Origin: Variovorax paradoxus
Lineage (GTDB): Bacteria > Pseudomonadota > Gammaproteobacteria > Burkholderiales > Burkholderiaceae_C
Direction of reading: 5' to 3'
DNA length: 64,000 bases
Assembly: GCF_009498455.1 (NCBI RefSeq)
Contig: NZ_CP045644.1
Coordinates: forward strand, 806,001 to 870,000
Shown: positions 1 through 64,000 of the stretch, piece by piece
How positions within the stretch are numbered: the stretch's first letter is position 1
Layout: every line of letters starts with the position of its first letter
Translations under genes and position numbers: made by a program
The notes under the pieces: model-generated
The model's database searches: none
The model's input: only the letters and a program-made list of their open reading frames with translations
Told to the model about the DNA's origin: nothing

Positions 1-427
1 GGCACTCAAGATACTCTATGAAATCGCTATAGGGTCAAGTGGTATTTTCGGGCTTTGCAAGCGTCCCAAGATGCTCGGTTTTGGGGGCAGGACTGCAAGT
101 CAGCGGCAACAAGGCAAGCGGATGGTCTTCGCGCGCGAGGAGCGGGGATTCGCCGCCAATTCGCTCGCTAAGCGCGTGCTGTCCCGCGAGGACCAGAACC
201 TTGAATTCGACCAAGCAGTGTCGGGTTTTCGCTTGAGTCGGAAGGGCGTGGCCGTCAAACCCTCGCTCAGCGGTTTGGACGACCGGTGCTGCCAGACCAA
301 CGCAGATTTGGTGGAGTTGATAGTGCCACCCGACCATGCAGAGCGTGCGGCAATGCTTCAGCTTCAAAGGATGGCGTGCAAAGTTCGCGTTTCGGTCCGA
401 GTGCACTGCGTGCGCAGCGCGCCCAAC
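1..427. other. Unassigned left-edge stretch
   Basis: I see no convincing gene here. Both strands stay open for 100 to 140 codons, but neither translation has a recognisable domain, signal peptide or ribosome binding site, and the two openings mirror each other as expected of high-GC DNA. The only clear signal is the leftward MerR-type promoter at 8-38. Before the IS66 insertion this stretch lay directly downstream of the small membrane-protein gene, whose ancestral stop falls at 428-430. Confidence 0.4.
8..38 (-). promoter_or_regulatory. MerR-type promoter firing left out of the window
   Basis: Read on the minus strand there is a -35 TTGACC (33-38), a 19-bp spacer holding the imperfect dyad CTATAG...CATAGAG, and a -10 TATCTT (8-13). 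Nineteen-base spacers with a dyad between the two boxes are the hallmark of promoters untwisted by MerR-family activators such as ZntR, CadR and PbrR. The gene it serves lies outside the window, so the target is unknown. It resembles the pbrA promoter at 14145-14175. Confidence 0.6.
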
Positions 428-468
428 TCACGGCTGCGGATTGCGGCGAATCCAGGCGGCCCAAACAA

Positions 469-476
469 GAACAACG
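469..476. repeat. Left target-site duplication of the IS66 element
   Basis: The octamer GAACAACG directly precedes the element and is repeated exactly at 2947-2954 on the other side. Eight base pairs is the normal duplication length for the IS66 family. Confidence 0.93.
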
Positions 477-502
477 GTATGCGTCCGGCCAAGACATCTT
501 GA
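477..502 (+). repeat. IS66 left terminal inverted repeat
   Basis: Twenty-six bases that match the reverse complement of 2921-2946 with two mismatches. The outer 13 bases, GTATGCGTCCGGC, are identical at both ends. IS66 termini typically begin with GTA. Confidence 0.93.
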
Positions 503-520
503 CCAGGCGCAGATGCTCGG

Positions 521-2098
521 TCAGGCAGCGCTGTCAGGTGTCCAGCTATAGGGCAGCAACTCTCGGATGCGGCTGTCTGGCTGCGTCGGCAACCTCTCCA
601 GCACATCCTTGAGGTACTGGTAAGGGTCATGCCCGTTGAGCCTAGCTGTGTGCAGCAAGCTCATGATCGCCGCCGCCCTTTGGCCGGCACGGAGGCTGCC
701 GGCGAACAACCAGTTCTTGCGGCCCAACGCGATAGGCCGGATCAGGTTCTCGACCCTGTTGTTGTCGATGCTCAGCTCGCCGTCGTCGACGTAGCGCGTG
801 AGCGCGGCCCAGCGTTTGAGGCTGTAGTCCATGGCCTTGGCTGTGGCGCTGCCATCGGGCAACTTCTGCCGGTGTGCCATCAACCAGGCATGCAGCAGGT
901 CGGCCGCCGGTCTCGCCCTGAGCCTTCGGATGTGAAGTCGTTCGTCGGGCGACAGCTCTTTGATCTCGCGCTCGATGTCGTAAAGCGTCGCAATCAACTT
1001 CAAGGCCTGCTCGGCCAGCGTGCTGCTGTGATTGGCCCACAGCTCGTGGAACTTGCGTCGCGCATGGGCCATGCAACCGGCCTCCGTGACGCCAGCCGCC
1101 ATGGCCTGCTTGTATCCCGAGTAGTCGTCACAGATCAACGTGCCGCGCCAACCGCCGCTGCCGTCCTCCTCGATGCCGAGGAAGCGGCGAGCGTGGCGCC
1201 CGGCCCGACTCTCTGCGAAGTCGAACACCACCGCGTCGATGTCGTCCCAGACCGTGGTGCAGTAGCTCCAAAGGTACGCGCGATGGGTCTTGCCCAGTCC
1301 CGGCGTGAGCATTGCAACTGGCGTTTCGTCGGCATGCAGCACTCGCCGGCCGAGCAGGTCTTCGCGCATGGCCTGGACCAGTGGCGCCAGCTGCACGCCG
1401 ATGGCGCCGATCCACTCGGCCTGCGTCGAGCGCGGTACGGCGAAGCCCGCCCGTCCGAGGATGCTCTCTTGCCGGTACAGCGGCTGATGATCGATGTACT
1501 TGGCCACAGTGACGTGGGCCATCAACCCAGCGGTGGCGATGCCCTTGTCGACGACGTGCGCGGGGACGGGCGCCTGGACCAGCGTCTGGCACTTGGTGCA
1601 GGCCCACTTGCCGCGGACGTGACGCTCTACCGTGAACGTGCCAGGCGTGTAGTCGAGCTTCTCAGCCACGTCCTCGCCGATGCGCTTGAGCGCGCAGCCG
1701 CAACTGCACGTCGTGGTCTCAGGCTCGTGGCATACCTCGCGCCGTGGGAAGTGCGCTGGCAGCGCGTGGCGCTTGGGCTGGCGCTTCTCATTGCTGTCCT
1801 TGGCGGCCGGAACCACCCTCTCGACCTCGCGGGCAAGCGCCTCGAGATCCTCGTCGATGGCTTCTTCGAGCAGGCTCTTCTGCTCCGGACTGAAGCGCTC
1901 GCTGGTGGCGGCGAACTTCAGCCGCTTCAGGACCGCCATCTCGTGCGTGAGCTTGTCGATCACGGTCTGCTTGAACGCCACGGCGCGTTCATGGCGAGCA
2001 ACGAGCTCGGACTTGAGCGTGACCTGCGCTCGCGCGGCGCGCAGTGCCTCGCGCAACTGCTGCGGGTCCAACGTGTCGATGTCGTCGTCTGCGATCAC
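521..2098 (-). CDS. tnpC: IS66 transposase TnpC
   Basis: This is the DDE transposase of the element, about 525 residues, close to the usual IS66 size. The protein has an N-terminal coiled region with the typical LKRLKFAATSERF segment, a zinc-finger-like segment with CSCG and a CTKC pair, then the catalytic core with HADETPV and CDDYSGYK and a C-terminal SIDNNRVEN motif carrying the last acidic residue. I place the start at a GTG (2096-2098), because the longer upstream opening looks like out-of-frame sequence. tnpB ends 74 bp upstream. No frameshift or stop is seen, so it is probably functional. Confidence 0.9.
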   Translation of the reverse strand: MIADDDIDTLDPQQLREALRAARAQVTLKSELVARHERAVAFKQTVIDKLTHEMAVLKRLKFAATSERFSPEQKSLLEEAIDEDLEALAREVERVVPAAKDSNEKRQPKRHALPAHFPRREVCHEPETTTCSCGCALKRIGEDVAEKLDYTPGTFTVERHVRGKWACTKCQTLVQAPVPAHVVDKGIATAGLMAHVTVAKYIDHQPLYRQESILGRAGFAVPRSTQAEWIGAIGVQLAPLVQAMREDLLGRRVLHADETPVAMLTPGLGKTHRAYLWSYCTTVWDDIDAVVFDFAESRAGRHARRFLGIEEDGSGGWRGTLICDDYSGYKQAMAAGVTEAGCMAHARRKFHELWANHSSTLAEQALKLIATLYDIEREIKELSPDERLHIRRLRARPAADLLHAWLMAHRQKLPDGSATAKAMDYSLKRWAALTRYVDDGELSIDNNRVENLIRPIALGRKNWLFAGSLRAGQRAAAIMSLLHTARLNGHDPYQYLKDVLERLPTQPDSRIRELLPYSWTPDSAA

Positions 2099-2172
2099 GG
2101 AGGGTGATCGTGCCAGAGGGCGGCCCTGCAGACCATCGGCACATCCCTCAATTGCGCGGCAGCGTTGCGCCT

Positions 2173-2499
2173 CTACACCACGGTGATCACGCCGGCTTCG
2201 CCGATGCGTTGCCAGGGTAGGCCGAGGACCAGTGCGTCGAACTGCGCCTGGGTCAGCGCCTCGTTCATGAGCGAGGCTCGAACGAAGCCGCCCTGATGAA
2301 GACGTCGAGCGCATAGCCAGATGCCGATGCCGTCGTGCACGAGCACCTTGAGCCGGTCACCGCGGCGATTAACGAAGACGTAGGCGTGGTGCGGATGGGC
2401 AGCGCCGAACACCGCGACGACCCGGCCCAATGCTGTGTTGGTTCCGGCGCGCATGTCCATCGGCTCCACCGACAGCCACAGTGCATCGACCCGGATCAC
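2173..2499 (-). CDS. tnpB: IS66 accessory protein TnpB (Orf2)
   Basis: A 108-residue protein of the IS66 Orf2 family, recognisable by an N-terminal VDALWLSVEPMDMRAG segment, the HHAYVFVNRRGDRLKVL block and a C-terminal LPWQRIGE. Its exact biochemical role in transposition is not well defined, but it is needed together with TnpA and TnpC in several IS66 members. The GTG start at 2497-2499 overlaps the TGA stop of tnpA by four bases, which points to translational coupling. Length and sequence are normal for the family. Confidence 0.9.
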   Translation of the reverse strand: MIRVDALWLSVEPMDMRAGTNTALGRVVAVFGAAHPHHAYVFVNRRGDRLKVLVHDGIGIWLCARRLHQGGFVRASLMNEALTQAQFDALVLGLPWQRIGEAGVITVV

Positions 2500-2867
2500 C
2501 GCAGCACCGCGCGCACCCAGGTCGCGCAGTCCGCTGCGGCGCTGACCGGCCAGATGACCGAGACGCTGACTCCACCGCGCTGAAGTTCGATGCGGATGTC
2601 GGTCTGTGGTTGCGGTGCAGGCAACTTCAGCGGAACGAACTCAGGGGCCGGCGGCGGCAGCGGTCTGACAGATGCAGCGGCAGGCTCAGGCTGCTCGGCA
2701 CAATTGACCCACCGGCGAAGCATGTTGGCATTGAGCCCGTTAGCCAGTGCGATCGCCGCGCTCGATACGCCAGGCTGCTGGCAGGCCCTGATGAGTTCGG
2801 CCTTGAACTCGGCGCTGTGCTTGCGCCTGCGCCGCCGGCCTGCTGGCTCCAAGACAGAAGTGTCCAC
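2496..2867 (-). CDS. tnpA: IS66 accessory protein TnpA (Orf1)
   Basis: A 123-residue protein with an N-terminal helix-turn-helix of the type shared by IS66 Orf1 and IS3 OrfA (RRRRRKHSAEFKAELIRAC followed by SSAAIALANGLNANMLRRW). The C-terminal half is proline-rich and then resembles the end of other IS66 Orf1 proteins. The start is a GTG at 2865-2867, 54 bp inside the right inverted repeat. It probably binds the element ends. It is coupled to tnpB by a four-base overlap. Confidence 0.85.
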   Translation of the reverse strand: MDTSVLEPAGRRRRRKHSAEFKAELIRACQQPGVSSAAIALANGLNANMLRRWVNCAEQPEPAAASVRPLPPPAPEFVPLKLPAPQPQTDIRIELQRGGVSVSVIWPVSAAADCATWVRAVLR

Positions 2868-2920
2868 GTGTCCACGAAGAAGTTAAGTGGAGTAGAGCCT
2901 CCTATGGAGCAGAGACGGAA

Positions 2921-2946
2921 TCAAGATGACTTTGCCGGACGCATAC
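2921..2946 (-). repeat. IS66 right terminal inverted repeat
   Basis: Reverse-complement partner of 477-502 with two mismatches in 26. It lies just upstream of tnpA and also supplies the substitute C-terminal codons and stop (2921-2923) of the interrupted membrane-protein gene. Confidence 0.93.
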
Positions 2947-2954
2947 GAACAACG
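2947..2954. repeat. Right target-site duplication of the IS66 element
   Basis: GAACAACG, identical to 469-476. Collapsing the two copies restores the reading frame of the interrupted small membrane-protein gene. Confidence 0.93.
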
Positions 2955-3130
2955 AGCGCGATTGCCCAGAAAATGGCGGCGGTGGTGTTGAGTCTGCGGC
3001 TGTAGAGGATGCCGAACAGTTCAAATTCCACGCCGCCCAATGCCAAGGCACCATGCGTAAGGATTTGATTGGCCGCGAACCCGCTCAAGAACTTGGCTAT
3101 TCCTCTATATCGCATATGCGTCACTCCGGG

Positions 3131-3694
3131 CTATAGAACACGAACAACCACTGCGCCAAGGGCGAGCACGAAAGCGACGACGCTCGGCACGGCGGTGAGT
3201 GCCATGCCGAATGAGCGCGCCGCCGCCCCTTTTGGGTAGCTGACGAAGAAGGCAATGCGGCCTACGGAGAAGAGAGTCACAGACGCCAGGATCAACGGCA
3301 TGGCAACTTCCCGTAGGACCATGAGCATCGCGAACTGCGTAACCATCATCACCACGGCCTGCTCCAAGGTGTTCTGGAGAAATGCGGCCGGCACTGCAAT
3401 CCGTGGGCTGGGAGTGGAGTAGGCCGCTCCGCGAATGTCCTGCGAGGAATGCCGCCGCCCGTTGGACACCATGCGAACGCCAACCATGATCCAGAAGACC
3501 ACAAACAGGCTGGAGCCGGCCCAGAATGTCAAGACAGACTCAAGATCGCCCGCAGGAAAGCGGATGAGTCGCGGCAACAGGAGGTGGGCCATGCCGAGCA
3601 CCATCGCGCAGACCAGTATGGCCGCCATGGAGCCGCGCAGGACGCCGCGCTGCTCCCGGCGAAATTCGGAATCCGTCAACTCATAGGCCGGCAT
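3131..3694 (-). CDS. MAPEG family membrane protein
   Basis: A 187-residue protein with four hydrophobic segments and the FLQNTLEQAV signature of the MAPEG superfamily (membrane-associated proteins in eicosanoid and glutathione metabolism), followed by YPKGAAARSFGMALTA, which also fits the family. Members act on lipophilic or thiol substrates, often with glutathione; bacterial substrates are mostly unknown. I chose the ATG at 3692-3694 because GAAGGAG lies seven bases upstream; a TTG eight codons earlier would overlap ccdA. Neighbours are ccdA, 16 bp upstream, and the interrupted small membrane protein downstream. In this redox operon a thiol-linked job is plausible but unproven. Confidence 0.75.
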   Translation of the reverse strand: MPAYELTDSEFRREQRGVLRGSMAAILVCAMVLGMAHLLLPRLIRFPAGDLESVLTFWAGSSLFVVFWIMVGVRMVSNGRRHSSQDIRGAAYSTPSPRIAVPAAFLQNTLEQAVVMMVTQFAMLMVLREVAMPLILASVTLFSVGRIAFFVSYPKGAAARSFGMALTAVPSVVAFVLALGAVVVRVL

Positions 3695-3710
3695 GATGGG
3701 CACTCCTTCG

Positions 3711-4448
3711 TCAGCCAATTCGCCCGAGCGACGGAAACATCCTTAGCAACCAGAACGACAGGTCGGTGAGGTGGCCGCTGATCATGGCTGCACCCATCGC
3801 AACCAGCACGATACCTCCGATCACCTGCAGCGGCCTGCTCAGCCGCCGGAGGGTCTGCTGGTGCCGCAACATCTGTCCCGTGAACGCCGCCGCGAGAACG
3901 AATGGAATGCCCAGGCCGGTTGAGTAGATCGCGAGCAGACCGACTCCGTCGAAGCCACCGGAGACAGCCGCCAACGTCAGTATCGCGCCCAGTACAGGGC
4001 CGATACAGGGTGTCCAACCGAAACCGAAGGCCAGGCCGAGCCCGAACGCCAAGACCGGTCGACCCCCTGGCCAAGCGGGGTGCCAGCGAACGTCGCGCTG
4101 CAGCCAACCGAACCCAGCCGGAATCCAGAGCATCAACAGCCCAAACAGCACGATCATCCCACCACCCAGCACGGAGGCTTCGCGCCGGTACTGAAGCAGA
4201 AGGCTGCCGACAGCCGATGCCGTTGCACCGAGCGCGGTGAACACTGTCGAGAAGCCGAGCACGAAGGCCAGCGCCAGCAGCGGTGGCGTCCAGCGAGTCG
4301 AGACGGCAGCGCCTTGCTCGCGCGCTGCCGTGCCCGCGATGAAAGAAACATATCCGGGGACGAGCGGCAGCACACAGGGTGACAGGAACGACACCACGCC
4401 TGCGGCAAACGCGGCGATCGGACCGAGTCCGGAGGAATCGAGTGCCAT
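3711..4448 (-). CDS. ccdA: Cytochrome c biogenesis protein CcdA
   Basis: A 245-residue inner-membrane protein of the CcdA/DsbD-beta family that carries electrons from cytosolic thioredoxin to periplasmic thiol proteins. It has six hydrophobic segments and the two conserved redox cysteines at residue 25 (FLSPCVLPLVPGY) and residue 148 (GWTPCIGPV). The ATG (4446-4448) overlaps the TGA of tlpA, so the two are translationally coupled; a longer opening upstream is only tlpA in another frame. With TlpA next to it, the pair forms a standard reductive relay that would keep apocytochrome or metal-ligand cysteines reduced. Complete and normal in length. Confidence 0.88.
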   Translation of the reverse strand: MALDSSGLGPIAAFAAGVVSFLSPCVLPLVPGYVSFIAGTAAREQGAAVSTRWTPPLLALAFVLGFSTVFTALGATASAVGSLLLQYRREASVLGGGMIVLFGLLMLWIPAGFGWLQRDVRWHPAWPGGRPVLAFGLGLAFGFGWTPCIGPVLGAILTLAAVSGGFDGVGLLAIYSTGLGIPFVLAAAFTGQMLRHQQTLRRLSRPLQVIGGIVLVAMGAAMISGHLTDLSFWLLRMFPSLGRIG

Positions 4449-5056
4449 CACCCAGGCCCCGCGCGCATTAGCGCTTTCAGCGCGTCGACGATCTTTGGGG
4501 CGTCCCACTCGGCGGTCCCGCTCATGCGGCCGATCTCGCGGCCCTGCCGGTCCAGCAGCAAAGTCGTCGGAACCCCAACCGCCTTGAGCTTGAAGATTGC
4601 GTTGGCTTCGGCGTCCTGGTAGATGGCAAGATGCCTGATCCCCTCTGAAGCATAGAAAGATTTGACCAACTCCAACCCCTTTGCTCCGGTGTCCATGGAC
4701 AGCGCGACGACCTGGAAATCAGCGCCGCCCAGTTGTGCCTGCAGGCGGTCCAGCGACGGCATCTCCTGCCGGCAGGGCGGGCACCAGGTTGCCCAGATGT
4801 TCAGAAGGACCACCTTGCCCTTCAGGCTCGCAAGTTCCACCGGTCGACCAGCACCGTCCAGCACACGCAGTTCCGGCAAAGGAATGGGCTGAGTGCGCAT
4901 GACGAGTGGCAGCGCTCCCGCAGCGGCGGTGGCAGGGACACGCGAGAACTCGAGGTACGCCAGCGCGCCCAGCCCTACCGCGAGGGGAAGGCCCAGGCCC
5001 AGTAGCCAACGGCGCCGACGAAGATTGACGGAATCCGGGGATTGCACGGGGTCCAT
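4448..5056 (-). CDS. tlpA: Membrane-anchored thioredoxin TlpA/ResA type
   Basis: A periplasm-facing thiol-disulfide reductase of about 202 residues. It has an N-terminal membrane anchor (residues 17-35 after an RRRR stretch), then a thioredoxin fold with the active site WCPPC (Cys92 and Cys95) and the cis-proline region GVPTTLLLDRQG. Such proteins receive electrons from CcdA and reduce cytochrome c or CuA-site cysteines. The ATG at 5056 is preferred over a GTG one codon earlier because GGAGGT is five bases upstream. It overlaps the stop of the Sco-like fragment and the start of ccdA, so all three are coupled. Confidence 0.88.
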   Translation of the reverse strand: MDPVQSPDSVNLRRRRWLLGLGLPLAVGLGALAYLEFSRVPATAAAGALPLVMRTQPIPLPELRVLDGAGRPVELASLKGKVVLLNIWATWCPPCRQEMPSLDRLQAQLGGADFQVVALSMDTGAKGLELVKSFYASEGIRHLAIYQDAEANAIFKLKAVGVPTTLLLDRQGREIGRMSGTAEWDAPKIVDALKALMRAGPG

Positions 5057-5409
5057 CACGCACCTCCCTGAAGCAACCTGGCATCGGACGCCAGCGCAGC
5101 GGCGCCGGCCCGGTTGCGCGTGTAGAGCCCGAAGAAGACGACCACGACTTCACCCTTGAAGTCCTTCAGACTGCGCACGGCGCTGTTCTGGTCGGGCAAT
5201 TGGAGGTCACGGGCGTACCCGGCACCGGTGATGTCGATCAGCTGAAACTGGCTTGTGCGCTGCTGCGACTTGGACGGCACGAGGATCGCTGCGGGGACGC
5301 CGAGCAGCATCGAGATGCAAAACACCAACGCGATGCGGCGCCGCTCCAGCTTCTTGTCGTCCGGGGCAGCGACGGAACGGCGCGCCCTGCGGGATGCCGA
5401 CGTCGTCAT
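5056..5409 (-). pseudogene. Truncated Sco1/SenC-like protein
   Basis: A 117-residue product. After a basic N-terminus and one membrane helix (about residues 25-45) it has the opening strands of a Sco1/SenC copper chaperone (FQLIDITGAGYARD and LKDFKGEVVVVFFG). The family normally continues directly with the CxxxC copper site; here that part is missing and the chain ends 23 residues later in unrelated sequence. It therefore cannot bind copper in the usual way. Its ATG overlaps the lspA stop and its TGA overlaps the tlpA start region, so it stays in the coupled operon. It is either a decayed gene kept as a translational bridge or a reduced membrane protein of unknown use. Confidence 0.65.
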
Positions 5410-5897
5410 ATGTTCTCCGTTGCCTGCGGCTGGCGCGCACCAGCGAACGACGTGAGCACTAGGCTGGCTGCGCCGACCGTGATGCCGATGTCGGCGACAT
5501 TGAAGGCTGGCCAGTGCCATCCACCAAGGTGTAAGTCCAGGTAATCGATCACCTGCCCTCGCACTGCGCGATCGAACGCATTGCCGAGTGCGCCGCCGAG
5601 GATCAGGCTGAACGCCAGCGATTCCGCGCGCGGCCGAGGAGCACGGATCATCCAGATCAGCCAGAACGAAATTGCCACCGCAATGGCCAAGAAGAACCAG
5701 CGCTGCCAGCCTCCGGCACCGGCCAGGAAGCTGAAGGCAGCCCCAGGATTGAGCACATGGACCAGATTGAAGAACGGTGTGACCGCATGCGACCACCCCA
5801 GGGAAGTCGTTGCGTCGATATAGCTCTTGGCTGCCTGATCGGCGGCGAGGACCATGATGGCGAGCGAGAACCATGATGCTTGTCGGGTTGAATGCAT
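5406..5897 (-). CDS. lspA: Lipoprotein signal peptidase LspA (copy 1)
   Basis: A 163-residue inner-membrane aspartyl protease that removes signal peptides from prolipoproteins. The five conserved family boxes are visible: DQAAK, NPGAAFSFLA, GGALGNAFDR, VIDYLD and FNVADIGI, with the two catalytic aspartates in the third and fifth. Four hydrophobic segments are present. I chose the ATG at 5897; the opening extends 14 codons further without a good ribosome site. It is clearly related to the second copy at 9995-10483. In the pbr lead operon of Cupriavidus a signal peptidase (PbrC) takes part in lead resistance, so this accessory copy may have a metal role rather than a housekeeping one. Confidence 0.88.
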   Translation of the reverse strand: MHSTRQASWFSLAIMVLAADQAAKSYIDATTSLGWSHAVTPFFNLVHVLNPGAAFSFLAGAGGWQRWFFLAIAVAISFWLIWMIRAPRPRAESLAFSLILGGALGNAFDRAVRGQVIDYLDLHLGGWHWPAFNVADIGITVGAASLVLTSFAGARQPQATENI

Positions 5898-6002
5898 GTT
5901 CACTTGGTTGGAATGGAGTCCGTCGGTGGTTTTCGTCACCCGTTCGGGGCTGTGGTCTCAGCGCCTCTTCGACCTGCTCGTCGGCCTGCGTGGCGCTCAA
6001 GT

Positions 6003-7325
6003 TCAGAGCGACCCGTAACTGTGGAGCCCTGACAGGAACATGTTCACGCCCAGAAATGCGAAGGTCGTCACCGCCAGTCCCACGAGGGCCCACCACGCGG
6101 AAGTGGCGCCGCGCAGTCCCTTCACCAGACGCAAGTGCAGCCAGGCCGCGTAGTTCAGCCAGACAATAAGCGCCCACGTCTCCTTCGGATCCCAGCTCCA
6201 GTAGCCGCCCCAGGCCTCGGCGGCCCACAGCGCCCCTAGCACCGTGGCCACCGTGAAGAAAGCGAAGCCAACGGCTATTGCCTTGTACATGACGTCATCG
6301 AGCACATCGAGCGCAGGAAGCCGCGATGCAATGCGCCGCCGCGCCAGCAGGATGCCGCCGACGATGAGAGACGACACGCCGAAGTAGACGGACCAGAACG
6401 ATCCGCCGGCTTCGGCGCCGCGACGGAACACCAACGGTTCAAGGCACAACGCCGTGCCCAGAAGCCACAGGGGAGCGAGCTTGTACCACTTGGTCTCGCC
6501 GGCCTGTTGCTTGATCAGATAGGCGAACGCCACCATCGCAGCCAGTGCGAACGTGCCGTATCCGACAAAGTTCGCCGGCACGTGGACCTTCATCCACCAG
6601 CTTTGCAGCGCTGGCACCAGCGGCTGGATCTCGTGCTGCTCACGAGCGAGCGTGTACCACAGCAAGAATCCCACCGCAGCACTGACAATCAGCATGGCGA
6701 ATGCGCCCAGGGCGCGAGTCTGGTAACGATCCTCGAAATACAGGTAGAACGCCGCCGTCATCCAACTGAACAGCACGAAGACTTCATAGAGGTTACTCAC
6801 CGGGATGTGGCCGATGTCCGGCCCCATCAGGTGGCTTTCGACCCAGCGCACCATCGTTCCGACAAGCGCCATCGTCACGGCTGCCCAAGCGAAACCCGTC
6901 CCCAGCCGGTCAAAGCCGACGGCGCGCGTGGCCAGCATGCCGACCCAGTAAAAGGCCGTGCTCATGAAAAAGAGCAGGCTCATCCACAGGATCGCCGACT
7001 GACTGGAAAGGAAGTATTTGAGCCAGAAGACCGACTCGGCGCGTTGCAGGTCGCCTTGGTAGGCCATGGCTGCCAGTACCGAAACGATCGCCACGCCGGC
7101 GATGAGTGCGCGCAGCGGCCGCCAGAACCAGCCCAGCCAGATCGCAGCCGGAACGGACAACGCTAGGATGGCCTTCTCGTAGATGTCCATGTGAGCCGCA
7201 TACGTGGCAAGCGCGTAGCCGCCTGCGGCAACGGCGAAGACAGCGAAAATCCAATCGACGGTATTGCGGCGCGCGAAGAATCCCTCGTGGAGGGAGATGG
7301 TGTAGGTCTGAGCAGTGGTGTTCAT
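6003..7325 (-). CDS. ccsB: System II cytochrome c biogenesis protein CcsB (ResC/CcsA type)
   Basis: A 440-residue polytopic protein with the tryptophan-rich haem-handling motif around residues 370-388 (WGGYWSWDPKETW) and a periplasmic WMKVHVPANFVGYG segment. It belongs to the haem-handling half of the System II cytochrome c synthase (named CcsB in protein-family databases, ResC or CcsA elsewhere). The partner that usually accompanies it, ResB, is not in this window. It lies 106 bp after dsbA and 105 bp before lspA, in the same orientation as tlpA and ccdA, which are the reductive arm of the same pathway. Length is normal and no defects are seen. Confidence 0.88.
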   Translation of the reverse strand: MNTTAQTYTISLHEGFFARRNTVDWIFAVFAVAAGGYALATYAAHMDIYEKAILALSVPAAIWLGWFWRPLRALIAGVAIVSVLAAMAYQGDLQRAESVFWLKYFLSSQSAILWMSLLFFMSTAFYWVGMLATRAVGFDRLGTGFAWAAVTMALVGTMVRWVESHLMGPDIGHIPVSNLYEVFVLFSWMTAAFYLYFEDRYQTRALGAFAMLIVSAAVGFLLWYTLAREQHEIQPLVPALQSWWMKVHVPANFVGYGTFALAAMVAFAYLIKQQAGETKWYKLAPLWLLGTALCLEPLVFRRGAEAGGSFWSVYFGVSSLIVGGILLARRRIASRLPALDVLDDVMYKAIAVGFAFFTVATVLGALWAAEAWGGYWSWDPKETWALIVWLNYAAWLHLRLVKGLRGATSAWWALVGLAVTTFAFLGVNMFLSGLHSYGSL

Positions 7326-7431
7326 TCGCTGCTTTGCGTGTTTCGTCCGGCGGAGGATGTAGAGGTCTCGCGTGAAGCCTCGCGGGTGTTGCAGGACGCA
7401 AAGTCCATCGCGGCAAATTCGTCGTCGTCCA

Positions 7432-8067
7432 CTATCCGCCCTTGCGAGCTAGGTCCAGCAGGTACTCGGCCACCGAGAGAGATTTGGAGTTCGATCCGGC
7501 CAGCGAACCGGATGCGAGCCAGCGACCATTCACACCGATCGACGGCGTGCCTTCGATCGCATAGCCGGTCGCCAGCGCGGTGGCTTGCTTCACCTTCGCC
7601 GCGACGCCGAAGGAGTCCAGTGCCTGAAGGAAACGCACGCGGTCCACGCCGTTGGCCGCTACGAAAGACCCGATCTGATCGGGCGCGTCCAGCTTCTTGC
7701 GTTCCACGTGCACGGCCGCGAAGACCTTGGGGTGCAATTGCTCCACCAATCCCATCGCCTCGATCGCGAAATACAGCTTCTGATGGATCACGAAGTCATC
7801 GCGAAACGCCACCGGGATGCGGCGGAAGATAACGTCGCGCGGCAGCTTTTTCTGCCACGCGTCGATCATGGGTTCAAAGGCATTGCAGTGCCCGCAGCTG
7901 TAGGCGAAGAATTCCAGCACCTCCAACTGGCGGGCGTCGCGGGTGGGCTGCCGCGTCTGCAGAACAACGTAGTTGCGTCCTTCCACCGGACGGTCCTGGG
8001 CGACCGCTGGCACGCTCCAGCCGGTCATGGGAGTAAATAGAGATGCTGCAAAAAGTCTTCGTTTCAT
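7432..8067 (-). CDS. dsbA: Thiol:disulfide oxidoreductase DsbA
   Basis: A 211-residue periplasmic oxidase that inserts disulfide bonds. It has a signal peptide (residues 1-23, ending near VAQ), a thioredoxin fold with an inserted helical domain, active site CGHC (Cys58-Cys61) in FFAYSCGHCNAFEP, and the cis-proline loop EGTPSIGVNG. The order of features and the length match DsbA. It is the first gene of the leftward redox operon, starting 37 bp downstream of the MerR-type promoter at 8104-8134. No dsbB partner is visible in the window. Confidence 0.88.
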   Translation of the reverse strand: MKRRLFAASLFTPMTGWSVPAVAQDRPVEGRNYVVLQTRQPTRDARQLEVLEFFAYSCGHCNAFEPMIDAWQKKLPRDVIFRRIPVAFRDDFVIHQKLYFAIEAMGLVEQLHPKVFAAVHVERKKLDAPDQIGSFVAANGVDRVRFLQALDSFGVAAKVKQATALATGYAIEGTPSIGVNGRWLASGSLAGSNSKSLSVAEYLLDLARKGG

Positions 8068-8103
8068 GAGAATCCGGGTGTGGCTGGTTCCACTGAGTCA
8101 CCA

Positions 8104-8134
8104 ATTAGAAACCATGAAGTCGGTACAAGGTCAA
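8104..8134 (-). promoter_or_regulatory. MerR-type promoter of the dsbA operon
   Basis: On the minus strand a -35 TTGACC (8129-8134) is followed by exactly 19 bases and a -10 TCTAAT (8104-8109). An imperfect dyad (ACCTTGTAC / CTTCATGGT) fills the spacer. The over-long spacer is typical of promoters activated by MerR-family regulators. No merR-like gene is adjacent; the nearest are pbrR (14196) and merR (19243). The site is 37 bp upstream of dsbA. Confidence 0.55.
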
Positions 8135-8283
8135 GCCATGCGGATCGTAAGCTGCGCCAGGGTGGGGAGATTGGGCTGCGTTTGTAGGGGCGCTGTCTAA
8201 AATGTTCGGCCATTGCACGATGACCGTTATCCGCAGGTTGCCGCTTGCGTACCGCGGCGTCCGAACTAGGCGAGACATTCACC

Positions 8284-9729
8284 ATGACCCAAGAACAAGC
8301 CCTCGACGTGCTGGTGATCGGCGCCGGCTCCGGCGGTTACATCGCATCGATCCGAGCTGGCCAGCTCGGCCTCAAGGTCGCGTGCGTTGAGGCCAACCCA
8401 TATGCCGACCCGAAGGGGGAGCCGCGACCGGGCGGAACCTGCCTGAACGTCGGCTGCATCCCCTCAAAGGCGCTGCTGTCGTCGAGCGAAGAGTTCGAGA
8501 AAATCGAGAAGCACGCTGCCGCCCATGGCATCCGCGTGGCGGGCGCCACGATGGACGTCCCGGCAATGATCGCGCGCAAGGACGCGATCGTGACCAAGAT
8601 GGCACAAGGCATCGAATACCTATTCCGAAAGAACAAGGTCGCTTACCTGAAGGGCCGCGCAAACATCCTTGGGCGCGCTGACGCCGGCTTCAGGGTATCC
8701 ATCACGCGGGCCGGTTCGACACAGGAAGTGACAGCACGCAACCTTGTGATCGCCACGGGATCGCTTCCTCGCCAGTTGCCCGGCATTGCCGTCGACAACA
8801 TGGACGTTTGCGACAACTCTGGGGCGCTGGACTGGCGCTCGGTGCCGCGTCGCATCGCGATCATCGGTGCCGGAGTAATCGGCCTCGAATTGGGTTCGGT
8901 ATGGCGCAGGCTGGGATCGCAGGTCACCGTGGTCGAAGCGTTGCCGCAGTTGCTGCCAATGTGCGATGCCGATGTCGGGCGCGAAATGCTCAAGCTGTTG
9001 ACGGCGCAAGGGATGGACTTTCGCTTCGGAGCGCGTGTAATGGCCCTCGAGCGGGCGGGCGATGGCGCGCTAAAGCTCTCCTATGCCGATGCGGGCGGAG
9101 CATCGCAATCGCTGGCTTGCGACAAGCTGGTGGTCGCGGCGGGCCGTGTTCCGACGACGGCGGGGCTGGGGCTTGATACCGTCGGCGTAAGGATCACCGA
9201 GCGCGGCTTCGTCGACGTCGACGAGCATTGCCGCACATCCGTCGAAGGCGTCTATGCTATCGGCGATGTGGTGCGGGGGCCTATGCTGGCACACAAGGCC
9301 GAAGACGAAGGCGTGATGGTGATGGAGCGCATCGCGGGCCAAGCCGGGCACGTGAACTATGACGCTATACCTTCGATCATCTACACCAGTCCAGAGATCG
9401 CGTGGGTCGGGCGCACGGAGCAGGCACTGAAGGACGCGGGCATCGAGTACAGGGCTGGCAAATTCCCATTCACTGCGAACGGGCGCGCGCTCGGAAACGG
9501 CGACACTTCCGGTTTCGTGAAGGTTCTGGCCGACAAAAAGACGGACGCCGTGCTGGGCGTCCACATCGTCAGCACGTACGCCTCAGAGATGATCGGCGAG
9601 GCGACGATGGCCATCGAGTTCAGGGCGGCGGCCGAGGACATCGGCCGGATCAGCCATGCGCACCCGACGCTTTACGAGGCGATGCGAGAAGCTTCGCTGG
9701 CGGCCGGCACGGGGGCTCTCAACCTGTGA
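8284..9729 (+). CDS. lpdA: Dihydrolipoamide dehydrogenase-like flavoprotein
   Basis: A 481-residue class I pyridine-nucleotide disulfide oxidoreductase. It shows an N-terminal FAD-binding GAGSGGY, the redox-active disulfide GGTCLNVGCIPSK (Cys53, Cys58), an NAD-binding GAGVIGLE and a C-terminal dimer domain with HAHPTLYEAMREA, which holds the catalytic His-Glu pair typical of lipoamide dehydrogenase. No lipoyl domain or 2-oxoacid dehydrogenase gene is nearby, so a stand-alone role with thiols or metals is likely. I chose the ATG at 8284; the opening extends 13 codons upstream. It is divergent from dsbA across 216 bp. It is a distant relative of merA at 20847 but lacks the C-terminal cysteine pair. 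Confidence 0.88.
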   Translation: MTQEQALDVLVIGAGSGGYIASIRAGQLGLKVACVEANPYADPKGEPRPGGTCLNVGCIPSKALLSSSEEFEKIEKHAAAHGIRVAGATMDVPAMIARKDAIVTKMAQGIEYLFRKNKVAYLKGRANILGRADAGFRVSITRAGSTQEVTARNLVIATGSLPRQLPGIAVDNMDVCDNSGALDWRSVPRRIAIIGAGVIGLELGSVWRRLGSQVTVVEALPQLLPMCDADVGREMLKLLTAQGMDFRFGARVMALERAGDGALKLSYADAGGASQSLACDKLVVAAGRVPTTAGLGLDTVGVRITERGFVDVDEHCRTSVEGVYAIGDVVRGPMLAHKAEDEGVMVMERIAGQAGHVNYDAIPSIIYTSPEIAWVGRTEQALKDAGIEYRAGKFPFTANGRALGNGDTSGFVKVLADKKTDAVLGVHIVSTYASEMIGEATMAIEFRAAAEDIGRISHAHPTLYEAMREASLAAGTGALNL

Positions 9730-9994
9730 GCCGCCCGGACGGTTGCAGGAATGGCCACGCTATCACCCATGCGCCTCCACAAGAAACTATCGCGGCGCGC
9801 TCACCGCCTTGCGCCGCACGAAGCCGGGACCGGGGCGCGTCGGCTGGCCTTCGTGCAAACGCAACGGCTGCCGCAGCGCAATTCCGCGATTGATCCGGAA
9901 TGCTTGCGAAGGCCGCGCTTGACTTGTTGCGTCTAGGAGGTGATGGCCATCGGCAATCAGCAATCGTCCACCAGCAGGCACTGCCCTATGGCCT

Positions 9995-10483
9995 TCAGGC
10001 ATCGGTGTGCTGTTGCCGGTCAGCTTTGAACAACGACGCGACGATCAGGCTTATCGCACCTCCCACGATCGCCATGTCAGCAACGTTGAACGCCGGCCAG
10101 TGCCATTGACGCAGATGGAAGTCGAAATAGTCGATAACCTGCCCGCGCATAGCCCGGTCGAAGGCATTGCCCAACGCACCGCCGAGGATGAGACTGTAGG
10201 CTAGGGCCTCAAGTCGTCGCACTGGCTTTGCCAGTAGCCAAACCAGCCAAATCGCGGCACTAACGGCGACAGCAAGTAGAAACCATCGTTGCCAACCACC
10301 GGAGTGCGCCAGAAAGCTGAACGCCGCCCCGGGATTCAGGACATGGACCAAGTTAAAAAAAGAGGTCACTTCATGGGACCAACCGAGCGGTGTTGTCATG
10401 TCGATGTAGCTCTTGATGGCTTGGTCGCCAGCAAACACTACAAATGCCAGGTAGTACCAGTTGGTTGAATGCGTGTAGTGCAT
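9995..10483 (-). CDS. pbrC: Lipoprotein signal peptidase, PbrC type (LspA copy 2)
   Basis: A 162-residue signal peptidase II with all conserved boxes (GDQAIKSYID, NPGAAFSFLA, GGALGNAFDRA, VIDYFD, FNVADMAI). It is the third gene of the pbrA-pbrB-pbrC set, 88 bp after pbrB. In the Cupriavidus lead operon PbrB and PbrC produce and process components for lead sequestration outside the cytosol; that role is transferred here from gene order. I start at the ATG at 10483, where AAGAAG lies upstream, and treat the longer opening as spurious. It is a paralogue of 5406-5897. Confidence 0.85.
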   Translation of the reverse strand: MHYTHSTNWYYLAFVVFAGDQAIKSYIDMTTPLGWSHEVTSFFNLVHVLNPGAAFSFLAHSGGWQRWFLLAVAVSAAIWLVWLLAKPVRRLEALAYSLILGGALGNAFDRAMRGQVIDYFDFHLRQWHWPAFNVADMAIVGGAISLIVASLFKADRQQHTDA

Positions 10484-10571
10484 CAATTCTTCTTTATTCG
10501 TCCAGGCCAAACTGGGACAGCTTGCCCGGGATTGCCAAGCGATCGACCTGTCGGACTGCATAGTCCGACAG

Positions 10572-11186
10572 TTACCGCATCGCGCTCGAGCGAGGCACAA
10601 GGAGCCGGATCAGTGCGGCCGAGATCGCGACGCACGCCCAGCCCAAGGCAAAGCTGGCAACGACATCCGCTGGGAAGTGGGCGCCAAGCGCGATGCGCGA
10701 CCAACCCACAGCGATAGCGAAGGCCAGAAGGCCGATTCGACCGGGCCAGCCGAGAATGGGCCAGATCGCCGCAGCCAGAACCGCCACGTAGGCGGCATGA
10801 CCGCTTGGAAACGAATAGCGACTGTCCGGCATCCCGACGATTCGAAAAACGCCTTCACCCAAGACCAGGGCGGGGCGCGGGAATGCGAATGCCGATTTCA
10901 AGAGGGCGGCCGATGACATGGCTAGCACCAAGCCAAAGACAAACCGTTGCAGGGTCAGGTTCGCAGAACGGGTTGCATCTGGCGCTTGGCTTCGGCGCCA
11001 GAGCAGGAGGACCGCGACGATCGCCGGAGCACCCCAATAGCTGCCTACCCAGCTCAAAGCTTCAGGCAGCCATAGCAGCTGATCTGGGACGGCATGATTC
11101 AAAAACATGAACAGGTTCACGTTCGCTCCGCCCCAGTCGTAGAGCCATTGCTTGAGCCATGCAGCAGAGATTGACGTTGCGTGCAC
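10572..11186 (-). CDS. pbrB: PAP2-family phosphatase PbrB type
   Basis: A 204-residue membrane protein of the type 2 phosphatidic acid phosphatase family, with the three catalytic motifs KSAFAFPRP, PSGHA and SRIALGAHFPADV and several hydrophobic helices. Such enzymes hydrolyse lipid pyrophosphates, for example undecaprenyl pyrophosphate, releasing phosphate in the periplasm. In lead-resistance operons PbrB supplies phosphate that precipitates Pb(II) exported by PbrA. It starts seven bases after the pbrA stop, so it is almost certainly co-transcribed. Complete, no anomalies. Confidence 0.85.
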   Translation of the reverse strand: MHATSISAAWLKQWLYDWGGANVNLFMFLNHAVPDQLLWLPEALSWVGSYWGAPAIVAVLLLWRRSQAPDATRSANLTLQRFVFGLVLAMSSAALLKSAFAFPRPALVLGEGVFRIVGMPDSRYSFPSGHAAYVAVLAAAIWPILGWPGRIGLLAFAIAVGWSRIALGAHFPADVVASFALGWACVAISAALIRLLVPRSSAMR

Positions 11187-11193
11187 CGGGGGA

Positions 11194-14103
11194 TCAGGCC
11201 TTCTGGGTCTTGAGGAGCCTCAGACCATTGAAAACCACCAGCAAGCTCGCGCCCATGTCGGCGAACACCGCCATCCACATGGTGGCATGCCCCGTGAACG
11301 TCAACCCAAGGAACACCGCCTTGATGCCCAAGGCCAGAACGATGTTCTGAGTAAGGATCGCCGCGGTGCTGCGCGACAGCCGGATGAAGGTCGGAATTTT
11401 GCGCAGATCGTCGTCCATCAAGGCGACGTCCGCTGTTTCGATGGCCGTGTCGGTGCCAGCCGCGCCCATGGCGAAACCGATGTCCGCGCGGGCGAGCGCC
11501 GGCGAATCGTTGATGCCGTCGCCCACCATGCCGACTTGGCCTTGACCGCCGGCTAAGCTCTCGATGGTCTTGAGCTTGTCCTCGGGTAACTGATCACCAC
11601 GGGCTTCAGAGATTCCGACCTGAGCGGCGATGGCCGCTGCCGTGTGCTGGTTGTCCCCCGTCAGCATCAGCGTGCGCACGCCCAACGCCTGCAGGTCGGC
11701 CACCGCCTCACGGCTGGTTTCCTTCACGGTGTCGGCCACGGCGAAAATGCCGAGCACGGTCGCATCGTCCATCAGCAGGATCGCTGTCTTGCCTTGGCGC
11801 TCCAGCGTCTCCAGCCGAGCTTGGAGCGCCGCTTCGCTCAGGCCCAGCTCCTGGGCGAGCCTGTGGTTGCCCATGTGCAACATGCGCCCGCCGACGCGGC
11901 CACGCACGCCGCGCCCGGGCAGCGCCGCGAACTCGTCGACCTCGTGCAGCGCGATGCCGTCACGGTTCGCCTTGCGGGCAATGGCCTGGGACACGGGATG
12001 GTCCGACCGCGCGGCGAGGCTTGCGGCCCAGGCGGCAACTTCCTGCGCCTCGCCGATCAGTGGCACGAAATCCGTCTGCTCGGGCTTGCCATGTGTGAGC
12101 GTGCCGGTCTTGTCCAGGGCCAACGCCTTGAGCTTGCGCCCGCCCTCCAGGTAGACGCCGCCCTTGATCAGAATGCCGCGCCTGGCGGCAGCGGCCAAGC
12201 CGCTGACGATGGTGACTGGCGTGGAGATGACCAGGGCGCAGGGGCAGGCGATCACCAGCAGTACCAGCGCCTTGTAGACCCAGTCGAACCAGGCGCCGCC
12301 GAAGGCGAGCGGGGGAACGACCGCAACCAGCACGGACACCGCGAACACGGCCGGCGTGTAGACGCGGGCGAATTGGTCGACGAAGCGCTGCGTGGGTGCG
12401 CGGCTGCCCTGCGCGGACTCCACGGCATGGATGATGCGAGCGAGCGTCGAGTCGCTGGCGCCTGCGGTCACCTTGTACTCAAAAGACCCGGTCTCATTGA
12501 TCGTTCCGGCGAAGACCTGGTCGCCCTCGGCCTTCTCGACGGGCAGGCTCTCGCCGGTAATCGGGGCCTGGTTGATGGCGGATCGACCCGAGGTGATCAG
12601 GCCATCCAGCGCGATGCGCTCGCCGGGGCGCACGCGGACCACTGCGCCCTTGGCGACCTCCTTGGCCGGCCGTTCGGTCCATGCGCCATCAGCCTGTCGC
12701 ACCGTCGCAGTTTCGGGCGCCAGATCCATCAGCCCTCGGATGGCATTGCGGGCGCGATCCAACGACTTCGCCTCGATCACTTCCGCCAACGCGAACAGGA
12801 ACATGACCATGGCGGCCTCCGGCCAGTGGCCGATCGCCATGCCGCCCGTGACCGCGATGGCCATCAGGGCGTTCATGTTCAGGTTGAGGTTCTTCAGCGC
12901 GATCCAGCCCTTCTTGTAGGTGCTGAGGCCGCCGGTGAAGATCGAAACCAGTGCCAGCACGATCACGGCCCAATGATTGCCATCGTTGACCCAGTACACG
13001 CCTTCGGCGAGCACCGCAGTGACGCCGGAGACCGCCATTGGCCACCAATTGGTCTTGTGCGCAGCCACTGGGGCATCGCGCGGCTCGTCCGTCGTCTGGA
13101 CCTCGGCTTCCATGCCCAGCGATTCGATGGCTTCGACCGCCGGCTTGATCGCGTCAGGCGTGTGCCGAACCGTGAGCGTGCGCTGCATCAGGTTGAAATC
13201 CATTCCCTGCACGCCCGACATGCCTTCTAGTTTGCCGCGGATCAGACTTTCCTCGGTGGGGCAGTCCATCTTCGCGATGCGAAGTACCGTCGTGGCTGTC
13301 TGCATATCCTGCCGTGCAGCCTGCATTCCGATCGACGCAAGCGCCTTCTCGATCGGCGCCGTGGTGGCCAGCGTGTGCTGGACTCCCAGTACACGCTGCA
13401 TCAGATTGAAGTCGAGCGCGGTCACACCCGGCACCTTGCCCAGCCGGTCGCGGATCAGCGCTTCTTCCGTCGGGCAATCCATGTTCTCGATCCGGTACGT
13501 CACCCGCTCGCCGATCGGCGGCGCGGAAACCGCCGCGGTTGGCTGCTGCAGGGCCGAGGGTGGGCTCACAGCCGCGGCTTCGATCGGCCCCGTGTGGCTG
13601 GCGGTCTGCTCCTTGGCGCGCATGCCGATCGAGGCCAAGACCTGCTCCATCTGCGTGCGTGCCTGAGCGAGGTGCTTCACTGACAGGGTGCGCTCGGCGA
13701 GGTCGAAGTCCAGTTCCTGGATTCCGTTGACCGTCCCGAGGTGCGAGCGGATGAGTTTCTCCTCGCTCGGGCAGTCCATGTTCTCGATGCGGTAGGTGGT
13801 CGACACGGCGGCTTCTCGGACAGCCTGTGCCTTCATGCCCACCGAATTCAGCACCTGCTCCAGCGCATCGGCCGAGACCTCACGGTGCACAACGGTCAGT
13901 CGACGCTGCGGAAGATCGAACAGCAGCCGCTCGATGCCAGGCGAACCCTCCAGCGTTCGCCGCACCAGCGCTTCCTCGTTGCGGCAGTCCATGTTGCTCA
14001 CGTGGAAAACGGTGGTCTCGGTGCTGGCTTGCCCACCGGCGCACCCCGTCTGTTGGCCATTGCCGCCGGAGCAGCCGCACGAGTTGGAGGGTTCTTTGTT
14101 CAT
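11194..14103 (-). CDS. pbrA: Pb/Cd/Zn P-type ATPase with four N-terminal metal domains
   Basis: A 969-residue P1B-type exporter. The core is standard: CPC metal site at 620-622, phosphorylation motif DKTGTLT (Asp664), an SDHP motif, TGDN and GDGINDSPAL. The N-terminus is unusual: after a Cys-rich leader (residues 9-21) come four tandem ferredoxin-like metal-binding repeats centred on Cys40, Cys111, Cys210 and Cys281, each with MDC(R/P)xEE instead of CxxC. The MDCPTEE form belongs to the Zn/Cd/Pb branch. It heads pbrA-pbrB-pbrC and is divergent from pbrR, with the operator in between. Pb, Cd and Zn cannot be told apart from sequence; pbrB and pbrC favour lead. Confidence 0.9.
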   Translation of the reverse strand: MNKEPSNSCGCSGGNGQQTGCAGGQASTETTVFHVSNMDCRNEEALVRRTLEGSPGIERLLFDLPQRRLTVVHREVSADALEQVLNSVGMKAQAVREAAVSTTYRIENMDCPSEEKLIRSHLGTVNGIQELDFDLAERTLSVKHLAQARTQMEQVLASIGMRAKEQTASHTGPIEAAAVSPPSALQQPTAAVSAPPIGERVTYRIENMDCPTEEALIRDRLGKVPGVTALDFNLMQRVLGVQHTLATTAPIEKALASIGMQAARQDMQTATTVLRIAKMDCPTEESLIRGKLEGMSGVQGMDFNLMQRTLTVRHTPDAIKPAVEAIESLGMEAEVQTTDEPRDAPVAAHKTNWWPMAVSGVTAVLAEGVYWVNDGNHWAVIVLALVSIFTGGLSTYKKGWIALKNLNLNMNALMAIAVTGGMAIGHWPEAAMVMFLFALAEVIEAKSLDRARNAIRGLMDLAPETATVRQADGAWTERPAKEVAKGAVVRVRPGERIALDGLITSGRSAINQAPITGESLPVEKAEGDQVFAGTINETGSFEYKVTAGASDSTLARIIHAVESAQGSRAPTQRFVDQFARVYTPAVFAVSVLVAVVPPLAFGGAWFDWVYKALVLLVIACPCALVISTPVTIVSGLAAAARRGILIKGGVYLEGGRKLKALALDKTGTLTHGKPEQTDFVPLIGEAQEVAAWAASLAARSDHPVSQAIARKANRDGIALHEVDEFAALPGRGVRGRVGGRMLHMGNHRLAQELGLSEAALQARLETLERQGKTAILLMDDATVLGIFAVADTVKETSREAVADLQALGVRTLMLTGDNQHTAAAIAAQVGISEARGDQLPEDKLKTIESLAGGQGQVGMVGDGINDSPALARADIGFAMGAAGTDTAIETADVALMDDDLRKIPTFIRLSRSTAAILTQNIVLALGIKAVFLGLTFTGHATMWMAVFADMGASLLVVFNGLRLLKTQKA

Positions 14104-14144
14104 AAATCGCAGTTCATTGACAGGGCTTTCCCCCGGATGCCGTC

Positions 14145-14175
14145 ATTGGACAACCTCTAGTAGGTATAGAGTCAA
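14145..14175 (-). promoter_or_regulatory. pbrA promoter with PbrR/CadR operator
   Basis: Minus strand: -35 TTGACT (14170-14175), 19-bp spacer, -10 TCCAAT (14145-14150). The spacer contains the dyad CTCTA...TAGAG (14155-14171), the standard core of CadR/PbrR/ZntR operators. It sits between pbrA and the divergent regulator gene. Confidence 0.85.
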
Positions 14176-14195
14176 GCTTTTCCGGAGGAGCAACC

Positions 14196-14594
14196 ATGAT
14201 GCGGATCGGTGAATTGGGCAAGAAAGCAGACTGTTTGGTGCAGACCGTACGCTTCTACGAGTCCGAAGGCTTGCTTCCCGAGCCTGCGCGCAGCGAGGGC
14301 AACTTCAGGCTGTACGACGACTCGCACCTTGAACGCCTGCTGTTCATCCGCCGTTGTCGGGCCAAGGACATGACGCTGGAGGAAATCCGTCAACTTCTAG
14401 ATTTCCGGGATCGGCCCGAGCTGGACTGCGGCGAGGTGAACGCGCTGGTCGATTCCCACATCGCTCAAGTCCGGGCCAAGATGAAGGAGTTGCGCGAGCT
14501 CGAGCGCGAATTGACGGATTTGCGGCGCTCCTGCGATACCGCCCGAACCTCGCGCGAGTGCGGCATTCTCAACAGCTTGACCGAGCCCGCCTGA
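14196..14594 (+). CDS. pbrR: MerR-family Pb(II)/Cd(II) regulator
   Basis: A 132-residue activator with an N-terminal winged helix (MRIGELGKKADC through TVRFYESEGLLP), a coiled-coil dimer helix and a C-terminal metal loop. Cysteines 78, 113 and 122 (ELDCGEVN, SCDTARTSRECGIL) match the three ligands used by CadR/PbrR proteins for large divalent metals. GGAGGAG lies five bases before the first of two adjacent ATG codons. It is divergent from pbrA, and the 19-bp-spaced promoter lies in between. It may also act on the related sites at 15867-15897 and 16022-16052. The Pb versus Cd preference is not decidable here. Confidence 0.88.
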   Translation: MMRIGELGKKADCLVQTVRFYESEGLLPEPARSEGNFRLYDDSHLERLLFIRRCRAKDMTLEEIRQLLDFRDRPELDCGEVNALVDSHIAQVRAKMKELRELERELTDLRRSCDTARTSRECGILNSLTEPA

Positions 14595-14602
14595 AGCTCG
14601 TG

Positions 14603-15838
14603 TCATCGGCGCTGAAAAGTGATCGGGTCCAGTTCCGGCGGCCATGCGCCGTGCTCCATCATGCCAAAGCGCCCCGTGCCGACGTTCTGAGGCGGGGTCC
14701 GGCCGAGGGCGTGGCCCACTGGAGCCAGCGCGAGCCGCACGACCTGCGCTGCGACCTCCGCAACGTTGCGCGTCCTCCAGGCCAGCCCGAGCATCGTGGC
14801 GTGGCTGCGCAGGTGCAGGCCAAGGTGAGACTGCGCCACGATATGGGCCAGTTCATGGGCACGCCATGCGGCGCCCAGATCGTGGGCGGCCTCGCACGAA
14901 GCTGCTAGACGCGTCTCGCGCAGGAAGGCGGCGCGCGCAAGCCCGTAGTCCCCGGCAGAAGCGTCTGCCGTCCCTGCTCGGCGACCGAAGGGATAGACCA
15001 GCTGCTGCCCATATTCCATCGGAAAGTCCATCTCCCTGAGTCCCACTTCGTCGGCCCCCAACTGGTGCTTTGGCAGCCGGAAAGTCCCGAACAGGTGGTC
15101 CCAGAGCATCCAGAACTCGCCATAGTTGACCTGGGCGTCCTCGTACTCGCGCTTGTGGTGCCAGCGATGGACTTCAGCCGCCCCGATCACGAATCGCAGC
15201 GGCCCGACCCGGTAGTCCAGGTTGGAGTGCTGGAAAGCCAGGTGCACGGCCAACAAGCCGAGCCATGCACCGACGGCCAGTGCCGGTGCTCCCACGAGGA
15301 CCACGGCGAGCAAGCCAGGCGCGGCCATCATCCCGGCATGCAAGGGATGCCGGCGCTCCCCGTTGAGCCAATAAAGGCGTTCCGAGCTGTGGTGGATCGC
15401 GTGGAAACGCCAGAGCCAGGCCACGCGGTGACTCAGCCAATGGACACTGTAGAGGCTGAGATCGAGGACCGCACCGACGGCAAGGGCTTGCGCCCAAAGC
15501 GGCCACTGATCGGGCCACCAGGTCCCGGCCGACCACAGCGGCGCCAACACCGCCACAACGCCGTGCACCGTCAGGAGCACGGCGAGGTTGACCCCCGCAT
15601 GGATCGCATCGCACATGCTGTCGCGGTGGTCCTGGCCCCAGGCGGCATGAAAGGGCAGCCGCCGCTCCAACAAGGCCACGCAAGCGAGCGCGGCGCCCAC
15701 TGTGATCGGCACCGCAGGGAAATACGGCCAACCGGCCGCAAGCCCGCCGAAGAGCAACGCGGCCGTTGCGCCAACGATCAGCGGATAGCTGGCATAACGG
15801 ATGAAAGTCTCGAGGAAGGAGAGTTCGCTTGTGCGCAT
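14603..15838 (-). CDS. Sterol desaturase/fatty-acid hydroxylase fused to DUF3703
   Basis: An integral-membrane di-iron oxygenase domain (about residues 1-280) with histidine clusters HWLSHR, HAIHHSSERLYW with HP, and HRWHHKREY, fused to a C-terminal domain of about 110 residues that matches DUF3703 (ARAAFLRETRLAASCEAAHD, AHELAHIVAQSHLGLH, and the conserved end GTGRFGMMEHG). The substrate is unknown; relatives hydroxylate or desaturate lipids. DUF3703 proteins are often separate genes near metal-resistance loci. The start is the second of two adjacent ATGs, with AAGGA upstream. A PbrR-like promoter lies immediately upstream, so metal induction is likely. Convergent with pbrR. Confidence 0.8.
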   Translation of the reverse strand: MRTSELSFLETFIRYASYPLIVGATAALLFGGLAAGWPYFPAVPITVGAALACVALLERRLPFHAAWGQDHRDSMCDAIHAGVNLAVLLTVHGVVAVLAPLWSAGTWWPDQWPLWAQALAVGAVLDLSLYSVHWLSHRVAWLWRFHAIHHSSERLYWLNGERRHPLHAGMMAAPGLLAVVLVGAPALAVGAWLGLLAVHLAFQHSNLDYRVGPLRFVIGAAEVHRWHHKREYEDAQVNYGEFWMLWDHLFGTFRLPKHQLGADEVGLREMDFPMEYGQQLVYPFGRRAGTADASAGDYGLARAAFLRETRLAASCEAAHDLGAAWRAHELAHIVAQSHLGLHLRSHATMLGLAWRTRNVAEVAAQVVRLALAPVGHALGRTPPQNVGTGRFGMMEHGAWPPELDPITFQRR

Positions 15839-15866
15839 CATTGTCCTTACAAGGGGTTTGACTGCG

Positions 15867-15897
15867 ATTGAAAACCCTCTAGCAGCAATAGAGTCAA
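15867..15897 (-). promoter_or_regulatory. PbrR/CadR-like promoter of the desaturase-DUF3703 gene
   Basis: Minus strand: -35 TTGACT (15892-15897), 19-bp spacer with dyad CTCTA...TAGAG (15877-15893), -10 TTCAAT (15867-15872). The dyad halves are identical to those of the pbrA operator, so the same regulator probably controls both. Confidence 0.75.
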
Positions 15898-16021
15898 GTG
15901 GGTCAAGCACCTCGGTCGACCGGGCCTGCCGACAATCCGCGCACGGATGCATCCTGGACGTCTTCGTGGATGTTCGACCGCCTCCCCACGATGGCGCCGC
16001 GCAAATTCGCTGTGTCGGCGC

Positions 16022-16052
16022 TTGACTCTCCAGCGGCTATAGGCCTCAGCAT
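16022..16052 (+). promoter_or_regulatory. MerR-type promoter of the CDF transporter gene
   Basis: TTGACT (16022-16027), a 19-bp spacer with a degenerate CTCTCCAG...CTATAGG dyad, and a weak -10 CAGCAT (16047-16052). The spacing and TTGACTCT start match the neighbouring PbrR-like sites, but the dyad is poorer. Confidence 0.5.
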
Positions 16053-16076
16053 CCCGCGGCATGGAAGGAACAACTC

Positions 16077-16703
16077 ATGGCTAGCAACGACGAAGACGAC
16101 GACTTGGGCGGCTTGGACGCACGCAACGAGGCGGACCGCAAGATTTTGCGGTCCGTGTTGTTGATCAACCTGGGCCAATCCGCCGCGGGCGTCGGCCTGG
16201 GCCTGTGGGCAGCTTCGACCGCGTTGATCGGCGCCGGGCTGGACAACCTCGCCGACGCATCGGTCTATGCGGTCAGCCTGTACGCCGTCGGCCGGGCGGC
16301 CATGGTCAAGGTGCGCGCAGCGCGGCTGTCGGGATTTCTGCTCATTGGCTTGGCCGCGCTGCTACTGCTGGAAGTCCTGCGCCGCTTCGCAGGAGGGGAA
16401 GAGCCTGTCGGCCTGGCCATGATGGCCATGGCCGCGCTGAACGCAGCCTTGAACCTGGTGTGCCTCAGGCTGCTGCGCCGCCATCGCGGGGAAGGCGTGA
16501 ACTTCAAGGCGTCAGCAATCTTCACGAACAACGACTCCATCGTCAATGGTGCGATTGTGCTGTCCGGGCTGCTGGTGATGGCGTTCGGGTCGAACATCCC
16601 GGATCTGGTGTTGGGCATCGTCGTGGCCGCAATCGCAGCGAATGGCGGGCGGGAAATCCTGCGCGAAGCGTCGGAAACCGCTCGACGCGAAGCCAGCACA
16701 TGA
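16077..16703 (+). CDS. Small cation-diffusion-facilitator family transporter
   Basis: A 208-residue membrane protein with five to six hydrophobic segments. The GLDNLADASVYAVSLYAV segment resembles the metal-site helix of CDF transporters, where an HxxxD or DxxxD motif binds Zn or Cd (here D-x3-D in LDNLAD), and NNDSIVNG resembles the second metal-site helix. It lacks the long C-terminal cytoplasmic domain of ZitB or CzcD, and its N-terminus is acidic (DEDDDLGG). Probably exports a divalent cation by proton antiport. It has its own weak MerR-type promoter and is divergent from the desaturase-DUF3703 gene. Confidence 0.7.
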   Translation: MASNDEDDDLGGLDARNEADRKILRSVLLINLGQSAAGVGLGLWAASTALIGAGLDNLADASVYAVSLYAVGRAAMVKVRAARLSGFLLIGLAALLLLEVLRRFAGGEEPVGLAMMAMAALNAALNLVCLRLLRRHRGEGVNFKASAIFTNNDSIVNGAIVLSGLLVMAFGSNIPDLVLGIVVAAIAANGGREILREASETARREAST

Positions 16704-16733
16704 GGACTGGCATCGCCCAGCCCACCCCCAAGG

Positions 16734-18665
16734 TCATGCAGCCTGCAATCGACGGCCCTTGTATGCGTTCATCGCGAAGCCCGAGACCGCAATCAGCAGA
16801 ACGATGACCTGGGCCACCACGGTTTCGGCCGAGGGGTACATGCCCAGCAAGTCGATCCGGGGCGCCATGATCGGAGTCGCACCCAGCCAGCCAGCTTCCT
16901 GCAGCCCCGCGACGCCCTTACCGGCCAGGACAACGGCGAGCACAGCGACCAGGAACGAGCTGATGCTGAAGAATTTCCCGATCGGCATCCGAGCGCTAGT
17001 CCTGAGCATCACCCAGGCAAGGACGGCCAGGAGTGCGACGCCCAAGGCGAGACCGCCCAGCAGTGCATCGCCATTCCCATCGGCGGACAGGGCCGAGTAG
17101 AAAAGCACGGTCTCGAAGACCTCGCGGTATACCGCAATGAACGAAAGACCGAACAAGGCCCACGCCGAGCGCTTCGACATGGCCGAGGACAGCTTTTCCT
17201 TGAGGTAGGCCTGCCAACGGCCCGCAGCGCTCTTCTGGTGCATCCACAAGCCCACGCTCAGCAGCACGAGCGCGGCAAAGAGCGACGAGAGCCCTTCGGT
17301 CACCTCTCGGCTTGCCCCGCTGATGTTCACGAAATAAGTTGCCACCGCCCAAGTCAGACCGCCGGCGGCCAACGCCACGATCCAGCCGCCGTGCACGTAG
17401 CGCAGGACGTCCGGACGATTGGCCTTCTTCAGGAAGGCCACCATGCCGACAACGATCAACAGAGCCTCGAGCCCTTCTCTCAGCAAGATCGTCAGAGAGC
17501 CCAGGAAGGTGGTGAGCGGTGCGGCCGATTCCCCACCCAGCTCCTTTTCCACCTCGGCAAAGAGGTAGTCCAGCTTTTGAGCTGCGGCCTCGGCTTGAGC
17601 CAGCGTGCCGTTGGCAATGGCCGAGCGATAGGCCAGCATGCCGTTTTCCACTTCCGTCAGAAGCGCCTTGTTGCGCGCGCCCAGGGACGGCTCCAGCGGC
17701 TCGAAGCCATCAAGGTAGGCGGAGAGCGCCAGCCGCGTGGCCGTCGGCTTGTCGCCCTTGCGAATTGCGGCCAGGCTCTCGTCAAGGCGCGTGCGGGAAA
17801 GGGTCAACGCGCCGGCGTTCCCCGCCGCGGACGCCGCCTCGGGCTGGCTGCGCAGGAAGGCGGTCACATCTCGAGCCGCCTCAGGCCCGATCCGGGCGGC
17901 TGCTGCCACTTCGGTGACCGTGGTCACTGCGGCCAGGTCTGCGAATTCCTTGCGAGTTGCGGCATCTCGTTTCCACAGCTGCTCGCCTCGTTCGCGCATG
18001 CCAGCATCATGAGAAAGCGTGCCGGCAAAGAACGCCAGCGCCCACCGGTCCTCATCGGGCAGCCCAGCAAAACTCGGCATCGCCGTGCCGGTAACGCCCT
18101 GGGAGACGACTTGATAGAGCGCCATGAGACTTCGCGAGCGAGCACGTTCCCGGTCCGTGAAGGCGATCGGCGGTGGCTCCATTTTGGCTGCGAGTGGTCC
18201 ATCGCCTCCGCCCGCAGTGCCGTGACAGGATGCGCATTGGGCTTGGAAGAGCGCCGCGCCTCGCTTGAGGTCTGGCAGGGCCTTCGGTGCCACGGGGATA
18301 GGATAGGCGGCCACCAGCAGCGCTTCCGCTTCATGCGCCAGGCGCGCGACCTCTGCGCTATCTGCCTTACCGGAAACGGCCGCCTGCAGTTTGGTGGCAG
18401 CAGTGACTACCGCTTCCTTGGAGGCATGCGCAGGAAGGCTGCGCGCCTGGGTCACCGCATTGGTGGTGAAATCTCGCATCTCCGCATATTCCGACTCGCT
18501 GACGATGGCGCCTTTGTCGACCGCACCACCGTAGTCCACGGCGACATAGTCCAGCAGCTGCCATAGCTGACGCGGCCCTTCAGCGGCTCCAGCAGCAGGG
18601 GTCTGCGCGGTGGCAGAGCCCATGAAACACAGTCCAACCCACAGAATCAACAACAAGCGCTTCAT
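16734..18665 (-). CDS. pbrT: Cytochrome c-FTR1 fusion permease, PbrT type
   Basis: A 643-residue protein with a signal peptide (1-20), a helical periplasmic region containing a class I haem site CASCH (144-148) with a distal methionine in GTAMPSF, and a C-terminal seven-helix FTR1 iron-permease domain. The domain has both acidic metal motifs, REGLE (396-400) and REVFE (514-518). FTR1 permeases import Fe, coupled to redox at the membrane; the homologue PbrT in Cupriavidus imports Pb(II). Placement beside the pbr genes supports the PbrT name, but iron uptake is an equal possibility. Convergent with the CDF gene. Confidence 0.8.
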   Translation of the reverse strand: MKRLLLILWVGLCFMGSATAQTPAAGAAEGPRQLWQLLDYVAVDYGGAVDKGAIVSESEYAEMRDFTTNAVTQARSLPAHASKEAVVTAATKLQAAVSGKADSAEVARLAHEAEALLVAAYPIPVAPKALPDLKRGAALFQAQCASCHGTAGGGDGPLAAKMEPPPIAFTDRERARSRSLMALYQVVSQGVTGTAMPSFAGLPDEDRWALAFFAGTLSHDAGMRERGEQLWKRDAATRKEFADLAAVTTVTEVAAAARIGPEAARDVTAFLRSQPEAASAAGNAGALTLSRTRLDESLAAIRKGDKPTATRLALSAYLDGFEPLEPSLGARNKALLTEVENGMLAYRSAIANGTLAQAEAAAQKLDYLFAEVEKELGGESAAPLTTFLGSLTILLREGLEALLIVVGMVAFLKKANRPDVLRYVHGGWIVALAAGGLTWAVATYFVNISGASREVTEGLSSLFAALVLLSVGLWMHQKSAAGRWQAYLKEKLSSAMSKRSAWALFGLSFIAVYREVFETVLFYSALSADGNGDALLGGLALGVALLAVLAWVMLRTSARMPIGKFFSISSFLVAVLAVVLAGKGVAGLQEAGWLGATPIMAPRIDLLGMYPSAETVVAQVIVLLIAVSGFAMNAYKGRRLQAA

Positions 18666-19242
18666 TCTTCAATCCGAAATAAGAACGACAAGCATTTTCG
18701 TTCAATAGTCCGAGCTTTTGCTTGAGGCCAATCCATTTGCCTCAAAGCTGCTTTCGACAAAGTTGTAACAGTGGCACCGGTCGGCCGGGAGTGACGGTTG
18801 GGGGGCAGGCTTGCACAGCTTTTTGCTTGATCCCTCAACTATCTCAACTATCGGAAGGTGGGCTGTCAAGCTGTGACAGGAGCGCACACGGTCGAACGAT
18901 CACACGCTACTGAAACTCAAAAAGTGGACGAACGTTCGCGTTCGCCCGCTCGGAGACGGCAATGTCTCGAAAGGCATGTTAGTTGAGAGCATGCCAGCAC
19001 CGCCGGCTGCGGCCCGACGCCACTTCGTTGTCGCGGGGCTTAGAACCCATGTCCTTGCTGTTGTCTCGCATGCCCTTCATCATGAAGAGCGTCGCACAGG
19101 CTGATGAGCACCATCAGGATCGGCGCACCTCGGCCCTTCGAGCGCTCAACTTCGGTTGGTCGATTGACACTTTGCCGCCGCTGGTTTGGCCTGATCTCGC
19201 CCCCCTGGGCACTCGGCACATCGAGCGCTTCTCTCGCTTGCC
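18666..19242. other. Gene-poor stretch between pbrT and merR
   Basis: No intact gene is seen. The part next to pbrT should hold its promoter, but I find no clear MerR-type spacing there. The right half contains a decayed DUF2933 fragment, listed separately. Confidence 0.5.
19010..19125 (-). pseudogene. DUF2933 remnant
   Basis: The minus strand encodes ILMVLISLC, then after a one-base frame change TLFMMKGMRDNSKD and KPRDNEVASG. This matches the second half of the intact DUF2933 protein at 23308-23562 (LFMMKGMRDNNKD, KPRENEV). The N-terminal half is not found. It is a short broken copy, suggesting that the segment was duplicated or that two related islands were joined. Confidence 0.7.
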
Positions 19243-19671
19243 TCAGGCGGGCGGAGCCACAGCCTGCTCCTGCAGCGCGGAAATCAACGGACATGACACC
19301 GTGCCGTGACTCGCACAACAGTCGTCAACCAGCGTAGCCAGAACGAACTCGATGCGGCGGAGATCGGCCAGCTTGGAGCGCACATTGGCCAACTTCTCTT
19401 CCGCAACCTGACGCGCTTCATCGCAATGGGTGCCGTCATCCAATGCGAGCAAGCTGGATACCTCGTCAAGGCTGAAACCCAGGCTCTGGGCGGACTTGAC
19501 GAACCGAACACGCGCCACGTCAGTCTCTCCGTAGCGCCGAATGCTCCCGTAGGGCCTGTCCGGCTGCGGCAGCAGGCCCTTGCGTTGGTAGAACCTGATT
19601 GTTTCCACGTTGACCCCGGCCGACTCGGCGAATGCGCCGATGGTCAGGGTGTTGTGCACCTGATTTGCCAT
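19243..19671 (-). CDS. merR: Mercury regulator MerR
   Basis: A 142-residue MerR protein with an N-terminal winged helix ([26 protein letters not shown] split by its turn), a dimer helix and the three Hg(II)-binding cysteines 83, 118 and 127 ([19 protein letters not shown]). It represses and, when bound to Hg(II), activates the divergent merT promoter at 19677-19707. Length and ligands are normal. There is one extra cysteine next to Cys118. Confidence 0.93.
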
Positions 19672-19676
19672 ACCGC

Positions 19677-19707
19677 TTGACTCCGTACTTGACTACGGAA
19701 GTAAGGT
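19677..19707 (+). promoter_or_regulatory. merT promoter with MerR operator
   Basis: TTGACT (19677-19682), a 19-bp spacer and TAAGGT (19702-19707), as in the classical mer promoter. The operator dyad TCCGTAC-TTGA-CTACGGA (19683-19699 region) differs from the perfect Tn501-type dyad at one position of the right arm. Confidence 0.9.
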
Positions 19708-19743
19708 TACTCCAGTTCAAAAACAACCGGAAGGATGGCGGCA

Positions 19744-20094
19744 ATGCCAGAAACGAAAAGCAGTCGCGGAGTCCTGATTGCAGGGGGACTTGCCGCGTTG
19801 CTCGCCTCGACGTGTTGTCTTGGCCCCCTGATTCTGGTCGCGCTCGGTGTCAGCGGGGCATGGATCGGGAACCTGTCGGCGCTCGAGCCATATCGGCCGC
19901 TCTTCATCGGGGTGGCGCTGGTCGCGCTGTTCTTCGCCTCTCGACGCATCTTTCGGCCGGTGCAGGCCTGTCAGCCCGGGGACGTTTGTGCCGCGCCCCA
20001 GGTGCGGCTCGGCTACCAGGTCGTGTTCTGGATCGTGGCGATTTTGGTCGTCGTGGCGCTCGCGTTTCCCTATGTGTTGCCCTTGTTCTATTGA
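19744..20094 (+). CDS. merT: Mercuric transport protein MerT
   Basis: A 116-residue inner-membrane protein with three helices that carries Hg(II) from MerP to the cytosol. The vicinal cysteine pair in helix one (Cys24-Cys25 in ASTCCLGPL) and the cytoplasmic pair Cys76 and Cys82 are present. I chose the ATG at 19744, since family members begin MPE or MSE and the preceding three codons add nothing. First gene after the mer promoter; merP follows 12 bp later. Confidence 0.93.
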   Translation: MPETKSSRGVLIAGGLAALLASTCCLGPLILVALGVSGAWIGNLSALEPYRPLFIGVALVALFFASRRIFRPVQACQPGDVCAAPQVRLGYQVVFWIVAILVVVALAFPYVLPLFY

Positions 20095-20106
20095 AAGGAC
20101 CTCTTC

Positions 20107-20385
20107 ATGAAAAAGCTGTTTTCTGTTCTCGCACTGCTCGCTGCGTTCACCGCTCCCGCGTGGGCCACGCCGCAAACCGTCACCCTCTCCGTACCGGGCA
20201 TGACCTGCGCGGCGTGCCCGTTCACAGTCAAGCAGGCGCTGAGCAAGGTCAACGGAGTGAGCAAGACCGAAGTCAGCTTCGACAAGAGGCAGGCGGTGGT
20301 GTCGTTCGATGACGCCAGGACCAGCATCCAGGCGCTGACCAAGGCCACAGCGGACGCGGGTTACCCGTCGACCGCCAAGCAATAG
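20107..20385 (+). CDS. merP: Periplasmic mercury-binding protein MerP
   Basis: A 92-residue protein with a signal peptide (residues 1-20) and a ferredoxin-like heavy-metal-associated fold with GMTCAAC (Cys34, Cys37). It captures Hg(II) in the periplasm and hands it to MerT. AAAGGA lies a few bases before the ATG. Complete. Confidence 0.93.
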   Translation: MKKLFSVLALLAAFTAPAWATPQTVTLSVPGMTCAACPFTVKQALSKVNGVSKTEVSFDKRQAVVSFDDARTSIQALTKATADAGYPSTAKQ

Positions 20386-20395
20386 GTCCTTCACC

Positions 20396-20816
20396 ATGGG
20401 ATTGATAACTCGCATTGGGGACAAGGCCGGGGCGCTGGGCACCGTCGTCTCTGCGATGGGCTGCGCGGGGTGCTTTCCGGCGCTGGGGAGCCTGGGGGGT
20501 GGCGCTCGGACTGGGCTTCCTGAACCGGTATGAGGAGCTCGTCATGACCCGCGTGTTGCCGCTGTCTGCCGTGGTGGTACTGCTCGCCAACGGCTTGGGC
20601 TGGTTCAGCCATCGGCAATGGCATCGCAGCGTGCTGGGCATGGTGGGTCCCGCGATCGTACTGGCGGTGCTCTATCCGTTCTTCGGCTATGGGTGGACCG
20701 AGTGGCTGCTCTACACGGGCCTGGCCATCATGGTCGCCGTCTCGGTCTGGGATCTGCTCTCGCCAGCGCATCGCAGGTGCGCTCCCGACTTGAGTGCACA
20801 ACCACGCAGACAGTGA
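20396..20816 (+). pseudogene. merC: merC with a one-base frameshift
   Basis: The first part reads MGLITRIGDKAGALG and then SAMGCAGCFPALGSLG, the start of the MerC mercury transporter with its cysteine pair. The second part, GLGFLNRYEELVMTRV onward to WDLLSPAHRRC, is the rest of MerC but in another frame. The frames join at a run of six G (20494-20499); removing one G gives a continuous family-length protein. Either merC is inactivated in this strain or the run was miscalled. It sits between merP and merA as usual. MerC is an alternative Hg(II) importer, so merT may suffice without it. Confidence 0.85.
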
Positions 20817-22523
<1,707 letters not shown>

Positions 22524-22543
22524 GGAGCAGCAGCGGGGCAGCA

Positions 22544-22732
22544 ATGACCGACAACGAATACGACCCGATAGGCAATATCGTCGAGAGATTGACCAATGAT
22601 CTGTTTCTCGAGCAATGCAGCCAAGCCGTACGTCGAGACTGCCCGCCGTCGACTACATCGAGCGCCTCCGGCTCTCACTCTCCCGCCTGCCCAGGCCCTG
22701 CGCCGACCAACAGCATCGACTCCGCGACGTAG
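22544..22732 (+). CDS. Short hypothetical after merA
   Basis: The opening starts 20 bp after merA. The first 30 or so residues (MTDNEYDPIGNIVERLTND, then LFLEQCSQA) have normal composition, but the tail runs into the 3' end of the convergent Rieske gene and looks like shadow sequence. It may be the start of a lost downstream mer-operon gene cut by rearrangement. I do not recognise it. Confidence 0.25.
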   Translation: MTDNEYDPIGNIVERLTNDLFLEQCSQAVRRDCPPSTTSSASGSHSPACPGPAPTNSIDSAT

Positions 22733-23280
22733 TGGTGCGGCGGCACCTCGAGGTTGCTTGGGGCAGGCACGTTCTTGAACACGCGACCTGCGAGATCGAA
22801 CTTCGATCCGTGGCATGGACAATAGAAGCCGCCTGGCCACGATGCGCCGATGTCGGCGGCGCCTCGCTCTGGCCTGAAGGTCGGGACGCACCCCAAGTGG
22901 GTACATATCCCTGTCAACACGACGAACTCGGGCCTGACAGAGCGCAGCTCGTTGCGCACGTAGTCGGGCTGCTGGGCCAGCCGGCGCGAATGCGGATCTG
23001 CGAGCACATCGTCGTGTTGGCGCAAGCCTTCGATCATTTCGGCACTGCGGTGCAGCACCCAAACCGGCTTGCCGCGCCACTCCACGGTCTGCAGCTCACC
23101 GGGCTTGATGGGGCGGATGTCAACTTCCACAGGGGCGCCGAACGCTCGCGCCCGCTCGCTGGGAGACAGCGATGCCACGAAGGGCACGCTCGTCGCGATC
23201 AGGCCAGCGCCGCCGGCTGCGGAAGTGGCTATCAGCCAACTCCGACGTGCGGCGTTCGGGCGGCTTGGGGGGCATGACAT
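22675..23280 (-). CDS. petA: Rieske iron-sulfur protein (PetA-like)
   Basis: A 201-residue protein with a basic N-terminus and an RR-type membrane anchor (residues 13-40, AARRSWLIATSAAGG) and a C-terminal Rieske domain with CTHLGC (Cys126, His128, Cys131) and CPCHGS (Cys154, Cys156, His157). It resembles the iron-sulfur subunit of the cytochrome bc1 complex. The cytochrome b and c1 genes that normally follow are absent. GGAGCG precedes the ATG. It is the last of a leftward group with the DUF2933 and PII-like genes. It may serve as a spare subunit or as a metal-stress variant. Confidence 0.88.
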   Translation of the reverse strand: MSCPPSRPNAARRSWLIATSAAGGAGLIATSVPFVASLSPSERARAFGAPVEVDIRPIKPGELQTVEWRGKPVWVLHRSAEMIEGLRQHDDVLADPHSRRLAQQPDYVRNELRSVRPEFVVLTGICTHLGCVPTFRPERGAADIGASWPGGFYCPCHGSKFDLAGRVFKNVPAPSNLEVPPHHYVAESMLLVGAGPGQAGE

Positions 23281-23307
23281 GGGACGCTCCTCCTTGCTCG
23301 CTGGCCG

Positions 23308-23562
23308 TCAAGGCTTGTCGGGGTCGGTTTTTCGGTCACCCGGCACCACCTCGTTTTCGCGAGGCTTGGAGGTCACATCCTTGTTGTTGTCTCTCATGCC
23401 TTTCATCATGAAGAGCATCGCTGCCGGGCAGATGAGCACCAGCAGGAACGGTGCAATGGCCTGGATGAAGGCCCGCGCCTCGGGCAGCGCGGCATACGCC
23501 ACCAGGAGGCCAGCGCCCAACCCAACGGCGACCTTGATCATTGTCCGCATATCGCATTTCAT
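23308..23562 (-). CDS. DUF2933 small membrane protein
   Basis: An 84-residue protein with two hydrophobic helices (about residues 8-26 and 33-50) followed by the family signature LFMMKGMRDN and a polar tail. DUF2933 proteins are common in metal-resistance islands but have no known function. It begins 42 bp after the PII-like gene stop and ends 27 bp before the Rieske start, so the three are probably one transcript. A broken copy lies at 19010-19125. Confidence 0.8.
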   Translation of the reverse strand: MKCDMRTMIKVAVGLGAGLLVAYAALPEARAFIQAIAPFLLVLICPAAMLFMMKGMRDNNKDVTSKPRENEVVPGDRKTDPDKP

Positions 23563-23604
23563 GGCATTGATCCTTTCAGAGCGCGTACTTCGCAGAGGCG
23601 TTCG

Positions 23605-23934
23605 CTAGACCGATGGGGCCGGCAGGAACTCTGTTCCGGTACGCAGATGGAGAAATCTTTCGACGGGCATCACAGCCGCGATTCCGGCGCCGGGGACATC
23701 CGAGCCAGCGACTTCCAGCAAGGCATTGAGAAGGCCTTCCAGGTGTGATTCCTCCACGAAGACCTCGAGCTTGGTGTGCTCGCTGAGCAAATCGCGGGAG
23801 AAGAAGTTCTTGTATTCGCCAAAGCCCTTGACCTTGGTCAGCGTCATACCGCCAATACCAATGCTCCTGAACCTTCTCTCCAGCGCATCGACCGTCTCGG
23901 GCGGAACGATGGCAATGACGTAGCTGAATTTCAT
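23605..23934 (-). CDS. PII-like signalling protein
   Basis: A 109-residue protein that starts MKFSYVIAIVPPETVDALE and shows the ferredoxin-like pattern of the PII superfamily, including a T-loop-sized insertion (GFGEYKNFFSRDLLSEHTKLE) and a HLRTGTE end. The uridylylation tyrosine motif of GlnB is not evident. Metal-island PII-like proteins have been proposed to sense small molecules for neighbouring transporters, but the ligand is unknown. The ATG at 23934 was chosen because the upstream extension is Arg-rich and unlike the family. First gene of the PII-DUF2933-Rieske group. Confidence 0.7.
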   Translation of the reverse strand: MKFSYVIAIVPPETVDALERRFRSIGIGGMTLTKVKGFGEYKNFFSRDLLSEHTKLEVFVEESHLEGLLNALLEVAGSDVPGAGIAAVMPVERFLHLRTGTEFLPAPSV

Positions 23935-24221
23935 GATGACCTCGCTGCGTTGTGTGCGGCCTGATCGGCCGATGAACACGGTATGAAAAGTTCGCTCGGA
24001 ACGGCAACGCCGCACATGTGCCCATTTCAGGGGGCGCCTGGGCTGCAGGTCATTCGCGCGACCTGCAGTGCGGCAAGACTCGCCATCACGATGGTTGGAG
24101 TGCCGCGCCAGCCTGGGATTCCCCTGGCGCGCCCCATTTGTCAGAAGGAATGCGACTACGGCAAGCGCCGACCAGCGACGGTTCGCTGTCGTCGCAGGTT
24201 TGCACGAAGTCTTGTGTCCCT

Positions 24222-24683
24222 CTATTTCACCGAGGTCACCACGTAGCCGTCACCTTCTTTCTTGAACCCGACATGGACCTTCGCGCCCACGGCGAGCTTG
24301 TCGAACAGCATCTTGTCCTTGACGCCAAAGCCCATGGTCATCGCGGGCCACCCCAGGCTTTTGACGGGGCCGTGCGCAAGGGTGACTTTGCCCTGGGCCG
24401 CATCGAAGTCCTTCACCACCGCGTCAGCTTCATGGGACGTGGACTTGGATGCCTTGGAGGTGCTTTTTGCGGGCCTGTCTTTCATCATCTCCTTGCACTT
24501 CTTGGCATCCATGTCCTTCATGTCCATGCCTTTCATGTCCATGTCCTTCATGCCCTTCATCTCCATGCAGTTCTGCATGCCCTTGTCCCCCATCTTCATG
24601 TTGCCCATGTCGCCGGATTGGGCGAACGTGGCGGCAGAAAAAGACAAGGCAGCGATCACCGTTGCGGTCGAAACGAATTTCAT
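24222..24683 (-). CDS. Met-rich CusF-like copper-binding protein
   Basis: A 153-residue periplasmic protein. After a signal peptide (1-21) comes a Met/Lys/Asp-rich stretch (about residues 25-68) with many MKGM and MDMKDM repeats and two cysteines, then a CusF-like small barrel (VVKDFDAAQGKVTLAHGP, WPAMTMGF). CusF binds Cu(I) with a Met-Met-His-Trp set; a suitable H, W, M and M are present in AHGPVKSLGWPAMTM. It lies in the same direction as cusCBA and would pass Cu(I)/Ag(I) to CusB. Confidence 0.85.
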   Translation of the reverse strand: MKFVSTATVIAALSFSAATFAQSGDMGNMKMGDKGMQNCMEMKGMKDMDMKGMDMKDMDAKKCKEMMKDRPAKSTSKASKSTSHEADAVVKDFDAAQGKVTLAHGPVKSLGWPAMTMGFGVKDKMLFDKLAVGAKVHVGFKKEGDGYVVTSVK

Positions 24684-24793
24684 GATGTGTTTCCTTTTTT
24701 GAAATTGAGGCGGGCCGTTTTTTTCAGGCCCGGGTTAAGAGCGGCCCCTTCGGCAGCCGCGTCTGGAGTCATGTGCCGGTTTTCGGTTCAGAA

Positions 24794-25090
24794 TTACTTG
24801 GGTGTCCCTCCTTGCATGGGGAGTTGATGGGGGCGTGCCTCGCGGACATCGGCAAGGCGCTGCCCCGTTGTCTCCGCTCGGTCGAACGTCATGACGCCAG
24901 AGCCGCTGCCCTCGGCCGTGCTGCCGTCGTTGATTCGCACAACAACGCCGCGCGGCTTGGCGTTCTTCAGCGACTCCGCCACTGCCTGGGGCCGGCTGTC
25001 GAACTGAGGGGCCGCCTCCTGCGATTGGCTTTGGGCGTAGGCGCCGGACAGCAGCAGGCTTGCGGCGATAAATACAAGGGTGTTCTTCAT
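24794..25090 (-). CDS. Hypothetical exported protein with GGTPK tail
   Basis: A 98-residue protein with a signal peptide (1-19, ending AYA). Its C-terminus NDGSTAEGSGSGV, TTGQRLADVREARPH and QGGTPK is nearly the same as that of 43546-43884, which sits elsewhere in the copper region behind a CopR-type box. I do not recognise the family. The conserved RPH and GGTPK ends suggest a small metal-binding or cell-envelope protein. AGGACC lies before the ATG. It sits between two other small secreted genes downstream of cusA. Confidence 0.65.
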   Translation of the reverse strand: MKNTLVFIAASLLLSGAYAQSQSQEAAPQFDSRPQAVAESLKNAKPRGVVVRINDGSTAEGSGSGVMTFDRAETTGQRLADVREARPHQLPMQGGTPK

Positions 25091-25180
25091 TTCTGGGTCC
25101 TATTCAAAAAAATGGGATCAAGTGGACTCGGTGGGCTGATGGCTCGCATCGCATCCGCGTCGAACGATTCGGTCAGGCGT

Positions 25181-25492
25181 TCACAGCACGCGGTTCGCGC
25201 ATGCCTTCACCTGGGCCTCGTAGCGCGCCTTGCGTACCCAGTTTTCTCCAGGCGTCGTTTGGGCACGCGGCCCATGGTCCAGCGGCAGCACCAGAGGTTC
25301 GAGCGGGCAATTCACCCGCTGGCCTGTGGTGCTGTCGACTCTGCTGGTGGTGGCCATGGCCATTTGTGCCGCCACAGCCGCGTGCCGGTCCGCGCGCGCT
25401 TTCTCGATGACCTGGAAGTCGGGGCCGGCAAGCGCGGGCCAGGCCGCGCCCAGCGTCAAGGCGGCGGCGAGGGAAATGAGCAGTTTCTTCAT
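25181..25492 (-). CDS. Hypothetical secreted protein
   Basis: A 103-residue protein with a clear signal peptide (1-22, ending ALA) and two cysteines in the mature part (NCPLEPLVLP and KACANRVL) that could form a disulfide. No known domain. CAGGAG precedes the ATG. It follows the Cys-rich gene at 25546 by 53 bp and lies in the cus direction, so it is likely part of the copper operon. Confidence 0.6.
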   Translation of the reverse strand: MKKLLISLAAALTLGAAWPALAGPDFQVIEKARADRHAAVAAQMAMATTSRVDSTTGQRVNCPLEPLVLPLDHGPRAQTTPGENWVRKARYEAQVKACANRVL

Positions 25493-25545
25493 GATGTTCT
25501 CCTGAGGTTGGTCTGATCTGACAGTTCGAGAGGAACCTCATCGGA

Positions 25546-25944
25546 TCAATCCAGCCACCGGCAGAACGCGATGCGCACAGGCCATCGCAGCCGTCCGCCT
25601 CCAGCATCAAAAAACCAGGCTGGCGCCGGCGCCGCCGGCGCGTACGCGAGCCAAACCCTCGGTGTCTGTTCTTGTGCCTCACCTTCGTCGGTGAATGCGT
25701 GAGCCACTGGCGCTGGTGCGATGGCACAAGCCGCACATGTCTGACAATCCTCGGCGCTGGTGGGCATCGGGCGCGAGGATGCCGACGCGGTCATCACCGG
25801 TCCGGCCGGCGGGGTTGTTGGGCTGGAGACTGCGGCGCGCGCTGAAGTACCGAGCACCAGCGACAGGCACAAGCAAAGCGCAACCGCACCCCACAGGTGG
25901 CGGCAGTCGGAGCGTTCAGACGGCCGCACGACGGCTCCTTCCAA
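25546..25944 (-). CDS. Hypothetical exported protein with CxxCxxC motif
   Basis: A 132-residue protein with a hydrophobic segment at about residues 18-37 (signal peptide or anchor) and a CQTCAAC motif in the middle. The motif recalls the CGTCGACH of the proteins at 33793 and 48632, though the rest is not alike. It overlaps the cusA end by 29 bases, so it is translationally tied to the efflux operon. A periplasmic metal-binding role is an inference from the cysteines and the context. Confidence 0.55.
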
Positions 25945-28900
25945 GCGTCCACCGCGATGCCTTGCGCGGCCTGCGCATCAACAGGTAGGCCGCGGGAATG
26001 ACGAACATCGAAAGCAACGGCGCCGTGATCATCCCGCCCACCATCGGTGCCGCGATGCGCTGCATCACCTCTGAGCCTGTGCCTGTTCCCCACATGATCG
26101 GGAACAGGCCCGCCAAGATGACCGCCACTGTCATGGCCTTGGGGCGCACGCGCAGCACCGCGCCTTCTCGGATCGCATCCAGCAGATCGTCGGTGCTGGT
26201 CTTGCCCTCGTCGATGCGCTCGTCCCAGGCGTGCTTCAGGTACAGCAGCATGATCACGCCGAACTCCGCCGACACACCCGCGAGCGCGATGAAACCGACC
26301 GCGCCGGCGACGGACAGGTTATAGCTGAGCAGGTAGAGCAGCCAGATGCCCCCGACCAGTGCGAACGGCAGCGCCGCCATGATCAGCAGGGCTTCGTCGA
26401 AGCGCTTGAAGGTCAGGTACAGCAGCACGAAGATGATCAGCAACGTGAACGGCACCACCACCTTCAGCTTTGCCGTGGCACGCTCCAAGAACTCGAACTG
26501 TCCGGACCATGACACCGCGTAGCCCGGCGGCAGCTTCACCTCCTTCGCAACCACGCGCTGCATGTCCTGCACGGCCGAACGCAGGTCCCGACCCCGAATG
26601 TCCACGTAGACCCAGCCGGACAGCCGCGCGTTCTCGCTGCGCAACATCGGCGGCCCATCGGTGACACGGATGTCCGCCACGTCGGAGAGCACCAGTCGCG
26701 CGCCGCGCTCGGTGACGACCGGAAGAGAGCGCAGTTGCTCCAGCGAGTCGCGAATCTCGCGCGGGTAGCGCACGTTGATCGGGAAACGCTGCAGGCCTTC
26801 GACCGTCTCGCCGATGTTCTCGCCGCCCACCGCCGAGGCGATGACCGATTGCACGTCGGCGATGTTCATGCCGAACCGCGCCGCCTCGTCGCGCTTGACG
26901 TTCACGTCCACGTAGCGGCCGCCGGTGAGCCGCTCGGCCAACGCGCTCGACACGCCCGGCACGTCTTTGAGCACCCGCTCGATCTCGCCGGTGATGCGAT
27001 CGATGGTGGCCAGGTCGGTGCCCGCCACTTTCACGCCCACCGGGCTCTTGATGCCCGTGGCCAGCATGTCGATGCGGTTGCGGATCGGTGGCACCCAGAT
27101 GTTGGTCAGGCCGGGCACCTTGACGATGCGATCGAGCTCCTCGACCAGCTTGTCCTGCGTCATGCCGGCGCGCCACTGCTCGCGTGGCTTGAACTGGATG
27201 GTCGTTTCGAACATCTCGATCGGTGCCGGGTCGGTTGCGGACTCTGCGCGTCCGGCCTTGCCATAGACGCTTGCCACCTCGGGAACCGTCTTGATCAGCC
27301 GGTCGGTCTGCTGCAGCAACTCGCCGGCCTTGCCCGTCGACAAGCCCGGCAGCGCCGAGGGCATGTAGAGCAGGTCACCTTCGTCCAGGCGCGGCATGAA
27401 CTCGCCGCCGATGTGCTGCAGCGGCCACAGGCTCAGCACCAGCACGACAACGGCGCCCACCAGCGTCAGTTTGGGCCAGCGCAGCACTGCATTCAGCAAC
27501 GGCCGATAGACAGCGATGAGCAGCCGGTTCAAGGGATTGGTCTTCTCATCGGGAATCCTGCCGCGGATCAGGTAGCCCATCAGCACCGGAATCAACGTCA
27601 CCGAAAGTCCCGCTGCGGCGGCCATCGCGTAGGTCTTGGTGAAGGCCAGCGGCGAGAACATTCGCCCCTCCTGCGCTTCCAGCGTGAAGACGGGAATGAA
27701 GGACAGCGTGATGATGAGCAGCGAGAAGAACAGCGCAGGGCCCACCTCCGCCGCCGAGTCCGCGATCACCCGCCAGTGGGTTTCCCCGCGCAGCGTCTGG
27801 TCCGGGTGATCGTGCTTCCACTTCTCGATGTGCTTGTGGGCGTTCTCGATCATCACCACCGCGGCATCCACCATCGCGCCGATGGCGATAGCGATGCCGC
27901 CAAGCGACATGATGTTGGCGTTGACGCCCTGGTAGCGCATCACGATGAAAGCCGCGAGGATGCCGATCGGCAGCGAGACGATCGCGACGAACGCGGAGCG
28001 CAGGTGGAACAGGAAGACGAAGCACACCACCGCGACGACGATGAATTCCTCGAGCAGCTTGAAGCCGAGGTTGCGCACCGCGCGCTCGATCAGGTTGGAT
28101 CGGTCGTAGGTCGGCACGATTTCCACGCCCTGGGGCAGACTGGCCTGCAGTGTCTGGAGCTTTTCCTTGACCGCGGTGATGGTCTCCAGCGCGTTCTTGC
28201 CCGAGCGCATCACGATCACGCCGCCGACGGCTTCGCCTTCGCCATCGAGCTCGCCGATACCTCGGCGCATCTCCGGTCCGACCTGGATGCGCGCGACGTC
28301 GCCCAGGCGCACGGACACACCGGCGTCGGTCGTCATCAGCGGGATCTTGCGGAAATCCTCCAGGCCCTGGAGGTAGCCTGAGGCGCGTACCATGTATTCC
28401 GCCTCGCCGAGCTCGAGCACCGAGCCGCCGGTTTCCTGGTTGGCTTTCTGGATCGCCTCCACCGCCTTGGTGTGCGGAATCCGATAGGCGGCGAGCTTCT
28501 CCGGATCGAGCACGACCTGGTACTGGCGCACCATGCCACCGATCGAGGCGACCTCGGCCACGTTGGGCACAGTCTTGAGTTCGTACTTGAGGAACCAGTC
28601 CTGCAAGGCGCGCAACTGCGAGGCGTCCTGTGTGCCGCCGCGGTCGACCAGCGCGTACTGGTAGATCCAACCCACGCCAGTGGCGTCGGGCCCGAGCGAA
28701 GCCTTGGCAGCCGCCGGCAGGCGTGACTGCACTTGGTTCAGGTATTCCAGCACCCGCGAGCGCGCCCAGTACAGATCGGTGCCATCCTCAAACAGCACAT
28801 AGACGAACGAGTCACCGAAGAAGGAATAGCCTCGGACTGTCTTGGCGCCCGGCACCGACAGCATGGTGGTGGTCAGGGGGTAGGTAATCTGGTTCTCGAC

Positions 28901-29080
28901 AATGCGCGGCGCCTGGCCGGGATAGCTCGTGCGGATGATGACCTGCACGTCCGAGAGGTCGGGCAGCGCGTCCAGCGGCGTGCGCAGGACGGAATACACG
29001 CCCCAGGCGCTGAGCATCACCGTGGCCAGCAATACGAGGAAGCGATTGGCGATGGACCACCGGATGAGCTTGGCGATCAT
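25916..29080 (-). CDS. cusA: Cu(I)/Ag(I) efflux RND pump CusA
   Basis: A 1054-residue heavy-metal RND transporter with twelve membrane helices, two large periplasmic loops and the proton-relay helix [17 protein letters not shown]. The segment [18 protein letters not shown] carries the methionine that in CusA coordinates Cu(I), which argues for copper or silver over zinc or cobalt. The ATG (29080) overlaps the cusB stop by four bases; the longer opening upstream is cusB in another frame. With cusB and cusC it spans the envelope and expels periplasmic copper. Intact and full length. Confidence 0.92.
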
Positions 29081-30801
29081 GGCTTGCTTCCGGGGGTCGC
29101 GGGCGACACGGACGTAGCCGCGGAAGGGGCCTTGGGTTCGGCAGAGACGCCCGCCGCGGGAGCTCCCGCCAGCGGCGCCACCCGGGTGAGCTGCGGCAGG
29201 TCGTCCGTGTCGATGAAGAACTCGAAGCTCGCTCGGTCGCCGGGCTTCAGGGTGACCGGCGCACCGCCGGGCGGCAGCTTGAACTCCATGGTCATCGCGC
29301 CCCACTTCATCGTCGGAATCGGGCCGTGCGAGAAGGTCATCGCGTCCTTGGTGATGCTTTCCACCTTGCCTTCGCCCACGTGCCTTGGAGCCCCTGCGGC
29401 CGGCATGGCGGACGCGGCCGTCGCAGGCGCCGCTGTGCTGGGCGCGGCGTTCAGACGTGCCTCGACCCCCTTGAGGCTGGCCTCCGAGTCGATCAGGAAC
29501 TGCGAGGACGCCACGACACGCTGGCCGGCCTGCAGCCCGCGCTTGATCTCGGTCTGGCCGCCGGTTTCAAGGCCGATCTCGACGTCGACCGGCCGGAACC
29601 GGCCGTTGTCCTCCGCCAGCATGACAACCGCGCGCTTGCCCGTCTGGATGACGGCTTCGGTCGGGATCAGCAGCGCCTTGCCGGCGCGCGTGTCGGTGAA
29701 CTGCATCGACACGAACATGCCCGGCACCAGCCTGCCGGTTGGATTCGATAGCTCCAGGCGTGCCTTCAGGGTGCGCGTCGCCGGATTCACATCGGGAAGA
29801 ATGGCCTGCACCTTGCCGTCGAAGGTTTCGCCGGGCGCGGCAGGCGTTCTGGCCTGCACCCGGGCACCCAGTCGCAGCAGTGCCGATTGGCTCTCGGGCA
29901 CTTCGGCATTGGCCCAGACCGTGGCCAGGCCGTTGATGCGAAACAGCGTGGTACCGGCGCTGACCGTCATGCCTTCGCGCGCGGCCAGCTCCGTGACGAC
30001 ACCGCCGATGGGCGCGACCAGCGTGATGCGCGGCTGCGTGCGGCCGCTGCGAGCGACGAGTTCGATCTGCCCATCGTTCATGCCGACCTGGCGCATGCGT
30101 TGGCGTGCGCCGTCGATCAGCGAGGCCAGGTCGGTGCCGCGCATGCGCTGCACCGACAGGAACTCCTCCTGTGCCGCGATCCATTCCGGGACATAGAGCT
30201 CGGCCAGGGGCTGGCCTTTCTTCACCTGGTCGAGCGTGGCGCGCACGTTCAGGCGCTCGACATACCCGGTCGCCCGGGCCTGCACGATGACCTGGTCCCG
30301 CTCATTGAAGGCGATGCTGCCGACCGTGGTCACTTGCGGCGACACAGTGCCCTCGGACACCACAGCGGTTCGCACGCCCAGGTTCTGCTGCACGCGCGCA
30401 CTCACCGTCACGCTGTTCTGGTCGCCGTCGCCACCTACGTAGACGGGCGACATCATCATGTCCATGAAGGGCGATTTGGCCGGCTTGTCGAACCTGTTCC
30501 CCGGCACCATGGGGTCGTGGTAGTAGAGGATCTTCTTGCCGTTGGCCGGGTCGGTGTCGCCGGCCTTGAGGCCTGCGGCGATGTGGCGCCGTGTTGCGTC
30601 TTCGCCGGTTTCGTTGGGAGAGACTGCAGGCGCAGCTGTTGTGTTCGCTGACGATGTGGCCATCGACGACGTGCCCCCCGAGGTGGCGGAAGATGGTCCC
30701 AGGCTCCTGCCGCGCTGCACTCCGAAGGTGTAGGCACCGAAGGCTGCTGCCGCGAGGACCGCTGCCGCGATCAGTCCAGGAAAGAGAGGTCTTGTTTTCA
30801 T
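29077..30801 (-). CDS. cusB: Efflux adaptor CusB with C-terminal CusF-like domain
   Basis: A 574-residue membrane-fusion protein. After an N-terminal anchor (about 7-28) it has a heavy-metal-binding segment (YYHDPMVPG, about 93-101, and MDMMMSPVY), the hairpin and barrel domains of RND adaptors, and an added CusF-like domain near 475-535 ([18 protein letters not shown]). The fusion supplies the chaperone in cis, in addition to the separate CusF-like proteins. Four-base overlaps join it to cusC upstream and cusA downstream. Confidence 0.9.
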
Positions 30802-32153
30802 TTCTGTGATTCCTTGGTCTCGCCCGCGGCCGCGGACGGGCCGGTATCGAGCACTGAATGGTTGGCGGGGATCAGGAATTCGAGCTGCGCCCAGAGCGCG
30901 GCGGTCTCCATCTCGAGGCGAAGGCGTTCCAGGCGGGTGTCGATTTCCATGCGTCGTGTCTCGAGTGCAGCGCTCAAAGTGCCCGCACCGCCTCGGTAGG
31001 CAGCCAGCACCGCTTGCGTGCGTTCGGCGGCGAGCGGGATGAGCGAGCTGTCATACAGGCCGAGCCGCTTGCGGTTGCTCTGCCATTGCTGCAACCATGA
31101 AAGCGCCTCGGCGGTGCTCTCTCGCGTCGCTTCCTCACGCTGGGCCTGCAACTGCTCGACCGCGGCCAGCTTGGCCGCGAGTTCCCGATCCTGGCGATTC
31201 TTCTGGTCCAACTGCAGCGGGATCGACAGGTTCAGCGACACCATGTTCGAGTAGGCCGGCCCCCGCTGGCTGTACATCAGTTCGACACTCCAGTCGGAGC
31301 GCTTGTTGCTTTGCGCGACGTCAGCTTCCGCGCGCGCCACCGCTTCCTGCCGTGCCATCAGCGCGATCTGGGGATGCTCGCCGATCTGGGCCTCCAGATT
31401 GCGGGCGTCCAGGCGCACGGAGCCCAGTTCGGGGAGCACCGACGAGGGAGGGGGGATGCCCGGCCCGACCCAGCGCGCCAAACGCGTCTGGGCCGTGGCG
31501 ATCTGGCGCTCCTGCGCAAGGATGCGGTCGTCCAACTGCGCCAACGCGGAGCGGGCCGTGAACACATCGGCCTGCGTGCCGCGGCCTCCGCGGTAGGCAG
31601 CGTCGGCGCCCTCGATCTGAAGGGTCAGCTCGGCACGTTGGGTTTGCAGCAGTTCCCGCATCCGCCCTTGGTAATAGAGATCAAGCCAGGCGGTCGCGGT
31701 GTCGCGCCGCAGGTTGGCCAAAGCCACAGCACGTCCTGCATCGGCGACCTCGGCTTCCCGGTCAAAGCGCGCCGCGCGGGTCTGGCGCTTGTCGGAGCGG
31801 GTGAATTCCTGCATCACGCCGATCGAGCGCATCGTCATGAAGTCGCGCGTGAGGCTGAAGCGGTCACTCCCGTTGACCGGCAGATTGCTGATACCGGCCT
31901 TGAGCACGGGATCGGGCAGTTGTCCTGCGGCCACGGCCATGGCGCGCGCGGCGCCGGCGGCCGCGTCCTGCGCGACGAGCTGCCGCGAGCGCTCCTCGGC
32001 GAGCCGCAGTGCCGCATCGAGAGAAAGCGTCTGCTGTGCATGAGCGCTCAGGCCGAGGGTGCCGGCGCACAGCGCCAACACCACAGCCCAAAGGCGAGCG
32101 GGGCGGCGGGCTGATCGCACGATCGGTGCAGCCGCAAAAGGATTGGGGAACAT
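30798..32153 (-). CDS. cusC: Outer-membrane efflux protein CusC type
   Basis: A 451-residue TolC-family protein with a signal peptide (to about residue 40, ending AHA) and the duplicated TolC repeat, with alternating helices rich in Arg, Gln and Ala. It lacks the lipobox cysteine seen in E. coli CusC. It is the outer-membrane channel for CusBA. The start ATG at 32153 is preferred to an upstream opening with no signal peptide. First gene of the leftward cusCBA operon. Confidence 0.85.
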   Translation of the reverse strand: MFPNPFAAAPIVRSARRPARLWAVVLALCAGTLGLSAHAQQTLSLDAALRLAEERSRQLVAQDAAAGAARAMAVAAGQLPDPVLKAGISNLPVNGSDRFSLTRDFMTMRSIGVMQEFTRSDKRQTRAARFDREAEVADAGRAVALANLRRDTATAWLDLYYQGRMRELLQTQRAELTLQIEGADAAYRGGRGTQADVFTARSALAQLDDRILAQERQIATAQTRLARWVGPGIPPPSSVLPELGSVRLDARNLEAQIGEHPQIALMARQEAVARAEADVAQSNKRSDWSVELMYSQRGPAYSNMVSLNLSIPLQLDQKNRQDRELAAKLAAVEQLQAQREEATRESTAEALSWLQQWQSNRKRLGLYDSSLIPLAAERTQAVLAAYRGGAGTLSAALETRRMEIDTRLERLRLEMETAALWAQLEFLIPANHSVLDTGPSAAAGETKESQK

Positions 32154-32290
32154 GGAATCTCCTGACGAACCTGCGAGTAGGTTGTCGGGCCGCTCCGGTG
32201 CACCGAGCACAGCTCGACGAACACGGCAAGGCACGACCGACGCGCCGTACCGGCCCACAACGGGCCGTCGGCGCAAAGTCGGTCAGGCGA

Positions 32291-32737
32291 TCAAGTTCGG
32301 GAGACGCAGTGCAGGATGGCGTGAGGCGGCGAGGCCGCAACCAGTGCACTCAGGGAGGTGGCCGAAGGGCGCGCAGGAGGCACCGTCTCAGGCACCCATG
32401 GGGTCAGGGCATAGATCGCCGACAGCAACACCGGCGGAACCGTCAGTGTGGATGCGTGGTCGCTTTGCTGCCCGTATTTGCAGTGCTCGGCGCACAGGTT
32501 GCCGGAAGCCGTGTCAGTCGCGCCCACCATGTCCGCACAGGGCGATCCTTGCACGGCCGAGTCACGAGAGTTGTCTGTTGCAGAGACAGCGCCTTGCGCC
32601 ATCGACATGTCAGTGGACAAGCCACCCGCCAGACCCGCGGAAAGCGCGGGGCAGGCGTAAGCGGCGATCGCCAACTGCGAGAACAGCAGCAAGCCGATCA
32701 GGCCCCGGGCCACCATCTGCACGAGTCCACGCCTCAT
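32291..32737 (-). CDS. Hypothetical exported Cys-containing protein upstream of cusC
   Basis: A 148-residue protein with an N-terminal hydrophobic segment (RGLIGLLLFSQLAIAAYAC) and a central CAEHCKYGQQSDH motif, followed by a second hydrophobic stretch and a proline-rich tail. Such small exported proteins are often found at the head of copper efflux operons, but I cannot name the family. I start at ATG 32737 rather than 15 codons earlier. It is 137 bp upstream of cusC in the same direction, so co-regulation is likely. Confidence 0.55.
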   Translation of the reverse strand: MRRGLVQMVARGLIGLLLFSQLAIAAYACPALSAGLAGGLSTDMSMAQGAVSATDNSRDSAVQGSPCADMVGATDTASGNLCAEHCKYGQQSDHASTLTVPPVLLSAIYALTPWVPETVPPARPSATSLSALVAASPPHAILHCVSRT

Positions 32738-33000
32738 CGCTGCACCTCTGGCAACACCGACACGGCCGCACGTCCAGCGCATGATGCGTTGGCGAGCCGT
32801 GTGAGGAGGGTTGCGGAAATGAGCATTGGAGAACGCGTGAAACGCTGCTGATGGAGTCCGTGCCTGGAAAGTGGTTCCGCGAATTCTAGGCCTGTTGCTC
32901 AGGAAACGGGGCGAGCCGTGGCAAGACGTGCGGCTTGCGGCGGACGACAGCGTTGTGATCGGCGCTCAATTGCCTGGCGGTCGCCCGGTGGCCAGGTCGC

Positions 33001-33450
33001 TCAGCGGCGCATGGTCGCGGGTGCGTCCGGCAGTTGGCCCTGCTGGGTGAGGCGCTCCACGGGCGTGCCGAACTCCGGCTGCTCACCGCGCAGGCGTGCG
33101 TACGCAGCTGCGGCTTGCCGATAGGCAGGGCGAGTCGTGTCCGCACCCGCTTCGCCGTTGGTGGCGGCGGCCAGACCCGAACGCATCCAGGCCAGCGTGT
33201 CCGCCTGGACCATCGCGCGGGTGTTGGAGGACACGCTCACGACGGCGCGCGGATTGCCCTCGGGATAGCCCTGGTCCATTGAGCTTTGCAGCCAGCGCTG
33301 CGTGTCCGCGGCAACGGCTGCACGGCTGGTACTCGAGGTCAGCGGCGCCGGGCGAGGATCGCCTTCGGCATAGTTGCCGGCCAGTGCGGGTCCTGCGATC
33401 GCACCGAGCAGTGCGGCCAGCGTCAGGGAGGTCCTAAGGGAAGTCTTCAT
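33001..33450 (-). CDS. DUF4148-like secreted protein
   Basis: A 149-residue protein with a signal peptide (1-24, ending ALA), followed by two similar units of the type YxEGDPRP/YPEGNPRA - (S/N)TRAxVxADTxxWxxS. This resembles the DUF4148 repeat (T/SRxxVxAEL) found in small exported proteins of Burkholderiales. The function is unknown. It is divergent from the Cys/His-rich gene at 33793 across 342 bp. Confidence 0.6.
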   Translation of the reverse strand: MKTSLRTSLTLAALLGAIAGPALAGNYAEGDPRPAPLTSSTSRAAVAADTQRWLQSSMDQGYPEGNPRAVVSVSSNTRAMVQADTLAWMRSGLAAATNGEAGADTTRPAYRQAAAAYARLRGEQPEFGTPVERLTQQGQLPDAPATMRR

Positions 33451-33768
33451 GTTCGGTCCTTTGGCGGTCAGAGGGTTGGCATTTCCGGAAATGAACAGCG
33501 CTGGGACTTGTCTTTCCGATGCGTCAACTTTAGGCTGCGGGTCCGTGGGTTACCGCACGCGCAGATTACAGTTATGTCATCTATCGGGAGCCATCCGTCG
33601 AGCTACCGCCTGCCGAGCGCGAGGGCTTGGCGAAGTTGACGCGGCGGCGCCTCGACCAAGGACAAGAACGCCGGGCTCGGCCGATCTCACGATCAAATCA
33701 GCTGTTATCTGACAGACGGCACTCTCCAGACACCAATCATTCGGGCATCAATCTGGTCGGCCCGTCGA
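33451..33768. other. Divergent intergenic region with a CopR-like half site
   Basis: No gene is seen. At 33565-33580 lies ATTAC-AGTTAT-GTCAT, which matches the CopR-type box at 48009-48032 (ATTAC, six bases, GTAAT) at nine of ten arm positions. It is placed to control the rightward copper oxidase cassette, the leftward DUF4148-like gene, or both. A short palindrome CATTTCCGGAAATG lies near 33479. Confidence 0.4.
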
Positions 33769-33792
33769 TTGGATAACCAAGGCTGCTGCAGC

Positions 33793-34176
33793 ATGTCCTG
33801 CTTTCGAGTTTTGCTTCTTTGGGCACTCACACTCGCCGTACCGTTCCAGGGGTACGCTGCAGCGTCCATGGCTTTCTGCGAGACCGAGCAGGCCGAAGCC
33901 GCCGAAACAGTTCACGTGGGTTCGCATCATCACTCGCATGCCGCCGCTTCCGATGCCGACCACCTCCAGGGGACGGACGATGAAAGCGCTGGACACCCCG
34001 ATGGCTCAGGCGTTGCACACAAATGCGGGACCTGCGGAGCCTGCCACGCGGTGGCATTGGTGGCTGATACCTCCGTAGTTCGCACTGAGCATCTGCCGGC
34101 AGCGGATCTGGCAGAGCCCCACGTGCGACCGACAACCCTCTTTCCGCTCCTCCTCGAACGCCCGCCTCGGGCCTGA
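33793..34176 (+). CDS. Cys/His-rich exported protein (CGTCGACH family, copy 1)
   Basis: A 127-residue protein with an N-terminal hydrophobic segment (LLLWALTLAVPFQGYAA), a His-rich spacer (GSHHHSHAA) and a conserved HKCGTCGACH motif, ending LLERPPRA. It is a clear paralogue of 48632-49057: the leader, the motif and the end agree. It may bind copper in the periplasm or be a sorting factor for the downstream oxidase. The opening begins at TTG 33769, but the ATG at 33793 matches the copy-2 start better. Confidence 0.6.
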   Translation: MSCFRVLLLWALTLAVPFQGYAAASMAFCETEQAEAAETVHVGSHHHSHAAASDADHLQGTDDESAGHPDGSGVAHKCGTCGACHAVALVADTSVVRTEHLPAADLAEPHVRPTTLFPLLLERPPRA

Positions 34177-34272
34177 AGAACCCGCTCGCCCTCGACATTG
34201 ACGTCGGGCGCAAGTGCTTCGTATCGCCGGTAGCCGCCCTCCCAACTCGGGAGGGGCATGACGCATCCCAGC

Positions 34273-34330
34273 CATGAAACTTCGAGGACTCCATGCCCTA
34301 TTCATCAACACGTCCAAAGAGCAAGCCCAC
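34273..34330 (+). pseudogene. Remnant of the 49172-type small gene
   Basis: The bases around ATG 34293, including the preceding CGAGGACTCCATG and the following TATTCATC, match the start of the gene at 49172 very closely. Similarity then stops, and the downstream reading frame has no resemblance. The copper cassette at 33793 therefore seems to have lost most of this gene before copA. Confidence 0.55.
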
Positions 34331-34471
34331 GCGCATGCGTACTGTTCCAAGCAGTGTTCAGTTTCGTTGCGCGCCTGAGATCCGATCACCCGATCGGCCA
34401 CGCTCAATCGGCCTGGACGCGCTCGCCGGCGCTGCTCGCTCAAGACGTCTCGAGACGAGAAGGGGCGCACC

Positions 34472-36282
34472 ATGAAGCCGACTTCAAACGGCGCCGATCG
34501 GCGCAAATTCGTGATGGGTCTGGGCTCTTTCGGGGTCTCGGTGGGTTGACATTGCCTTCTTCGTTGTCCTGGGCCGCGGCGGCAGGGCAAACCGAACTCA
34601 CGGAATTGCGTGGAACGGAGTTCGATCTCGAAATAGCGCAGACGCCCGTCAATCTCACAGGACAAGCCCGCATCGCCACGACTGTCAATGGCCAGATTCC
34701 GGCGCCGACGCTCAGATGGCGCGAGGGGGATACGGTCACGCTGCGCGTGACCAACCGACTACCGGTCGCGAGCTCGATTCACTGGCATGGCATCCTGGTC
34801 CCTGCGGCCATGGACGGCGTGCCTGGCCTGAGTTTCAACGGCATCGCACCCGGCGAAACTTTCGTCTATCGCTTCCCAGTCAAGCAGAGCGGCACTTACT
34901 GGTACCACAGTCACTCCCGATTCCAAGAGCAAACGGGTCTGTATGGGCCCATCGTGATCGACCCGCGCGATGGCCCTCGCTTCAGAACCGACCGCGAGCA
35001 TGTGGTGCTGCTTTCGGACTGGACGGATGGCGTGCCCGAAGAGATCTTCCGAAAGCTGAAGGTCATGAGCGGGTTCTTCAATTTCAACCAACCGACGGTT
35101 GGCGACTTCAAGCGAGACATCGCCCAGATGGGTATCCAAGGCGCGCTCGAAAAGCGAAAGATGTGGAACCGCATGCGCATGGTCCCAACCGACCTCGGTG
35201 ATTTGACCGGCACGGCTCAACTGCGTAGCGCCGCGCGCTATCTTCTCAATGGCAAGACCGCGGATCACAACTGGACTGGCGCGTTTCAACCCCGCGAGAA
35301 GGTGCGGATTCGGTTCATCAACGGGTCGGCAACCACCATCTTCGATGTCCGCATACCGGGACTGAAGATGACCGTCGTCGCTGCAGATGGTCAGGACGTC
35401 CATCCGGTGACGGTGGATGAATTCCGGATCTCCGTTGCCGAAACCTACGACGTGGTCGTCGAACCAACCGACGACAGGCCCTACACCCTTTTCGCTCAAT
35501 CGATCGACCGAACCAATTTCGTCCGCGGCACGCTTGCGCCTCGCGCCGGGATGCAGGCGCCGGTACCTGAGGTGGGCAAACCTCAGTGGTTGACCATGAC
35601 CGACATGATGGGCGCCATGGGCGTGATGGGGAGCATGGGCGGGTCCAAGGGCAAGGGCGAGATGGATGGAATGCAGGAGATGGAGAACATGCAAGGCATG
35701 GACCACTCGAGCATGGCCGGAATGGGGACAGAGGGTAGCGCGAAGCCCGCCATGAAACCGCCGCGCGTGCGCCACGCCCGTACGGAGTACGGGCCCGGCG
35801 TGGACATGCACGTCGACATGCCGCGTACCAACCTCGACGACCCGGGCATCAATCTGCGGGACAACGGAAGACGCGTCTTGACCTATGCCGATCTCCACAC
35901 GATCGGCGGACCGATCGACAGCCGGGAGCCTGGCCGTGACATCGAGTTGCACCTCACCGGCAACATGGAGCGATTCATGTGGTCTTTCGACGGTCAGAAG
36001 TTTTCCGAATCGAAGCCCGTGCACTTCCGTTTCGGCGAGCGGCTTCGATTGGTGCTCGTCAACGACACGATGATGAATCACCCGATTCACCTGCACGGGA
36101 TGTGGGGTGAACTGGAATCTCCCACTGGCGAGTTTCTGGCTCGCAAACACACGATCAACGTCCAGCCCGCGCAGCGCGTGACCTACCGGGTGACCGCGGA
36201 TGCGATGGGGCGTTGGGCTTATCACTGTCATATGCTGTACCACATGGAAGCAGGCATGTTTCGCGAGGTGCATGTGTCATGA
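34472..36282 (+). pseudogene. copA: Multicopper oxidase CopA with a frameshift in the signal peptide
   Basis: The Tat signal starts MKPTSNGADRRKFVMGLG (RRKF motif) at ATG 34472, but the frame ends at a TGA (34547-34549 area). The mature protein continues in another frame from LTLPSSLSWAAA. Adding one G to the GGG at 34543-34545 restores a continuous 600-residue CopA. The mature part is intact: HWHGILVP, WYHSHSRFQ, HPIHLHGMW and HCHMLYHMEAG provide all copper sites, with a Met-rich insert at about 35595-35725. CopA oxidises Cu(I) in the periplasm. It is a real defect or a base-call error in a G run. copB overlaps its stop. Confidence 0.8.
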
Positions 36283-37358
36283 ACCCGCTTCAGCTCAAAC
36301 TTGCGCGCAGCAGCATTGCAGTCGCAACCGCATCTTTTCTACTCGGCTTCACAGTTTCTGCGATTGCCCAGAGCGATGCGTCCAAGCGCATGGACGACAT
36401 GCCGGGGATGGGCGCGAACATGTCCGATCCCACGTCGAAGGGAGGTGCATCCAACAAGGTCGCGCCGACGTCACCGTCAAAAGAGCTAACCGAGAAGAAC
36501 AATCCTCGATCCACCGCAGCGCCTATGGATCTCGGACAGGTGCAGGGAATGCCCGGAATGAAAGGCGGAAGCTCCGACATGAAGGACATGCCCGGAATGA
36601 ACATGGGCTCCATGCCCGGCATGGGCCCGATGCAAGGTGGCACCCCCCCTCCCGATGCCCGCAACCCAGACGCCCATGCTGAGGGGATGCCGAAGATGGC
36701 CATGCCCGGAATGGACATGGCGGATGACGAGCGCTTCGGGCGGATCCTGGTCAACGAGTTGGAATATGCAAAGGGCAGAGATGCTCGTGGCCAGAACCTC
36801 AACGTCGAAGCCTGGTACGGGGGCGACTACAACAAGCTTTGGATCAAGGCTGAAGGTGAACGCCGCGCGGGCCGCCTTGACGCCTTTCGCACCGAAGCAC
36901 TCTGGGACCATGCCATCGCCACGTTCTGGAGCACGCAGTTGGGCTTGCGGCACGACAATGGGGGTGGCGGACGCTCGCGCAGCTGGCTGGCGTTCGGTGT
37001 GCAAGGCCTTGCTCCGTACTGGTTCGAAACCGAAGCAACAGCCTATGTGGGTTCAGGCGGCGCGCTCGCCGCACGTCTCGAACTGCGCTATGACCTCCTC
37101 CTGACGCAGAAGTGGATCCTCCAACCCAAGCTCGAAGCCAACTTTTATAGCAAGAGCGATCCGCAGCGCGGCATTGGGTCGGGACTCTCCGACATGGAAC
37201 TGGGTGTTCGTCTGCGCTACGAGGTGACGAGGCAGCTCGCTCCCTTCATCGGCGTGACTTGGTCGAAGAAGTTCGGGAACACAGCGGCTTACGCAAGACA
37301 GGCTGGCGAACGCGTTCGAGACACGCAAATCGTGGCCGGCGTGAGATTGTGGTTTTGA
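36279..37358 (+). CDS. copB: Outer-membrane copper resistance protein CopB
   Basis: A 359-residue protein with a signal peptide (1-31, ending AIA), a Met/Asp/Gly-rich copper-binding stretch (about residues 38-150, with MPGM repeats) and a C-terminal beta-barrel domain (DDERFGRILVNELEY through the final VAGVRLWF). CopB sequesters or passes copper at the outer membrane and works with CopA. The ATG overlaps the copA stop. Full length. Confidence 0.88.
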   Translation: MNPLQLKLARSSIAVATASFLLGFTVSAIAQSDASKRMDDMPGMGANMSDPTSKGGASNKVAPTSPSKELTEKNNPRSTAAPMDLGQVQGMPGMKGGSSDMKDMPGMNMGSMPGMGPMQGGTPPPDARNPDAHAEGMPKMAMPGMDMADDERFGRILVNELEYAKGRDARGQNLNVEAWYGGDYNKLWIKAEGERRAGRLDAFRTEALWDHAIATFWSTQLGLRHDNGGGGRSRSWLAFGVQGLAPYWFETEATAYVGSGGALAARLELRYDLLLTQKWILQPKLEANFYSKSDPQRGIGSGLSDMELGVRLRYEVTRQLAPFIGVTWSKKFGNTAAYARQAGERVRDTQIVAGVRLWF

Positions 37359-37370
37359 CAGGAGCATCCC

Positions 37371-37907
37371 ATGTCGAAACGGATCTCAACGATGCTTGCC
37401 GGAGCGGCTGCTGTGATCGTGATTGCCGCTGCAGGACTTGCGGCTGTTTGGTGGACGGGAGGGTACAACGTCGCGGCGGACGAGGCGCACTCCCGGCCTG
37501 TCGCTTCCGCCCTGACTTCAATGCGCGAGCGCTCGGTCTCTGCGCGCGCGCGAAGGATCGCTGTGCCAGACCTCGAGTCACCGCAGATGGTCGCCCTTGG
37601 CGCAAAGCAATACAGGGAAATGTGTGCGAGCTGTCACCTGGCACCGGGGATAGAAAACACAGAGCTGCGTCGAGGACTCAACCCGCGCCCACCGGATCTC
37701 GCACGCCATGGCGTGCACGATCCGGCGGAATCCTTCTGGATCGTCAAGTACGGCATCAAGATGTCTGGAATGCCGGCGTGGGGCCTCACCCACGACGATC
37801 AAACACTCTGGGCCATCGTGGCCTTCATGCAGCGCATGCCGAAACTGTCGGCAAAGCAGTTCGATGAACTGAGCTCCGACGGCGCGTTCCATCACGATGC
37901 GAACTAA
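37371..37907 (+). CDS. Membrane-anchored class I cytochrome c
   Basis: A 178-residue protein with an N-terminal membrane anchor (about 10-30), one haem site CASCH in YREMCASCHLAPG, and a likely axial methionine in KMSGMPAWG. The fold resembles small cytochromes that donate electrons to terminal oxidases or copper oxidases. It is 12 bp after copB, so it belongs to the cop operon. It overlaps the next gene by 11 bases if that gene starts at 37897. Confidence 0.8.
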   Translation: MSKRISTMLAGAAAVIVIAAAGLAAVWWTGGYNVAADEAHSRPVASALTSMRERSVSARARRIAVPDLESPQMVALGAKQYREMCASCHLAPGIENTELRRGLNPRPPDLARHGVHDPAESFWIVKYGIKMSGMPAWGLTHDDQTLWAIVAFMQRMPKLSAKQFDELSSDGAFHHDAN

Positions 37908-39789
37908 AAAGGGTGGACCAAGCGCCGTCTGCTCGGATGAGTACAACGTGAAGACACATCAAGCATATCAACCCATCTCCGACTATGCGCTGATCGGCAA
38001 CACGCATTCGGCCGCGTTGATCGGACGCGACGGTGCGATTGATTGGTGCTGCCTGCCGCAATTCGACAGTCCAGCGGTCTTCTGTCGGCTGCTGGATGCC
38101 CAGCTCGGTGGTTATTTCAAACTCGCGCCCGCTGGCGCTCACCGGAGCACACGGCGCTATGCAGCGAACGGTGCGGCACTCGAAACGGAGTTTTCGACTG
38201 CGGGTGGTGCCGTTCGCGTGACCGATTTCATGCACAGCGAACGCTTGGCCACCAGTCGGATCGGGATCGATAAAGCCCACTGCCACCGGTTGCTGCGGTG
38301 CATCGACGGCCTCGGCGGTGATGTTGAGCTGGAGGTAGCGCTAAGACCGACATTCGACTTCGCACGGCAGGCCGCGCATTGGAACCAAAGCGCGCTTGGC
38401 TGGCATGTCACCGGCGGCGGGCAGCACCTGTTATTGGAAAGCATGCCTGTCATCGAATGCCGCCTGCGCGGCGACATAGCGCAGGCGCGGCTTTCTGTTC
38501 GCACCGGTGAGCGGGCCTGGCTCATTGTGTCGCAGGTCGACGCCATGACGCTTCAGGCTCCTCCGCCCGCGGGCGATCCCGAGGTGCTGCTCGAGGAAAC
38601 GCGACGTCATTGGGCGGAATGGGACCGGCTCTATACCTACGAAGGGCCCTATCAAGCGCAGGTTCGCATCAGCGCGCGCGTGCTCAAGCTTCTGACATTC
38701 GGCCCGACCGGAGCACTGGTAGCGGCTCCTACGGCCTCGCTGCCGGAGCTCGTCGGCGGCGCACGCAACTGGGACTATCGATTTTGCTGGCTGCGCGATT
38801 CGGCGCTGGTGTTGCGCGCGCTGATGGCCGTCGGCTACCACGAAGCCGCGATGGATTTCTTTCGTTGGCTGGAAGAGTTATGCCAAGGGGAATGCGATGC
38901 GATCCAGATCATGTATCGGATCGACGGCGGTCGAGACCTTCCTGAGCAGGAACTGGAGCACCTGGAGGGATACCGCGGTTCCCAACCGGTACGCATCGGC
39001 AACGCAGCGGCGCAGCAGAAACAGCTCGACGCCTACGGTCACGTCCTGGATGCGGTTCTGGTGTGCCATGAGGGCATGCGCATGTCGTTGAGTTCGGGCC
39101 TGCGGCACGTGCTTGCGAGGTTGGCGGATGAGGCGGCTGCGCACTGGCGTGAGCCTGACCAGGGCTTCTGGGAAAGCCGCGGGCCGCCACAACACTTTGT
39201 CTCATCGAAACTGATGTGTTGGGTCGCTCTGGATCGAGCCGTTCGACTTGCGGCCACGGCCGCGCTCGAAGGCAACGTGGATGGCTGGAGGGCTGAGCGC
39301 GATGCGGTGCGCCAGGCAATCCTGGAGCATGGCTACGACGCGAGAGCACAGGCGTTCACCCAGGCCTTCGGCAGCGCCGAACTCGATGCGAGCGCGCTGC
39401 TGATCCCGCTCGTAGGCTTCCTTCCGGCCGGTGACGAGCGGATGGCCAACACCGTGGAAAGCATTCGCCATCGGCTCATGAACCACGGACTGGTGTACCG
39501 CTACGGCGGAAACGACGGCGTCGCAGGCGGAGAGGCGGCGCTTGCGATGTGCAGCTTCTGGATGGTCGATAACCTCGCACTGCAGGCTCGGGTCGACGAG
39601 GCATGCATGCTGTTTGAACACATCGTCTCCTTCAGCAGCGATCTCGGTCTTCTTTCCGAGGAAATCGATCCGTTGACCGGCCAGTTGCTCGGCAACTACC
39701 CCCAGGGCTTCACTCATTTGGCGCTGATCGAATCGGCACTGGCGATCGGTGCCGCGCAGCGCAGGCAGATGCGAGGAGCGCAGGAATGA
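37897..39789 (+). CDS. Glycoside hydrolase family 15 protein
   Basis: A 630-residue enzyme with an N-terminal beta-sandwich (YALIGNTHSAALIGRDGAIDWCC) and a C-terminal (alpha/alpha)6 barrel. Diagnostic pieces are PELVGGARNWDYRFCWLRDSA (split over its turn, catalytic-acid region) and LLSEEIDP with the catalytic base Glu. GH15 enzymes hydrolyse alpha-glucosides such as starch or trehalose. A GTG at 37948 is an alternative start. It overlaps the SDR gene by four bases, and the two plus the next gene form a tight block. Confidence 0.85.
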   Translation: MRTKKGGPSAVCSDEYNVKTHQAYQPISDYALIGNTHSAALIGRDGAIDWCCLPQFDSPAVFCRLLDAQLGGYFKLAPAGAHRSTRRYAANGAALETEFSTAGGAVRVTDFMHSERLATSRIGIDKAHCHRLLRCIDGLGGDVELEVALRPTFDFARQAAHWNQSALGWHVTGGGQHLLLESMPVIECRLRGDIAQARLSVRTGERAWLIVSQVDAMTLQAPPPAGDPEVLLEETRRHWAEWDRLYTYEGPYQAQVRISARVLKLLTFGPTGALVAAPTASLPELVGGARNWDYRFCWLRDSALVLRALMAVGYHEAAMDFFRWLEELCQGECDAIQIMYRIDGGRDLPEQELEHLEGYRGSQPVRIGNAAAQQKQLDAYGHVLDAVLVCHEGMRMSLSSGLRHVLARLADEAAAHWREPDQGFWESRGPPQHFVSSKLMCWVALDRAVRLAATAALEGNVDGWRAERDAVRQAILEHGYDARAQAFTQAFGSAELDASALLIPLVGFLPAGDERMANTVESIRHRLMNHGLVYRYGGNDGVAGGEAALAMCSFWMVDNLALQARVDEACMLFEHIVSFSSDLGLLSEEIDPLTGQLLGNYPQGFTHLALIESALAIGAAQRRQMRGAQE

Positions 39790-40778
39790 ACGGCCCCCTT
39801 GTTGTTGTCATCAGCGGGGGAACCGCCGGCGTCGGACGGGCAACCGCGCTTGCATTCGCGCGCCGGGGCGACTGGGTCGCGATCCTTGCGCGCGACGAGG
39901 GGCGCCTGCAATCCGCGTGTGCCGAACTGCGCGCAACCGGATCGACCGTCCTTGGAATCGCCACCGACATGGCGGATGCCGCGCAGGTGGAGGCTGCCGC
40001 CGACCGCATCGAGCGCGAGCTGGGTGTGATCTCCATCTGGGTCAACAACTCGGCTACGACGGTTTTTGCGCCGGTGCTGGAGACGACGCCCGAGGAGTTC
40101 AGGCGTGTGACGGAGGTGACATACCTCGGTGCGGTCCATGGCACGCTCGCCGCGCTCAGGCGCATGCATCCGCGCAATGACGGCTGCATCGTCCAGACGG
40201 GGTCGGCCCTTGCTTATCGTTCGATCCCGCTGCAGTCGGCCTACTGCGCCGCAAAGGCCGCCATCCGCGGATTCACGGATTCGCTGCGCTGCGAACTGAT
40301 CCGCGACGGCTCGAAAGTGCGGCTCACGATGGTGCAATTGTCCGCGTTCAACACGCCGCAGTTCGAATGGGTGCGAAGCAAGCTGCCGCGGCGCGTTCAG
40401 CCCGTGCCGCCGATTTTTCAGCCCGAGTTGGCAGCCGACGCCATCGTCTGGGCCGCCACCCATCGTCGGCGCGAAGTGTGGGTCGGCTGGCCGGCCGCGA
40501 AGGCCATTCTTTCAAGTCGCATCGTGCCTGGCATCGGTGATCGGTTGGCGGCCCGGCAGGCGTATGACTCCCAGATGACGCTGGAGCCGGCGCAGCCCGG
40601 CCGGCCGGACAACCTGTTCACGCCCGTGGCAGGTCCTTTCGCAGCCCACGGACGCTTCGATGCCCAGGCACGCGGCGCCAGCGTGCAATGGTGGTGCTCG
40701 AAGCAACGCTGGACGCTGACGGCGTTCGCGGCGGCGCTGGCGGTCGCGGTCATCTTTTTGGCGCGCTGGAGCAACTGA
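39786..40778 (+). CDS. Short-chain dehydrogenase with C-terminal membrane helix
   Basis: A 330-residue SDR with the nucleotide motif GGTAGVGRA, NNSA, active-site Ser (TGSALAYRS) and YCAAK. The tail has an extra 60 residues ending in a membrane helix (LTAFAAALAVAVIFLARW), so it is a membrane-attached reductase. The substrate is unknown. It overlaps GH15 by four bases and is three bases from the next gene. Confidence 0.82.
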   Translation: MNGPLVVVISGGTAGVGRATALAFARRGDWVAILARDEGRLQSACAELRATGSTVLGIATDMADAAQVEAAADRIERELGVISIWVNNSATTVFAPVLETTPEEFRRVTEVTYLGAVHGTLAALRRMHPRNDGCIVQTGSALAYRSIPLQSAYCAAKAAIRGFTDSLRCELIRDGSKVRLTMVQLSAFNTPQFEWVRSKLPRRVQPVPPIFQPELAADAIVWAATHRRREVWVGWPAAKAILSSRIVPGIGDRLAARQAYDSQMTLEPAQPGRPDNLFTPVAGPFAAHGRFDAQARGASVQWWCSKQRWTLTAFAAALAVAVIFLARWSN

Positions 40779-40781
40779 TCA

Positions 40782-43319
40782 ATGAATAGAAATGCCAAAG
40801 GCCTCGTGCTCGTGACCGGCGCCAGTGGCTTCGTCGGGCGCGCGGTGGTGGCTCGACTCGCGAAGCTCTATACCGTCGTCGCGCTGGATCGCCCGGGCCC
40901 TCCCGACCTTGGCGCCGGCGCCAAGGTCGTGGATATCGACCTTGCTTCCGACGCCAGCGTACGAGATGCTCTGGCGCGCGTGCGCGCCGATTTTGGCGGC
41001 CGGGTCGCGTCGGTGATTCATCTGGCGGCCTATTTCGACCTCGAAGGTGTCCCTCATCCCGACTACGAGTGCGTGACCGTGGGCGGCACGCAGCGGCTGC
41101 TGCGCGAACTGCAGGCTTTCGAGGTTGAGCAGTTCGTGTTCGCCAGCACGCTGCTCGTCCATGCACCCGGGCGGCCGGGTCAACCGATCGATGAGGACTG
41201 GCCGGTCGAGCCGAAGCTGCCGTATCGAGAATCGAAGATCAAGACCGAAAAGTTGATCCGCGAGGAACGCGGCAAGATTCCCGCCGTCTTCGTTCGACCC
41301 GCCGGCGTCTATGACGACAAGGGACACGCGGTCTTTCTGGCCCACCAGATCGCCCGCATCTACGAGCGCAAGCTCAACAGCCGCGTCTATCCGGGCAACC
41401 TTGATGCGGGCCAGCCGTTCTTGCACTTGAACGATCTGGTCGATGCGCTGAAACGGATCGTCGAACGCCGCCACGAACTGCCACCCGAGTTGCCCGTGTT
41501 GCTGGCAGAGCCGAGGACACCTTCGTTCCGAGACCTGCAACAGGCCATTGGCCGCCTGGTGCACGGCGAAGCATGGGCTACAAAGGAAGTTCCCGAGGGA
41601 ATCGCGCGCATGGGCGTCGAGCTTGAGGACAAGGTCCTGGGCGAGGATCCGTTCATCCGGTCCTGGATGGTCGAGATCGCGGGCGACCATTACGAGGTCG
41701 ACATTTCTCGCGCGAGGAAGCTGCTCGGCTGGCGGCCTCGACATGCGGTGATGGATGTGCTGCCGAAGATTGTCGAGGCCTTGAAGTCCGATCCGCCTGC
41801 CTGGTATCACAGCAACAAGCTGAATGCGTCCGTGGTCGCAGACCGCGCACCTGCCGTTCTCGGCCAGGGCGACGCAAAGACCGAAACCCACCATGACAGC
41901 ATGCGGGAACATCAACAGCAGATGCGACGCATGCACTTTGACATGCTGTGGGTCCATTTCTTCAACATGCTGCTTGGCGGATGGCTCATAAGCAGTGCGT
42001 TCGCGTTCGACGCTTTTGATGCTCAAGCCTTCGGCCACATGATCTGGCAAGTGACCGCCGAGCGCGGCCTGGCCGATCCGGCGCAGCGCATGGCTTGGCT
42101 CGGATGGAGCGATGTCGTCTGCGGCGCACTGATCATCCTGTTCGGCGCGATGTCTCTGTCGCAAAAATTTTCGTGGGCGCAGTGGGCCAATGCGGCCGTC
42201 GGCGTCTGGCTGCTGTTCGCGCCGCTTGTGTTTTGGTCGCCGAGCGCCGCGATCTACAACAACGACACCTTGGTCGGGGTGCTCGTGATCAGCTTCGCCA
42301 TTCTCGTTCCCATGATGCCGGGGATGAGCATGGAGTCGATGATGGACCAGTCCGACATGCCGGCAGGCTGGTCCTATTCGCCATCGACTTATCTGCAACG
42401 CCTGCCGATCGTGGCGCTGGCATTCATCGGCTTCGTCATTGCACGCCAGCTCACCGCCTACCAGCTCGGCCACATCGCTGGCGTCTGGGACCCTTTTTTC
42501 TCAGGCACGGCAGGGCGCAACGGAACCGAAGCGATCATCACGTCCGACGTGTCCAAGGCGTGGCCGATTGCTGATGGCGGGCTCGGCGCAGTGAGCTATC
42601 TGCTGGAAGTCCTGATGGGCGTCATGGGCGGGCGGCAGCGCTGGCGAACGATGCCGTGGATGGTCGCGGCGTTCGGTGTGGTGGTGGTCCCGCTGGGGGT
42701 GGTCAGCATCTACTTCATCATCATCCAGCCGATCATGCTCGGCACCTGGTGCGCCTTATGCCTGGTCGCGGCGCTCGCGATGGTCATCATGATCCCCTAT
42801 ACCCTCGACGAACTCGTTGCGATGGGACAGTTTCTCGTCCAAGGCCATCGCCGCGGCGACCCGTTCCGGCGCATATTTTTCATGGGTGGCCCCTCTCCCG
42901 GGAGCAAGCAGGATCGACAGCCCGATTTCGACGCGCCGCTGATCAAGACAGTCGCATCTGCCCTGCGCGGCGTGCAAGTGCCTTGGACACTCGCCGCCTG
43001 TGCGCTGCTCGGCGCAGGATTGATGTTCACGCGTTTGATGTTCGGTTCCGAGCCGCCCATGGCCAACAGCGATCACCTGGTTGGCGCGCTCATCATCACG
43101 GTGGCGATCTCGGCCATGGCGGAGGTAGGTCGGCTGCTGCGCTTCATCAATGTTGCGCTGGGTCTTTGGCTCGTTGCCGCGCCATGGGTCTTGGACGGAG
43201 CGTCGGTTGCCGCCTCCGCAGGAAGCGTCGCTTTCGGAGTTGCGGTGGTCGCGCTCAGCCTCCCGCGGGGACGACGCAGCAAGGAACACTATGGCAGCTG
43301 GGATCGCTGGGTCCTGTAG
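40782..43319 (+). CDS. NAD-dependent epimerase - SPW repeat - vitamin K epoxide reductase fusion
   Basis: An 845-residue multidomain protein. Residues 1-330 are an NAD-dependent epimerase (GASGFVGRAVV and PYRESKIKTEK, which carries the YxxxK pair). Residues 375-520 hold an SPW-type repeat (HFFNMLLGGWLISSAF, WLLFAPLVFW). Residues 540-700 are a four-helix VKOR domain with the CxxC site WCALC (about residue 657), followed by a second SPW repeat and the tail WDRWVL. VKOR enzymes act as DsbB-like quinone-coupled disulfide generators. The combination suggests a membrane redox and envelope-modification protein. Confidence 0.82.
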   Translation: MNRNAKGLVLVTGASGFVGRAVVARLAKLYTVVALDRPGPPDLGAGAKVVDIDLASDASVRDALARVRADFGGRVASVIHLAAYFDLEGVPHPDYECVTVGGTQRLLRELQAFEVEQFVFASTLLVHAPGRPGQPIDEDWPVEPKLPYRESKIKTEKLIREERGKIPAVFVRPAGVYDDKGHAVFLAHQIARIYERKLNSRVYPGNLDAGQPFLHLNDLVDALKRIVERRHELPPELPVLLAEPRTPSFRDLQQAIGRLVHGEAWATKEVPEGIARMGVELEDKVLGEDPFIRSWMVEIAGDHYEVDISRARKLLGWRPRHAVMDVLPKIVEALKSDPPAWYHSNKLNASVVADRAPAVLGQGDAKTETHHDSMREHQQQMRRMHFDMLWVHFFNMLLGGWLISSAFAFDAFDAQAFGHMIWQVTAERGLADPAQRMAWLGWSDVVCGALIILFGAMSLSQKFSWAQWANAAVGVWLLFAPLVFWSPSAAIYNNDTLVGVLVISFAILVPMMPGMSMESMMDQSDMPAGWSYSPSTYLQRLPIVALAFIGFVIARQLTAYQLGHIAGVWDPFFSGTAGRNGTEAIITSDVSKAWPIADGGLGAVSYLLEVLMGVMGGRQRWRTMPWMVAAFGVVVVPLGVVSIYFIIIQPIMLGTWCALCLVAALAMVIMIPYTLDELVAMGQFLVQGHRRGDPFRRIFFMGGPSPGSKQDRQPDFDAPLIKTVASALRGVQVPWTLAACALLGAGLMFTRLMFGSEPPMANSDHLVGALIITVAISAMAEVGRLLRFINVALGLWLVAAPWVLDGASVAASAGSVAFGVAVVALSLPRGRRSKEHYGSWDRWVL

Positions 43320-43406
43320 GTGCAGGCGCGCCGCGCTGATGGCGGTTGCGAAGGCTCTCGCCGACAGAGTTCGAACAGCTCATCTGGCAATCGCGCGGGA
43401 GATTGG

Positions 43407-43422
43407 ATTACGCAACTGTAAT
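43407..43422 (+). promoter_or_regulatory. CopR/CusR-type box before the 43546 gene
   Basis: ATTAC-GCAACT-GTAAT, an inverted repeat with five-base arms and a six-base spacer, identical in its arms to the core of 48009-48032. It lies 124 bp upstream of ATG 43546. Confidence 0.6.
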
Positions 43423-43545
43423 GCCCGCGTCCGGCTTTCGCCAAAGCCGCTTCCTACAGTGGGTGCGACAGCTGTCCCCACAGGGGGCCTGACGGGACAA
43501 ATGTCCTTTTCGCCGGAACGCCGGCAACGACCCAAGGAGCTTTTC

Positions 43546-43884
43546 ATGACGAACCAGAACACGATCCCTCAACGCAAAACCTTCACTCTCAAGAGCACGC
43601 TCATCGGATTCAGCGCTGCCGTTCTGTTCTCGGGCACTGCCATTGCGCAAAACCACACGTCCGAGGCCGTCCCGCAGACGAACACGAAGCCGCAGATCGC
43701 AGCCGAAGCCAAGAAGAGCGCGAAGCCGACGGGAACCAAACCGATCAAGGATGGCAGCACCGCCGAGGGCGAAGGCTCGGGCGTGAAGAAGACGACGCGG
43801 CCCGAGGCCACGGGCCAGGGAAGAGCCGCCGCTCGGGAGGCGCGTCCGCACCGCGATCCCGGTCAAGGCGGCACCCCGAAGTAA
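43546..43884 (+). CDS. Hypothetical exported protein with GGTPK tail (copy 2)
   Basis: A 112-residue protein with a signal peptide (to about residue 35, ending AIA) and the tail KDGSTAEGEGSGV, RPEATGQGRAAAREARPH and GQGGTPK. The tail is the same as in 24794-25090, so the two form a family unknown to me. AAGGAGC precedes the ATG, and a CopR-type box lies upstream. It is likely copper-induced and periplasmic. Confidence 0.7.
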   Translation: MTNQNTIPQRKTFTLKSTLIGFSAAVLFSGTAIAQNHTSEAVPQTNTKPQIAAEAKKSAKPTGTKPIKDGSTAEGEGSGVKKTTRPEATGQGRAAAREARPHRDPGQGGTPK

Positions 43885-44022
43885 CCACCATGAAATCCAT
43901 GCTGTCGGGCTTCGCAACGACCAAGGTCCTGGAGGGGGGCGGCAGCAGATGGTTCAGGGCTGTCGAGCCACGGCAGCCCATTTGTCGCCGGGTCACCGGC
44001 ATTCACTTCAAAGGAGTCGACA

Positions 44023-44352
44023 ATGTCACATGAGAGCTATACCGCATGCATCGAAGCCTGCAACGGCTGCGCCACTGCCTGCAATCATTGCGCGTCCGCG
44101 TGCCTGAAAGAAGACAACGTCAAGATGATGGCAAGGTGCATCGCCCTTGACATCGATTGCGCCGCTGCCTGCCAGTTTGCTGCGGCCGCAATGGCCCGCG
44201 GCAGTGAACATGCCAAGGCCATATGCGCACTGTGCGCGGACATCTGCGACGCATGCGGTGCAGAGTGCGAGAAGCACCAGATGGCTCACTGCAAGGCGTG
44301 CGCCAAGGCCTGCAAGGATTGCGCTGCTGCATGTCGGGCCATGGCGCATTGA
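44023..44352 (+). CDS. csp3: Four-helix Cys-rich copper storage protein (Csp3 type)
   Basis: A 109-residue protein with 19 cysteines arranged as CxxxC, CxxC and CxxxCxxC along four amphipathic helices, and few other polar patterns. It matches the four-helix-bundle copper-storage proteins that bind many Cu(I) ions inside the bundle. No signal peptide is seen, so it is the cytosolic Csp3 type. It lies alone, 138 bp after the previous gene. Confidence 0.88.
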   Translation: MSHESYTACIEACNGCATACNHCASACLKEDNVKMMARCIALDIDCAAACQFAAAAMARGSEHAKAICALCADICDACGAECEKHQMAHCKACAKACKDCAAACRAMAH

Positions 44353-44428
44353 TGATCGTTGGACTTGCGCAGCGGGCCGCGCTCTTGGCGAAGCGGCGCG
44401 CGGCTCTCCTCGTCACCATGGGTTTGGG

Positions 44429-45691
44429 TCACAGCGAATGAGAGATCTCGCTCAGCGGCTTCAAGCCCGAACCGAACCGTCCAATCGCTTCGCGGTGCGC
44501 TCCAAGCTCGCTGTAGGGCAGATAACGGATGCCGAGTTCGGCGACGCGCGAGAATGCCGGGCGGCGCAGCTGCAGCCGGACATCCTCGCGGCGTGCATCA
44601 GGTGCCACGAGAAACATCGAGACGCCCTTGCCCAGTTCGGTGCCCAGCGCGAGGTCTAGCATCCGCACGATGCCTGAGTAGATGGAGGTCGAATGCTCCA
44701 CCTCGAAAGCCGCGGCGATCTTCGAGCCGTCGGACTCCGCCCAGATGACGTCGATCAACCGCACCGAGTCCAGGCCGGGCTGGGCGCCCGCGGGCAATTG
44801 CGTCAAGCAACCGTCGCCGAGCCGACCCCCCGCATAGCCGCGTCCCTGGTCGTTCGAAGCGATCCAGACGCCGAAGCCGAGCGACTTGCCCAGATCGCGC
44901 AGCCATCCTTGAATTTGCGTGTGGGTCGCCTCGCTCTCTCGATCTGCGGCCCAACGCTTGTGAGCGGCCGCTGAATCTTCGCGAACCTTCTCGAGGTCGG
45001 CCTCCCAGCCCTGAATGGCCGCGACATCATCGCTGCGCGGCGGCGGCGCGTACCGGCCCGAGCCGATGTCGAAGAGCAATCCGGCCAGTGCGCCCATGTC
45101 GTTGGACAGCAGCCGGCGGTGCTGCGCGTTCAGCCGAAGGCAGCCCTCGCGCATGGAAAGGTAGTGGTCCCACTTGCCAAGCTTGACGTTGCTGCCCGTG
45201 ACGGCGTTGTAGCCTTTCACGATCGCCGTGTTGAAAGGCATCACGATCGTGGGATGAACGAAGTACAGCAGGTTCGCCACAGCCGGCCCAAGGCCCTTGA
45301 TCCGATGCGCGTCAATGCGGCGGATGGCCTCGACCACCTCCTCGGCGTTGTCGCAGCAGTCGCAGGCATGCAGCAGTCGGGCAAAGGCACGCTGATTGGC
45401 ATCGTTCTCGTAGATGTCGGGAATGCGCAGCTTCGGCTTCCAGAGAAACGCGTGGTCGGCGCCCTTGAAGATCTGGCGTTGCTCCGCCACCGAGCCGACG
45501 ACGGTTTCGAGCGAGGAGCCGCGAAACGCGCTGCCGAATGTCCCTGCATCGATGTCCTTGACCACCTGGGCCAGGCCCCGGCGGATGGAGCGGAAATTCT
45601 TTAGCCGCTCGTCCCATAGAAACCAGGAGTTGTAGGTGCTCAATGAATCGGTCTTCCAGTGACCAATGAGAACTTCAAGACCAATGGACAT
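44429..45691 (-). CDS. Putative nuclease with HhH and PD-(D/E)xK-like domains
   Basis: A 420-residue protein of no family I can name. The N-terminal half (to about residue 215) is helical and contains IKGLGPAVANLLYFVHP (residues 131-147), which looks like a helix-hairpin-helix DNA-binding motif. A charged helix joins it to a C-terminal domain with LIDVIWAES (Asp314) and AAFEVEHSTSIYSG (Glu330, Glu332), a pattern like a PD-(D/E)xK nuclease with SxxYSG in the next helix. The domain ends in LFLVAP-like MFLVAPDARRED and the RPAFSRVAE segment. I start at ATG 45691; an upstream opening has no support. It is the only gene of the copper region without a metal link, and points left. Confidence 0.55.
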   Translation of the reverse strand: MSIGLEVLIGHWKTDSLSTYNSWFLWDERLKNFRSIRRGLAQVVKDIDAGTFGSAFRGSSLETVVGSVAEQRQIFKGADHAFLWKPKLRIPDIYENDANQRAFARLLHACDCCDNAEEVVEAIRRIDAHRIKGLGPAVANLLYFVHPTIVMPFNTAIVKGYNAVTGSNVKLGKWDHYLSMREGCLRLNAQHRRLLSNDMGALAGLLFDIGSGRYAPPPRSDDVAAIQGWEADLEKVREDSAAAHKRWAADRESEATHTQIQGWLRDLGKSLGFGVWIASNDQGRGYAGGRLGDGCLTQLPAGAQPGLDSVRLIDVIWAESDGSKIAAAFEVEHSTSIYSGIVRMLDLALGTELGKGVSMFLVAPDARREDVRLQLRRPAFSRVAELGIRYLPYSELGAHREAIGRFGSGLKPLSEISHSL

Positions 45692-45881
45692 GGGCGCAGA
45701 GGATTGAAATGCGCAAGGCGCGACACCGTCGATTGAAGCACGAGTCGATCTGGTCAAGTCAGCGTTTCGCGCAAGAATCCCTGGCGAGCCGACTCGCAGC
45801 CGAATCCAGCAATGGGGTCGCATGGGGCATGGCCGGCCCCTTGTCCCTACGCGAAGTGCGCGGCATGCCGAGCAACGCCTA

Positions 45882-47297
45882 TCAAGTTTCCGGCGCTATC
45901 GAAAAGCTGATCTCAGTGACACCCGAGCGCGAGGTAGCGCGGGTTTGGCCGCCATGCATTCGTGCGATGGCGGCCACGATCGCCAAGCCCAGCCCATGGT
46001 GTTCGGACGAGTCGGTGCGAGACCGCTCTGCCCGGAAGAACCGTTTGAACAGATTGGGAAGGACGTCGTCCGGGACCGGCTCGCCGCGGTTGGCAACCTT
46101 GACCCAGACGCCGTCGGGCTGGGTGTCGATCACTACCGCGATCATGGAGCCGGGCGTCGCATAGCGGCTCGCATTACTCAGCAGGTTCGACAGGGCGCGG
46201 CGCACCAGCCCGGCATCGATGCCGATGTGCGCATCGCCGCTCACATGCACCTTCAATCCTGCATCTTCCAACGTGGCCTCGTGAAAATCCAGCACCGTTC
46301 GCACTTGGTCGACCAGACTGACCGGCGCGGATCGGCGCGCCGCCGTACCGCGGTCCGCCTTCGACAGGAAGAGCATGTCGATCACGATCGCCGAGACGCG
46401 TCTCGCCTCTTCCAGCGCCGACAACAACGCGTCTCGCAGTTCCTCGATTGATCGCGGTCGAGCCAACTCGACTTCGACCATTCCGATCAGGTTGGCCAGC
46501 GGCGTGCGCAGTTCGTGCGCTACATCCGCGTTGAAAGACTCCAGTTGGTGGTAGGCCTGTTCGGCGCGATCGAGCACCGCATTGAATTGAGCCACCCACG
46601 GCGTGATCTCTGAGGCATAGGGGGCGGGATCGATGCGCCGCCCCGGATACTCTGGACCGGTCGCGGCAGTCTGCCGAACGAGCTTCTGCAGCGGTTGCAT
46701 CCCCCGATGCACCAGCAACGCACCGGTCAGTGAGATGACCACTGAGCCAAGGACGACCGCGCCCACGAGCGTCCAGGCCAGGCGGGCCAGGAGCTTGGCA
46801 TCCTCCTGGACATCGATGCCGAGCTGCAGATGCATCGCGGCGTCTCCCGACGGCATCGGCTGCTCCTGCGTGGGCATCCACAGCCAACGTCCCGAAGCCC
46901 GAGCCGGCGTGGACGAATAGATGATCTCGTTGCCGCGGCGCAACACGAGACTGATCTCCGCGTGGGTCGAGAAGAAGTCATCGAGCTTGTGGCGCAGTCC
47001 GTCGCGCCCCGGGTCATCGCGCGACTCCTGGATCAGGTGCTTGATGAGCTCGGACTGGCGCTCGAATTCGCTGGCCTGCTTGACCTGGAAGCTCCACGCG
47101 GTGACGGCATAGATCGCCACACACACCAAACTGAGACCGATCAGGGCCTGCGCTGCAAACCAACGCGACAGCGCGGCCTGGATGGACCCTGTGTCCTGCG
47201 CATGCGCGGTGACGGGCTGCGCACGTCCCTCTGGGGAGACTGCCGTAACGTCGGCGGCCGTGCCCGGCCCTTTCACAACGGTCTTGGCGGGGCTCAC
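45882..47297 (-). CDS. cusS: Copper-responsive sensor histidine kinase (CusS/CopS type)
   Basis: A 471-residue membrane kinase with two helices flanking a periplasmic sensor of about 100 residues, a HAMP linker, the H-box [28 protein letters not shown] and GLGLAIV. It belongs to the heavy-metal sensor kinases. The GTG at 47297 overlaps the TGA of the regulator, so they are coupled; upstream frame openings are the regulator in another frame. The periplasmic loop has histidine and methionine residues but no obvious cluster. Confidence 0.85.
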
Positions 47298-47977
47298 GAC
47301 ATGCCGCCTTGCCGACTCTCCAGCACGTACCCCATGCCGCGCACCGTGTGCAGCAGCTTCTCTTCGAAAGGATCGTCGATCTTGCTGCGCAGCCGCCGGA
47401 TGGCGACTTCCACGATGTTGGTGTCGCTGTCGAAATTGATGTCCCACACCTGCTCGGCCAACTGGGTGCGTGACAGCACGTTGCCCCGACGGCGCATGAG
47501 CAAGGTCAACAGTGCGAACTCCTTGGCGGTGAGATCAAGCCGCTGCCCATTGCGGGAGGCCCTGCGTGCGACCACATCCAGGTGCAAGTCCTTCAGCGCA
47601 TAGTTGGACACCTCGTGCAGCTTGCCGCGGCGCAACAGCGCCTGGATGCGGGCAAGCAGTTCGGAAAACGCAAAGGGCTTGGCAAGATAGTCGTCCGCAC
47701 CGCTTTGAAGTCCACGCACGCGATCGGCGACTTCGTCGCGGGCCGTGAGCATCAGCACCGGCACGGACTTGATCTTGCGCACGGCCTCCAGCACGGCGAA
47801 TCCGTCGATTCCCGGCAGCATCACATCCAGCACCAGCAGATCGTAGTCGCCATCCAAGGCGAGGCTGCGCCCCTCAAGGCCGGAGCGCGCGAGGTCTACC
47901 ACGAAGCCGCTCTCGGTGAGGCCCTTGACGAGGTAGTCGCCCAATTTGTGTTCGTCTTCGATGACCAGTATGCGCAT
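47294..47977 (-). CDS. cusR: Copper response regulator (CusR/CopR type)
   Basis: A 227-residue OmpR-family regulator. The receiver has Asp51 as phosphorylation site ([10 protein letters not shown]) and a KPFAFSELL loop. The C-terminal winged helix includes [12 protein letters not shown] and [11 protein letters not shown] with [10 protein letters not shown]. The ATG at 47977 (MRILVIED) is preferred to one two codons upstream. It should bind the box at 48009-48032, immediately upstream, and the box at 43407-43422. Confidence 0.9.
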
Positions 47978-48008
47978 TGCCAAATGCTACGGCGGTGGGT
48001 CGCGGGCG

Positions 48009-48032
48009 TGGATTACTTCTTTGTAATCCACG
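48009..48032. promoter_or_regulatory. Perfect CopR-type box between cusR and DUF4148 gene
   Basis: An inverted repeat of nine-base arms GTGGATTAC and GTAATCCAC separated by six bases (TTCTTT). It is 32 bp upstream of cusR and 137 bp before the DUF4148 gene, in the divergent intergenic region. Confidence 0.8.
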
Positions 48033-48168
48033 TGGCGGGTGATTGGCGGACTGGCTTCCTAGAGTCATTGCATGCCAGACAGTTGACTGGCATCGCCGGC
48101 TCGGTGGTCGATGCCGACGCGTCCAGTGCAGCTCGCGAAGTCGAACATTTCGTTGAAGGAGACCTATC

Positions 48169-48564
48169 ATGAAGAACCGTCAAATCCTCTCGCTCGCACT
48201 TGCCGTGGGTGCAGGCGCTGCATTCGTTGCGCCGTTTGCAGCTTACGCGGAAGGGCCGTCTCACTTTGCGCCGAACGAAGCCGGCGTGGTCTATCACCCA
48301 GGTGAAGCGGGACAGGCTAAATCCCAGGCCCATGTATCAGCTGAACTCGCGGACGCGCAGAAAACCCCTGCCGGGGCCAGCATGCTGCGCTGGGGATCGA
48401 TGAGCACGCCGAAGGTCGGAGCCGCCAAGTCGCGCGCCGAAGTGGTGGCCGAACTGGAAGCCGCGCAGAGGCAACCCAACTGGGATGCCGCAGCACGGCT
48501 CGGTGCGCCCCTGCCGGCGCCCAAAGGTGATGCGAGCAAGGCTCGCGCACAAGCGCAGCCCTGA
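48169..48564 (+). CDS. DUF4148 exported protein
   Basis: A 131-residue protein with a signal peptide (1-26, ending AYA), followed by two copies of a KSRAEVVAELEAA type segment that defines DUF4148. Small DUF4148 proteins are abundant in Burkholderiales and are often metal-induced, but their function is unknown. It lies divergent from cusR behind the CopR box. Confidence 0.75.
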   Translation: MKNRQILSLALAVGAGAAFVAPFAAYAEGPSHFAPNEAGVVYHPGEAGQAKSQAHVSAELADAQKTPAGASMLRWGSMSTPKVGAAKSRAEVVAELEAAQRQPNWDAAARLGAPLPAPKGDASKARAQAQP

Positions 48565-48631
48565 GAGTCGCGCACAAATCTGGATGTCTATACAGGTCTC
48601 CTGACACACTGCTCGACTTAGAATTCGCCGC

Positions 48632-49057
48632 ATGCACCGGGTTCGCCTGTTCGTCCTTTGGATCATGATGTTTGCCGTGCCCTTCCAGGGGTACGCGGCG
48701 GCAGCCATGGTCTTTTGCGGACCGGGTCACGCCGGTGAGGCGGGCGAAGTGTCGCTCGCACAGCCCAGCGCACACGACCACGCTCAGCACCCGCATGCGG
48801 ATGGGCACGGCGATCATGAGCACAAGGCGGCACAGGCTGCCAAGCCTCCCGCAAAGGACAACACCGCCAAGGTAGCGAGTGCCGGGCCCGATGCGATGCA
48901 CAAGTGCGGTACCTGCGGCGCGTGCCATGCCACAGCGCTGACCAGCACGATGGACTTGGCCGTTTTCCACGACCTTCCCAAAGCCGACTTGGCGGAGCCA
49001 GCCATCACGGTGGCCACGCTCGCGCCGCGCGTTCTCGACAAACCTCCTCGCGCTTAA
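48632..49057 (+). CDS. Cys/His-rich exported protein (CGTCGACH family, copy 2)
   Basis: A 141-residue protein with an N-terminal hydrophobic segment (LFVLWIMMFAVPFQGYAA), a His-rich central stretch (AHDHAQHPHADGHGDHEH), HKCGTCGACH and the end KPPRA. It is a paralogue of 33793-34176 with the same downstream context. Probably periplasmic metal binding. Start at ATG 48632, no clear Shine-Dalgarno. Confidence 0.65.
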   Translation: MHRVRLFVLWIMMFAVPFQGYAAAAMVFCGPGHAGEAGEVSLAQPSAHDHAQHPHADGHGDHEHKAAQAAKPPAKDNTAKVASAGPDAMHKCGTCGACHATALTSTMDLAVFHDLPKADLAEPAITVATLAPRVLDKPPRA

Positions 49058-49171
49058 CGCGTTCGTGCGCCTGTGACTCGTCACGGGCCGCCGCGAACGC
49101 TCATGCATCGCCTGCGTCATGCCTTTTCGGGCAGCTCTGACGCACTCCGTTCATGAACTTGCGAGGACTCC

Positions 49172-49543
49172 ATGTTCCATTCATCGCCGGCCCATTGGCT
49201 GGCAGCTTTTCCCGCTTCGGCTGCGTTTGCCGCGTTGGCGACCCTGAGTGCCGCTGTCGCGGTGGCTCAACCCGCGCCCGTGAAATCCGCTGAGGCTGCG
49301 GCGCCCACCGTCCTGACCTACAGGTCCGCGCTCGAGGGCTATCAGCCCTTTGCCGACGAAAAGCCCATCCCCTGGAAAGAAGCCAACGAGACGGTCTATC
49401 GCCGCGGTGGCTGGCAGGCCTACGCCAAGGAGACATCAGGCTCCAGTGCGGCCGAGGCCGAATCGCCCAAGGGCGCCGCCGCTGCGCCCGCCGCGCAGCC
49501 AGGCCATTCGATGCCCATGCCTGCAAAGAAGGAGAAGCCATGA
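49172..49543 (+). CDS. Hypothetical exported protein preceding the TolC-like gene
   Basis: A 123-residue protein with a signal peptide (to about residue 31, AVAVAQ) and a mature part containing LTYRSALEGYQPFADEKPIPWKEANETV split over two short motifs, then an Ala/Pro-rich, His- and Met-containing tail (GHSMPMPAKKE). I do not recognise a family beyond copper-cassette homologues. It overlaps the outer-membrane gene by four bases, and a truncated counterpart lies at 34273. Confidence 0.55.
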   Translation: MFHSSPAHWLAAFPASAAFAALATLSAAVAVAQPAPVKSAEAAAPTVLTYRSALEGYQPFADEKPIPWKEANETVYRRGGWQAYAKETSGSSAAEAESPKGAAAAPAAQPGHSMPMPAKKEKP

Positions 49544-50964
49544 AGCGCGCCCTTCGTTTGACAGCCATTGCCGTCGCGACGGCTGTCCTCGCCGGGTGCG
49601 CGTCAGTCAGTATCGACGACGCCCTGAGTGACACAAATACCAATGCCCAGCAGTTCACCGGTGGGAAGCTCGAACTCAGCCGAACTCAGGAGCAGCGTGA
49701 CCGCCGCGCCGCACTGTCGCAGGAACTGCTCGCCAAACCGCTGTCGCAGAGTGATGCGGTGCAGCTTGCGCTGGCCAACAGTCCTTCCGTCCAAGCGTTA
49801 ATCGCTCAGAGTTGGGGCGACATTGCCGCGACTAACCAGAGCAGCCGGTTACCCAATCCGATCCTCTCGTTCGCGCGCACGCGCCTGAACAGCGAACTCG
49901 AGCTTGAGCGCCTGCTGTCCTTCGGACTGGTGGATCTGATTCTGTTGCCGCAGCGTTTGTCGATCTCCAGAAGCCAGGCCGCCCAGGCCAAAGTCCAACT
50001 GACCGGTGCCGTGGTCGACCAGGTCACGCAGGTCAAGCAGGCCTGGGTGCGTGCAGTCGCGGCGCAACAGACGCTGAAGTATGCCGAGCAGGTCAACAGG
50101 TCGGCCCAGGCCAGTGCCGAACTTGCGCGCCGGATGCAGCTCATTGGGAATTTCTCCAAGTTGCAGCGTGCACGCCAGCAGGTTTTCTACGCTGATGCGA
50201 CGACCCAGCTCGCCTCGGCACAGCACGCCACCACCGCTGCACGCGAAGAGTTGGTTCGTGTCCTGGGGTTGAACGATGACCAGGCCACCAGACTGGCGTT
50301 GCCCGAACGCCTGCCTGACCTGCCCAAGACTCCTCGCGAAGCGAAGGAGGTCGCAGCGACCGCTACTGAGCAACGCCTGGATGTCCAACTGGCACGTGCC
50401 CAGTTGGACGTGGCGGGCAAATCGCAAGGTATCAACTTGCTGTCGACCTTCATCGACGTCGAGGTGGGCGGTCGGCGCGACACGGTGTTCGACAACGCGG
50501 AGAACACCAAGAGCACCCGCCGGGGCTTCGAGCTCGATATCCGCCTGCCGCTGTTCGACTGGGGGTCAGCGCAGCGCGACATGTTGAACGCGCAGTCGTT
50601 GGCCGCGGCCAACCGCTACGACGCCACCGTGCGTGGCGCTTCCTCTCAGCTGCGAGAGGGCTACTCGGCCTACCGCACTGCCTACGACATCGCACGGCAC
50701 TACCGCGACGAGATCGTGCCGCTGCGCCAGGCCATGGCCGATGAGAACGTGCTTCGCTACAACGGGATGTTGATCGGCGTTTTCGAACTGTTGGCCGAGG
50801 CGCGTGACCAGATCGCCAGCGTGACCAACGCGATCAATGCCCAGCAGCAGTTCTGGCTGGCTGATGCCGCGCTGGCGGCTTCGGTGATGGGCAAGCCCAC
50901 GTCCGCAGGGGCCTCGATGGCCAGCTCGGGCGGCGAAGGCGCCTCCGCTGGTGCGGCGCACTGA
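49540..50964 (+). CDS. TolC-family outer-membrane lipoprotein
   Basis: A 474-residue protein with a lipobox (VLAGCAS, Cys20) and the duplicated TolC domain (long helices, GLVDLILLPQRL). It is an outer-membrane channel, but no RND pump sits next to it; it is followed by a multicopper oxidase. It may serve the cusBA pump or an export system outside the window. It overlaps the preceding gene by four bases and ends in a Ser/Gly/Ala-rich tail. Confidence 0.82.
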   Translation: MKRALRLTAIAVATAVLAGCASVSIDDALSDTNTNAQQFTGGKLELSRTQEQRDRRAALSQELLAKPLSQSDAVQLALANSPSVQALIAQSWGDIAATNQSSRLPNPILSFARTRLNSELELERLLSFGLVDLILLPQRLSISRSQAAQAKVQLTGAVVDQVTQVKQAWVRAVAAQQTLKYAEQVNRSAQASAELARRMQLIGNFSKLQRARQQVFYADATTQLASAQHATTAAREELVRVLGLNDDQATRLALPERLPDLPKTPREAKEVAATATEQRLDVQLARAQLDVAGKSQGINLLSTFIDVEVGGRRDTVFDNAENTKSTRRGFELDIRLPLFDWGSAQRDMLNAQSLAAANRYDATVRGASSQLREGYSAYRTAYDIARHYRDEIVPLRQAMADENVLRYNGMLIGVFELLAEARDQIASVTNAINAQQQFWLADAALAASVMGKPTSAGASMASSGGEGASAGAAH

Positions 50965-51000
50965 GCCCGCCCTCTGAGTTCTCCAACCGATTTGAACGAC

Positions 51001-52416
51001 ATGACAAACAGACGCAATTTCTTGAGCGGTGCGGGTGCCATCACGGGCGCCATCGCCGCGGCCAGCGTGAGCAAGGTGGCCATGGCCGCGCTGCCTGAGC
51101 CCGTGCTCCAGACCACGCCCAACACCATGCCGCCCTTGATGCCCTCGAGCGGACGCCCCTACAACCCCGTGGTCACGCTCAACGGCTGGACCTTGCCCTG
51201 GCGCATGAACAACGGCGTCAAGGAATTCCACTTGGTGGCCGAACCCGTGGTGCGCGAAATGGCGCCTGGCTTCAAGGCCAACCTGTGGGGCTACAACGGC
51301 CAGTCGCCCGGCCCGACCATCGAGGTGGTCGAAGGCGACCGCGTGCGCATCTTCGTGACCAACAAGCTGCCCGAGCACACCAGCGTGCACTGGCACGGCC
51401 AGCGCCTGCCCAACGGCATGGACGGCGTCGCCGGACTGAACCAGCCACCGATCCGCCCAGGCAAGACCTTCGTCTACGAGTTCGTAGCGCGCCGCCCCGG
51501 CACCTTCATGTACCACCCGCATGCGGACGAAATGACGCAGATGGCCATGGGCATGATGGGCTTTTGGGTGACGCACCCCAAGGCCGAGCATCCGTTGATC
51601 GAGAAGGTCGACCGCGACTTCGTGTTCCTGCTCAATGCCTACGACGTGGAGCCCGGCAGCGCCACGCCCAAGATCATGACGATGCTGGACTTCAACCTGT
51701 GGTCCTGGAACAGCCGGATCTTTCCGGGTATCGATTCGCTCAATGTCCGGCTCAACGACAAGGTACGCATTCGCATCGGAAACCTGACGATGACCAATCA
51801 CCCGATGCACCTGCACGGGCACGAGTTCCTCGTCACGGGCACCGATGGCGGTCCGACGCCCAAGTCTTCGCGGCAGTACGAGGTGACGGCCGACGTGGCG
51901 GTCGGACAGATGCGCCAGATCGAGTTCCTGGCCGACGAGGAAGGAGACTGGGCCTTCCACTGCCACAAGAGCCATCACACGATGAACGCCATGGGCCACG
52001 ACGTGCCGACCATGATCGGCCTGGACCACAAGGACGTGGCCAAGCAGATCACAAGCCTGGTGCCCGACTACATGGTCATGGGCGAGCGCGGCATGGCCGA
52101 CATGGCCGAGATGGAAATGCCGATTCCCGATAACACCGCGCGAATGATGACCGGCGAAGGCCCGTTCGGCTCGGTCGAGATGGGCGGCATGTTCAGCATG
52201 GTCAAGGTGCGCAAAAACCAGAAGGCGGGCGACTACTCGAACCCGGGTTGGTTCAAGCATCCGAAGGGCACCGTTGCCTACGAGCTGGATGGACCGCCGC
52301 CCGAGACCTCGCGCCAACGCGGCGCCGGCGCCGCAGCGATGCCCGCTCAGAACATGCCCGCCAAGAACATCGAAGTCCAGATTCGAAAGCCCGGCGGCGG
52401 CCATTCGAACCACTAG
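51001..52416 (+). CDS. Multicopper oxidase (second copy)
   Basis: A 471-residue enzyme with a Tat signal (NRRNFLSGAG), followed by three cupredoxin-like domains with HWHGQRLP, YHPHADEMT, HPMHLHGHEF and HCHKSHHTM, providing type 1 and trinuclear copper ligands. It is shorter than CopA and lacks the Met-rich insert, so it is closer to laccase-like oxidases. The ATG at 51001 is preferred over TTG 50992. It sits with a cupredoxin and a CusF-like gene downstream. Confidence 0.87.
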   Translation: MTNRRNFLSGAGAITGAIAAASVSKVAMAALPEPVLQTTPNTMPPLMPSSGRPYNPVVTLNGWTLPWRMNNGVKEFHLVAEPVVREMAPGFKANLWGYNGQSPGPTIEVVEGDRVRIFVTNKLPEHTSVHWHGQRLPNGMDGVAGLNQPPIRPGKTFVYEFVARRPGTFMYHPHADEMTQMAMGMMGFWVTHPKAEHPLIEKVDRDFVFLLNAYDVEPGSATPKIMTMLDFNLWSWNSRIFPGIDSLNVRLNDKVRIRIGNLTMTNHPMHLHGHEFLVTGTDGGPTPKSSRQYEVTADVAVGQMRQIEFLADEEGDWAFHCHKSHHTMNAMGHDVPTMIGLDHKDVAKQITSLVPDYMVMGERGMADMAEMEMPIPDNTARMMTGEGPFGSVEMGGMFSMVKVRKNQKAGDYSNPGWFKHPKGTVAYELDGPPPETSRQRGAGAAAMPAQNMPAKNIEVQIRKPGGGHSNH

Positions 52417-52459
52417 TTCTCCCCCTCCGTTCCAAACTCCAACTCTCAAAGGAAAACCC

Positions 52460-52951
52460 ATGAAACACAACTTCCGCAACACAGCTGTCGCAGCACTTGT
52501 GGCCCTGGCCGCCGCCGGCGCTTCGGCATCCGGCACCCACGCAGGCGGCCACGGCCACGATGCCAACGAGGCGATCGGCAAGCCCGGCGTGGCCACCAAG
52601 GCCACCCGCACGATCAACGTCGACATGACCGATAGCATGCGCTTCACGCCGGCCGACATCAGCGTCAAACAGGGCGAGACCGTGCGCTTCGTCGTCAAGA
52701 ACTCCGGCCAGCTCAAGCACGAGCTCGTGATCGGGACGGAGAAGGAGCTCAAGGAGCACTACGAAGTCATGAAGAAGAACCCGGAGATGGAGCACTCCGA
52801 TCCGAACATGGTGACGCTGGCCGCAGGCAAGAGCGGCGAGATCGTCTGGCAATTCACCAAGGCCGGCAAGGTCGACTTCGCGTGCCTGCAGCCGGGCCAC
52901 TACGACGCCGGCATGAAGGGCGCCGTGAACGTGACCAAGACCGGAAAGTAA
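52460..52951 (+). CDS. Cupredoxin (plastocyanin-like copper protein)
   Basis: A 163-residue periplasmic protein with a signal peptide (to about residue 24) and a His-rich leader (THAGGHGHD), then a cupredoxin domain. The ligands look like His (SGQLKHELVIG), Cys and His (FACLQPGHYDAGM) and Met (GM). It probably accepts electrons from or delivers copper to the neighbouring oxidase. AAAGGA is eight bases before the ATG. Confidence 0.85.
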   Translation: MKHNFRNTAVAALVALAAAGASASGTHAGGHGHDANEAIGKPGVATKATRTINVDMTDSMRFTPADISVKQGETVRFVVKNSGQLKHELVIGTEKELKEHYEVMKKNPEMEHSDPNMVTLAAGKSGEIVWQFTKAGKVDFACLQPGHYDAGMKGAVNVTKTGK

Positions 52952-53026
52952 GCGAGGCGCTCCCGCCGCCGGCTTCCATCGGAATGCGGCGGGACTCCAA
53001 ATTCATTCATATCTCAGGAGATCCTC

Positions 53027-53401
53027 ATGACCAACACCCGTATCGCACTCTTGGCATTCGTTGCCGCACTCTCGTTCGCTGGCGCCGCCGGCGCGCAATC
53101 TTCCAAATCCATGTCCGACATGCCGGGCATGTCCGAGAAGGCACCTGCGGCCGGCGGCTCGGATGCGGCCGCAGCGTCGGACCTCAGCGAAGGCGAGATC
53201 CGCAAGGTGGACAAGGACAACAAGAAGCTCACGATCAAGCACGGCCCGCTCAAGAACCTCGACATGCCGGGCATGACGATGGTGTTCGGCGTCAAGGACG
53301 ACGTCATGCTCGACAAGGTCGAGACCGGCGCCAAGGTCCGTTTCCAGGCGGAAAAGATCGACGGCAAGATCGTCGTCACGAAGATCGAATCGGCCCGCTG
53401 A
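53027..53401 (+). CDS. CusF-like copper-binding protein (copy 2)
   Basis: A 124-residue periplasmic protein with a signal peptide (1-23, AGAQ), a short Met-rich leader (SDMPGMSEK) and a CusF barrel (GEIRKVDKDNKKLTIKHGP, DMPGMTMVF). The family tryptophan of the Cu site appears replaced by Leu or Asp (KNLDMPGMTM) compared with 24222-24683, so copper binding may differ. Third gene of the oxidase-cupredoxin-CusF run. Confidence 0.82.
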   Translation: MTNTRIALLAFVAALSFAGAAGAQSSKSMSDMPGMSEKAPAAGGSDAAAASDLSEGEIRKVDKDNKKLTIKHGPLKNLDMPGMTMVFGVKDDVMLDKVETGAKVRFQAEKIDGKIVVTKIESAR

Positions 53402-53450
53402 GCGCGTAAAGAATCAATGGGCGGCGACTATCGAAAGGATGGAGGAAGGA

Positions 53451-54263
53451 ATGGCTTACTCGAGTGCTTCGCAAGTCGTTCGGCAGATCCTGGAGGGACC
53501 GGTTACCCGGCCAGCGTTGCGGCGCTGGCGGCGCCAGCAGTTCTTTTCCGAGGCCGGATTCGGTAGTTACTTCGGACTGTTCAAAAGCTTTTCCGAAGCC
53601 CGGGATTGGCTGCCTGACAGTCCGGAATTCGACCACGCGGCCTTGGCGCAAGAGTACGTGAATGTCCGCACGAAGAAGGTGTTTGCCTACGACTACCCCG
53701 TGATGTGGTGGCTCGAACGTGCGTTCAGAGATGGTGCCACCAAGCTGCTCGACATCGGTGGCTCGGTGGGGGTTCACTTCTATGCCTATCGCCGCTATTT
53801 CGAGATGCCCCAGGGCCTTTCCTGGCGCGTCGTTGAAGTGCCTGCGATCGCGGCCCTGGGGCGAGATATCGCCAGCGGGGCCAACGCCACTGGACTGAGC
53901 TTCGCCGAGGATCTTTCGCAGGCGCTGCCCGGCAACGATATCTGGCTGTCTGCCGGCGCCCTGCACTATGTCGAGAATTCGCGTCCCGGTGATCTGCTTC
54001 AACGGTGCGACACGCGGCCACGGCACGTCTTGCTGAACAAGCTCCCGCTCTACGACGGCGAGGACTACGTCACGGCACAGAACATCGGTGCCGGCTGCTT
54101 TGCGCCCATGCACGTCTACAACCGCGAACGCTTCATCAAGGAAATCGAGGCGCTGGGGTATACCTTGCGCGACCAGTGGCAGGTTCCTGAGCGTTCGTTG
54201 TATCTGCCGGGATTTCCCGAGCGCAGCATTCCGACGTTCAGTGGCCTTTACTTCGCCAGTTGA
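53451..54263 (+). CDS. TIGR04325-type methyltransferase
   Basis: A 270-residue protein with the SAM-binding motif LLDIGGSVG and a Rossmann-like core, and an N-terminal segment FGSYFGLFKSFSEARDW typical of the TIGR04325 group, often found with cell-surface sugar loci. The acceptor is unknown. GGAGG lies five bases before ATG 53451, so I prefer it to the ATG four codons upstream. It has no evident link to copper. Confidence 0.75.
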   Translation: MAYSSASQVVRQILEGPVTRPALRRWRRQQFFSEAGFGSYFGLFKSFSEARDWLPDSPEFDHAALAQEYVNVRTKKVFAYDYPVMWWLERAFRDGATKLLDIGGSVGVHFYAYRRYFEMPQGLSWRVVEVPAIAALGRDIASGANATGLSFAEDLSQALPGNDIWLSAGALHYVENSRPGDLLQRCDTRPRHVLLNKLPLYDGEDYVTAQNIGAGCFAPMHVYNRERFIKEIEALGYTLRDQWQVPERSLYLPGFPERSIPTFSGLYFAS

Positions 54264-54335
54264 GCAATGCAAGCCAAAGCGTCCACGCGTGCTCGCCAGT
54301 CCTTGCGGGCTGCGCGTACGTTGTTCGCAGTGGCA

Positions 54336-54734
54336 ATGGAGAAGAAGCCTCGCATCACCGCGAGGGCATATTCCGCTGCGGGCGGAATCCTCGGTATGGC
54401 GCTCTTCGCCGGTCTGACGGGGTGCGCCGATTTCTACCGGCAGTCTCGCGATTTCCAGGACGGCTGGCGCACCGGGGAAATTGTCGAAATCGGCCGCGCA
54501 AAAGAGATTCAACGAGGCGGGCGCACGGATTGCAGGAAGACCGCCAGCGCCGACGAACTTGCAGTACGACGCTTCGCCATCCTGGTCGATCGTTCCACGG
54601 GGCGGCGACATGCGCACATCGAGATGCTGGATCCTGCGACATCTGTCGCGCTGGGCGACGTCGTGTGGACCAACGTCGACAGGTGCGACACACCCGTTCG
54701 CGTGCTGTCGCATGCACGAGCGCTGCGCGGCTGA
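54336..54734 (+). CDS. Hypothetical lipoprotein
   Basis: A 132-residue protein with a lipobox-like LTGCAD and a hydrophobic leader (GGILGMALFAGLTG). The mature part has two more cysteines (RTDCRKTA, VDRCDTPV) and a beta-rich segment. No known domain. An opening 23 codons longer exists. It is co-oriented with the methyltransferase and cytochrome genes. Confidence 0.55.
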   Translation: MEKKPRITARAYSAAGGILGMALFAGLTGCADFYRQSRDFQDGWRTGEIVEIGRAKEIQRGGRTDCRKTASADELAVRRFAILVDRSTGRRHAHIEMLDPATSVALGDVVWTNVDRCDTPVRVLSHARALRG

Positions 54735-54796
54735 CGCGGCCTTCCCACGATCTGCGGCCATCCTTGCAGCCGGCCCACCACAAACCTCGGCACCTT

Positions 54797-55456
54797 ATGA
54801 ACTCTTTCGCTTCCTTTCTTCTCCTCACCGTCGGTGGACTTGCTTCAGGTTTTTCATTCGCCGCCGATCCTGCCGTGCCAGCGCCGATCGAAAGGGTCTT
54901 GGCCCCTTCGTCGAAACCCGACATTGCGAATGGCGAAGTCGTCTTCAATGGCAAGTCATGCGCCGCGTGCCACAGCGCGGATGGCAACTCGGCCATCCCC
55001 GCCAATCCCAAGCTGGCTCAGCAGCATCCCGAGTACCTGGTCAAGCAGCTTCAGGAATTCAAGTCCGGGAAACGCAAGAGCCCGGTCATGAGCGGCATGG
55101 CGGCAATGCTGTCCGAGAAGGAAATGCGCGACGTCGCCTGGTTCCTGGGTTCCAAGTCCATCAAGCCGGGGTTTGCGAAGGACAGGGATCTGGTGGCGCT
55201 GGGCGAGAAGATCTATCGCGGCGGCATTGGGGAGCGAAGTGTCCTGGCCTGCGCAGGCTGTCACAGCCCCAACGGCGCCGGCATCCCGATCCAGTACCCG
55301 CGTCTGGGCGGACAGAACGCCGAGTACATCGCCGCTCAGCTGACCGCGTTTCGCGATGGGGTACGACTCAACAGCGTGCCCATGAGCGGCGTTGCAGCCA
55401 AACTCAACGATCGCGAAATCAGGGCCGTTTCCGACTACATCGCGGGGCTGCATTGA
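54797..55456 (+). CDS. Di-haem cytochrome c4
   Basis: A 219-residue periplasmic protein with a signal peptide (1-22) and two class I cytochrome c domains, each with CxxCH (CAACH near residue 54 and CAGCH near residue 154). Distal methionines lie in SPVMSGMAAM and VPMSGVAAK. Cytochrome c4 proteins shuttle electrons to terminal oxidases. It could serve the multicopper oxidases nearby. Confidence 0.87.
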   Translation: MNSFASFLLLTVGGLASGFSFAADPAVPAPIERVLAPSSKPDIANGEVVFNGKSCAACHSADGNSAIPANPKLAQQHPEYLVKQLQEFKSGKRKSPVMSGMAAMLSEKEMRDVAWFLGSKSIKPGFAKDRDLVALGEKIYRGGIGERSVLACAGCHSPNGAGIPIQYPRLGGQNAEYIAAQLTAFRDGVRLNSVPMSGVAAKLNDREIRAVSDYIAGLH

Positions 55457-55500
55457 ACGACGCCATGCCTCCAGAGCTGCTCTCGCCTTAGGAGCTAGGT

Positions 55501-55704
55501 ATGTACGTGACGGGGCGATGGGTTTCAACCAATGTTGTCGGCACGATGTTCATCGCCTGGCTCGTTGGTGTGATCATCTTCGTGGCCGTTCTCGTGTGGC
55601 AACTCCGAAAACATCGAAAGGAAAATTCCACTGGCGACAGACGCCCAGGTTCGGCTCGACCGAGTGGCTCGAGGAAAACCAAGCGCCGCCGGCGGGGCAG
55701 ATGA
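55501..55704 (+). CDS. Small membrane protein, possibly truncated
   Basis: A 67-residue protein with one strong hydrophobic helix (about residues 13-33) and a basic tail (LRKHRKEN). AGGAG precedes the ATG. The last 20 residues (Arg-rich) overlap the 5' part of the multicopper oxidase remnant in another frame, so the natural C-terminus may be lost. The family is unknown. Confidence 0.5.
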   Translation: MYVTGRWVSTNVVGTMFIAWLVGVIIFVAVLVWQLRKHRKENSTGDRRPGSARPSGSRKTKRRRRGR

Positions 55705-55916
55705 CCGCACCGTCAATGTCGGACCCGGTCAGCGCTTACGACGTGATCTGGAAAGCCTTGCGGCCTGGTAGATGGCTGGTCCACTGCCACATCCCGCGCC
55801 AGACGACCAACAACGACCTCGAACAGGACGGGGGCGGCGGCCTGATGATGGTTCTGGAGGTGAAGAGTCGGAATGCGCAGAACCACACCACTGACGGACT
55901 GGCGCCGGTCGCTTGA
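55690..55916 (+). pseudogene. 3' remnant of a third multicopper oxidase
   Basis: The reading frame encodes DVIWKALRPGRWLVHCHIPR, QTTNNDLEQDGGGGLMMVLEV and a short tail. This is the C-terminal copper-binding end of a multicopper oxidase (HCHIP). No matching N-terminal part precedes it. The join with the small membrane gene suggests a deletion. Confidence 0.75.
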
Positions 55917-55972
55917 CCTTCACACGATGTCAAGCCTGATACTGGAATCACCTTTCAACCAAGGAGCCTCTC

Positions 55973-56164
55973 ATGCAAGAGTTCGTCATCCAATCGATGT
56001 CCTGTGGCAGCTGCGCGAGCCGGATCGCTCAGGCCGTGAAGAACCTGGACGCCACGGCGAAGATCGAAGTCGATCTGCCGGCCAAAACGTTGCGCGTCGA
56101 CAGCGCTGAGGACCGTGAGTCTGTGACTGCCGCCCTGACGGAAGCCGGCTACCCGCCGAAGTGA
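55973..56164 (+). CDS. copZ: CopZ-like heavy-metal-associated protein
   Basis: A 63-residue cytosolic chaperone with a single ferredoxin-like HMA domain and the Cu(I) site MSCGSC near residues 9-14. It lies 115 bp upstream of the Cu(I) ATPase and would load it. AAGGAG precedes the ATG. Confidence 0.87.
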   Translation: MQEFVIQSMSCGSCASRIAQAVKNLDATAKIEVDLPAKTLRVDSAEDRESVTAALTEAGYPPK

Positions 56165-56224
56165 TTCGCCGGCACGGGACAGCGGCCTTCATCGGCTGAT
56201 GTGTATCGAGCTGGCCTGTGTGGA

Positions 56225-56265
56225 CTGAATGCACCGCCATGTAAGGTGCATTCAGCCAATTTTTC
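56225..56265 (+). terminator. Rho-independent terminator between copZ and copA ATPase
   Basis: A hairpin with perfect 11-bp arms CTGAATGCACC (56225-56235) and GGTGCATTCAG (56245-56255), nine-base loop, followed by AATTTTT. It lies only 15 bp before the ATPase start codon, so it could also act as an attenuator of that gene. Confidence 0.8.
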
Positions 56266-56279
56266 GTTGGAGAACTTGA

Positions 56280-58718
56280 ATGAACCCCACGCCTTCCAAC
56301 CAGCATGAACACCATCTGGGACATCACGGGGCGCACCCGCCCGCCTCTGGAGAGCCTTCGCAGAAGACCGATGCGATTTTGAAGGATCCCGTTTGTGGCA
56401 TGGCGGTGACCACGCGGTCCGCGCACGTCCTGCAGCACGAAGGCGGGCCGGTCTATTTCTGTAGTGCGGGGTGCAAAGCCAAATTCGAGGCCAACCCGGC
56501 CAAATACGCGAAACGCGGCACGCAGCAGACGGCCCCGCTCGTGCTTGCGCCCGCGCAGCCGGCTCAACCCGGTCCTCCAGGCACGATCTACACCTGTCCC
56601 ATGCACCCGGAGATCCGGCAAGATCACCCGGGCAACTGCCCCAAGTGCGGCATGACGCTGGAGCCCGAGATGCCGACCCTCGACGAGGGCGAAGACCTCG
56701 AGCTGAAAGACTTCAAGCGACGCTTCGTCTGGACCTTGCCCCTCACCGTCATCGTCACAGTGCTCGCCATGGCCGGCCACCGCCTGCAGTGGTTCGAGAT
56801 GGACACGCAGAGCTGGATCGAACTTGTGCTCACCATGCCGATCGTCCTGTGGGCCGGGTGGCCGTTCTTCGTGCGCGCGGCGCAGTCTGTGGCAAACCGC
56901 AGTCCGAACATGTGGACCTTGATCGGCCTGGGCACGGCCGCGGCCTTTGTCTATAGCGTCGTGGCCACGGTGGCGCCCGACGTGTTTCCCGCGTCGTTCG
57001 TGTCGATGGGGCGCGTGTCGGTCTACTTCGAAGCGGCCGCGGTGATCATTTCTTTGACCTTGTTGGGTCAGATCCTCGAACTCAAGGCGCGGTCGCAGAC
57101 CTCCGCAGCCATCAAGTCGCTGCTGGGCCTTGCCCCCAAGACAGCGCGCCGCATCGACCCTGACGGTGCCGAGGAAGACATACCGATTGGCCACGTGCAT
57201 GTGGGCGACAAGCTGCGCGTGCGCCCCGGAGAGAAGGTGCCCGTGGACGGTGTGGTGATCGAAGGCAACAGCGCCGTCGACGAATCCATGCTGACTGGGG
57301 AGCCATTGCCCGTGACCAAGCGGATTGGCGACAAGCTTATCGGCGCAACGCTGAACACCAACGGCGCACTTGTGATGCAGTCCGAGAAAGTCGGCTCGCA
57401 GACCGTGCTCGCGAGCATCGTGCAGATGGTCGCGCTGGCGCAACGCTCCAGGGCGCCGATGCAACGAATGGCCGATCACGTTGCCGGCTACTTCGTCATG
57501 ACCGTCATCGGCATCGCGGTGCTGACCTTCTTCGCCTGGGGATTCTTCGGGCCGCAGCCCAGTTGGGTCTACGGCCTGATCAATGCCGTGGCGGTGCTCA
57601 TCATTGCCTGCCCCTGTGCACTCGGCCTCGCCACGCCGATGTCGATCATGGTGGCCACGGGCAAGGCGGCCACGCAGGGCGTGCTGTTCCGCGATGCCGC
57701 GGCGATCGAGAACTTCCGCAAGGTCGATGCGCTCATCGTCGACAAGACCGGCACCCTGACGGAAGGCCGGCCGCAGTTCGAGCGCGCGGTGCCTGCGCCG
57801 GGCTTCACCGCCGACGAGGTGCTGCGACTCGCAGCCAGCCTGGACCAGGGCAGCGAACACCCGCTGGCCGACGCCATCGTGCGGGCGGCGCGCGAGCGCA
57901 ACCTGGCGCTGGACACGCCCGACGGTTTCGAATCCAGCAGCGGCATCGGCGTGAGCGGCGGCGTGGGCAGCAGGAAGCTGGCGCTCGGCAACACGGCGCT
58001 CATGGACCAGCTGCGCGTGCGGGTCGACGACCTCAAGCCGCAGGCCGAGGCCATGCGGGCCGAGGGCGCGAGTGTCATGTTCCTGGCTGTGGACGGCCAG
58101 CCTGCCGGCTTGCTTGCGGTCTCGGACCCAATCAAGGCCACCACGATCGAGGCGCTGGCCGCGCTCAAGGCCTCGGGCCTGCGGGTCATCATGGCGACCG
58201 GAGACGGGCTGACCACGGCCCGGGCCGTCGCAGCGAAGCTGGGCATCGACGAGGTGCATGGCGAAGTGAAGCCCGCCGACAAGCTCGCGCTGGTGGACAA
58301 GCTGCAGCGTGAAGGCCGGATCGTCGCCATGGCGGGGGACGGCATCAACGATGCGCCCGCGCTCGCCAAGGCCGACGTCGGGGTGGCGATGGGCACCGGC
58401 ACCGATGTCGCGATGAACAGCGCCCAGGTGACGCTGGTCAAGGGCGACCTGCGCGGCATTGCGCAGGCGCGCGTGATCTCCGAGCAGACCATCGCCAACA
58501 TGAAGCAGAACCTCGGCTTCGCCTTTCTCTACAACGCTCTCGGCGTGCCACTGGCCGCGGGCGTGTTGTTCCCGTTCACGGGCTGGCTGCTGTCGCCGAT
58601 GATCGCGGCGCTGGCGATGAGCCTGAGCTCGGCGTCGGTCATCACCAATGCCTTGCGCTTGAGGGGAGCAAAAAGCGACACCCACGGGCCACACGCCGAC
58701 GCAAAGTCGCCCTCCTAG
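56280..58718 (+). CDS. copA: Cu(I)-exporting P-type ATPase with YHS and Zn-ribbon-like N-terminus
   Basis: An 812-residue P1B-type ATPase with the Cu(I) CPC motif (Cys444, Cys446), phosphorylation motif DKTGTLT (Asp488), GEPLPVTK and [10 protein letters not shown]. In place of the usual HMA domains the N-terminus carries a YHS-type segment ([20 protein letters not shown], about residues 37-75) and a [20 protein letters not shown] metal-binding unit (about 105-125). It exports Cu(I) to the periplasm for the oxidases. The terminator-like hairpin sits directly before it. Confidence 0.92.
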
Positions 58719-58763
58719 AGGCGCGTTGGATCGAGTGGCGTCACTCCGTGCGAAGGAGTTCCT

Positions 58764-58979
58764 ATGAAGTCCGAACTGTTTGAGCAGCATTTGCTGGACG
58801 TCTACCAGGAGGCCATCCGATTTCGCAAGTGGGCGGTCGCGGAGCATCTGTTGTGCGCCATCGAGGCGTGCGCACCAGCGGAAGCACCAATCAGCGCGAG
58901 CGTGGCCAGTGCCTACAGTGTTCTGGCCGCCGAGGCGCAAAAGCCCCGGCGATGTGGAACGCGCTCGAAGCGTGATTGA
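58764..58979 (+). CDS. Short hypothetical after the Cu ATPase, likely truncated
   Basis: A 71-residue protein whose first 55 residues (MKSELFEQHLLDVYQEAI, VAEHLLCAIEA) look like a genuine helical protein of the kind often found near metal ATPases. The last residues (RCGTRSKRD) enter the flank of the LysR wreck, so the C-terminus was probably replaced. GGAG lies upstream. Function unknown. Confidence 0.5.
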   Translation: MKSELFEQHLLDVYQEAIRFRKWAVAEHLLCAIEACAPAEAPISASVASAYSVLAAEAQKPRRCGTRSKRD

Positions 58980-58989
58980 GGCGCGACGG

Positions 58990-59690
58990 TCAGTCTTTGG
59001 CGCGGGGTTTGAGGAGATTGGCGAGGGCCTTCTGGTCTTCGGCCAACTGGATGCGCATGAGCTGGAGCACGCGCAGGGCGAGACCGGACAGGGGCTGCCC
59101 AGGGAGAAGCACCAACACACCCGCGAAGGAGACATCCAGGGACAGCGGACGGATGGTCAGGCCGCGTTGAGCGTATTCCATGGCGGTGACCGGATTGACG
59201 ACGCCGATGCCCATTCCGCTCAGGGCCATTTCTCACACGCTCGCCGCGTAGGGCGTCTCGACCAGCACACTCAACCCGACGTTGCACTCCGCCAATGCCC
59301 GCTCCAGGCGCCGCCGAGACGCGTCCTCGGGGTTGAGCGCTAGGAATGGCTCTTCCGCGAGCTGATGCGGTTGGATGGTCCTCGCCTTGGGCCTTGGTCA
59401 GCCGGTGCCTCGCATGCATCACCACCACACCTGGGAAGCGCGCGAACTCGGAATGCTCCAGGACTGTCGTCGGCATCTCGTCGCCCATTAGCCCGAAGTC
59501 GACCTGCCGTCCCAGTACGGCCTCGTGCACCTCCCGCGAGCTGAGCACCTGCAGCGAAATCTGCGGCCGGGCTTCGTTGTCGCGGCGCTCGACCACCAGC
59601 CGCGACAGCACCCCGCAGGCCGAAGGCCGGATAGACCGCCATGCGCAGCGTGTTGACGCCGAAACACCCGCTCGATGTCTCGCATGCTCA
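58990..59690 (-). pseudogene. Decayed LysR-family regulator
   Basis: Pieces of the substrate-binding domain of a LysR regulator read MAVYPAFGL, then in another frame VLSRLVVERRDNEARP through SSREVHEAVLGRQVDFGL, then MALSGMGIGVVNPVTAMEYA to the end. At least two frame changes and one in-frame TGA (near 59231) separate the pieces. The N-terminal helix-turn-helix is missing and replaced by the IS3 tail. Confidence 0.8.
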
Positions 59691-59894
59691 CCTGATAACG
59701 AAGCTTGCGAAGGCTTCTTCGGTCGGCTGAAGAACGAGCTGTTCCATCCTCGAGACTGGAAGAACGCCACCATCGAGCAATTCATCGAGGCGGTCGACTC
59801 AGACATCCGCTGGTACAACGAGAAGCGGATCAAGATCTCTCTTGGCTCTCTCAGCCCTATCGAATACCGGGTGAGCCTTGGACTTGCGGCATAA
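59685..59894 (+). pseudogene. IS3-family transposase 3' fragment
   Basis: The fragment encodes CSPDNEACEGFFGRLKNEL, then IRWYNEKRIKISLGSLSP and IEYRVSLGLAA, the end of an IS3-group OrfB integrase domain including its final glutamate region. The rest of the element is absent. CCAAGTTTTTATCCGCAC shortly after (about 59908-59925) looks like the right inverted repeat of an IS150-like element. Confidence 0.85.
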
Positions 59895-60019
59895 AACCAG
59901 TCCAAGTTTTTATCCGCACCCCTAGGGTCAGAGATCAGCGGAATTCAACACCTTGTGGAAAAGCATTGATTTGCGATGATCCTACTTGCCTACATGGTGC
60001 CTACACGACACCAGAAAGC

Positions 60020-60047
60020 AAAAAGCCCAACCTAGCAAGATTGGGCT
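60020..60047 (-). terminator. Terminator downstream of tRNA-Phe
   Basis: On the minus strand a stem AGCCCAA...TTGGGCT (arms 60041-60047 and 60024-60030, ten-base loop) is followed by five T. It is placed 27 bp after the tRNA 3' end. Confidence 0.75.
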
Positions 60048-60073
60048 ATCTACTTGATCCTAAAAGGAAAATT

Positions 60074-60149
60074 TGGTGGCCTGGGGCGGAATCGAACCAC
60101 CGACACGCGGATTTTCAATCCGCTGCTCTACCAACTGAGCTACCGGGCC
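60074..60149 (-). tRNA. tRNA-Phe (GAA)
   Basis: A 76-base cloverleaf with encoded CCA end. Acceptor arm GGCCCGG pairs with the 3' end, the D-arm AGCTC...GAGC and the T-loop GTTCGATTC are canonical, and the anticodon loop reads TTGAAAA, giving GAA for phenylalanine. It lies between ntrX-type backbone genes and the metal island, and its 3' end faces the island, which fits use as an integration site. Confidence 0.95.
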
Positions 60150-60167
60150 ATTGTGTGCAGCCTTAAA

Positions 60168-60869
60168 TTATACAGCGCTTCTGCGGCCTCGGGAAAGATC
60201 CACACCAAGTTGTTTGAGTTTTCTATAAAGATGGGTGCGCTCGAGGCCGGTTTTCTCGGCCACGCGGGTCATCGAGCCGTTCTCCATCGCGAGGTGGAAT
60301 TCGAAGTAGGCCTTCTCGAAACCGTCGCGCGCATCGCGCAGCGGGCGGTCGAGGTCGAAGCTCTGGGTCGACTGGGGGCCTGCGTCGGGCACCGGCACGG
60401 CCGCGAGCGACGCCATCAACAGGCTGTCGCCCGTGGTCGTGATGGCGGCGGCCTGGTGGGCGCCCGTGGGCGGCGGCACCACGCCGGCGGCGGTGCGGCG
60501 GGCGTTCTCGCGCGCCAGCCCCTGCTCCACCGCCTTGAGCAGCTTCTGCAGCGTGATGGGTTTTTCGAGGAACGCGAAAGCGCCGATGCGCGTGGCATCG
60601 ACCGCGGTGTCGATGGTGGCGTGCCCGCTCATCATGATCACGGGCATGCTCAGCAGACCCGCGGTGGACCACTCCTTGAGCAGCGTGACGCCGTCGGTGT
60701 CCGGCATCCAGATGTCGAGCAGAACAAGATCGGGCCGGGCGCGTTGTCGGGCCGCGCGGGCTTCGGCGGCGTTTTCCGCGAGCTCCACGTTGTGGCCTTC
60801 GTCATTGAGAATTTCGAAGAGCAGGTCCCTGATGCCCAGCTCGTCATCGACCACGAGAATGTTTGCCAT
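60168..60869 (-). CDS. ntrX: NtrX-like response regulator without AAA+ domain
   Basis: A 233-residue protein with an N-terminal receiver (Asp52 in LVLLDIWMPD) and a C-terminal Fis-type helix-turn-helix (MTRVAEKTGLERTHLYRKLKQ split over its turn). The sigma-54 AAA+ domain of canonical NtrX is missing, as in other betaproteobacterial short NtrX proteins; the linker is Pro/Ala-rich. It probably controls gene sets jointly with NtrY, 77 bp upstream. Confidence 0.83.
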   Translation of the reverse strand: MANILVVDDELGIRDLLFEILNDEGHNVELAENAAEARAARQRARPDLVLLDIWMPDTDGVTLLKEWSTAGLLSMPVIMMSGHATIDTAVDATRIGAFAFLEKPITLQKLLKAVEQGLARENARRTAAGVVPPPTGAHQAAAITTTGDSLLMASLAAVPVPDAGPQSTQSFDLDRPLRDARDGFEKAYFEFHLAMENGSMTRVAEKTGLERTHLYRKLKQLGVDLSRGRRSAV

Positions 60870-60946
60870 GAGTGCTGCTTGTTGTATGCGCTGGTGTGTA
60901 TTGATCCGCTCCCGATCCAGCCCACGGGGGCTGGATTCGCCGGTAC

Positions 60947-63277
60947 TCAGGCGGACGAAGATTTCGAATCTTCGGTGTGAGCGACCGCTGCCCGCGGTTC
61001 GCCTGCCAGCGCGAATGATAGCGAGACTTGCGCCCCTGCCACAGCCCCGTCCACGACACGGTTGGAAAGCTCGATGCGCGCGCCGTGTTCGTCGGCGATC
61101 TTCTTGACGACAGCCAGGCCCAAACCGGTACCTTTTGTTTTCGTCGTGACGTAGGGCTCGAAGGCGCGCTTGAGAATATTTTCGGCAAAGCCGGGCCCGC
61201 TGTCCTGCACCGTGAGACGCACGCGCTGGCCCGAATCGCCCAGCCGGGTGCGGATGACGACCTCGCCCACCCGGCCCGTGCCGCTGGCGGCGGCCTCGGC
61301 GGCGTCCTGTGCGTTCTGCAGCAGGTTGTGCACGACCTGTCGGATCTGCTGTTCGTCGCCGCGCACGGGCGGGCAGCGCTCGTCGAGCTCCGATCGCAGC
61401 GTGATGGGCAGGTTCTCGGTGTGGTACAGCTGCAGCACGTCGGCCAGCAGCGCATTGAGATCCACCGGCTTGAGGTCAGCCGCAGGCAGTCGCGCGTAGT
61501 CGCGGAACTCGTTCACCAGCCGCTTCATCGCATCGACCTGGTCGACGATGGTCTTGACCGACTTCACCAGAATGGCCTGCTCGGGCGGCGCCACCTTGCC
61601 CGAGAGCTTCATCTCGAGCCGCTCGGCCGACAGCTGGATCGGCGTGAGCGGGTTCTTGATTTCGTGCGCCAGGCGGCGCGCCACCTCGCCCCAGGCCTGC
61701 GCACGCTGGGCCGAGACGATTTCGGAGATGTCGTCGAACACCAGCAGCCGCGCCTCGCCCGGCAGTTCGGCGCCGCGCGCGACGATGTTGATGGCGTCGT
61801 CCTGCTGCGGCAGGTCGTTGCCGGTGGCGTGCAGCTCGAAGGCGTGCTGCCAGTGATCGAGCCCGTGCTGCATGCGCTCGACCAGGAACTCGTCGAACTG
61901 CTGCTGCACCTTGGCACCGAAGTCGGCCAGCCCCGGCACATCGACCAGCGCCTTGCCTTCGTAGGCGGCAAGCGGCGCGCGCAGCACGCGGGTGGCGCCC
62001 GGGTTGGTGGACAGCACGGTGCCCTTGGCGTCGAGGACGATCACGCCCGAGGTCAGGTTGTCGAGGATGGTCTGCAGGTTGCCGCGGGCGGCGTCGAGCT
62101 GGTCCATGGTTTTTTCGACCGCACCGCGCGCATCGGCCAGCTGCTGGGTCATGACGGCGAACGAACGCGTGAGGCCGCCCAACTCGTCCTTGCCCTGCAG
62201 CACGGCGGTGGGCCGCAGGTCGCCGGCGGCCACCTGGCGCACGCCGTCGGCCAGCACGAGCAGCGGGCGCGCCAGCTGGTTGCCGAAGAGCACGGCCAGC
62301 AGCACCGCGCCGAACACGGCGAGGAACAGGCTCAGCGTGAGCGTGCCGATGTACATGCGGCGCAGCCCCTCGCGCGCGAGCGCGCGCTCCTGGTATTCGC
62401 GGTTGGCCTCCTGCACGGCCAATGCATTGGCGACCACGGCGGGCGGCAACGGCCGCGTGACCTGCAGGTAACGTGGTGCCGTATCGAAATCGAAACCCGG
62501 CCGCTGCACCATGGCGAGCGCGCGCACGCTGGCGGTCGGCGGCGTGGCGCTGGGCAGCGCGGTTTCTTCCAGGCCCTCGATGTGCGCGACAGCGCGGTCG
62601 GGGCGCACCTGGCGAAACTGCTGCACGGTCGGCCGCTCGGGGTTCAGTTGGAAACGCGACGCGCCGGCGCTGGCCACCAGCTGGCCCGAGCCGGTCCAGA
62701 GGATCACGTCGCTGGCTTCGAGCTGGTCCCGGATGCGCTCCAGGAGCAGCCCCGCGCTCGCATCGGGCACCTGCGCCAGCTGGGCGCTGGCGGTGCGGGT
62801 TTTCGCGGCGAGGTCGTCGGAGAGCGAATCGAGCGTGGCGCGGCCCAGGTTCAGGCCGGCATCGAGCGCGCCCTCGACCTTGACGTCGAACCAGCTCTCG
62901 ATCGAGCGCGCGACGAACTGGTAAGACACCACGTAGACCAGCGCCCCAGGCACCACGCCCACGAGCGCGAAGATGGCGGCGAGCTTGATCAGCAGCCGGC
63001 TGCCGAACTTGCCCTGCCGCAGCCGGCGCAGGAGGCGAAACGCGACCCAGCCGATCACCAGCACCAGCAGCACGGCCACCACCACGTTGATGCCGAACAG
63101 GCGCACGTAGTAGCGCTCGTACAGCGCGCGGTTGTTGGTGGCCTGCGCGAGCAGGAACATCAGCACCAGGCCGATGGCCGTGACCATCGCGGCGCCGACG
63201 CCCACCGCCCAGCGCAGCGCGCGCGAGCGGCGGGCGGCCGGCGTGGCCGCGGCGCCGCTGCGCGGCTTGCTGCTCAC
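60947..63277 (-). CDS. ntrY: NtrY-like membrane sensor histidine kinase
   Basis: A 776-residue kinase with N-terminal membrane helices (about 20-45, 55-75, 90-115), a periplasmic region, a further helix near 330, HAMP, a PAS domain (LDNLTSGVIVLDAKG), the H-box EVARRLAHEIKNPLTPIQLS and ATPase motifs (NLLQNAQDA, GLGLAVV). The GTG start (63277) overlaps the DUF4390 stop by four bases. The pair NtrYX regulates nitrogen or redox responses. Normal length. Confidence 0.88.
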   Translation of the reverse strand: MSSKPRSGAAATPAARRSRALRWAVGVGAAMVTAIGLVLMFLLAQATNNRALYERYYVRLFGINVVVAVLLVLVIGWVAFRLLRRLRQGKFGSRLLIKLAAIFALVGVVPGALVYVVSYQFVARSIESWFDVKVEGALDAGLNLGRATLDSLSDDLAAKTRTASAQLAQVPDASAGLLLERIRDQLEASDVILWTGSGQLVASAGASRFQLNPERPTVQQFRQVRPDRAVAHIEGLEETALPSATPPTASVRALAMVQRPGFDFDTAPRYLQVTRPLPPAVVANALAVQEANREYQERALAREGLRRMYIGTLTLSLFLAVFGAVLLAVLFGNQLARPLLVLADGVRQVAAGDLRPTAVLQGKDELGGLTRSFAVMTQQLADARGAVEKTMDQLDAARGNLQTILDNLTSGVIVLDAKGTVLSTNPGATRVLRAPLAAYEGKALVDVPGLADFGAKVQQQFDEFLVERMQHGLDHWQHAFELHATGNDLPQQDDAINIVARGAELPGEARLLVFDDISEIVSAQRAQAWGEVARRLAHEIKNPLTPIQLSAERLEMKLSGKVAPPEQAILVKSVKTIVDQVDAMKRLVNEFRDYARLPAADLKPVDLNALLADVLQLYHTENLPITLRSELDERCPPVRGDEQQIRQVVHNLLQNAQDAAEAAASGTGRVGEVVIRTRLGDSGQRVRLTVQDSGPGFAENILKRAFEPYVTTKTKGTGLGLAVVKKIADEHGARIELSNRVVDGAVAGAQVSLSFALAGEPRAAVAHTEDSKSSSA

Positions 63278-63870
63278 CGCTGTTTCTCCAGCGGCAGCCG
63301 GGCGGTGCGCTCGGCCGCGATGTTCCATTCGGCCTGCCCGACCATGCCGATCTGGAAGGGGCGCGGCAGCTGCGAAGTGTCGAGCCGGAAGCGGAAGGTG
63401 ACCTGGTGCAGCGGCTCGTCGCCGATCTCGGCGGCGTCGCCCAGGCGCAACCGGCCGATGCGCTTGATGGCCTCGAGCGCGTCGCCGAGGCTGTCGAAGT
63501 TCTGGTTCAGCGAGATGCCGAAGCCGGCGGCGCCGGTGATCGGCACCGGCGACACGTTGAGCCGCCAGCGGCGCGTGAGGGGCTGGTAAGCCAGCCGCAT
63601 GTGGCGCGCCACCTGGGCGACCTTGCGGTCGGTCCAGTACCAGCGCTCCTGGAAGACCTCGGCCTCGGCCACGAAGTAGATGGCGATGCCCTTGTCGAGC
63701 ACGTCTTCCACCAGCGTGGGCAGCTCGAACTGCACGGCCGCGCTGAGGTACACGCCGTCGTCGGCCTGTTCCAGGCGCATCTGGGTGATGGTGGCGCCGC
63801 CGGCGGCCCGGGCCTGGGCGGTGGCGACGGCGGGGAACAGGGCCATCCACAGGGCCCAGACCAGCAGCAA
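63274..63870 (-). CDS. DUF4390 protein
   Basis: A protein of about 198 residues with a hydrophobic leader and a conserved beta-rich domain (LPTLVEDVLDKGIAIYF, WYWTDRKVAQ, RHMRLAYQPLTRRW). DUF4390 genes precede ntrY in many Burkholderiales. The start is uncertain: TTG at 63870 or ATG at 63846; the frame is open further into rsmB. Function unknown. Confidence 0.8.
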   Translation of the reverse strand: MLLVWALWMALFPAVATAQARAAGGATITQMRLEQADDGVYLSAAVQFELPTLVEDVLDKGIAIYFVAEAEVFQERWYWTDRKVAQVARHMRLAYQPLTRRWRLNVSPVPITGAAGFGISLNQNFDSLGDALEAIKRIGRLRLGDAAEIGDEPLHQVTFRFRLDTSQLPRPFQIGMVGQAEWNIAAERTARLPLEKQR

Positions 63871-63898
63871 GCCGGCCCACAGGATCGACCGGCGGCCG

Positions 63899-64000
63899 TC
63901 AGTGCGGCGCGGGTTTTTCAAGCAGGGCGTAGAAGAAGCCGTCGTGGTCACCAGAAGGATTGTCCGGGACGCCACGGGCATTCGCCCCACTTTGAGGCAG
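63899..64000 (-). CDS. rsmB: 16S rRNA m5C967 methyltransferase RsmB, 3' end only
   Basis: The last 33 codons of the gene are visible on the minus strand: LPQSGANARGVPDNPSGDHD and GFFYALLEKPAPH with a TGA at 63899-63901. The wording DGFFYALLEK is the conserved C-terminus of RsmB (Fmu/Sun family). The rest lies outside the window. It supports the chromosomal nature of this end. Confidence 0.85.
   Translation of the reverse strand: MPQSGANARGVPDNPSGDHDGFFYALLEKPAPH

What the first reader, a model, noticed from the sequence alone, without database searches (positions are those of the whole stretch)
428..8134. A metal-responsive periplasmic thiol-redox and cytochrome c operon
Eight leftward genes (dsbA, ccsB, lspA, Sco-like fragment, tlpA, ccdA, MAPEG, small membrane protein) combine disulfide formation, thiol reduction, haem attachment and lipoprotein processing. 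They start 37 bp from a promoter with the MerR-type 19-bp spacer, and five of the junctions overlap or lie within 16 bp. I know of no described metal-regulated operon of this make-up. It could protect or rebuild periplasmic thiols and cytochromes damaged by Hg, Pb or Cu.
Basis: partly seen in the sequence, partly recalled or inferred. Interest (0 to 1): 0.75.

Follow-up and report, generated by a model that had tools for sequence, protein, structure and literature searches.

The report
Trimmed lead/cadmium operon with thiol-redox genes
This bacterium carries a shortened copy of a lead/cadmium resistance operon whose remaining genes handle sulphur chemistry and haem outside the inner membrane, led by a disulfide enzyme with an altered active site.

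Summary
The genes are real, and the 19-bp-spacer promoter holds up. Its motif precedes dsbA in 16 of 22 members of one DsbA clade (5 of the 11 not used to find it) and 0 of 34 other rows. A genome scan gave 6 sites, all at metal-resistance clusters, none in the reversed control. Regulators are CadR/PbrR type, so Pb/Cd/Zn is likelier than Hg or Cu.

The set is an eroded form of a larger operon of Comamonadaceae/Sphaerotilaceae, in composite dsbA-cdf-(ccsB)-pbrA-pap2-dctQM-lspA-sco-tlpA-(ccdA)-mapeg-cadR. Here cdf is a 36-codon scar, the exporter block a dctM-tail scar, Sco has lost its copper motif, and an IS66 element cuts the last ORF.

DsbA lacks oxidase-type motifs: all 22 clade members have CGHC/CSHC/CEHC with Thr-cisPro; the housekeeping copy has CPHC/Val-cisPro. 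Best reading: a CadR/PbrR-induced periplasmic thiol repair or reduction branch of Pb/Cd resistance, working like ScsB-ScsC. The cytochrome role is weak: the only ResB found lies elsewhere. PAGI-2 is a precedent for dsb, cytochrome and metal genes on one island. Induction is untested.

The parts
8104..8134 (-). CadR/PbrR-type promoter/operator TTGACC-N19-TCTAAT, ending 36 nt before dsbA
   Evidence: sequence; alignment with 10 relatives; genome scan; matrix score 53.4, reversed window 8.1; 16/22 clade, 0/34 non-clade
7432..8067 (-). dsbA, 211 aa; active site CGHC, Thr-cisPro (TPS); member of a DsbA clade mostly found in metal clusters
   Evidence: PF01323, 1.4e-14; clade support 100/99; nearest solved structures are DsbA
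7322..7432 (-). 36-codon scar of a cation-diffusion-facilitator (cdf) gene; start overlaps the dsbA stop, stop overlaps the ccsB start
   Evidence: (540 bp missing relative to L014)
6003..7325 (-). ccsB (CcsA/ResC-type haem handling), 440 aa
   Evidence: TIGR03144, 260.1 bits, cut-off 187.6
5904..6002 (-). decayed remnant of a dctM 3' end: scar of a lost pbrA-pap2-dctQ-dctM block
   Evidence: alignments upstream of lspA; shuffle control
5406..5903 (-). lspA (signal peptidase II), GTG start, 165 aa
   Evidence: PF01252; TIGR00077, 131.3 bits
5056..5409 (-). sco with a 321-bp in-frame internal deletion, copper motif CPDVC lost (117 aa)
   Evidence: (no family); intact relative in L017 is PF02630 SCO1-SenC
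4448..5059 (-). tlpA/resA-type thiol-disulfide reductase, WCPPC
   Evidence: PF08534; NF047696, 158 bits, below its cut-off of 230
3711..4448 (-). ccdA (DsbD transmembrane domain), 245 aa
   Evidence: (PF02683, 4.6e-14)
3131..3694 (-). MAPEG-family membrane protein
   Evidence: PF01124, 1.8e-07; relatives of 38-79% in metal clusters
2921..3124 (-). small membrane ORF interrupted by IS66; its annotated last 26 nt belong to the IS
   Evidence: intact 63-aa homologue in L110
477..2946 (.). IS66-family element with 8-bp target duplications (469-476, 2947-2954)
   Evidence: (NF033517, 447.7 bits)
8284..9729 (+). lpd-like dihydrolipoamide dehydrogenase, divergent; also found near dsbA in relatives
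   Evidence: (7 of the 10 loci L014-L023, in pieces in L020)
9995..10600 (-). second lspA (pbrC-like)
10572..11186 (-). PAP2 phosphatase (pbrB-like)
   Evidence: PF01569
11194..14103 (-). pbrA/zntA-type P-type ATPase
   Evidence: TIGR01525, 599.1 bits
14145..14175 (-). pbrA promoter/operator TTGACT-N19-TCCAAT
14196..14594 (+). CadR/PbrR regulator divergent from pbrA
   Evidence: TIGR02047, 176.7 bits, cut-off 151.45
16734..18665 (-). PbrT-like FTR1 permease with a cytochrome c domain (CxxCH at residue 144); possible client of haem attachment

Best explanation
This is a shortened derivative of a CadR/PbrR-controlled Pb/Cd/Zn resistance operon of Comamonadaceae-type bacteria. Shown from sequence: the gene order, the conserved MerR-type promoter, three deletion scars, the IS66 insertion, and the DsbA clade with altered active site. 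Inferred: Pb, Cd or Zn bound by a CadR/PbrR regulator switches on dsbA-ccsB-lspA-tlpA-ccdA-mapeg, while export is left to the nearby pbrA-pap2-lspA unit under its own operator. CcdA would pass electrons from cytoplasmic thioredoxin to TlpA and probably to the CGHC/Thr-cisPro DsbA. These would reduce or reshuffle periplasmic thiols that the metal has bound or that were mis-oxidised, much as ScsB keeps ScsC reduced in copper tolerance. LspA and MAPEG would act on lipoproteins or membrane thiols; CcsB would at most support haem attachment with the chromosomal ResB.
For: Relatives: L014-L023 carry dsbA with varying sets of cdf, pbrA, pap2, lspA, sco, tlpA, mapeg and a CadR/PbrR gene. Promoter: within 250 bp upstream in 16 of 22 clade members and 0 of 34 others. 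Genome scan with a pattern that includes this site, up to 3 mismatches: 6 hits, 0 in the reversed control: this operon, two pbrA copies, a third P-type ATPase divergon, czcI followed by TolC-CzcB-CzcA-type genes, and an FA_hydroxylase/DUF3703 gene in the second pbr cluster. A CadR/PbrR gene 2.3 kb left of the window is 86-91% identical to the operon-terminal regulators of L016-L020, with a dsbA-type operator ending 442 nt before it. Scars. DsbA: 22-row clade with support 100/99; 19 of 22 have PbrA, the CDF or a MerR at least 40% like the window's within 10.5 kb, against 1 of 34 outside; all 22 CG/S/EHC with Thr-cisPro. Window against L014, dN/dS is 0.12-0.28 for dsbA, ccsB, lspA, tlpA and ccdA. 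A stand-alone DsbD N-domain lies 3.5 kb left of the window. E. coli dsbA mutants are Cd/Zn sensitive because these metals bind free thiols (PMC7598926, passages).
Against: No expression data. The operator dyad is imperfect (5 of 7). Eleven of the 16 promoter-positive rows are the window and L014-L023, where I first saw the motif; among the 11 clade members added later 5 have it. Which CadR/PbrR gene acts is unsettled: in L018 the dsbA-type operator precedes a regulator 81% like the window's own. Four near non-clade rows have Thr-cisPro with CPHC, so Thr-cisPro is not strictly a metal trait, and 3 of 22 clade members have no metal gene detected nearby. The motifs suggest, but do not prove, a less oxidising enzyme; S. 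[quoted passage not shown] Cd/Zn sensitivity of dsbA mutants concerns oxidation, the opposite direction to a reducing role. Scars and the IS show ongoing decay.
Confidence: 0.6

Rival explanations
1. Decaying remnant: after loss of the exporter block, cdf and Sco, and after the IS66 insertion, the leftover genes are transcribed but no longer needed, because pbrA-pap2-lspA nearby and a second pbr copy at 4.17 Mb do the work.
For: Three scars and an IS; a second cluster with PbrA 94% and regulator 97% identical; other ccsB, lspA and dsbA genes in the genome.
Against: dsbA, ccsB, lspA, tlpA, ccdA and mapeg are intact frames; dN/dS 0.12-0.28 against L014, which shares the short ccsB-lspA junction (one pair, NG86, and it does not isolate the time since the window's own cdf and sco deletions). 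Lowered from 0.22 to 0.18 because of this result.
Confidence: 0.18
2. Cytochrome/haem branch: CcsB, TlpA and CcdA mainly mature c-type cytochromes needed for metal handling, such as the PbrT-like permease with a CxxCH domain at 16734-18665.
For: CcsB passes its curated cut-off; the PbrT-like protein has a cytochrome c domain; dsbA of this clade lies about 1.9 kb from ccmF in L090; ccsB also occurs in two chromate clusters; PAGI-2 carries dsb, cytochrome c biogenesis and metal genes (PMC7685784, passage).
Against: The only ResB match in the genome is at 243702-245759 beside the housekeeping CcsB; of the 10 loci L014-L023 only L014, L015 and L016 carry ccsB.
Confidence: 0.1
3. Copper-handling module (Scs/Sco-like), induced by Cu rather than Pb/Cd.
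For: Sco of L014, L016, L017 and L019 has CPDVC; the Scs system is the best functional parallel (PMC8900818, passages).
Against: Sco is broken here; both regulators pass the CadR/PbrR cut-off and score below the CueR cut-off; the sites found by the scan are at Pb/Cd/Zn-type genes.
Confidence: 0.05

Closest known systems
pbr lead-resistance operon of Cupriavidus metallidurans (pbrTR-ABCD; PMC3431237, abstract and passages)
   Same: CadR/PbrR-type regulator, 19-bp spacer promoter, PbrA + PAP2 + LspA nearby, PbrT-like permease in the same window
   Different: Adds dsbA, tlpA, ccdA, sco, ccsB and mapeg; the ATPase and phosphatase are no longer in this unit; the passages seen name no thiol-redox gene in pbr
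cdfX-pbrR2-cadA-pbrC2 of island CMGI-1 in C. metallidurans (PMC2864759, passages)
   Same: CDF, PbrR, CadA and PbrC together on an island
   Different: No dsb genes named: 'dsb' and 'lspA' have 0 occurrences in that main text
PAGI-2 island of Pseudomonas aeruginosa (PMC7685784 and PMC3360775, one passage each)
   Same: dsb components, cytochrome c biogenesis and heavy-metal determinants on one island
   Different: The passages name cytochrome system I and say nothing of a CadR/PbrR promoter over dsb genes; the island itself was not compared here
ScsABCD, suppressor of copper sensitivity (PMC8900818, passages)
   Same: DsbA-like protein with Thr-cisPro, DsbD-type transmembrane electron donor, metal tolerance
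   Different: Copper, not Pb/Cd; ScsB is one three-domain protein, here DsbD_N, CcdA and TlpA are separate genes
Sphaerotilus sulfidivorans plasmid pSna507_unt12 (NZ_CP035709): lspA-dsbD_N-SCO-dsbA and cadA-cadR-thioredoxin-dsbB
   Same: Same kinds of genes gathered round CadR and a P-type ATPase
   Different: DsbA is 35% identical and has CPHC; a parallel assembly
System II cytochrome c biogenesis (CcsA/ResC, ResB, CcdA, ResA)
   Same: CcsB, CcdA and TlpA/ResA-like proteins present
   Different: No ResB in the operon

Membership tests
CadR/PbrR-controlled (pbr/cad) resistance operon | CadR/PbrR-family regulator linked to the locus | tested here: met
   TIGR02047 above cut-off for 14196-14594 and for the gene left of the window (175.3 bits)
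CadR/PbrR-controlled (pbr/cad) resistance operon | Promoter with 19-bp spacer holding the operator | tested here: met
   dyad 5 of 7 in the window copy
CadR/PbrR-controlled (pbr/cad) resistance operon | P-type ATPase in the same transcription unit | tested here: not met
   A dctM-tail scar stands in its place; PbrA lies between dsbA and lspA in L016-L020, and here 3-6 kb upstream under its own promoter. So the claim is 'derived from', not 'is', a pbr operon
CadR/PbrR-controlled (pbr/cad) resistance operon | Induction by Pb, Cd or Zn | not testable with these tools
   -
ScsABCD | ScsB: one protein with N, transmembrane and C domains | tested here: not met
   CcdA and TlpA are separate; DsbD_N lies outside the window
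ScsABCD | DsbA-like partner with Thr-cisPro | tested here: met
   window sequence, clade
ScsABCD | Copper-dependent role | not testable with these tools
Canonical DsbA oxidase | CPHC with Val-cisPro (most characterised monomeric DsbAs, PMC7089426 passage) | tested here: not met
   CGHC, Thr-cisPro
System II cytochrome c biogenesis locus | CcsA/CcsB together with ResB | tested here: not met
   One ResB match in the genome, at G000:C1:243702-245759

The most novel reading that the evidence does not exclude
Burkholderiales evolved a dedicated Pb/Cd-induced DsbA subfamily (CG/S/EHC, Thr-cisPro) which, fed by CcdA/TlpA and a stand-alone DsbD N-domain, strips metal from or reshuffles metal-damaged periplasmic thiols: a 'thiol-repair' arm of lead/cadmium resistance beside efflux and phosphate sequestration.
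Probability: 0.35. Interest if true: 0.75.

Novelty: new variant of a known kind. Interest (0 to 1): 0.5.

Why it matters
Pb resistance by pbr is described as export plus phosphate sequestration (PMC3431237, passage). A recurrent, CadR/PbrR-controlled set of thiol-redox genes, with its own DsbA clade carrying a changed active site, would add repair of a main target of these metals, periplasmic thiols. It also gives a simple testable link between a short motif, a promoter and a metal. The trimmed form in this genome is a natural experiment: transport genes excised, redox genes kept and under purifying selection relative to L014.

Tried and rejected
Plasmid megablast of 2940-9800 gave only 39-48-bp matches in 7 records, 5 of them in lpdA, so the operon is not in PLSDB at that sensitivity. 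Plasmid protein searches with CcsB and DsbA led, in the six regions I opened, to chromate clusters, a copper-gene neighbourhood, a housekeeping-type context, a CcdA/ResB/CcsB cluster and the Sphaerotilus plasmid, not to orthologues of the operon. MAPEG matched in 7 of 250 order genomes, the window's included, mostly weakly. DsbA at E <= 1e-68 in 399 order genomes matched only the window's genome (12 of that sample are listed as of the family).

A claim that all deletions in this operon family keep the reading frame was dropped: the window's cdf and sco deletions are 540 and 321 bp (in frame), but the dctM scar and the ccdA remnants of L016 and L020 are not clean frames. Hg as inducer was not favoured on regulator type. 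No structure was predicted.

Paper searches: of ten, seven looked for dsb/tlp or cytochrome genes in pbr, cad or island contexts; two of these listed nothing, one search listed 20 of 34. No listed title or abstract start describes dsb/tlp genes in a pbr or cad operon. I then read passages only of PMC3431237, PMC1526738, PMC2864759, PMC7008767, PMC6305408, PMC10304878, PMC3360775 and PMC7685784; these bear on precedent through PAGI-2 (above) and a citation of work on B. cepacia DsbA-DsbB in Zn/Cd resistance. The other three searches were about DsbA and Scs. Subscription journals are mostly not held.

Score changes after re-checking: interest from 0.55 to 0.5 because of PAGI-2; the remnant rival from 0.22 to 0.18 because of dN/dS.
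Full report
What is there. The window lies at 806001-870000 of a single 7,288,087-base contig. Reading leftward from 8134: promoter, dsbA, a cdf scar, ccsB, a dctM-tail scar, lspA, a shortened sco, tlpA, ccdA, mapeg, and a small ORF cut by an IS66-family element. The 106-bp gap after dsbA is bridged by a scar ORF whose start overlaps the dsbA stop and whose stop overlaps the ccsB start. No transcript data exist.

The fuller operon. A scan of genome contigs with DsbA gave 39 loci. The ten most similar (L014-L023, 59-91%) carry other genes of the window's metal region; the other 29 showed no hit to them (many are short contigs). In L016 the order is lpd divergent, then dsbA-cdf-ccsB-pbrA-pap2-dctM-lspA-sco-tlpA-mapeg-cadR, with pbrA in two frames and cadR cut by the locus end. 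L017 and L019 are similar without ccsB; dctQ and dctM were family-tested in L017, dctM in L016. L018 lacks the cdf and L020 lacks pap2 among the hits; L021-L023 are rearranged. No single locus holds every gene of the composite order. Against L014, the window lost 540 bp of cdf and 321 bp of sco, both in frame. The 99 nt before lspA align with the dctM tail that precedes lspA in L016-L020 (scores 27-35; maxima of 500 shuffles each 16-20) and with the same short junction in L014 (57; shuffles 15). In L020 only this tail separates pbrA from lspA. So the finding is the redox half of a Pb/Cd operon from which transport genes were removed. PbrA, PAP2 and a second LspA remain 2-6 kb upstream under a related promoter.

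The promoter. TTGACC-N19-TCTAAT begins 67 nt and ends 36 nt before the dsbA ATG. Ten relatives share the motif while flanking sequence diverges. A matrix trained on nine relatives' sites scores it 53.4 bits; the next in the window is the pbrA promoter with 30.9; the reversed window reaches 8.1. With a degenerate pattern that includes this site and up to 3 mismatches, the genome has 6 hits and the reversed pattern none. The hits are this operon, pbrA, a second pbrA copy (94%), a P-type ATPase divergon (56% to PbrA over residues 266-680), czcI followed by TolC/CzcB/CzcA-type genes, and an FA_hydroxylase/DUF3703 gene in the second pbr cluster (the CzcI hit, 74 bits, is below its cut-off of 100). 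TTGAC[CT]-N19-hexamer (at least 3 matches to TATAAT) occurs within 250 bp upstream of dsbA in 16 of 22 clade members and 0 of 34 other rows (25, 9). The motif was first seen in the window and L014-L023, which supply 11 of the 16; of the 11 clade members added later 5 have it. Of the six without it, L095 and L096 have dsbA at the end of a pbrA-pap2-lspA-tlpA-dsbA run, L098 has only 77 bases upstream, and L093, L094 and L099 simply lack it.

The regulators. 14196-14594 is CadR/PbrR by TIGR02047 (176.7 bits, cut-off 151.45). A second CadR/PbrR gene (175.3 bits) lies at 803267-803743, 2.3 kb left of the window. It is 86-91% identical to the operon-terminal regulators of L016-L020 and 51% to the first, and a dsbA-type operator (38.7 bits) ends 442 nt before it. 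That makes it the likelier cognate regulator, but in L018 the dsbA-type operator precedes a regulator 81% like the first one, so this is open.

The DsbA. Sixty DsbA stretches were collected; four of the 39 loci (L047, L049, L050, L052) dropped out because their DsbA is partial, and of the family hits I fetched 20 regions, chosen for high identity, so this is not a random sample. After dropping five duplicate loci and adding the window, the tree has 56 rows; a 22-row clade with support 100/99 holds the window. Nineteen of these 22 have PbrA, the CDF or a MerR at least 40% like the window's within 10.5 kb; outside the clade 1 of 34 does, the Sphaerotilus plasmid. All 22 have a non-proline first residue between the cysteines (9 CGHC, 9 CSHC, 4 CEHC) and Thr-cisPro. 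The 34 others are 30 CPHC, 3 CTHC and 1 CGHC (an Acinetobacter plasmid near copper genes); 29 have Val-cisPro, 4 Thr-cisPro, 1 was not read. Of 255 homologues at E <= 1e-60 the best 120 are listed (the window's own among them): none has CPHC, and the 119 whose cisPro motif was read have Thr-cisPro. At least 14 of 399 family genomes hold a clade member (those that I fetched and placed, the window's included; others, such as G559 and G416, were not placed). PMC7089426 (passages) states that 75% of characterised monomeric DsbAs pair CPHC with Val-cisPro, that DsbC pairs CGYC with Thr-cisPro, and that the dipeptide affects redox potential. A less oxidising, reductase- or isomerase-leaning enzyme is plausible, not shown.

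Selection. Window against L014, dN/dS (NG86) is 0.16 for dsbA, 0.12 ccsB, 0.28 lspA, 0.15 tlpA and 0.13 ccdA. Both share the short ccsB-lspA junction, so the redox genes were kept without the exporter; one pair cannot date this against the window's own later deletions.

Mechanism. CcdA and TlpA are a standard route for electrons from cytoplasmic thioredoxin to the periplasm (recalled knowledge). A stand-alone DsbD N-domain (PF11412) lies 3.5 kb left of the window, so all three kinds of DsbD part are in the neighbourhood as separate genes. ScsB keeps the Thr-cisPro protein ScsC reduced, and this supports copper tolerance, though S. Typhimurium ScsC shows neither oxidase nor isomerase activity (PMC8900818, passages). 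E. coli dsbA mutants are Cd and Zn sensitive because the metals bind free thiols (PMC7598926, passages); that speaks for disulfide formation as protection, so an oxidising role of this DsbA is not excluded. The inferred role is thiol repair or reduction in the periplasm when Pb/Cd/Zn is present. The haem part is weaker: one ResB match in the genome, not here, and ccsB in 3 of the 10 close loci. A possible client is the PbrT-like FTR1 permease with a cytochrome c domain at 16734-18665.

Known or new. The described pbr operon has a 19-bp spacer promoter, PbrA, PbrB/C and PbrR (PMC3431237, abstract and passages). PMC1526738 (passages) surveyed MerR-type regulons and has no occurrence of 'disulfide' or 'lspA' in its main text; its supplementary operon tables were not seen. 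PAGI-2 of P. aeruginosa is a precedent for dsb, cytochrome c biogenesis and metal genes on one island (PMC7685784, PMC3360775, one passage each). In the searches named under Tried and rejected no listed title or abstract start describes a CadR/PbrR-controlled thiol-redox operon. Verdict: a new variant of a known kind, eroded in this genome, with a DsbA clade worth biochemistry.

Noticed in passing
G000:C1:801954-805911 (L115:14955-18912), just left of the window: Stand-alone DsbD N-domain, a CadR/PbrR regulator with a dsbA-type operator, and a cytochrome b561 gene about 100 bp downstream of a PbrR-like site (27.7 bits) at window 8-38.
   Followed up: partly
G000:C1:4170000-4176500 (L112): Second pbr cluster: PbrA 94%, regulator 97%, CDF 92% and (partial) PbrT-like 97% identical to the window's, followed by an LspA.
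   Followed up: partly
window 14603-15952: Fatty-acid-hydroxylase (OlsE-like) protein fused to DUF3703. PbrR-like sites lie in the 5' part of its longest frame (15867-15897, 22.7 bits) and just before the CDF gene (16022-16052, 17.0 bits); its copy in the second pbr cluster has one too. A membrane-lipid enzyme in a Pb/Cd regulon would be unusual.
   Followed up: partly
window 8284-9729 and L014-L016, L018-L021: An lpd-like dihydrolipoamide dehydrogenase recurs near dsbA in 7 of 10 close relatives, often divergent; its role beside a thiol-redox operon is unexplained.
   Followed up: no
L017:14811-17071, L016:16461-17666: TRAP-transporter genes dctQ/dctM inside the Pb/Cd operon between pap2 and lspA; substrate unknown.
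   Followed up: no
L103, L104 (C. metallidurans and B. vietnamiensis plasmids): ccsB (with resB nearby in L103) inside chromate-resistance clusters: haem-handling genes recruited to another metal system.
   Followed up: no
L090: A CSHC DsbA of the same clade, with a MerR-type promoter, on the same strand as ccmF (family-tested) and genes that look by eye like conjugation genes.
   Followed up: partly
L093: A CSHC DsbA of the same clade directly after a full-length DsbD-type gene (DsbD_N, DsbD_TM, thioredoxin domain), on a 6-kb contig without hits to the window's metal genes.
   Followed up: partly
window 20847-22523: MerA mercuric reductase: a mer gene in the same region.
   Followed up: no
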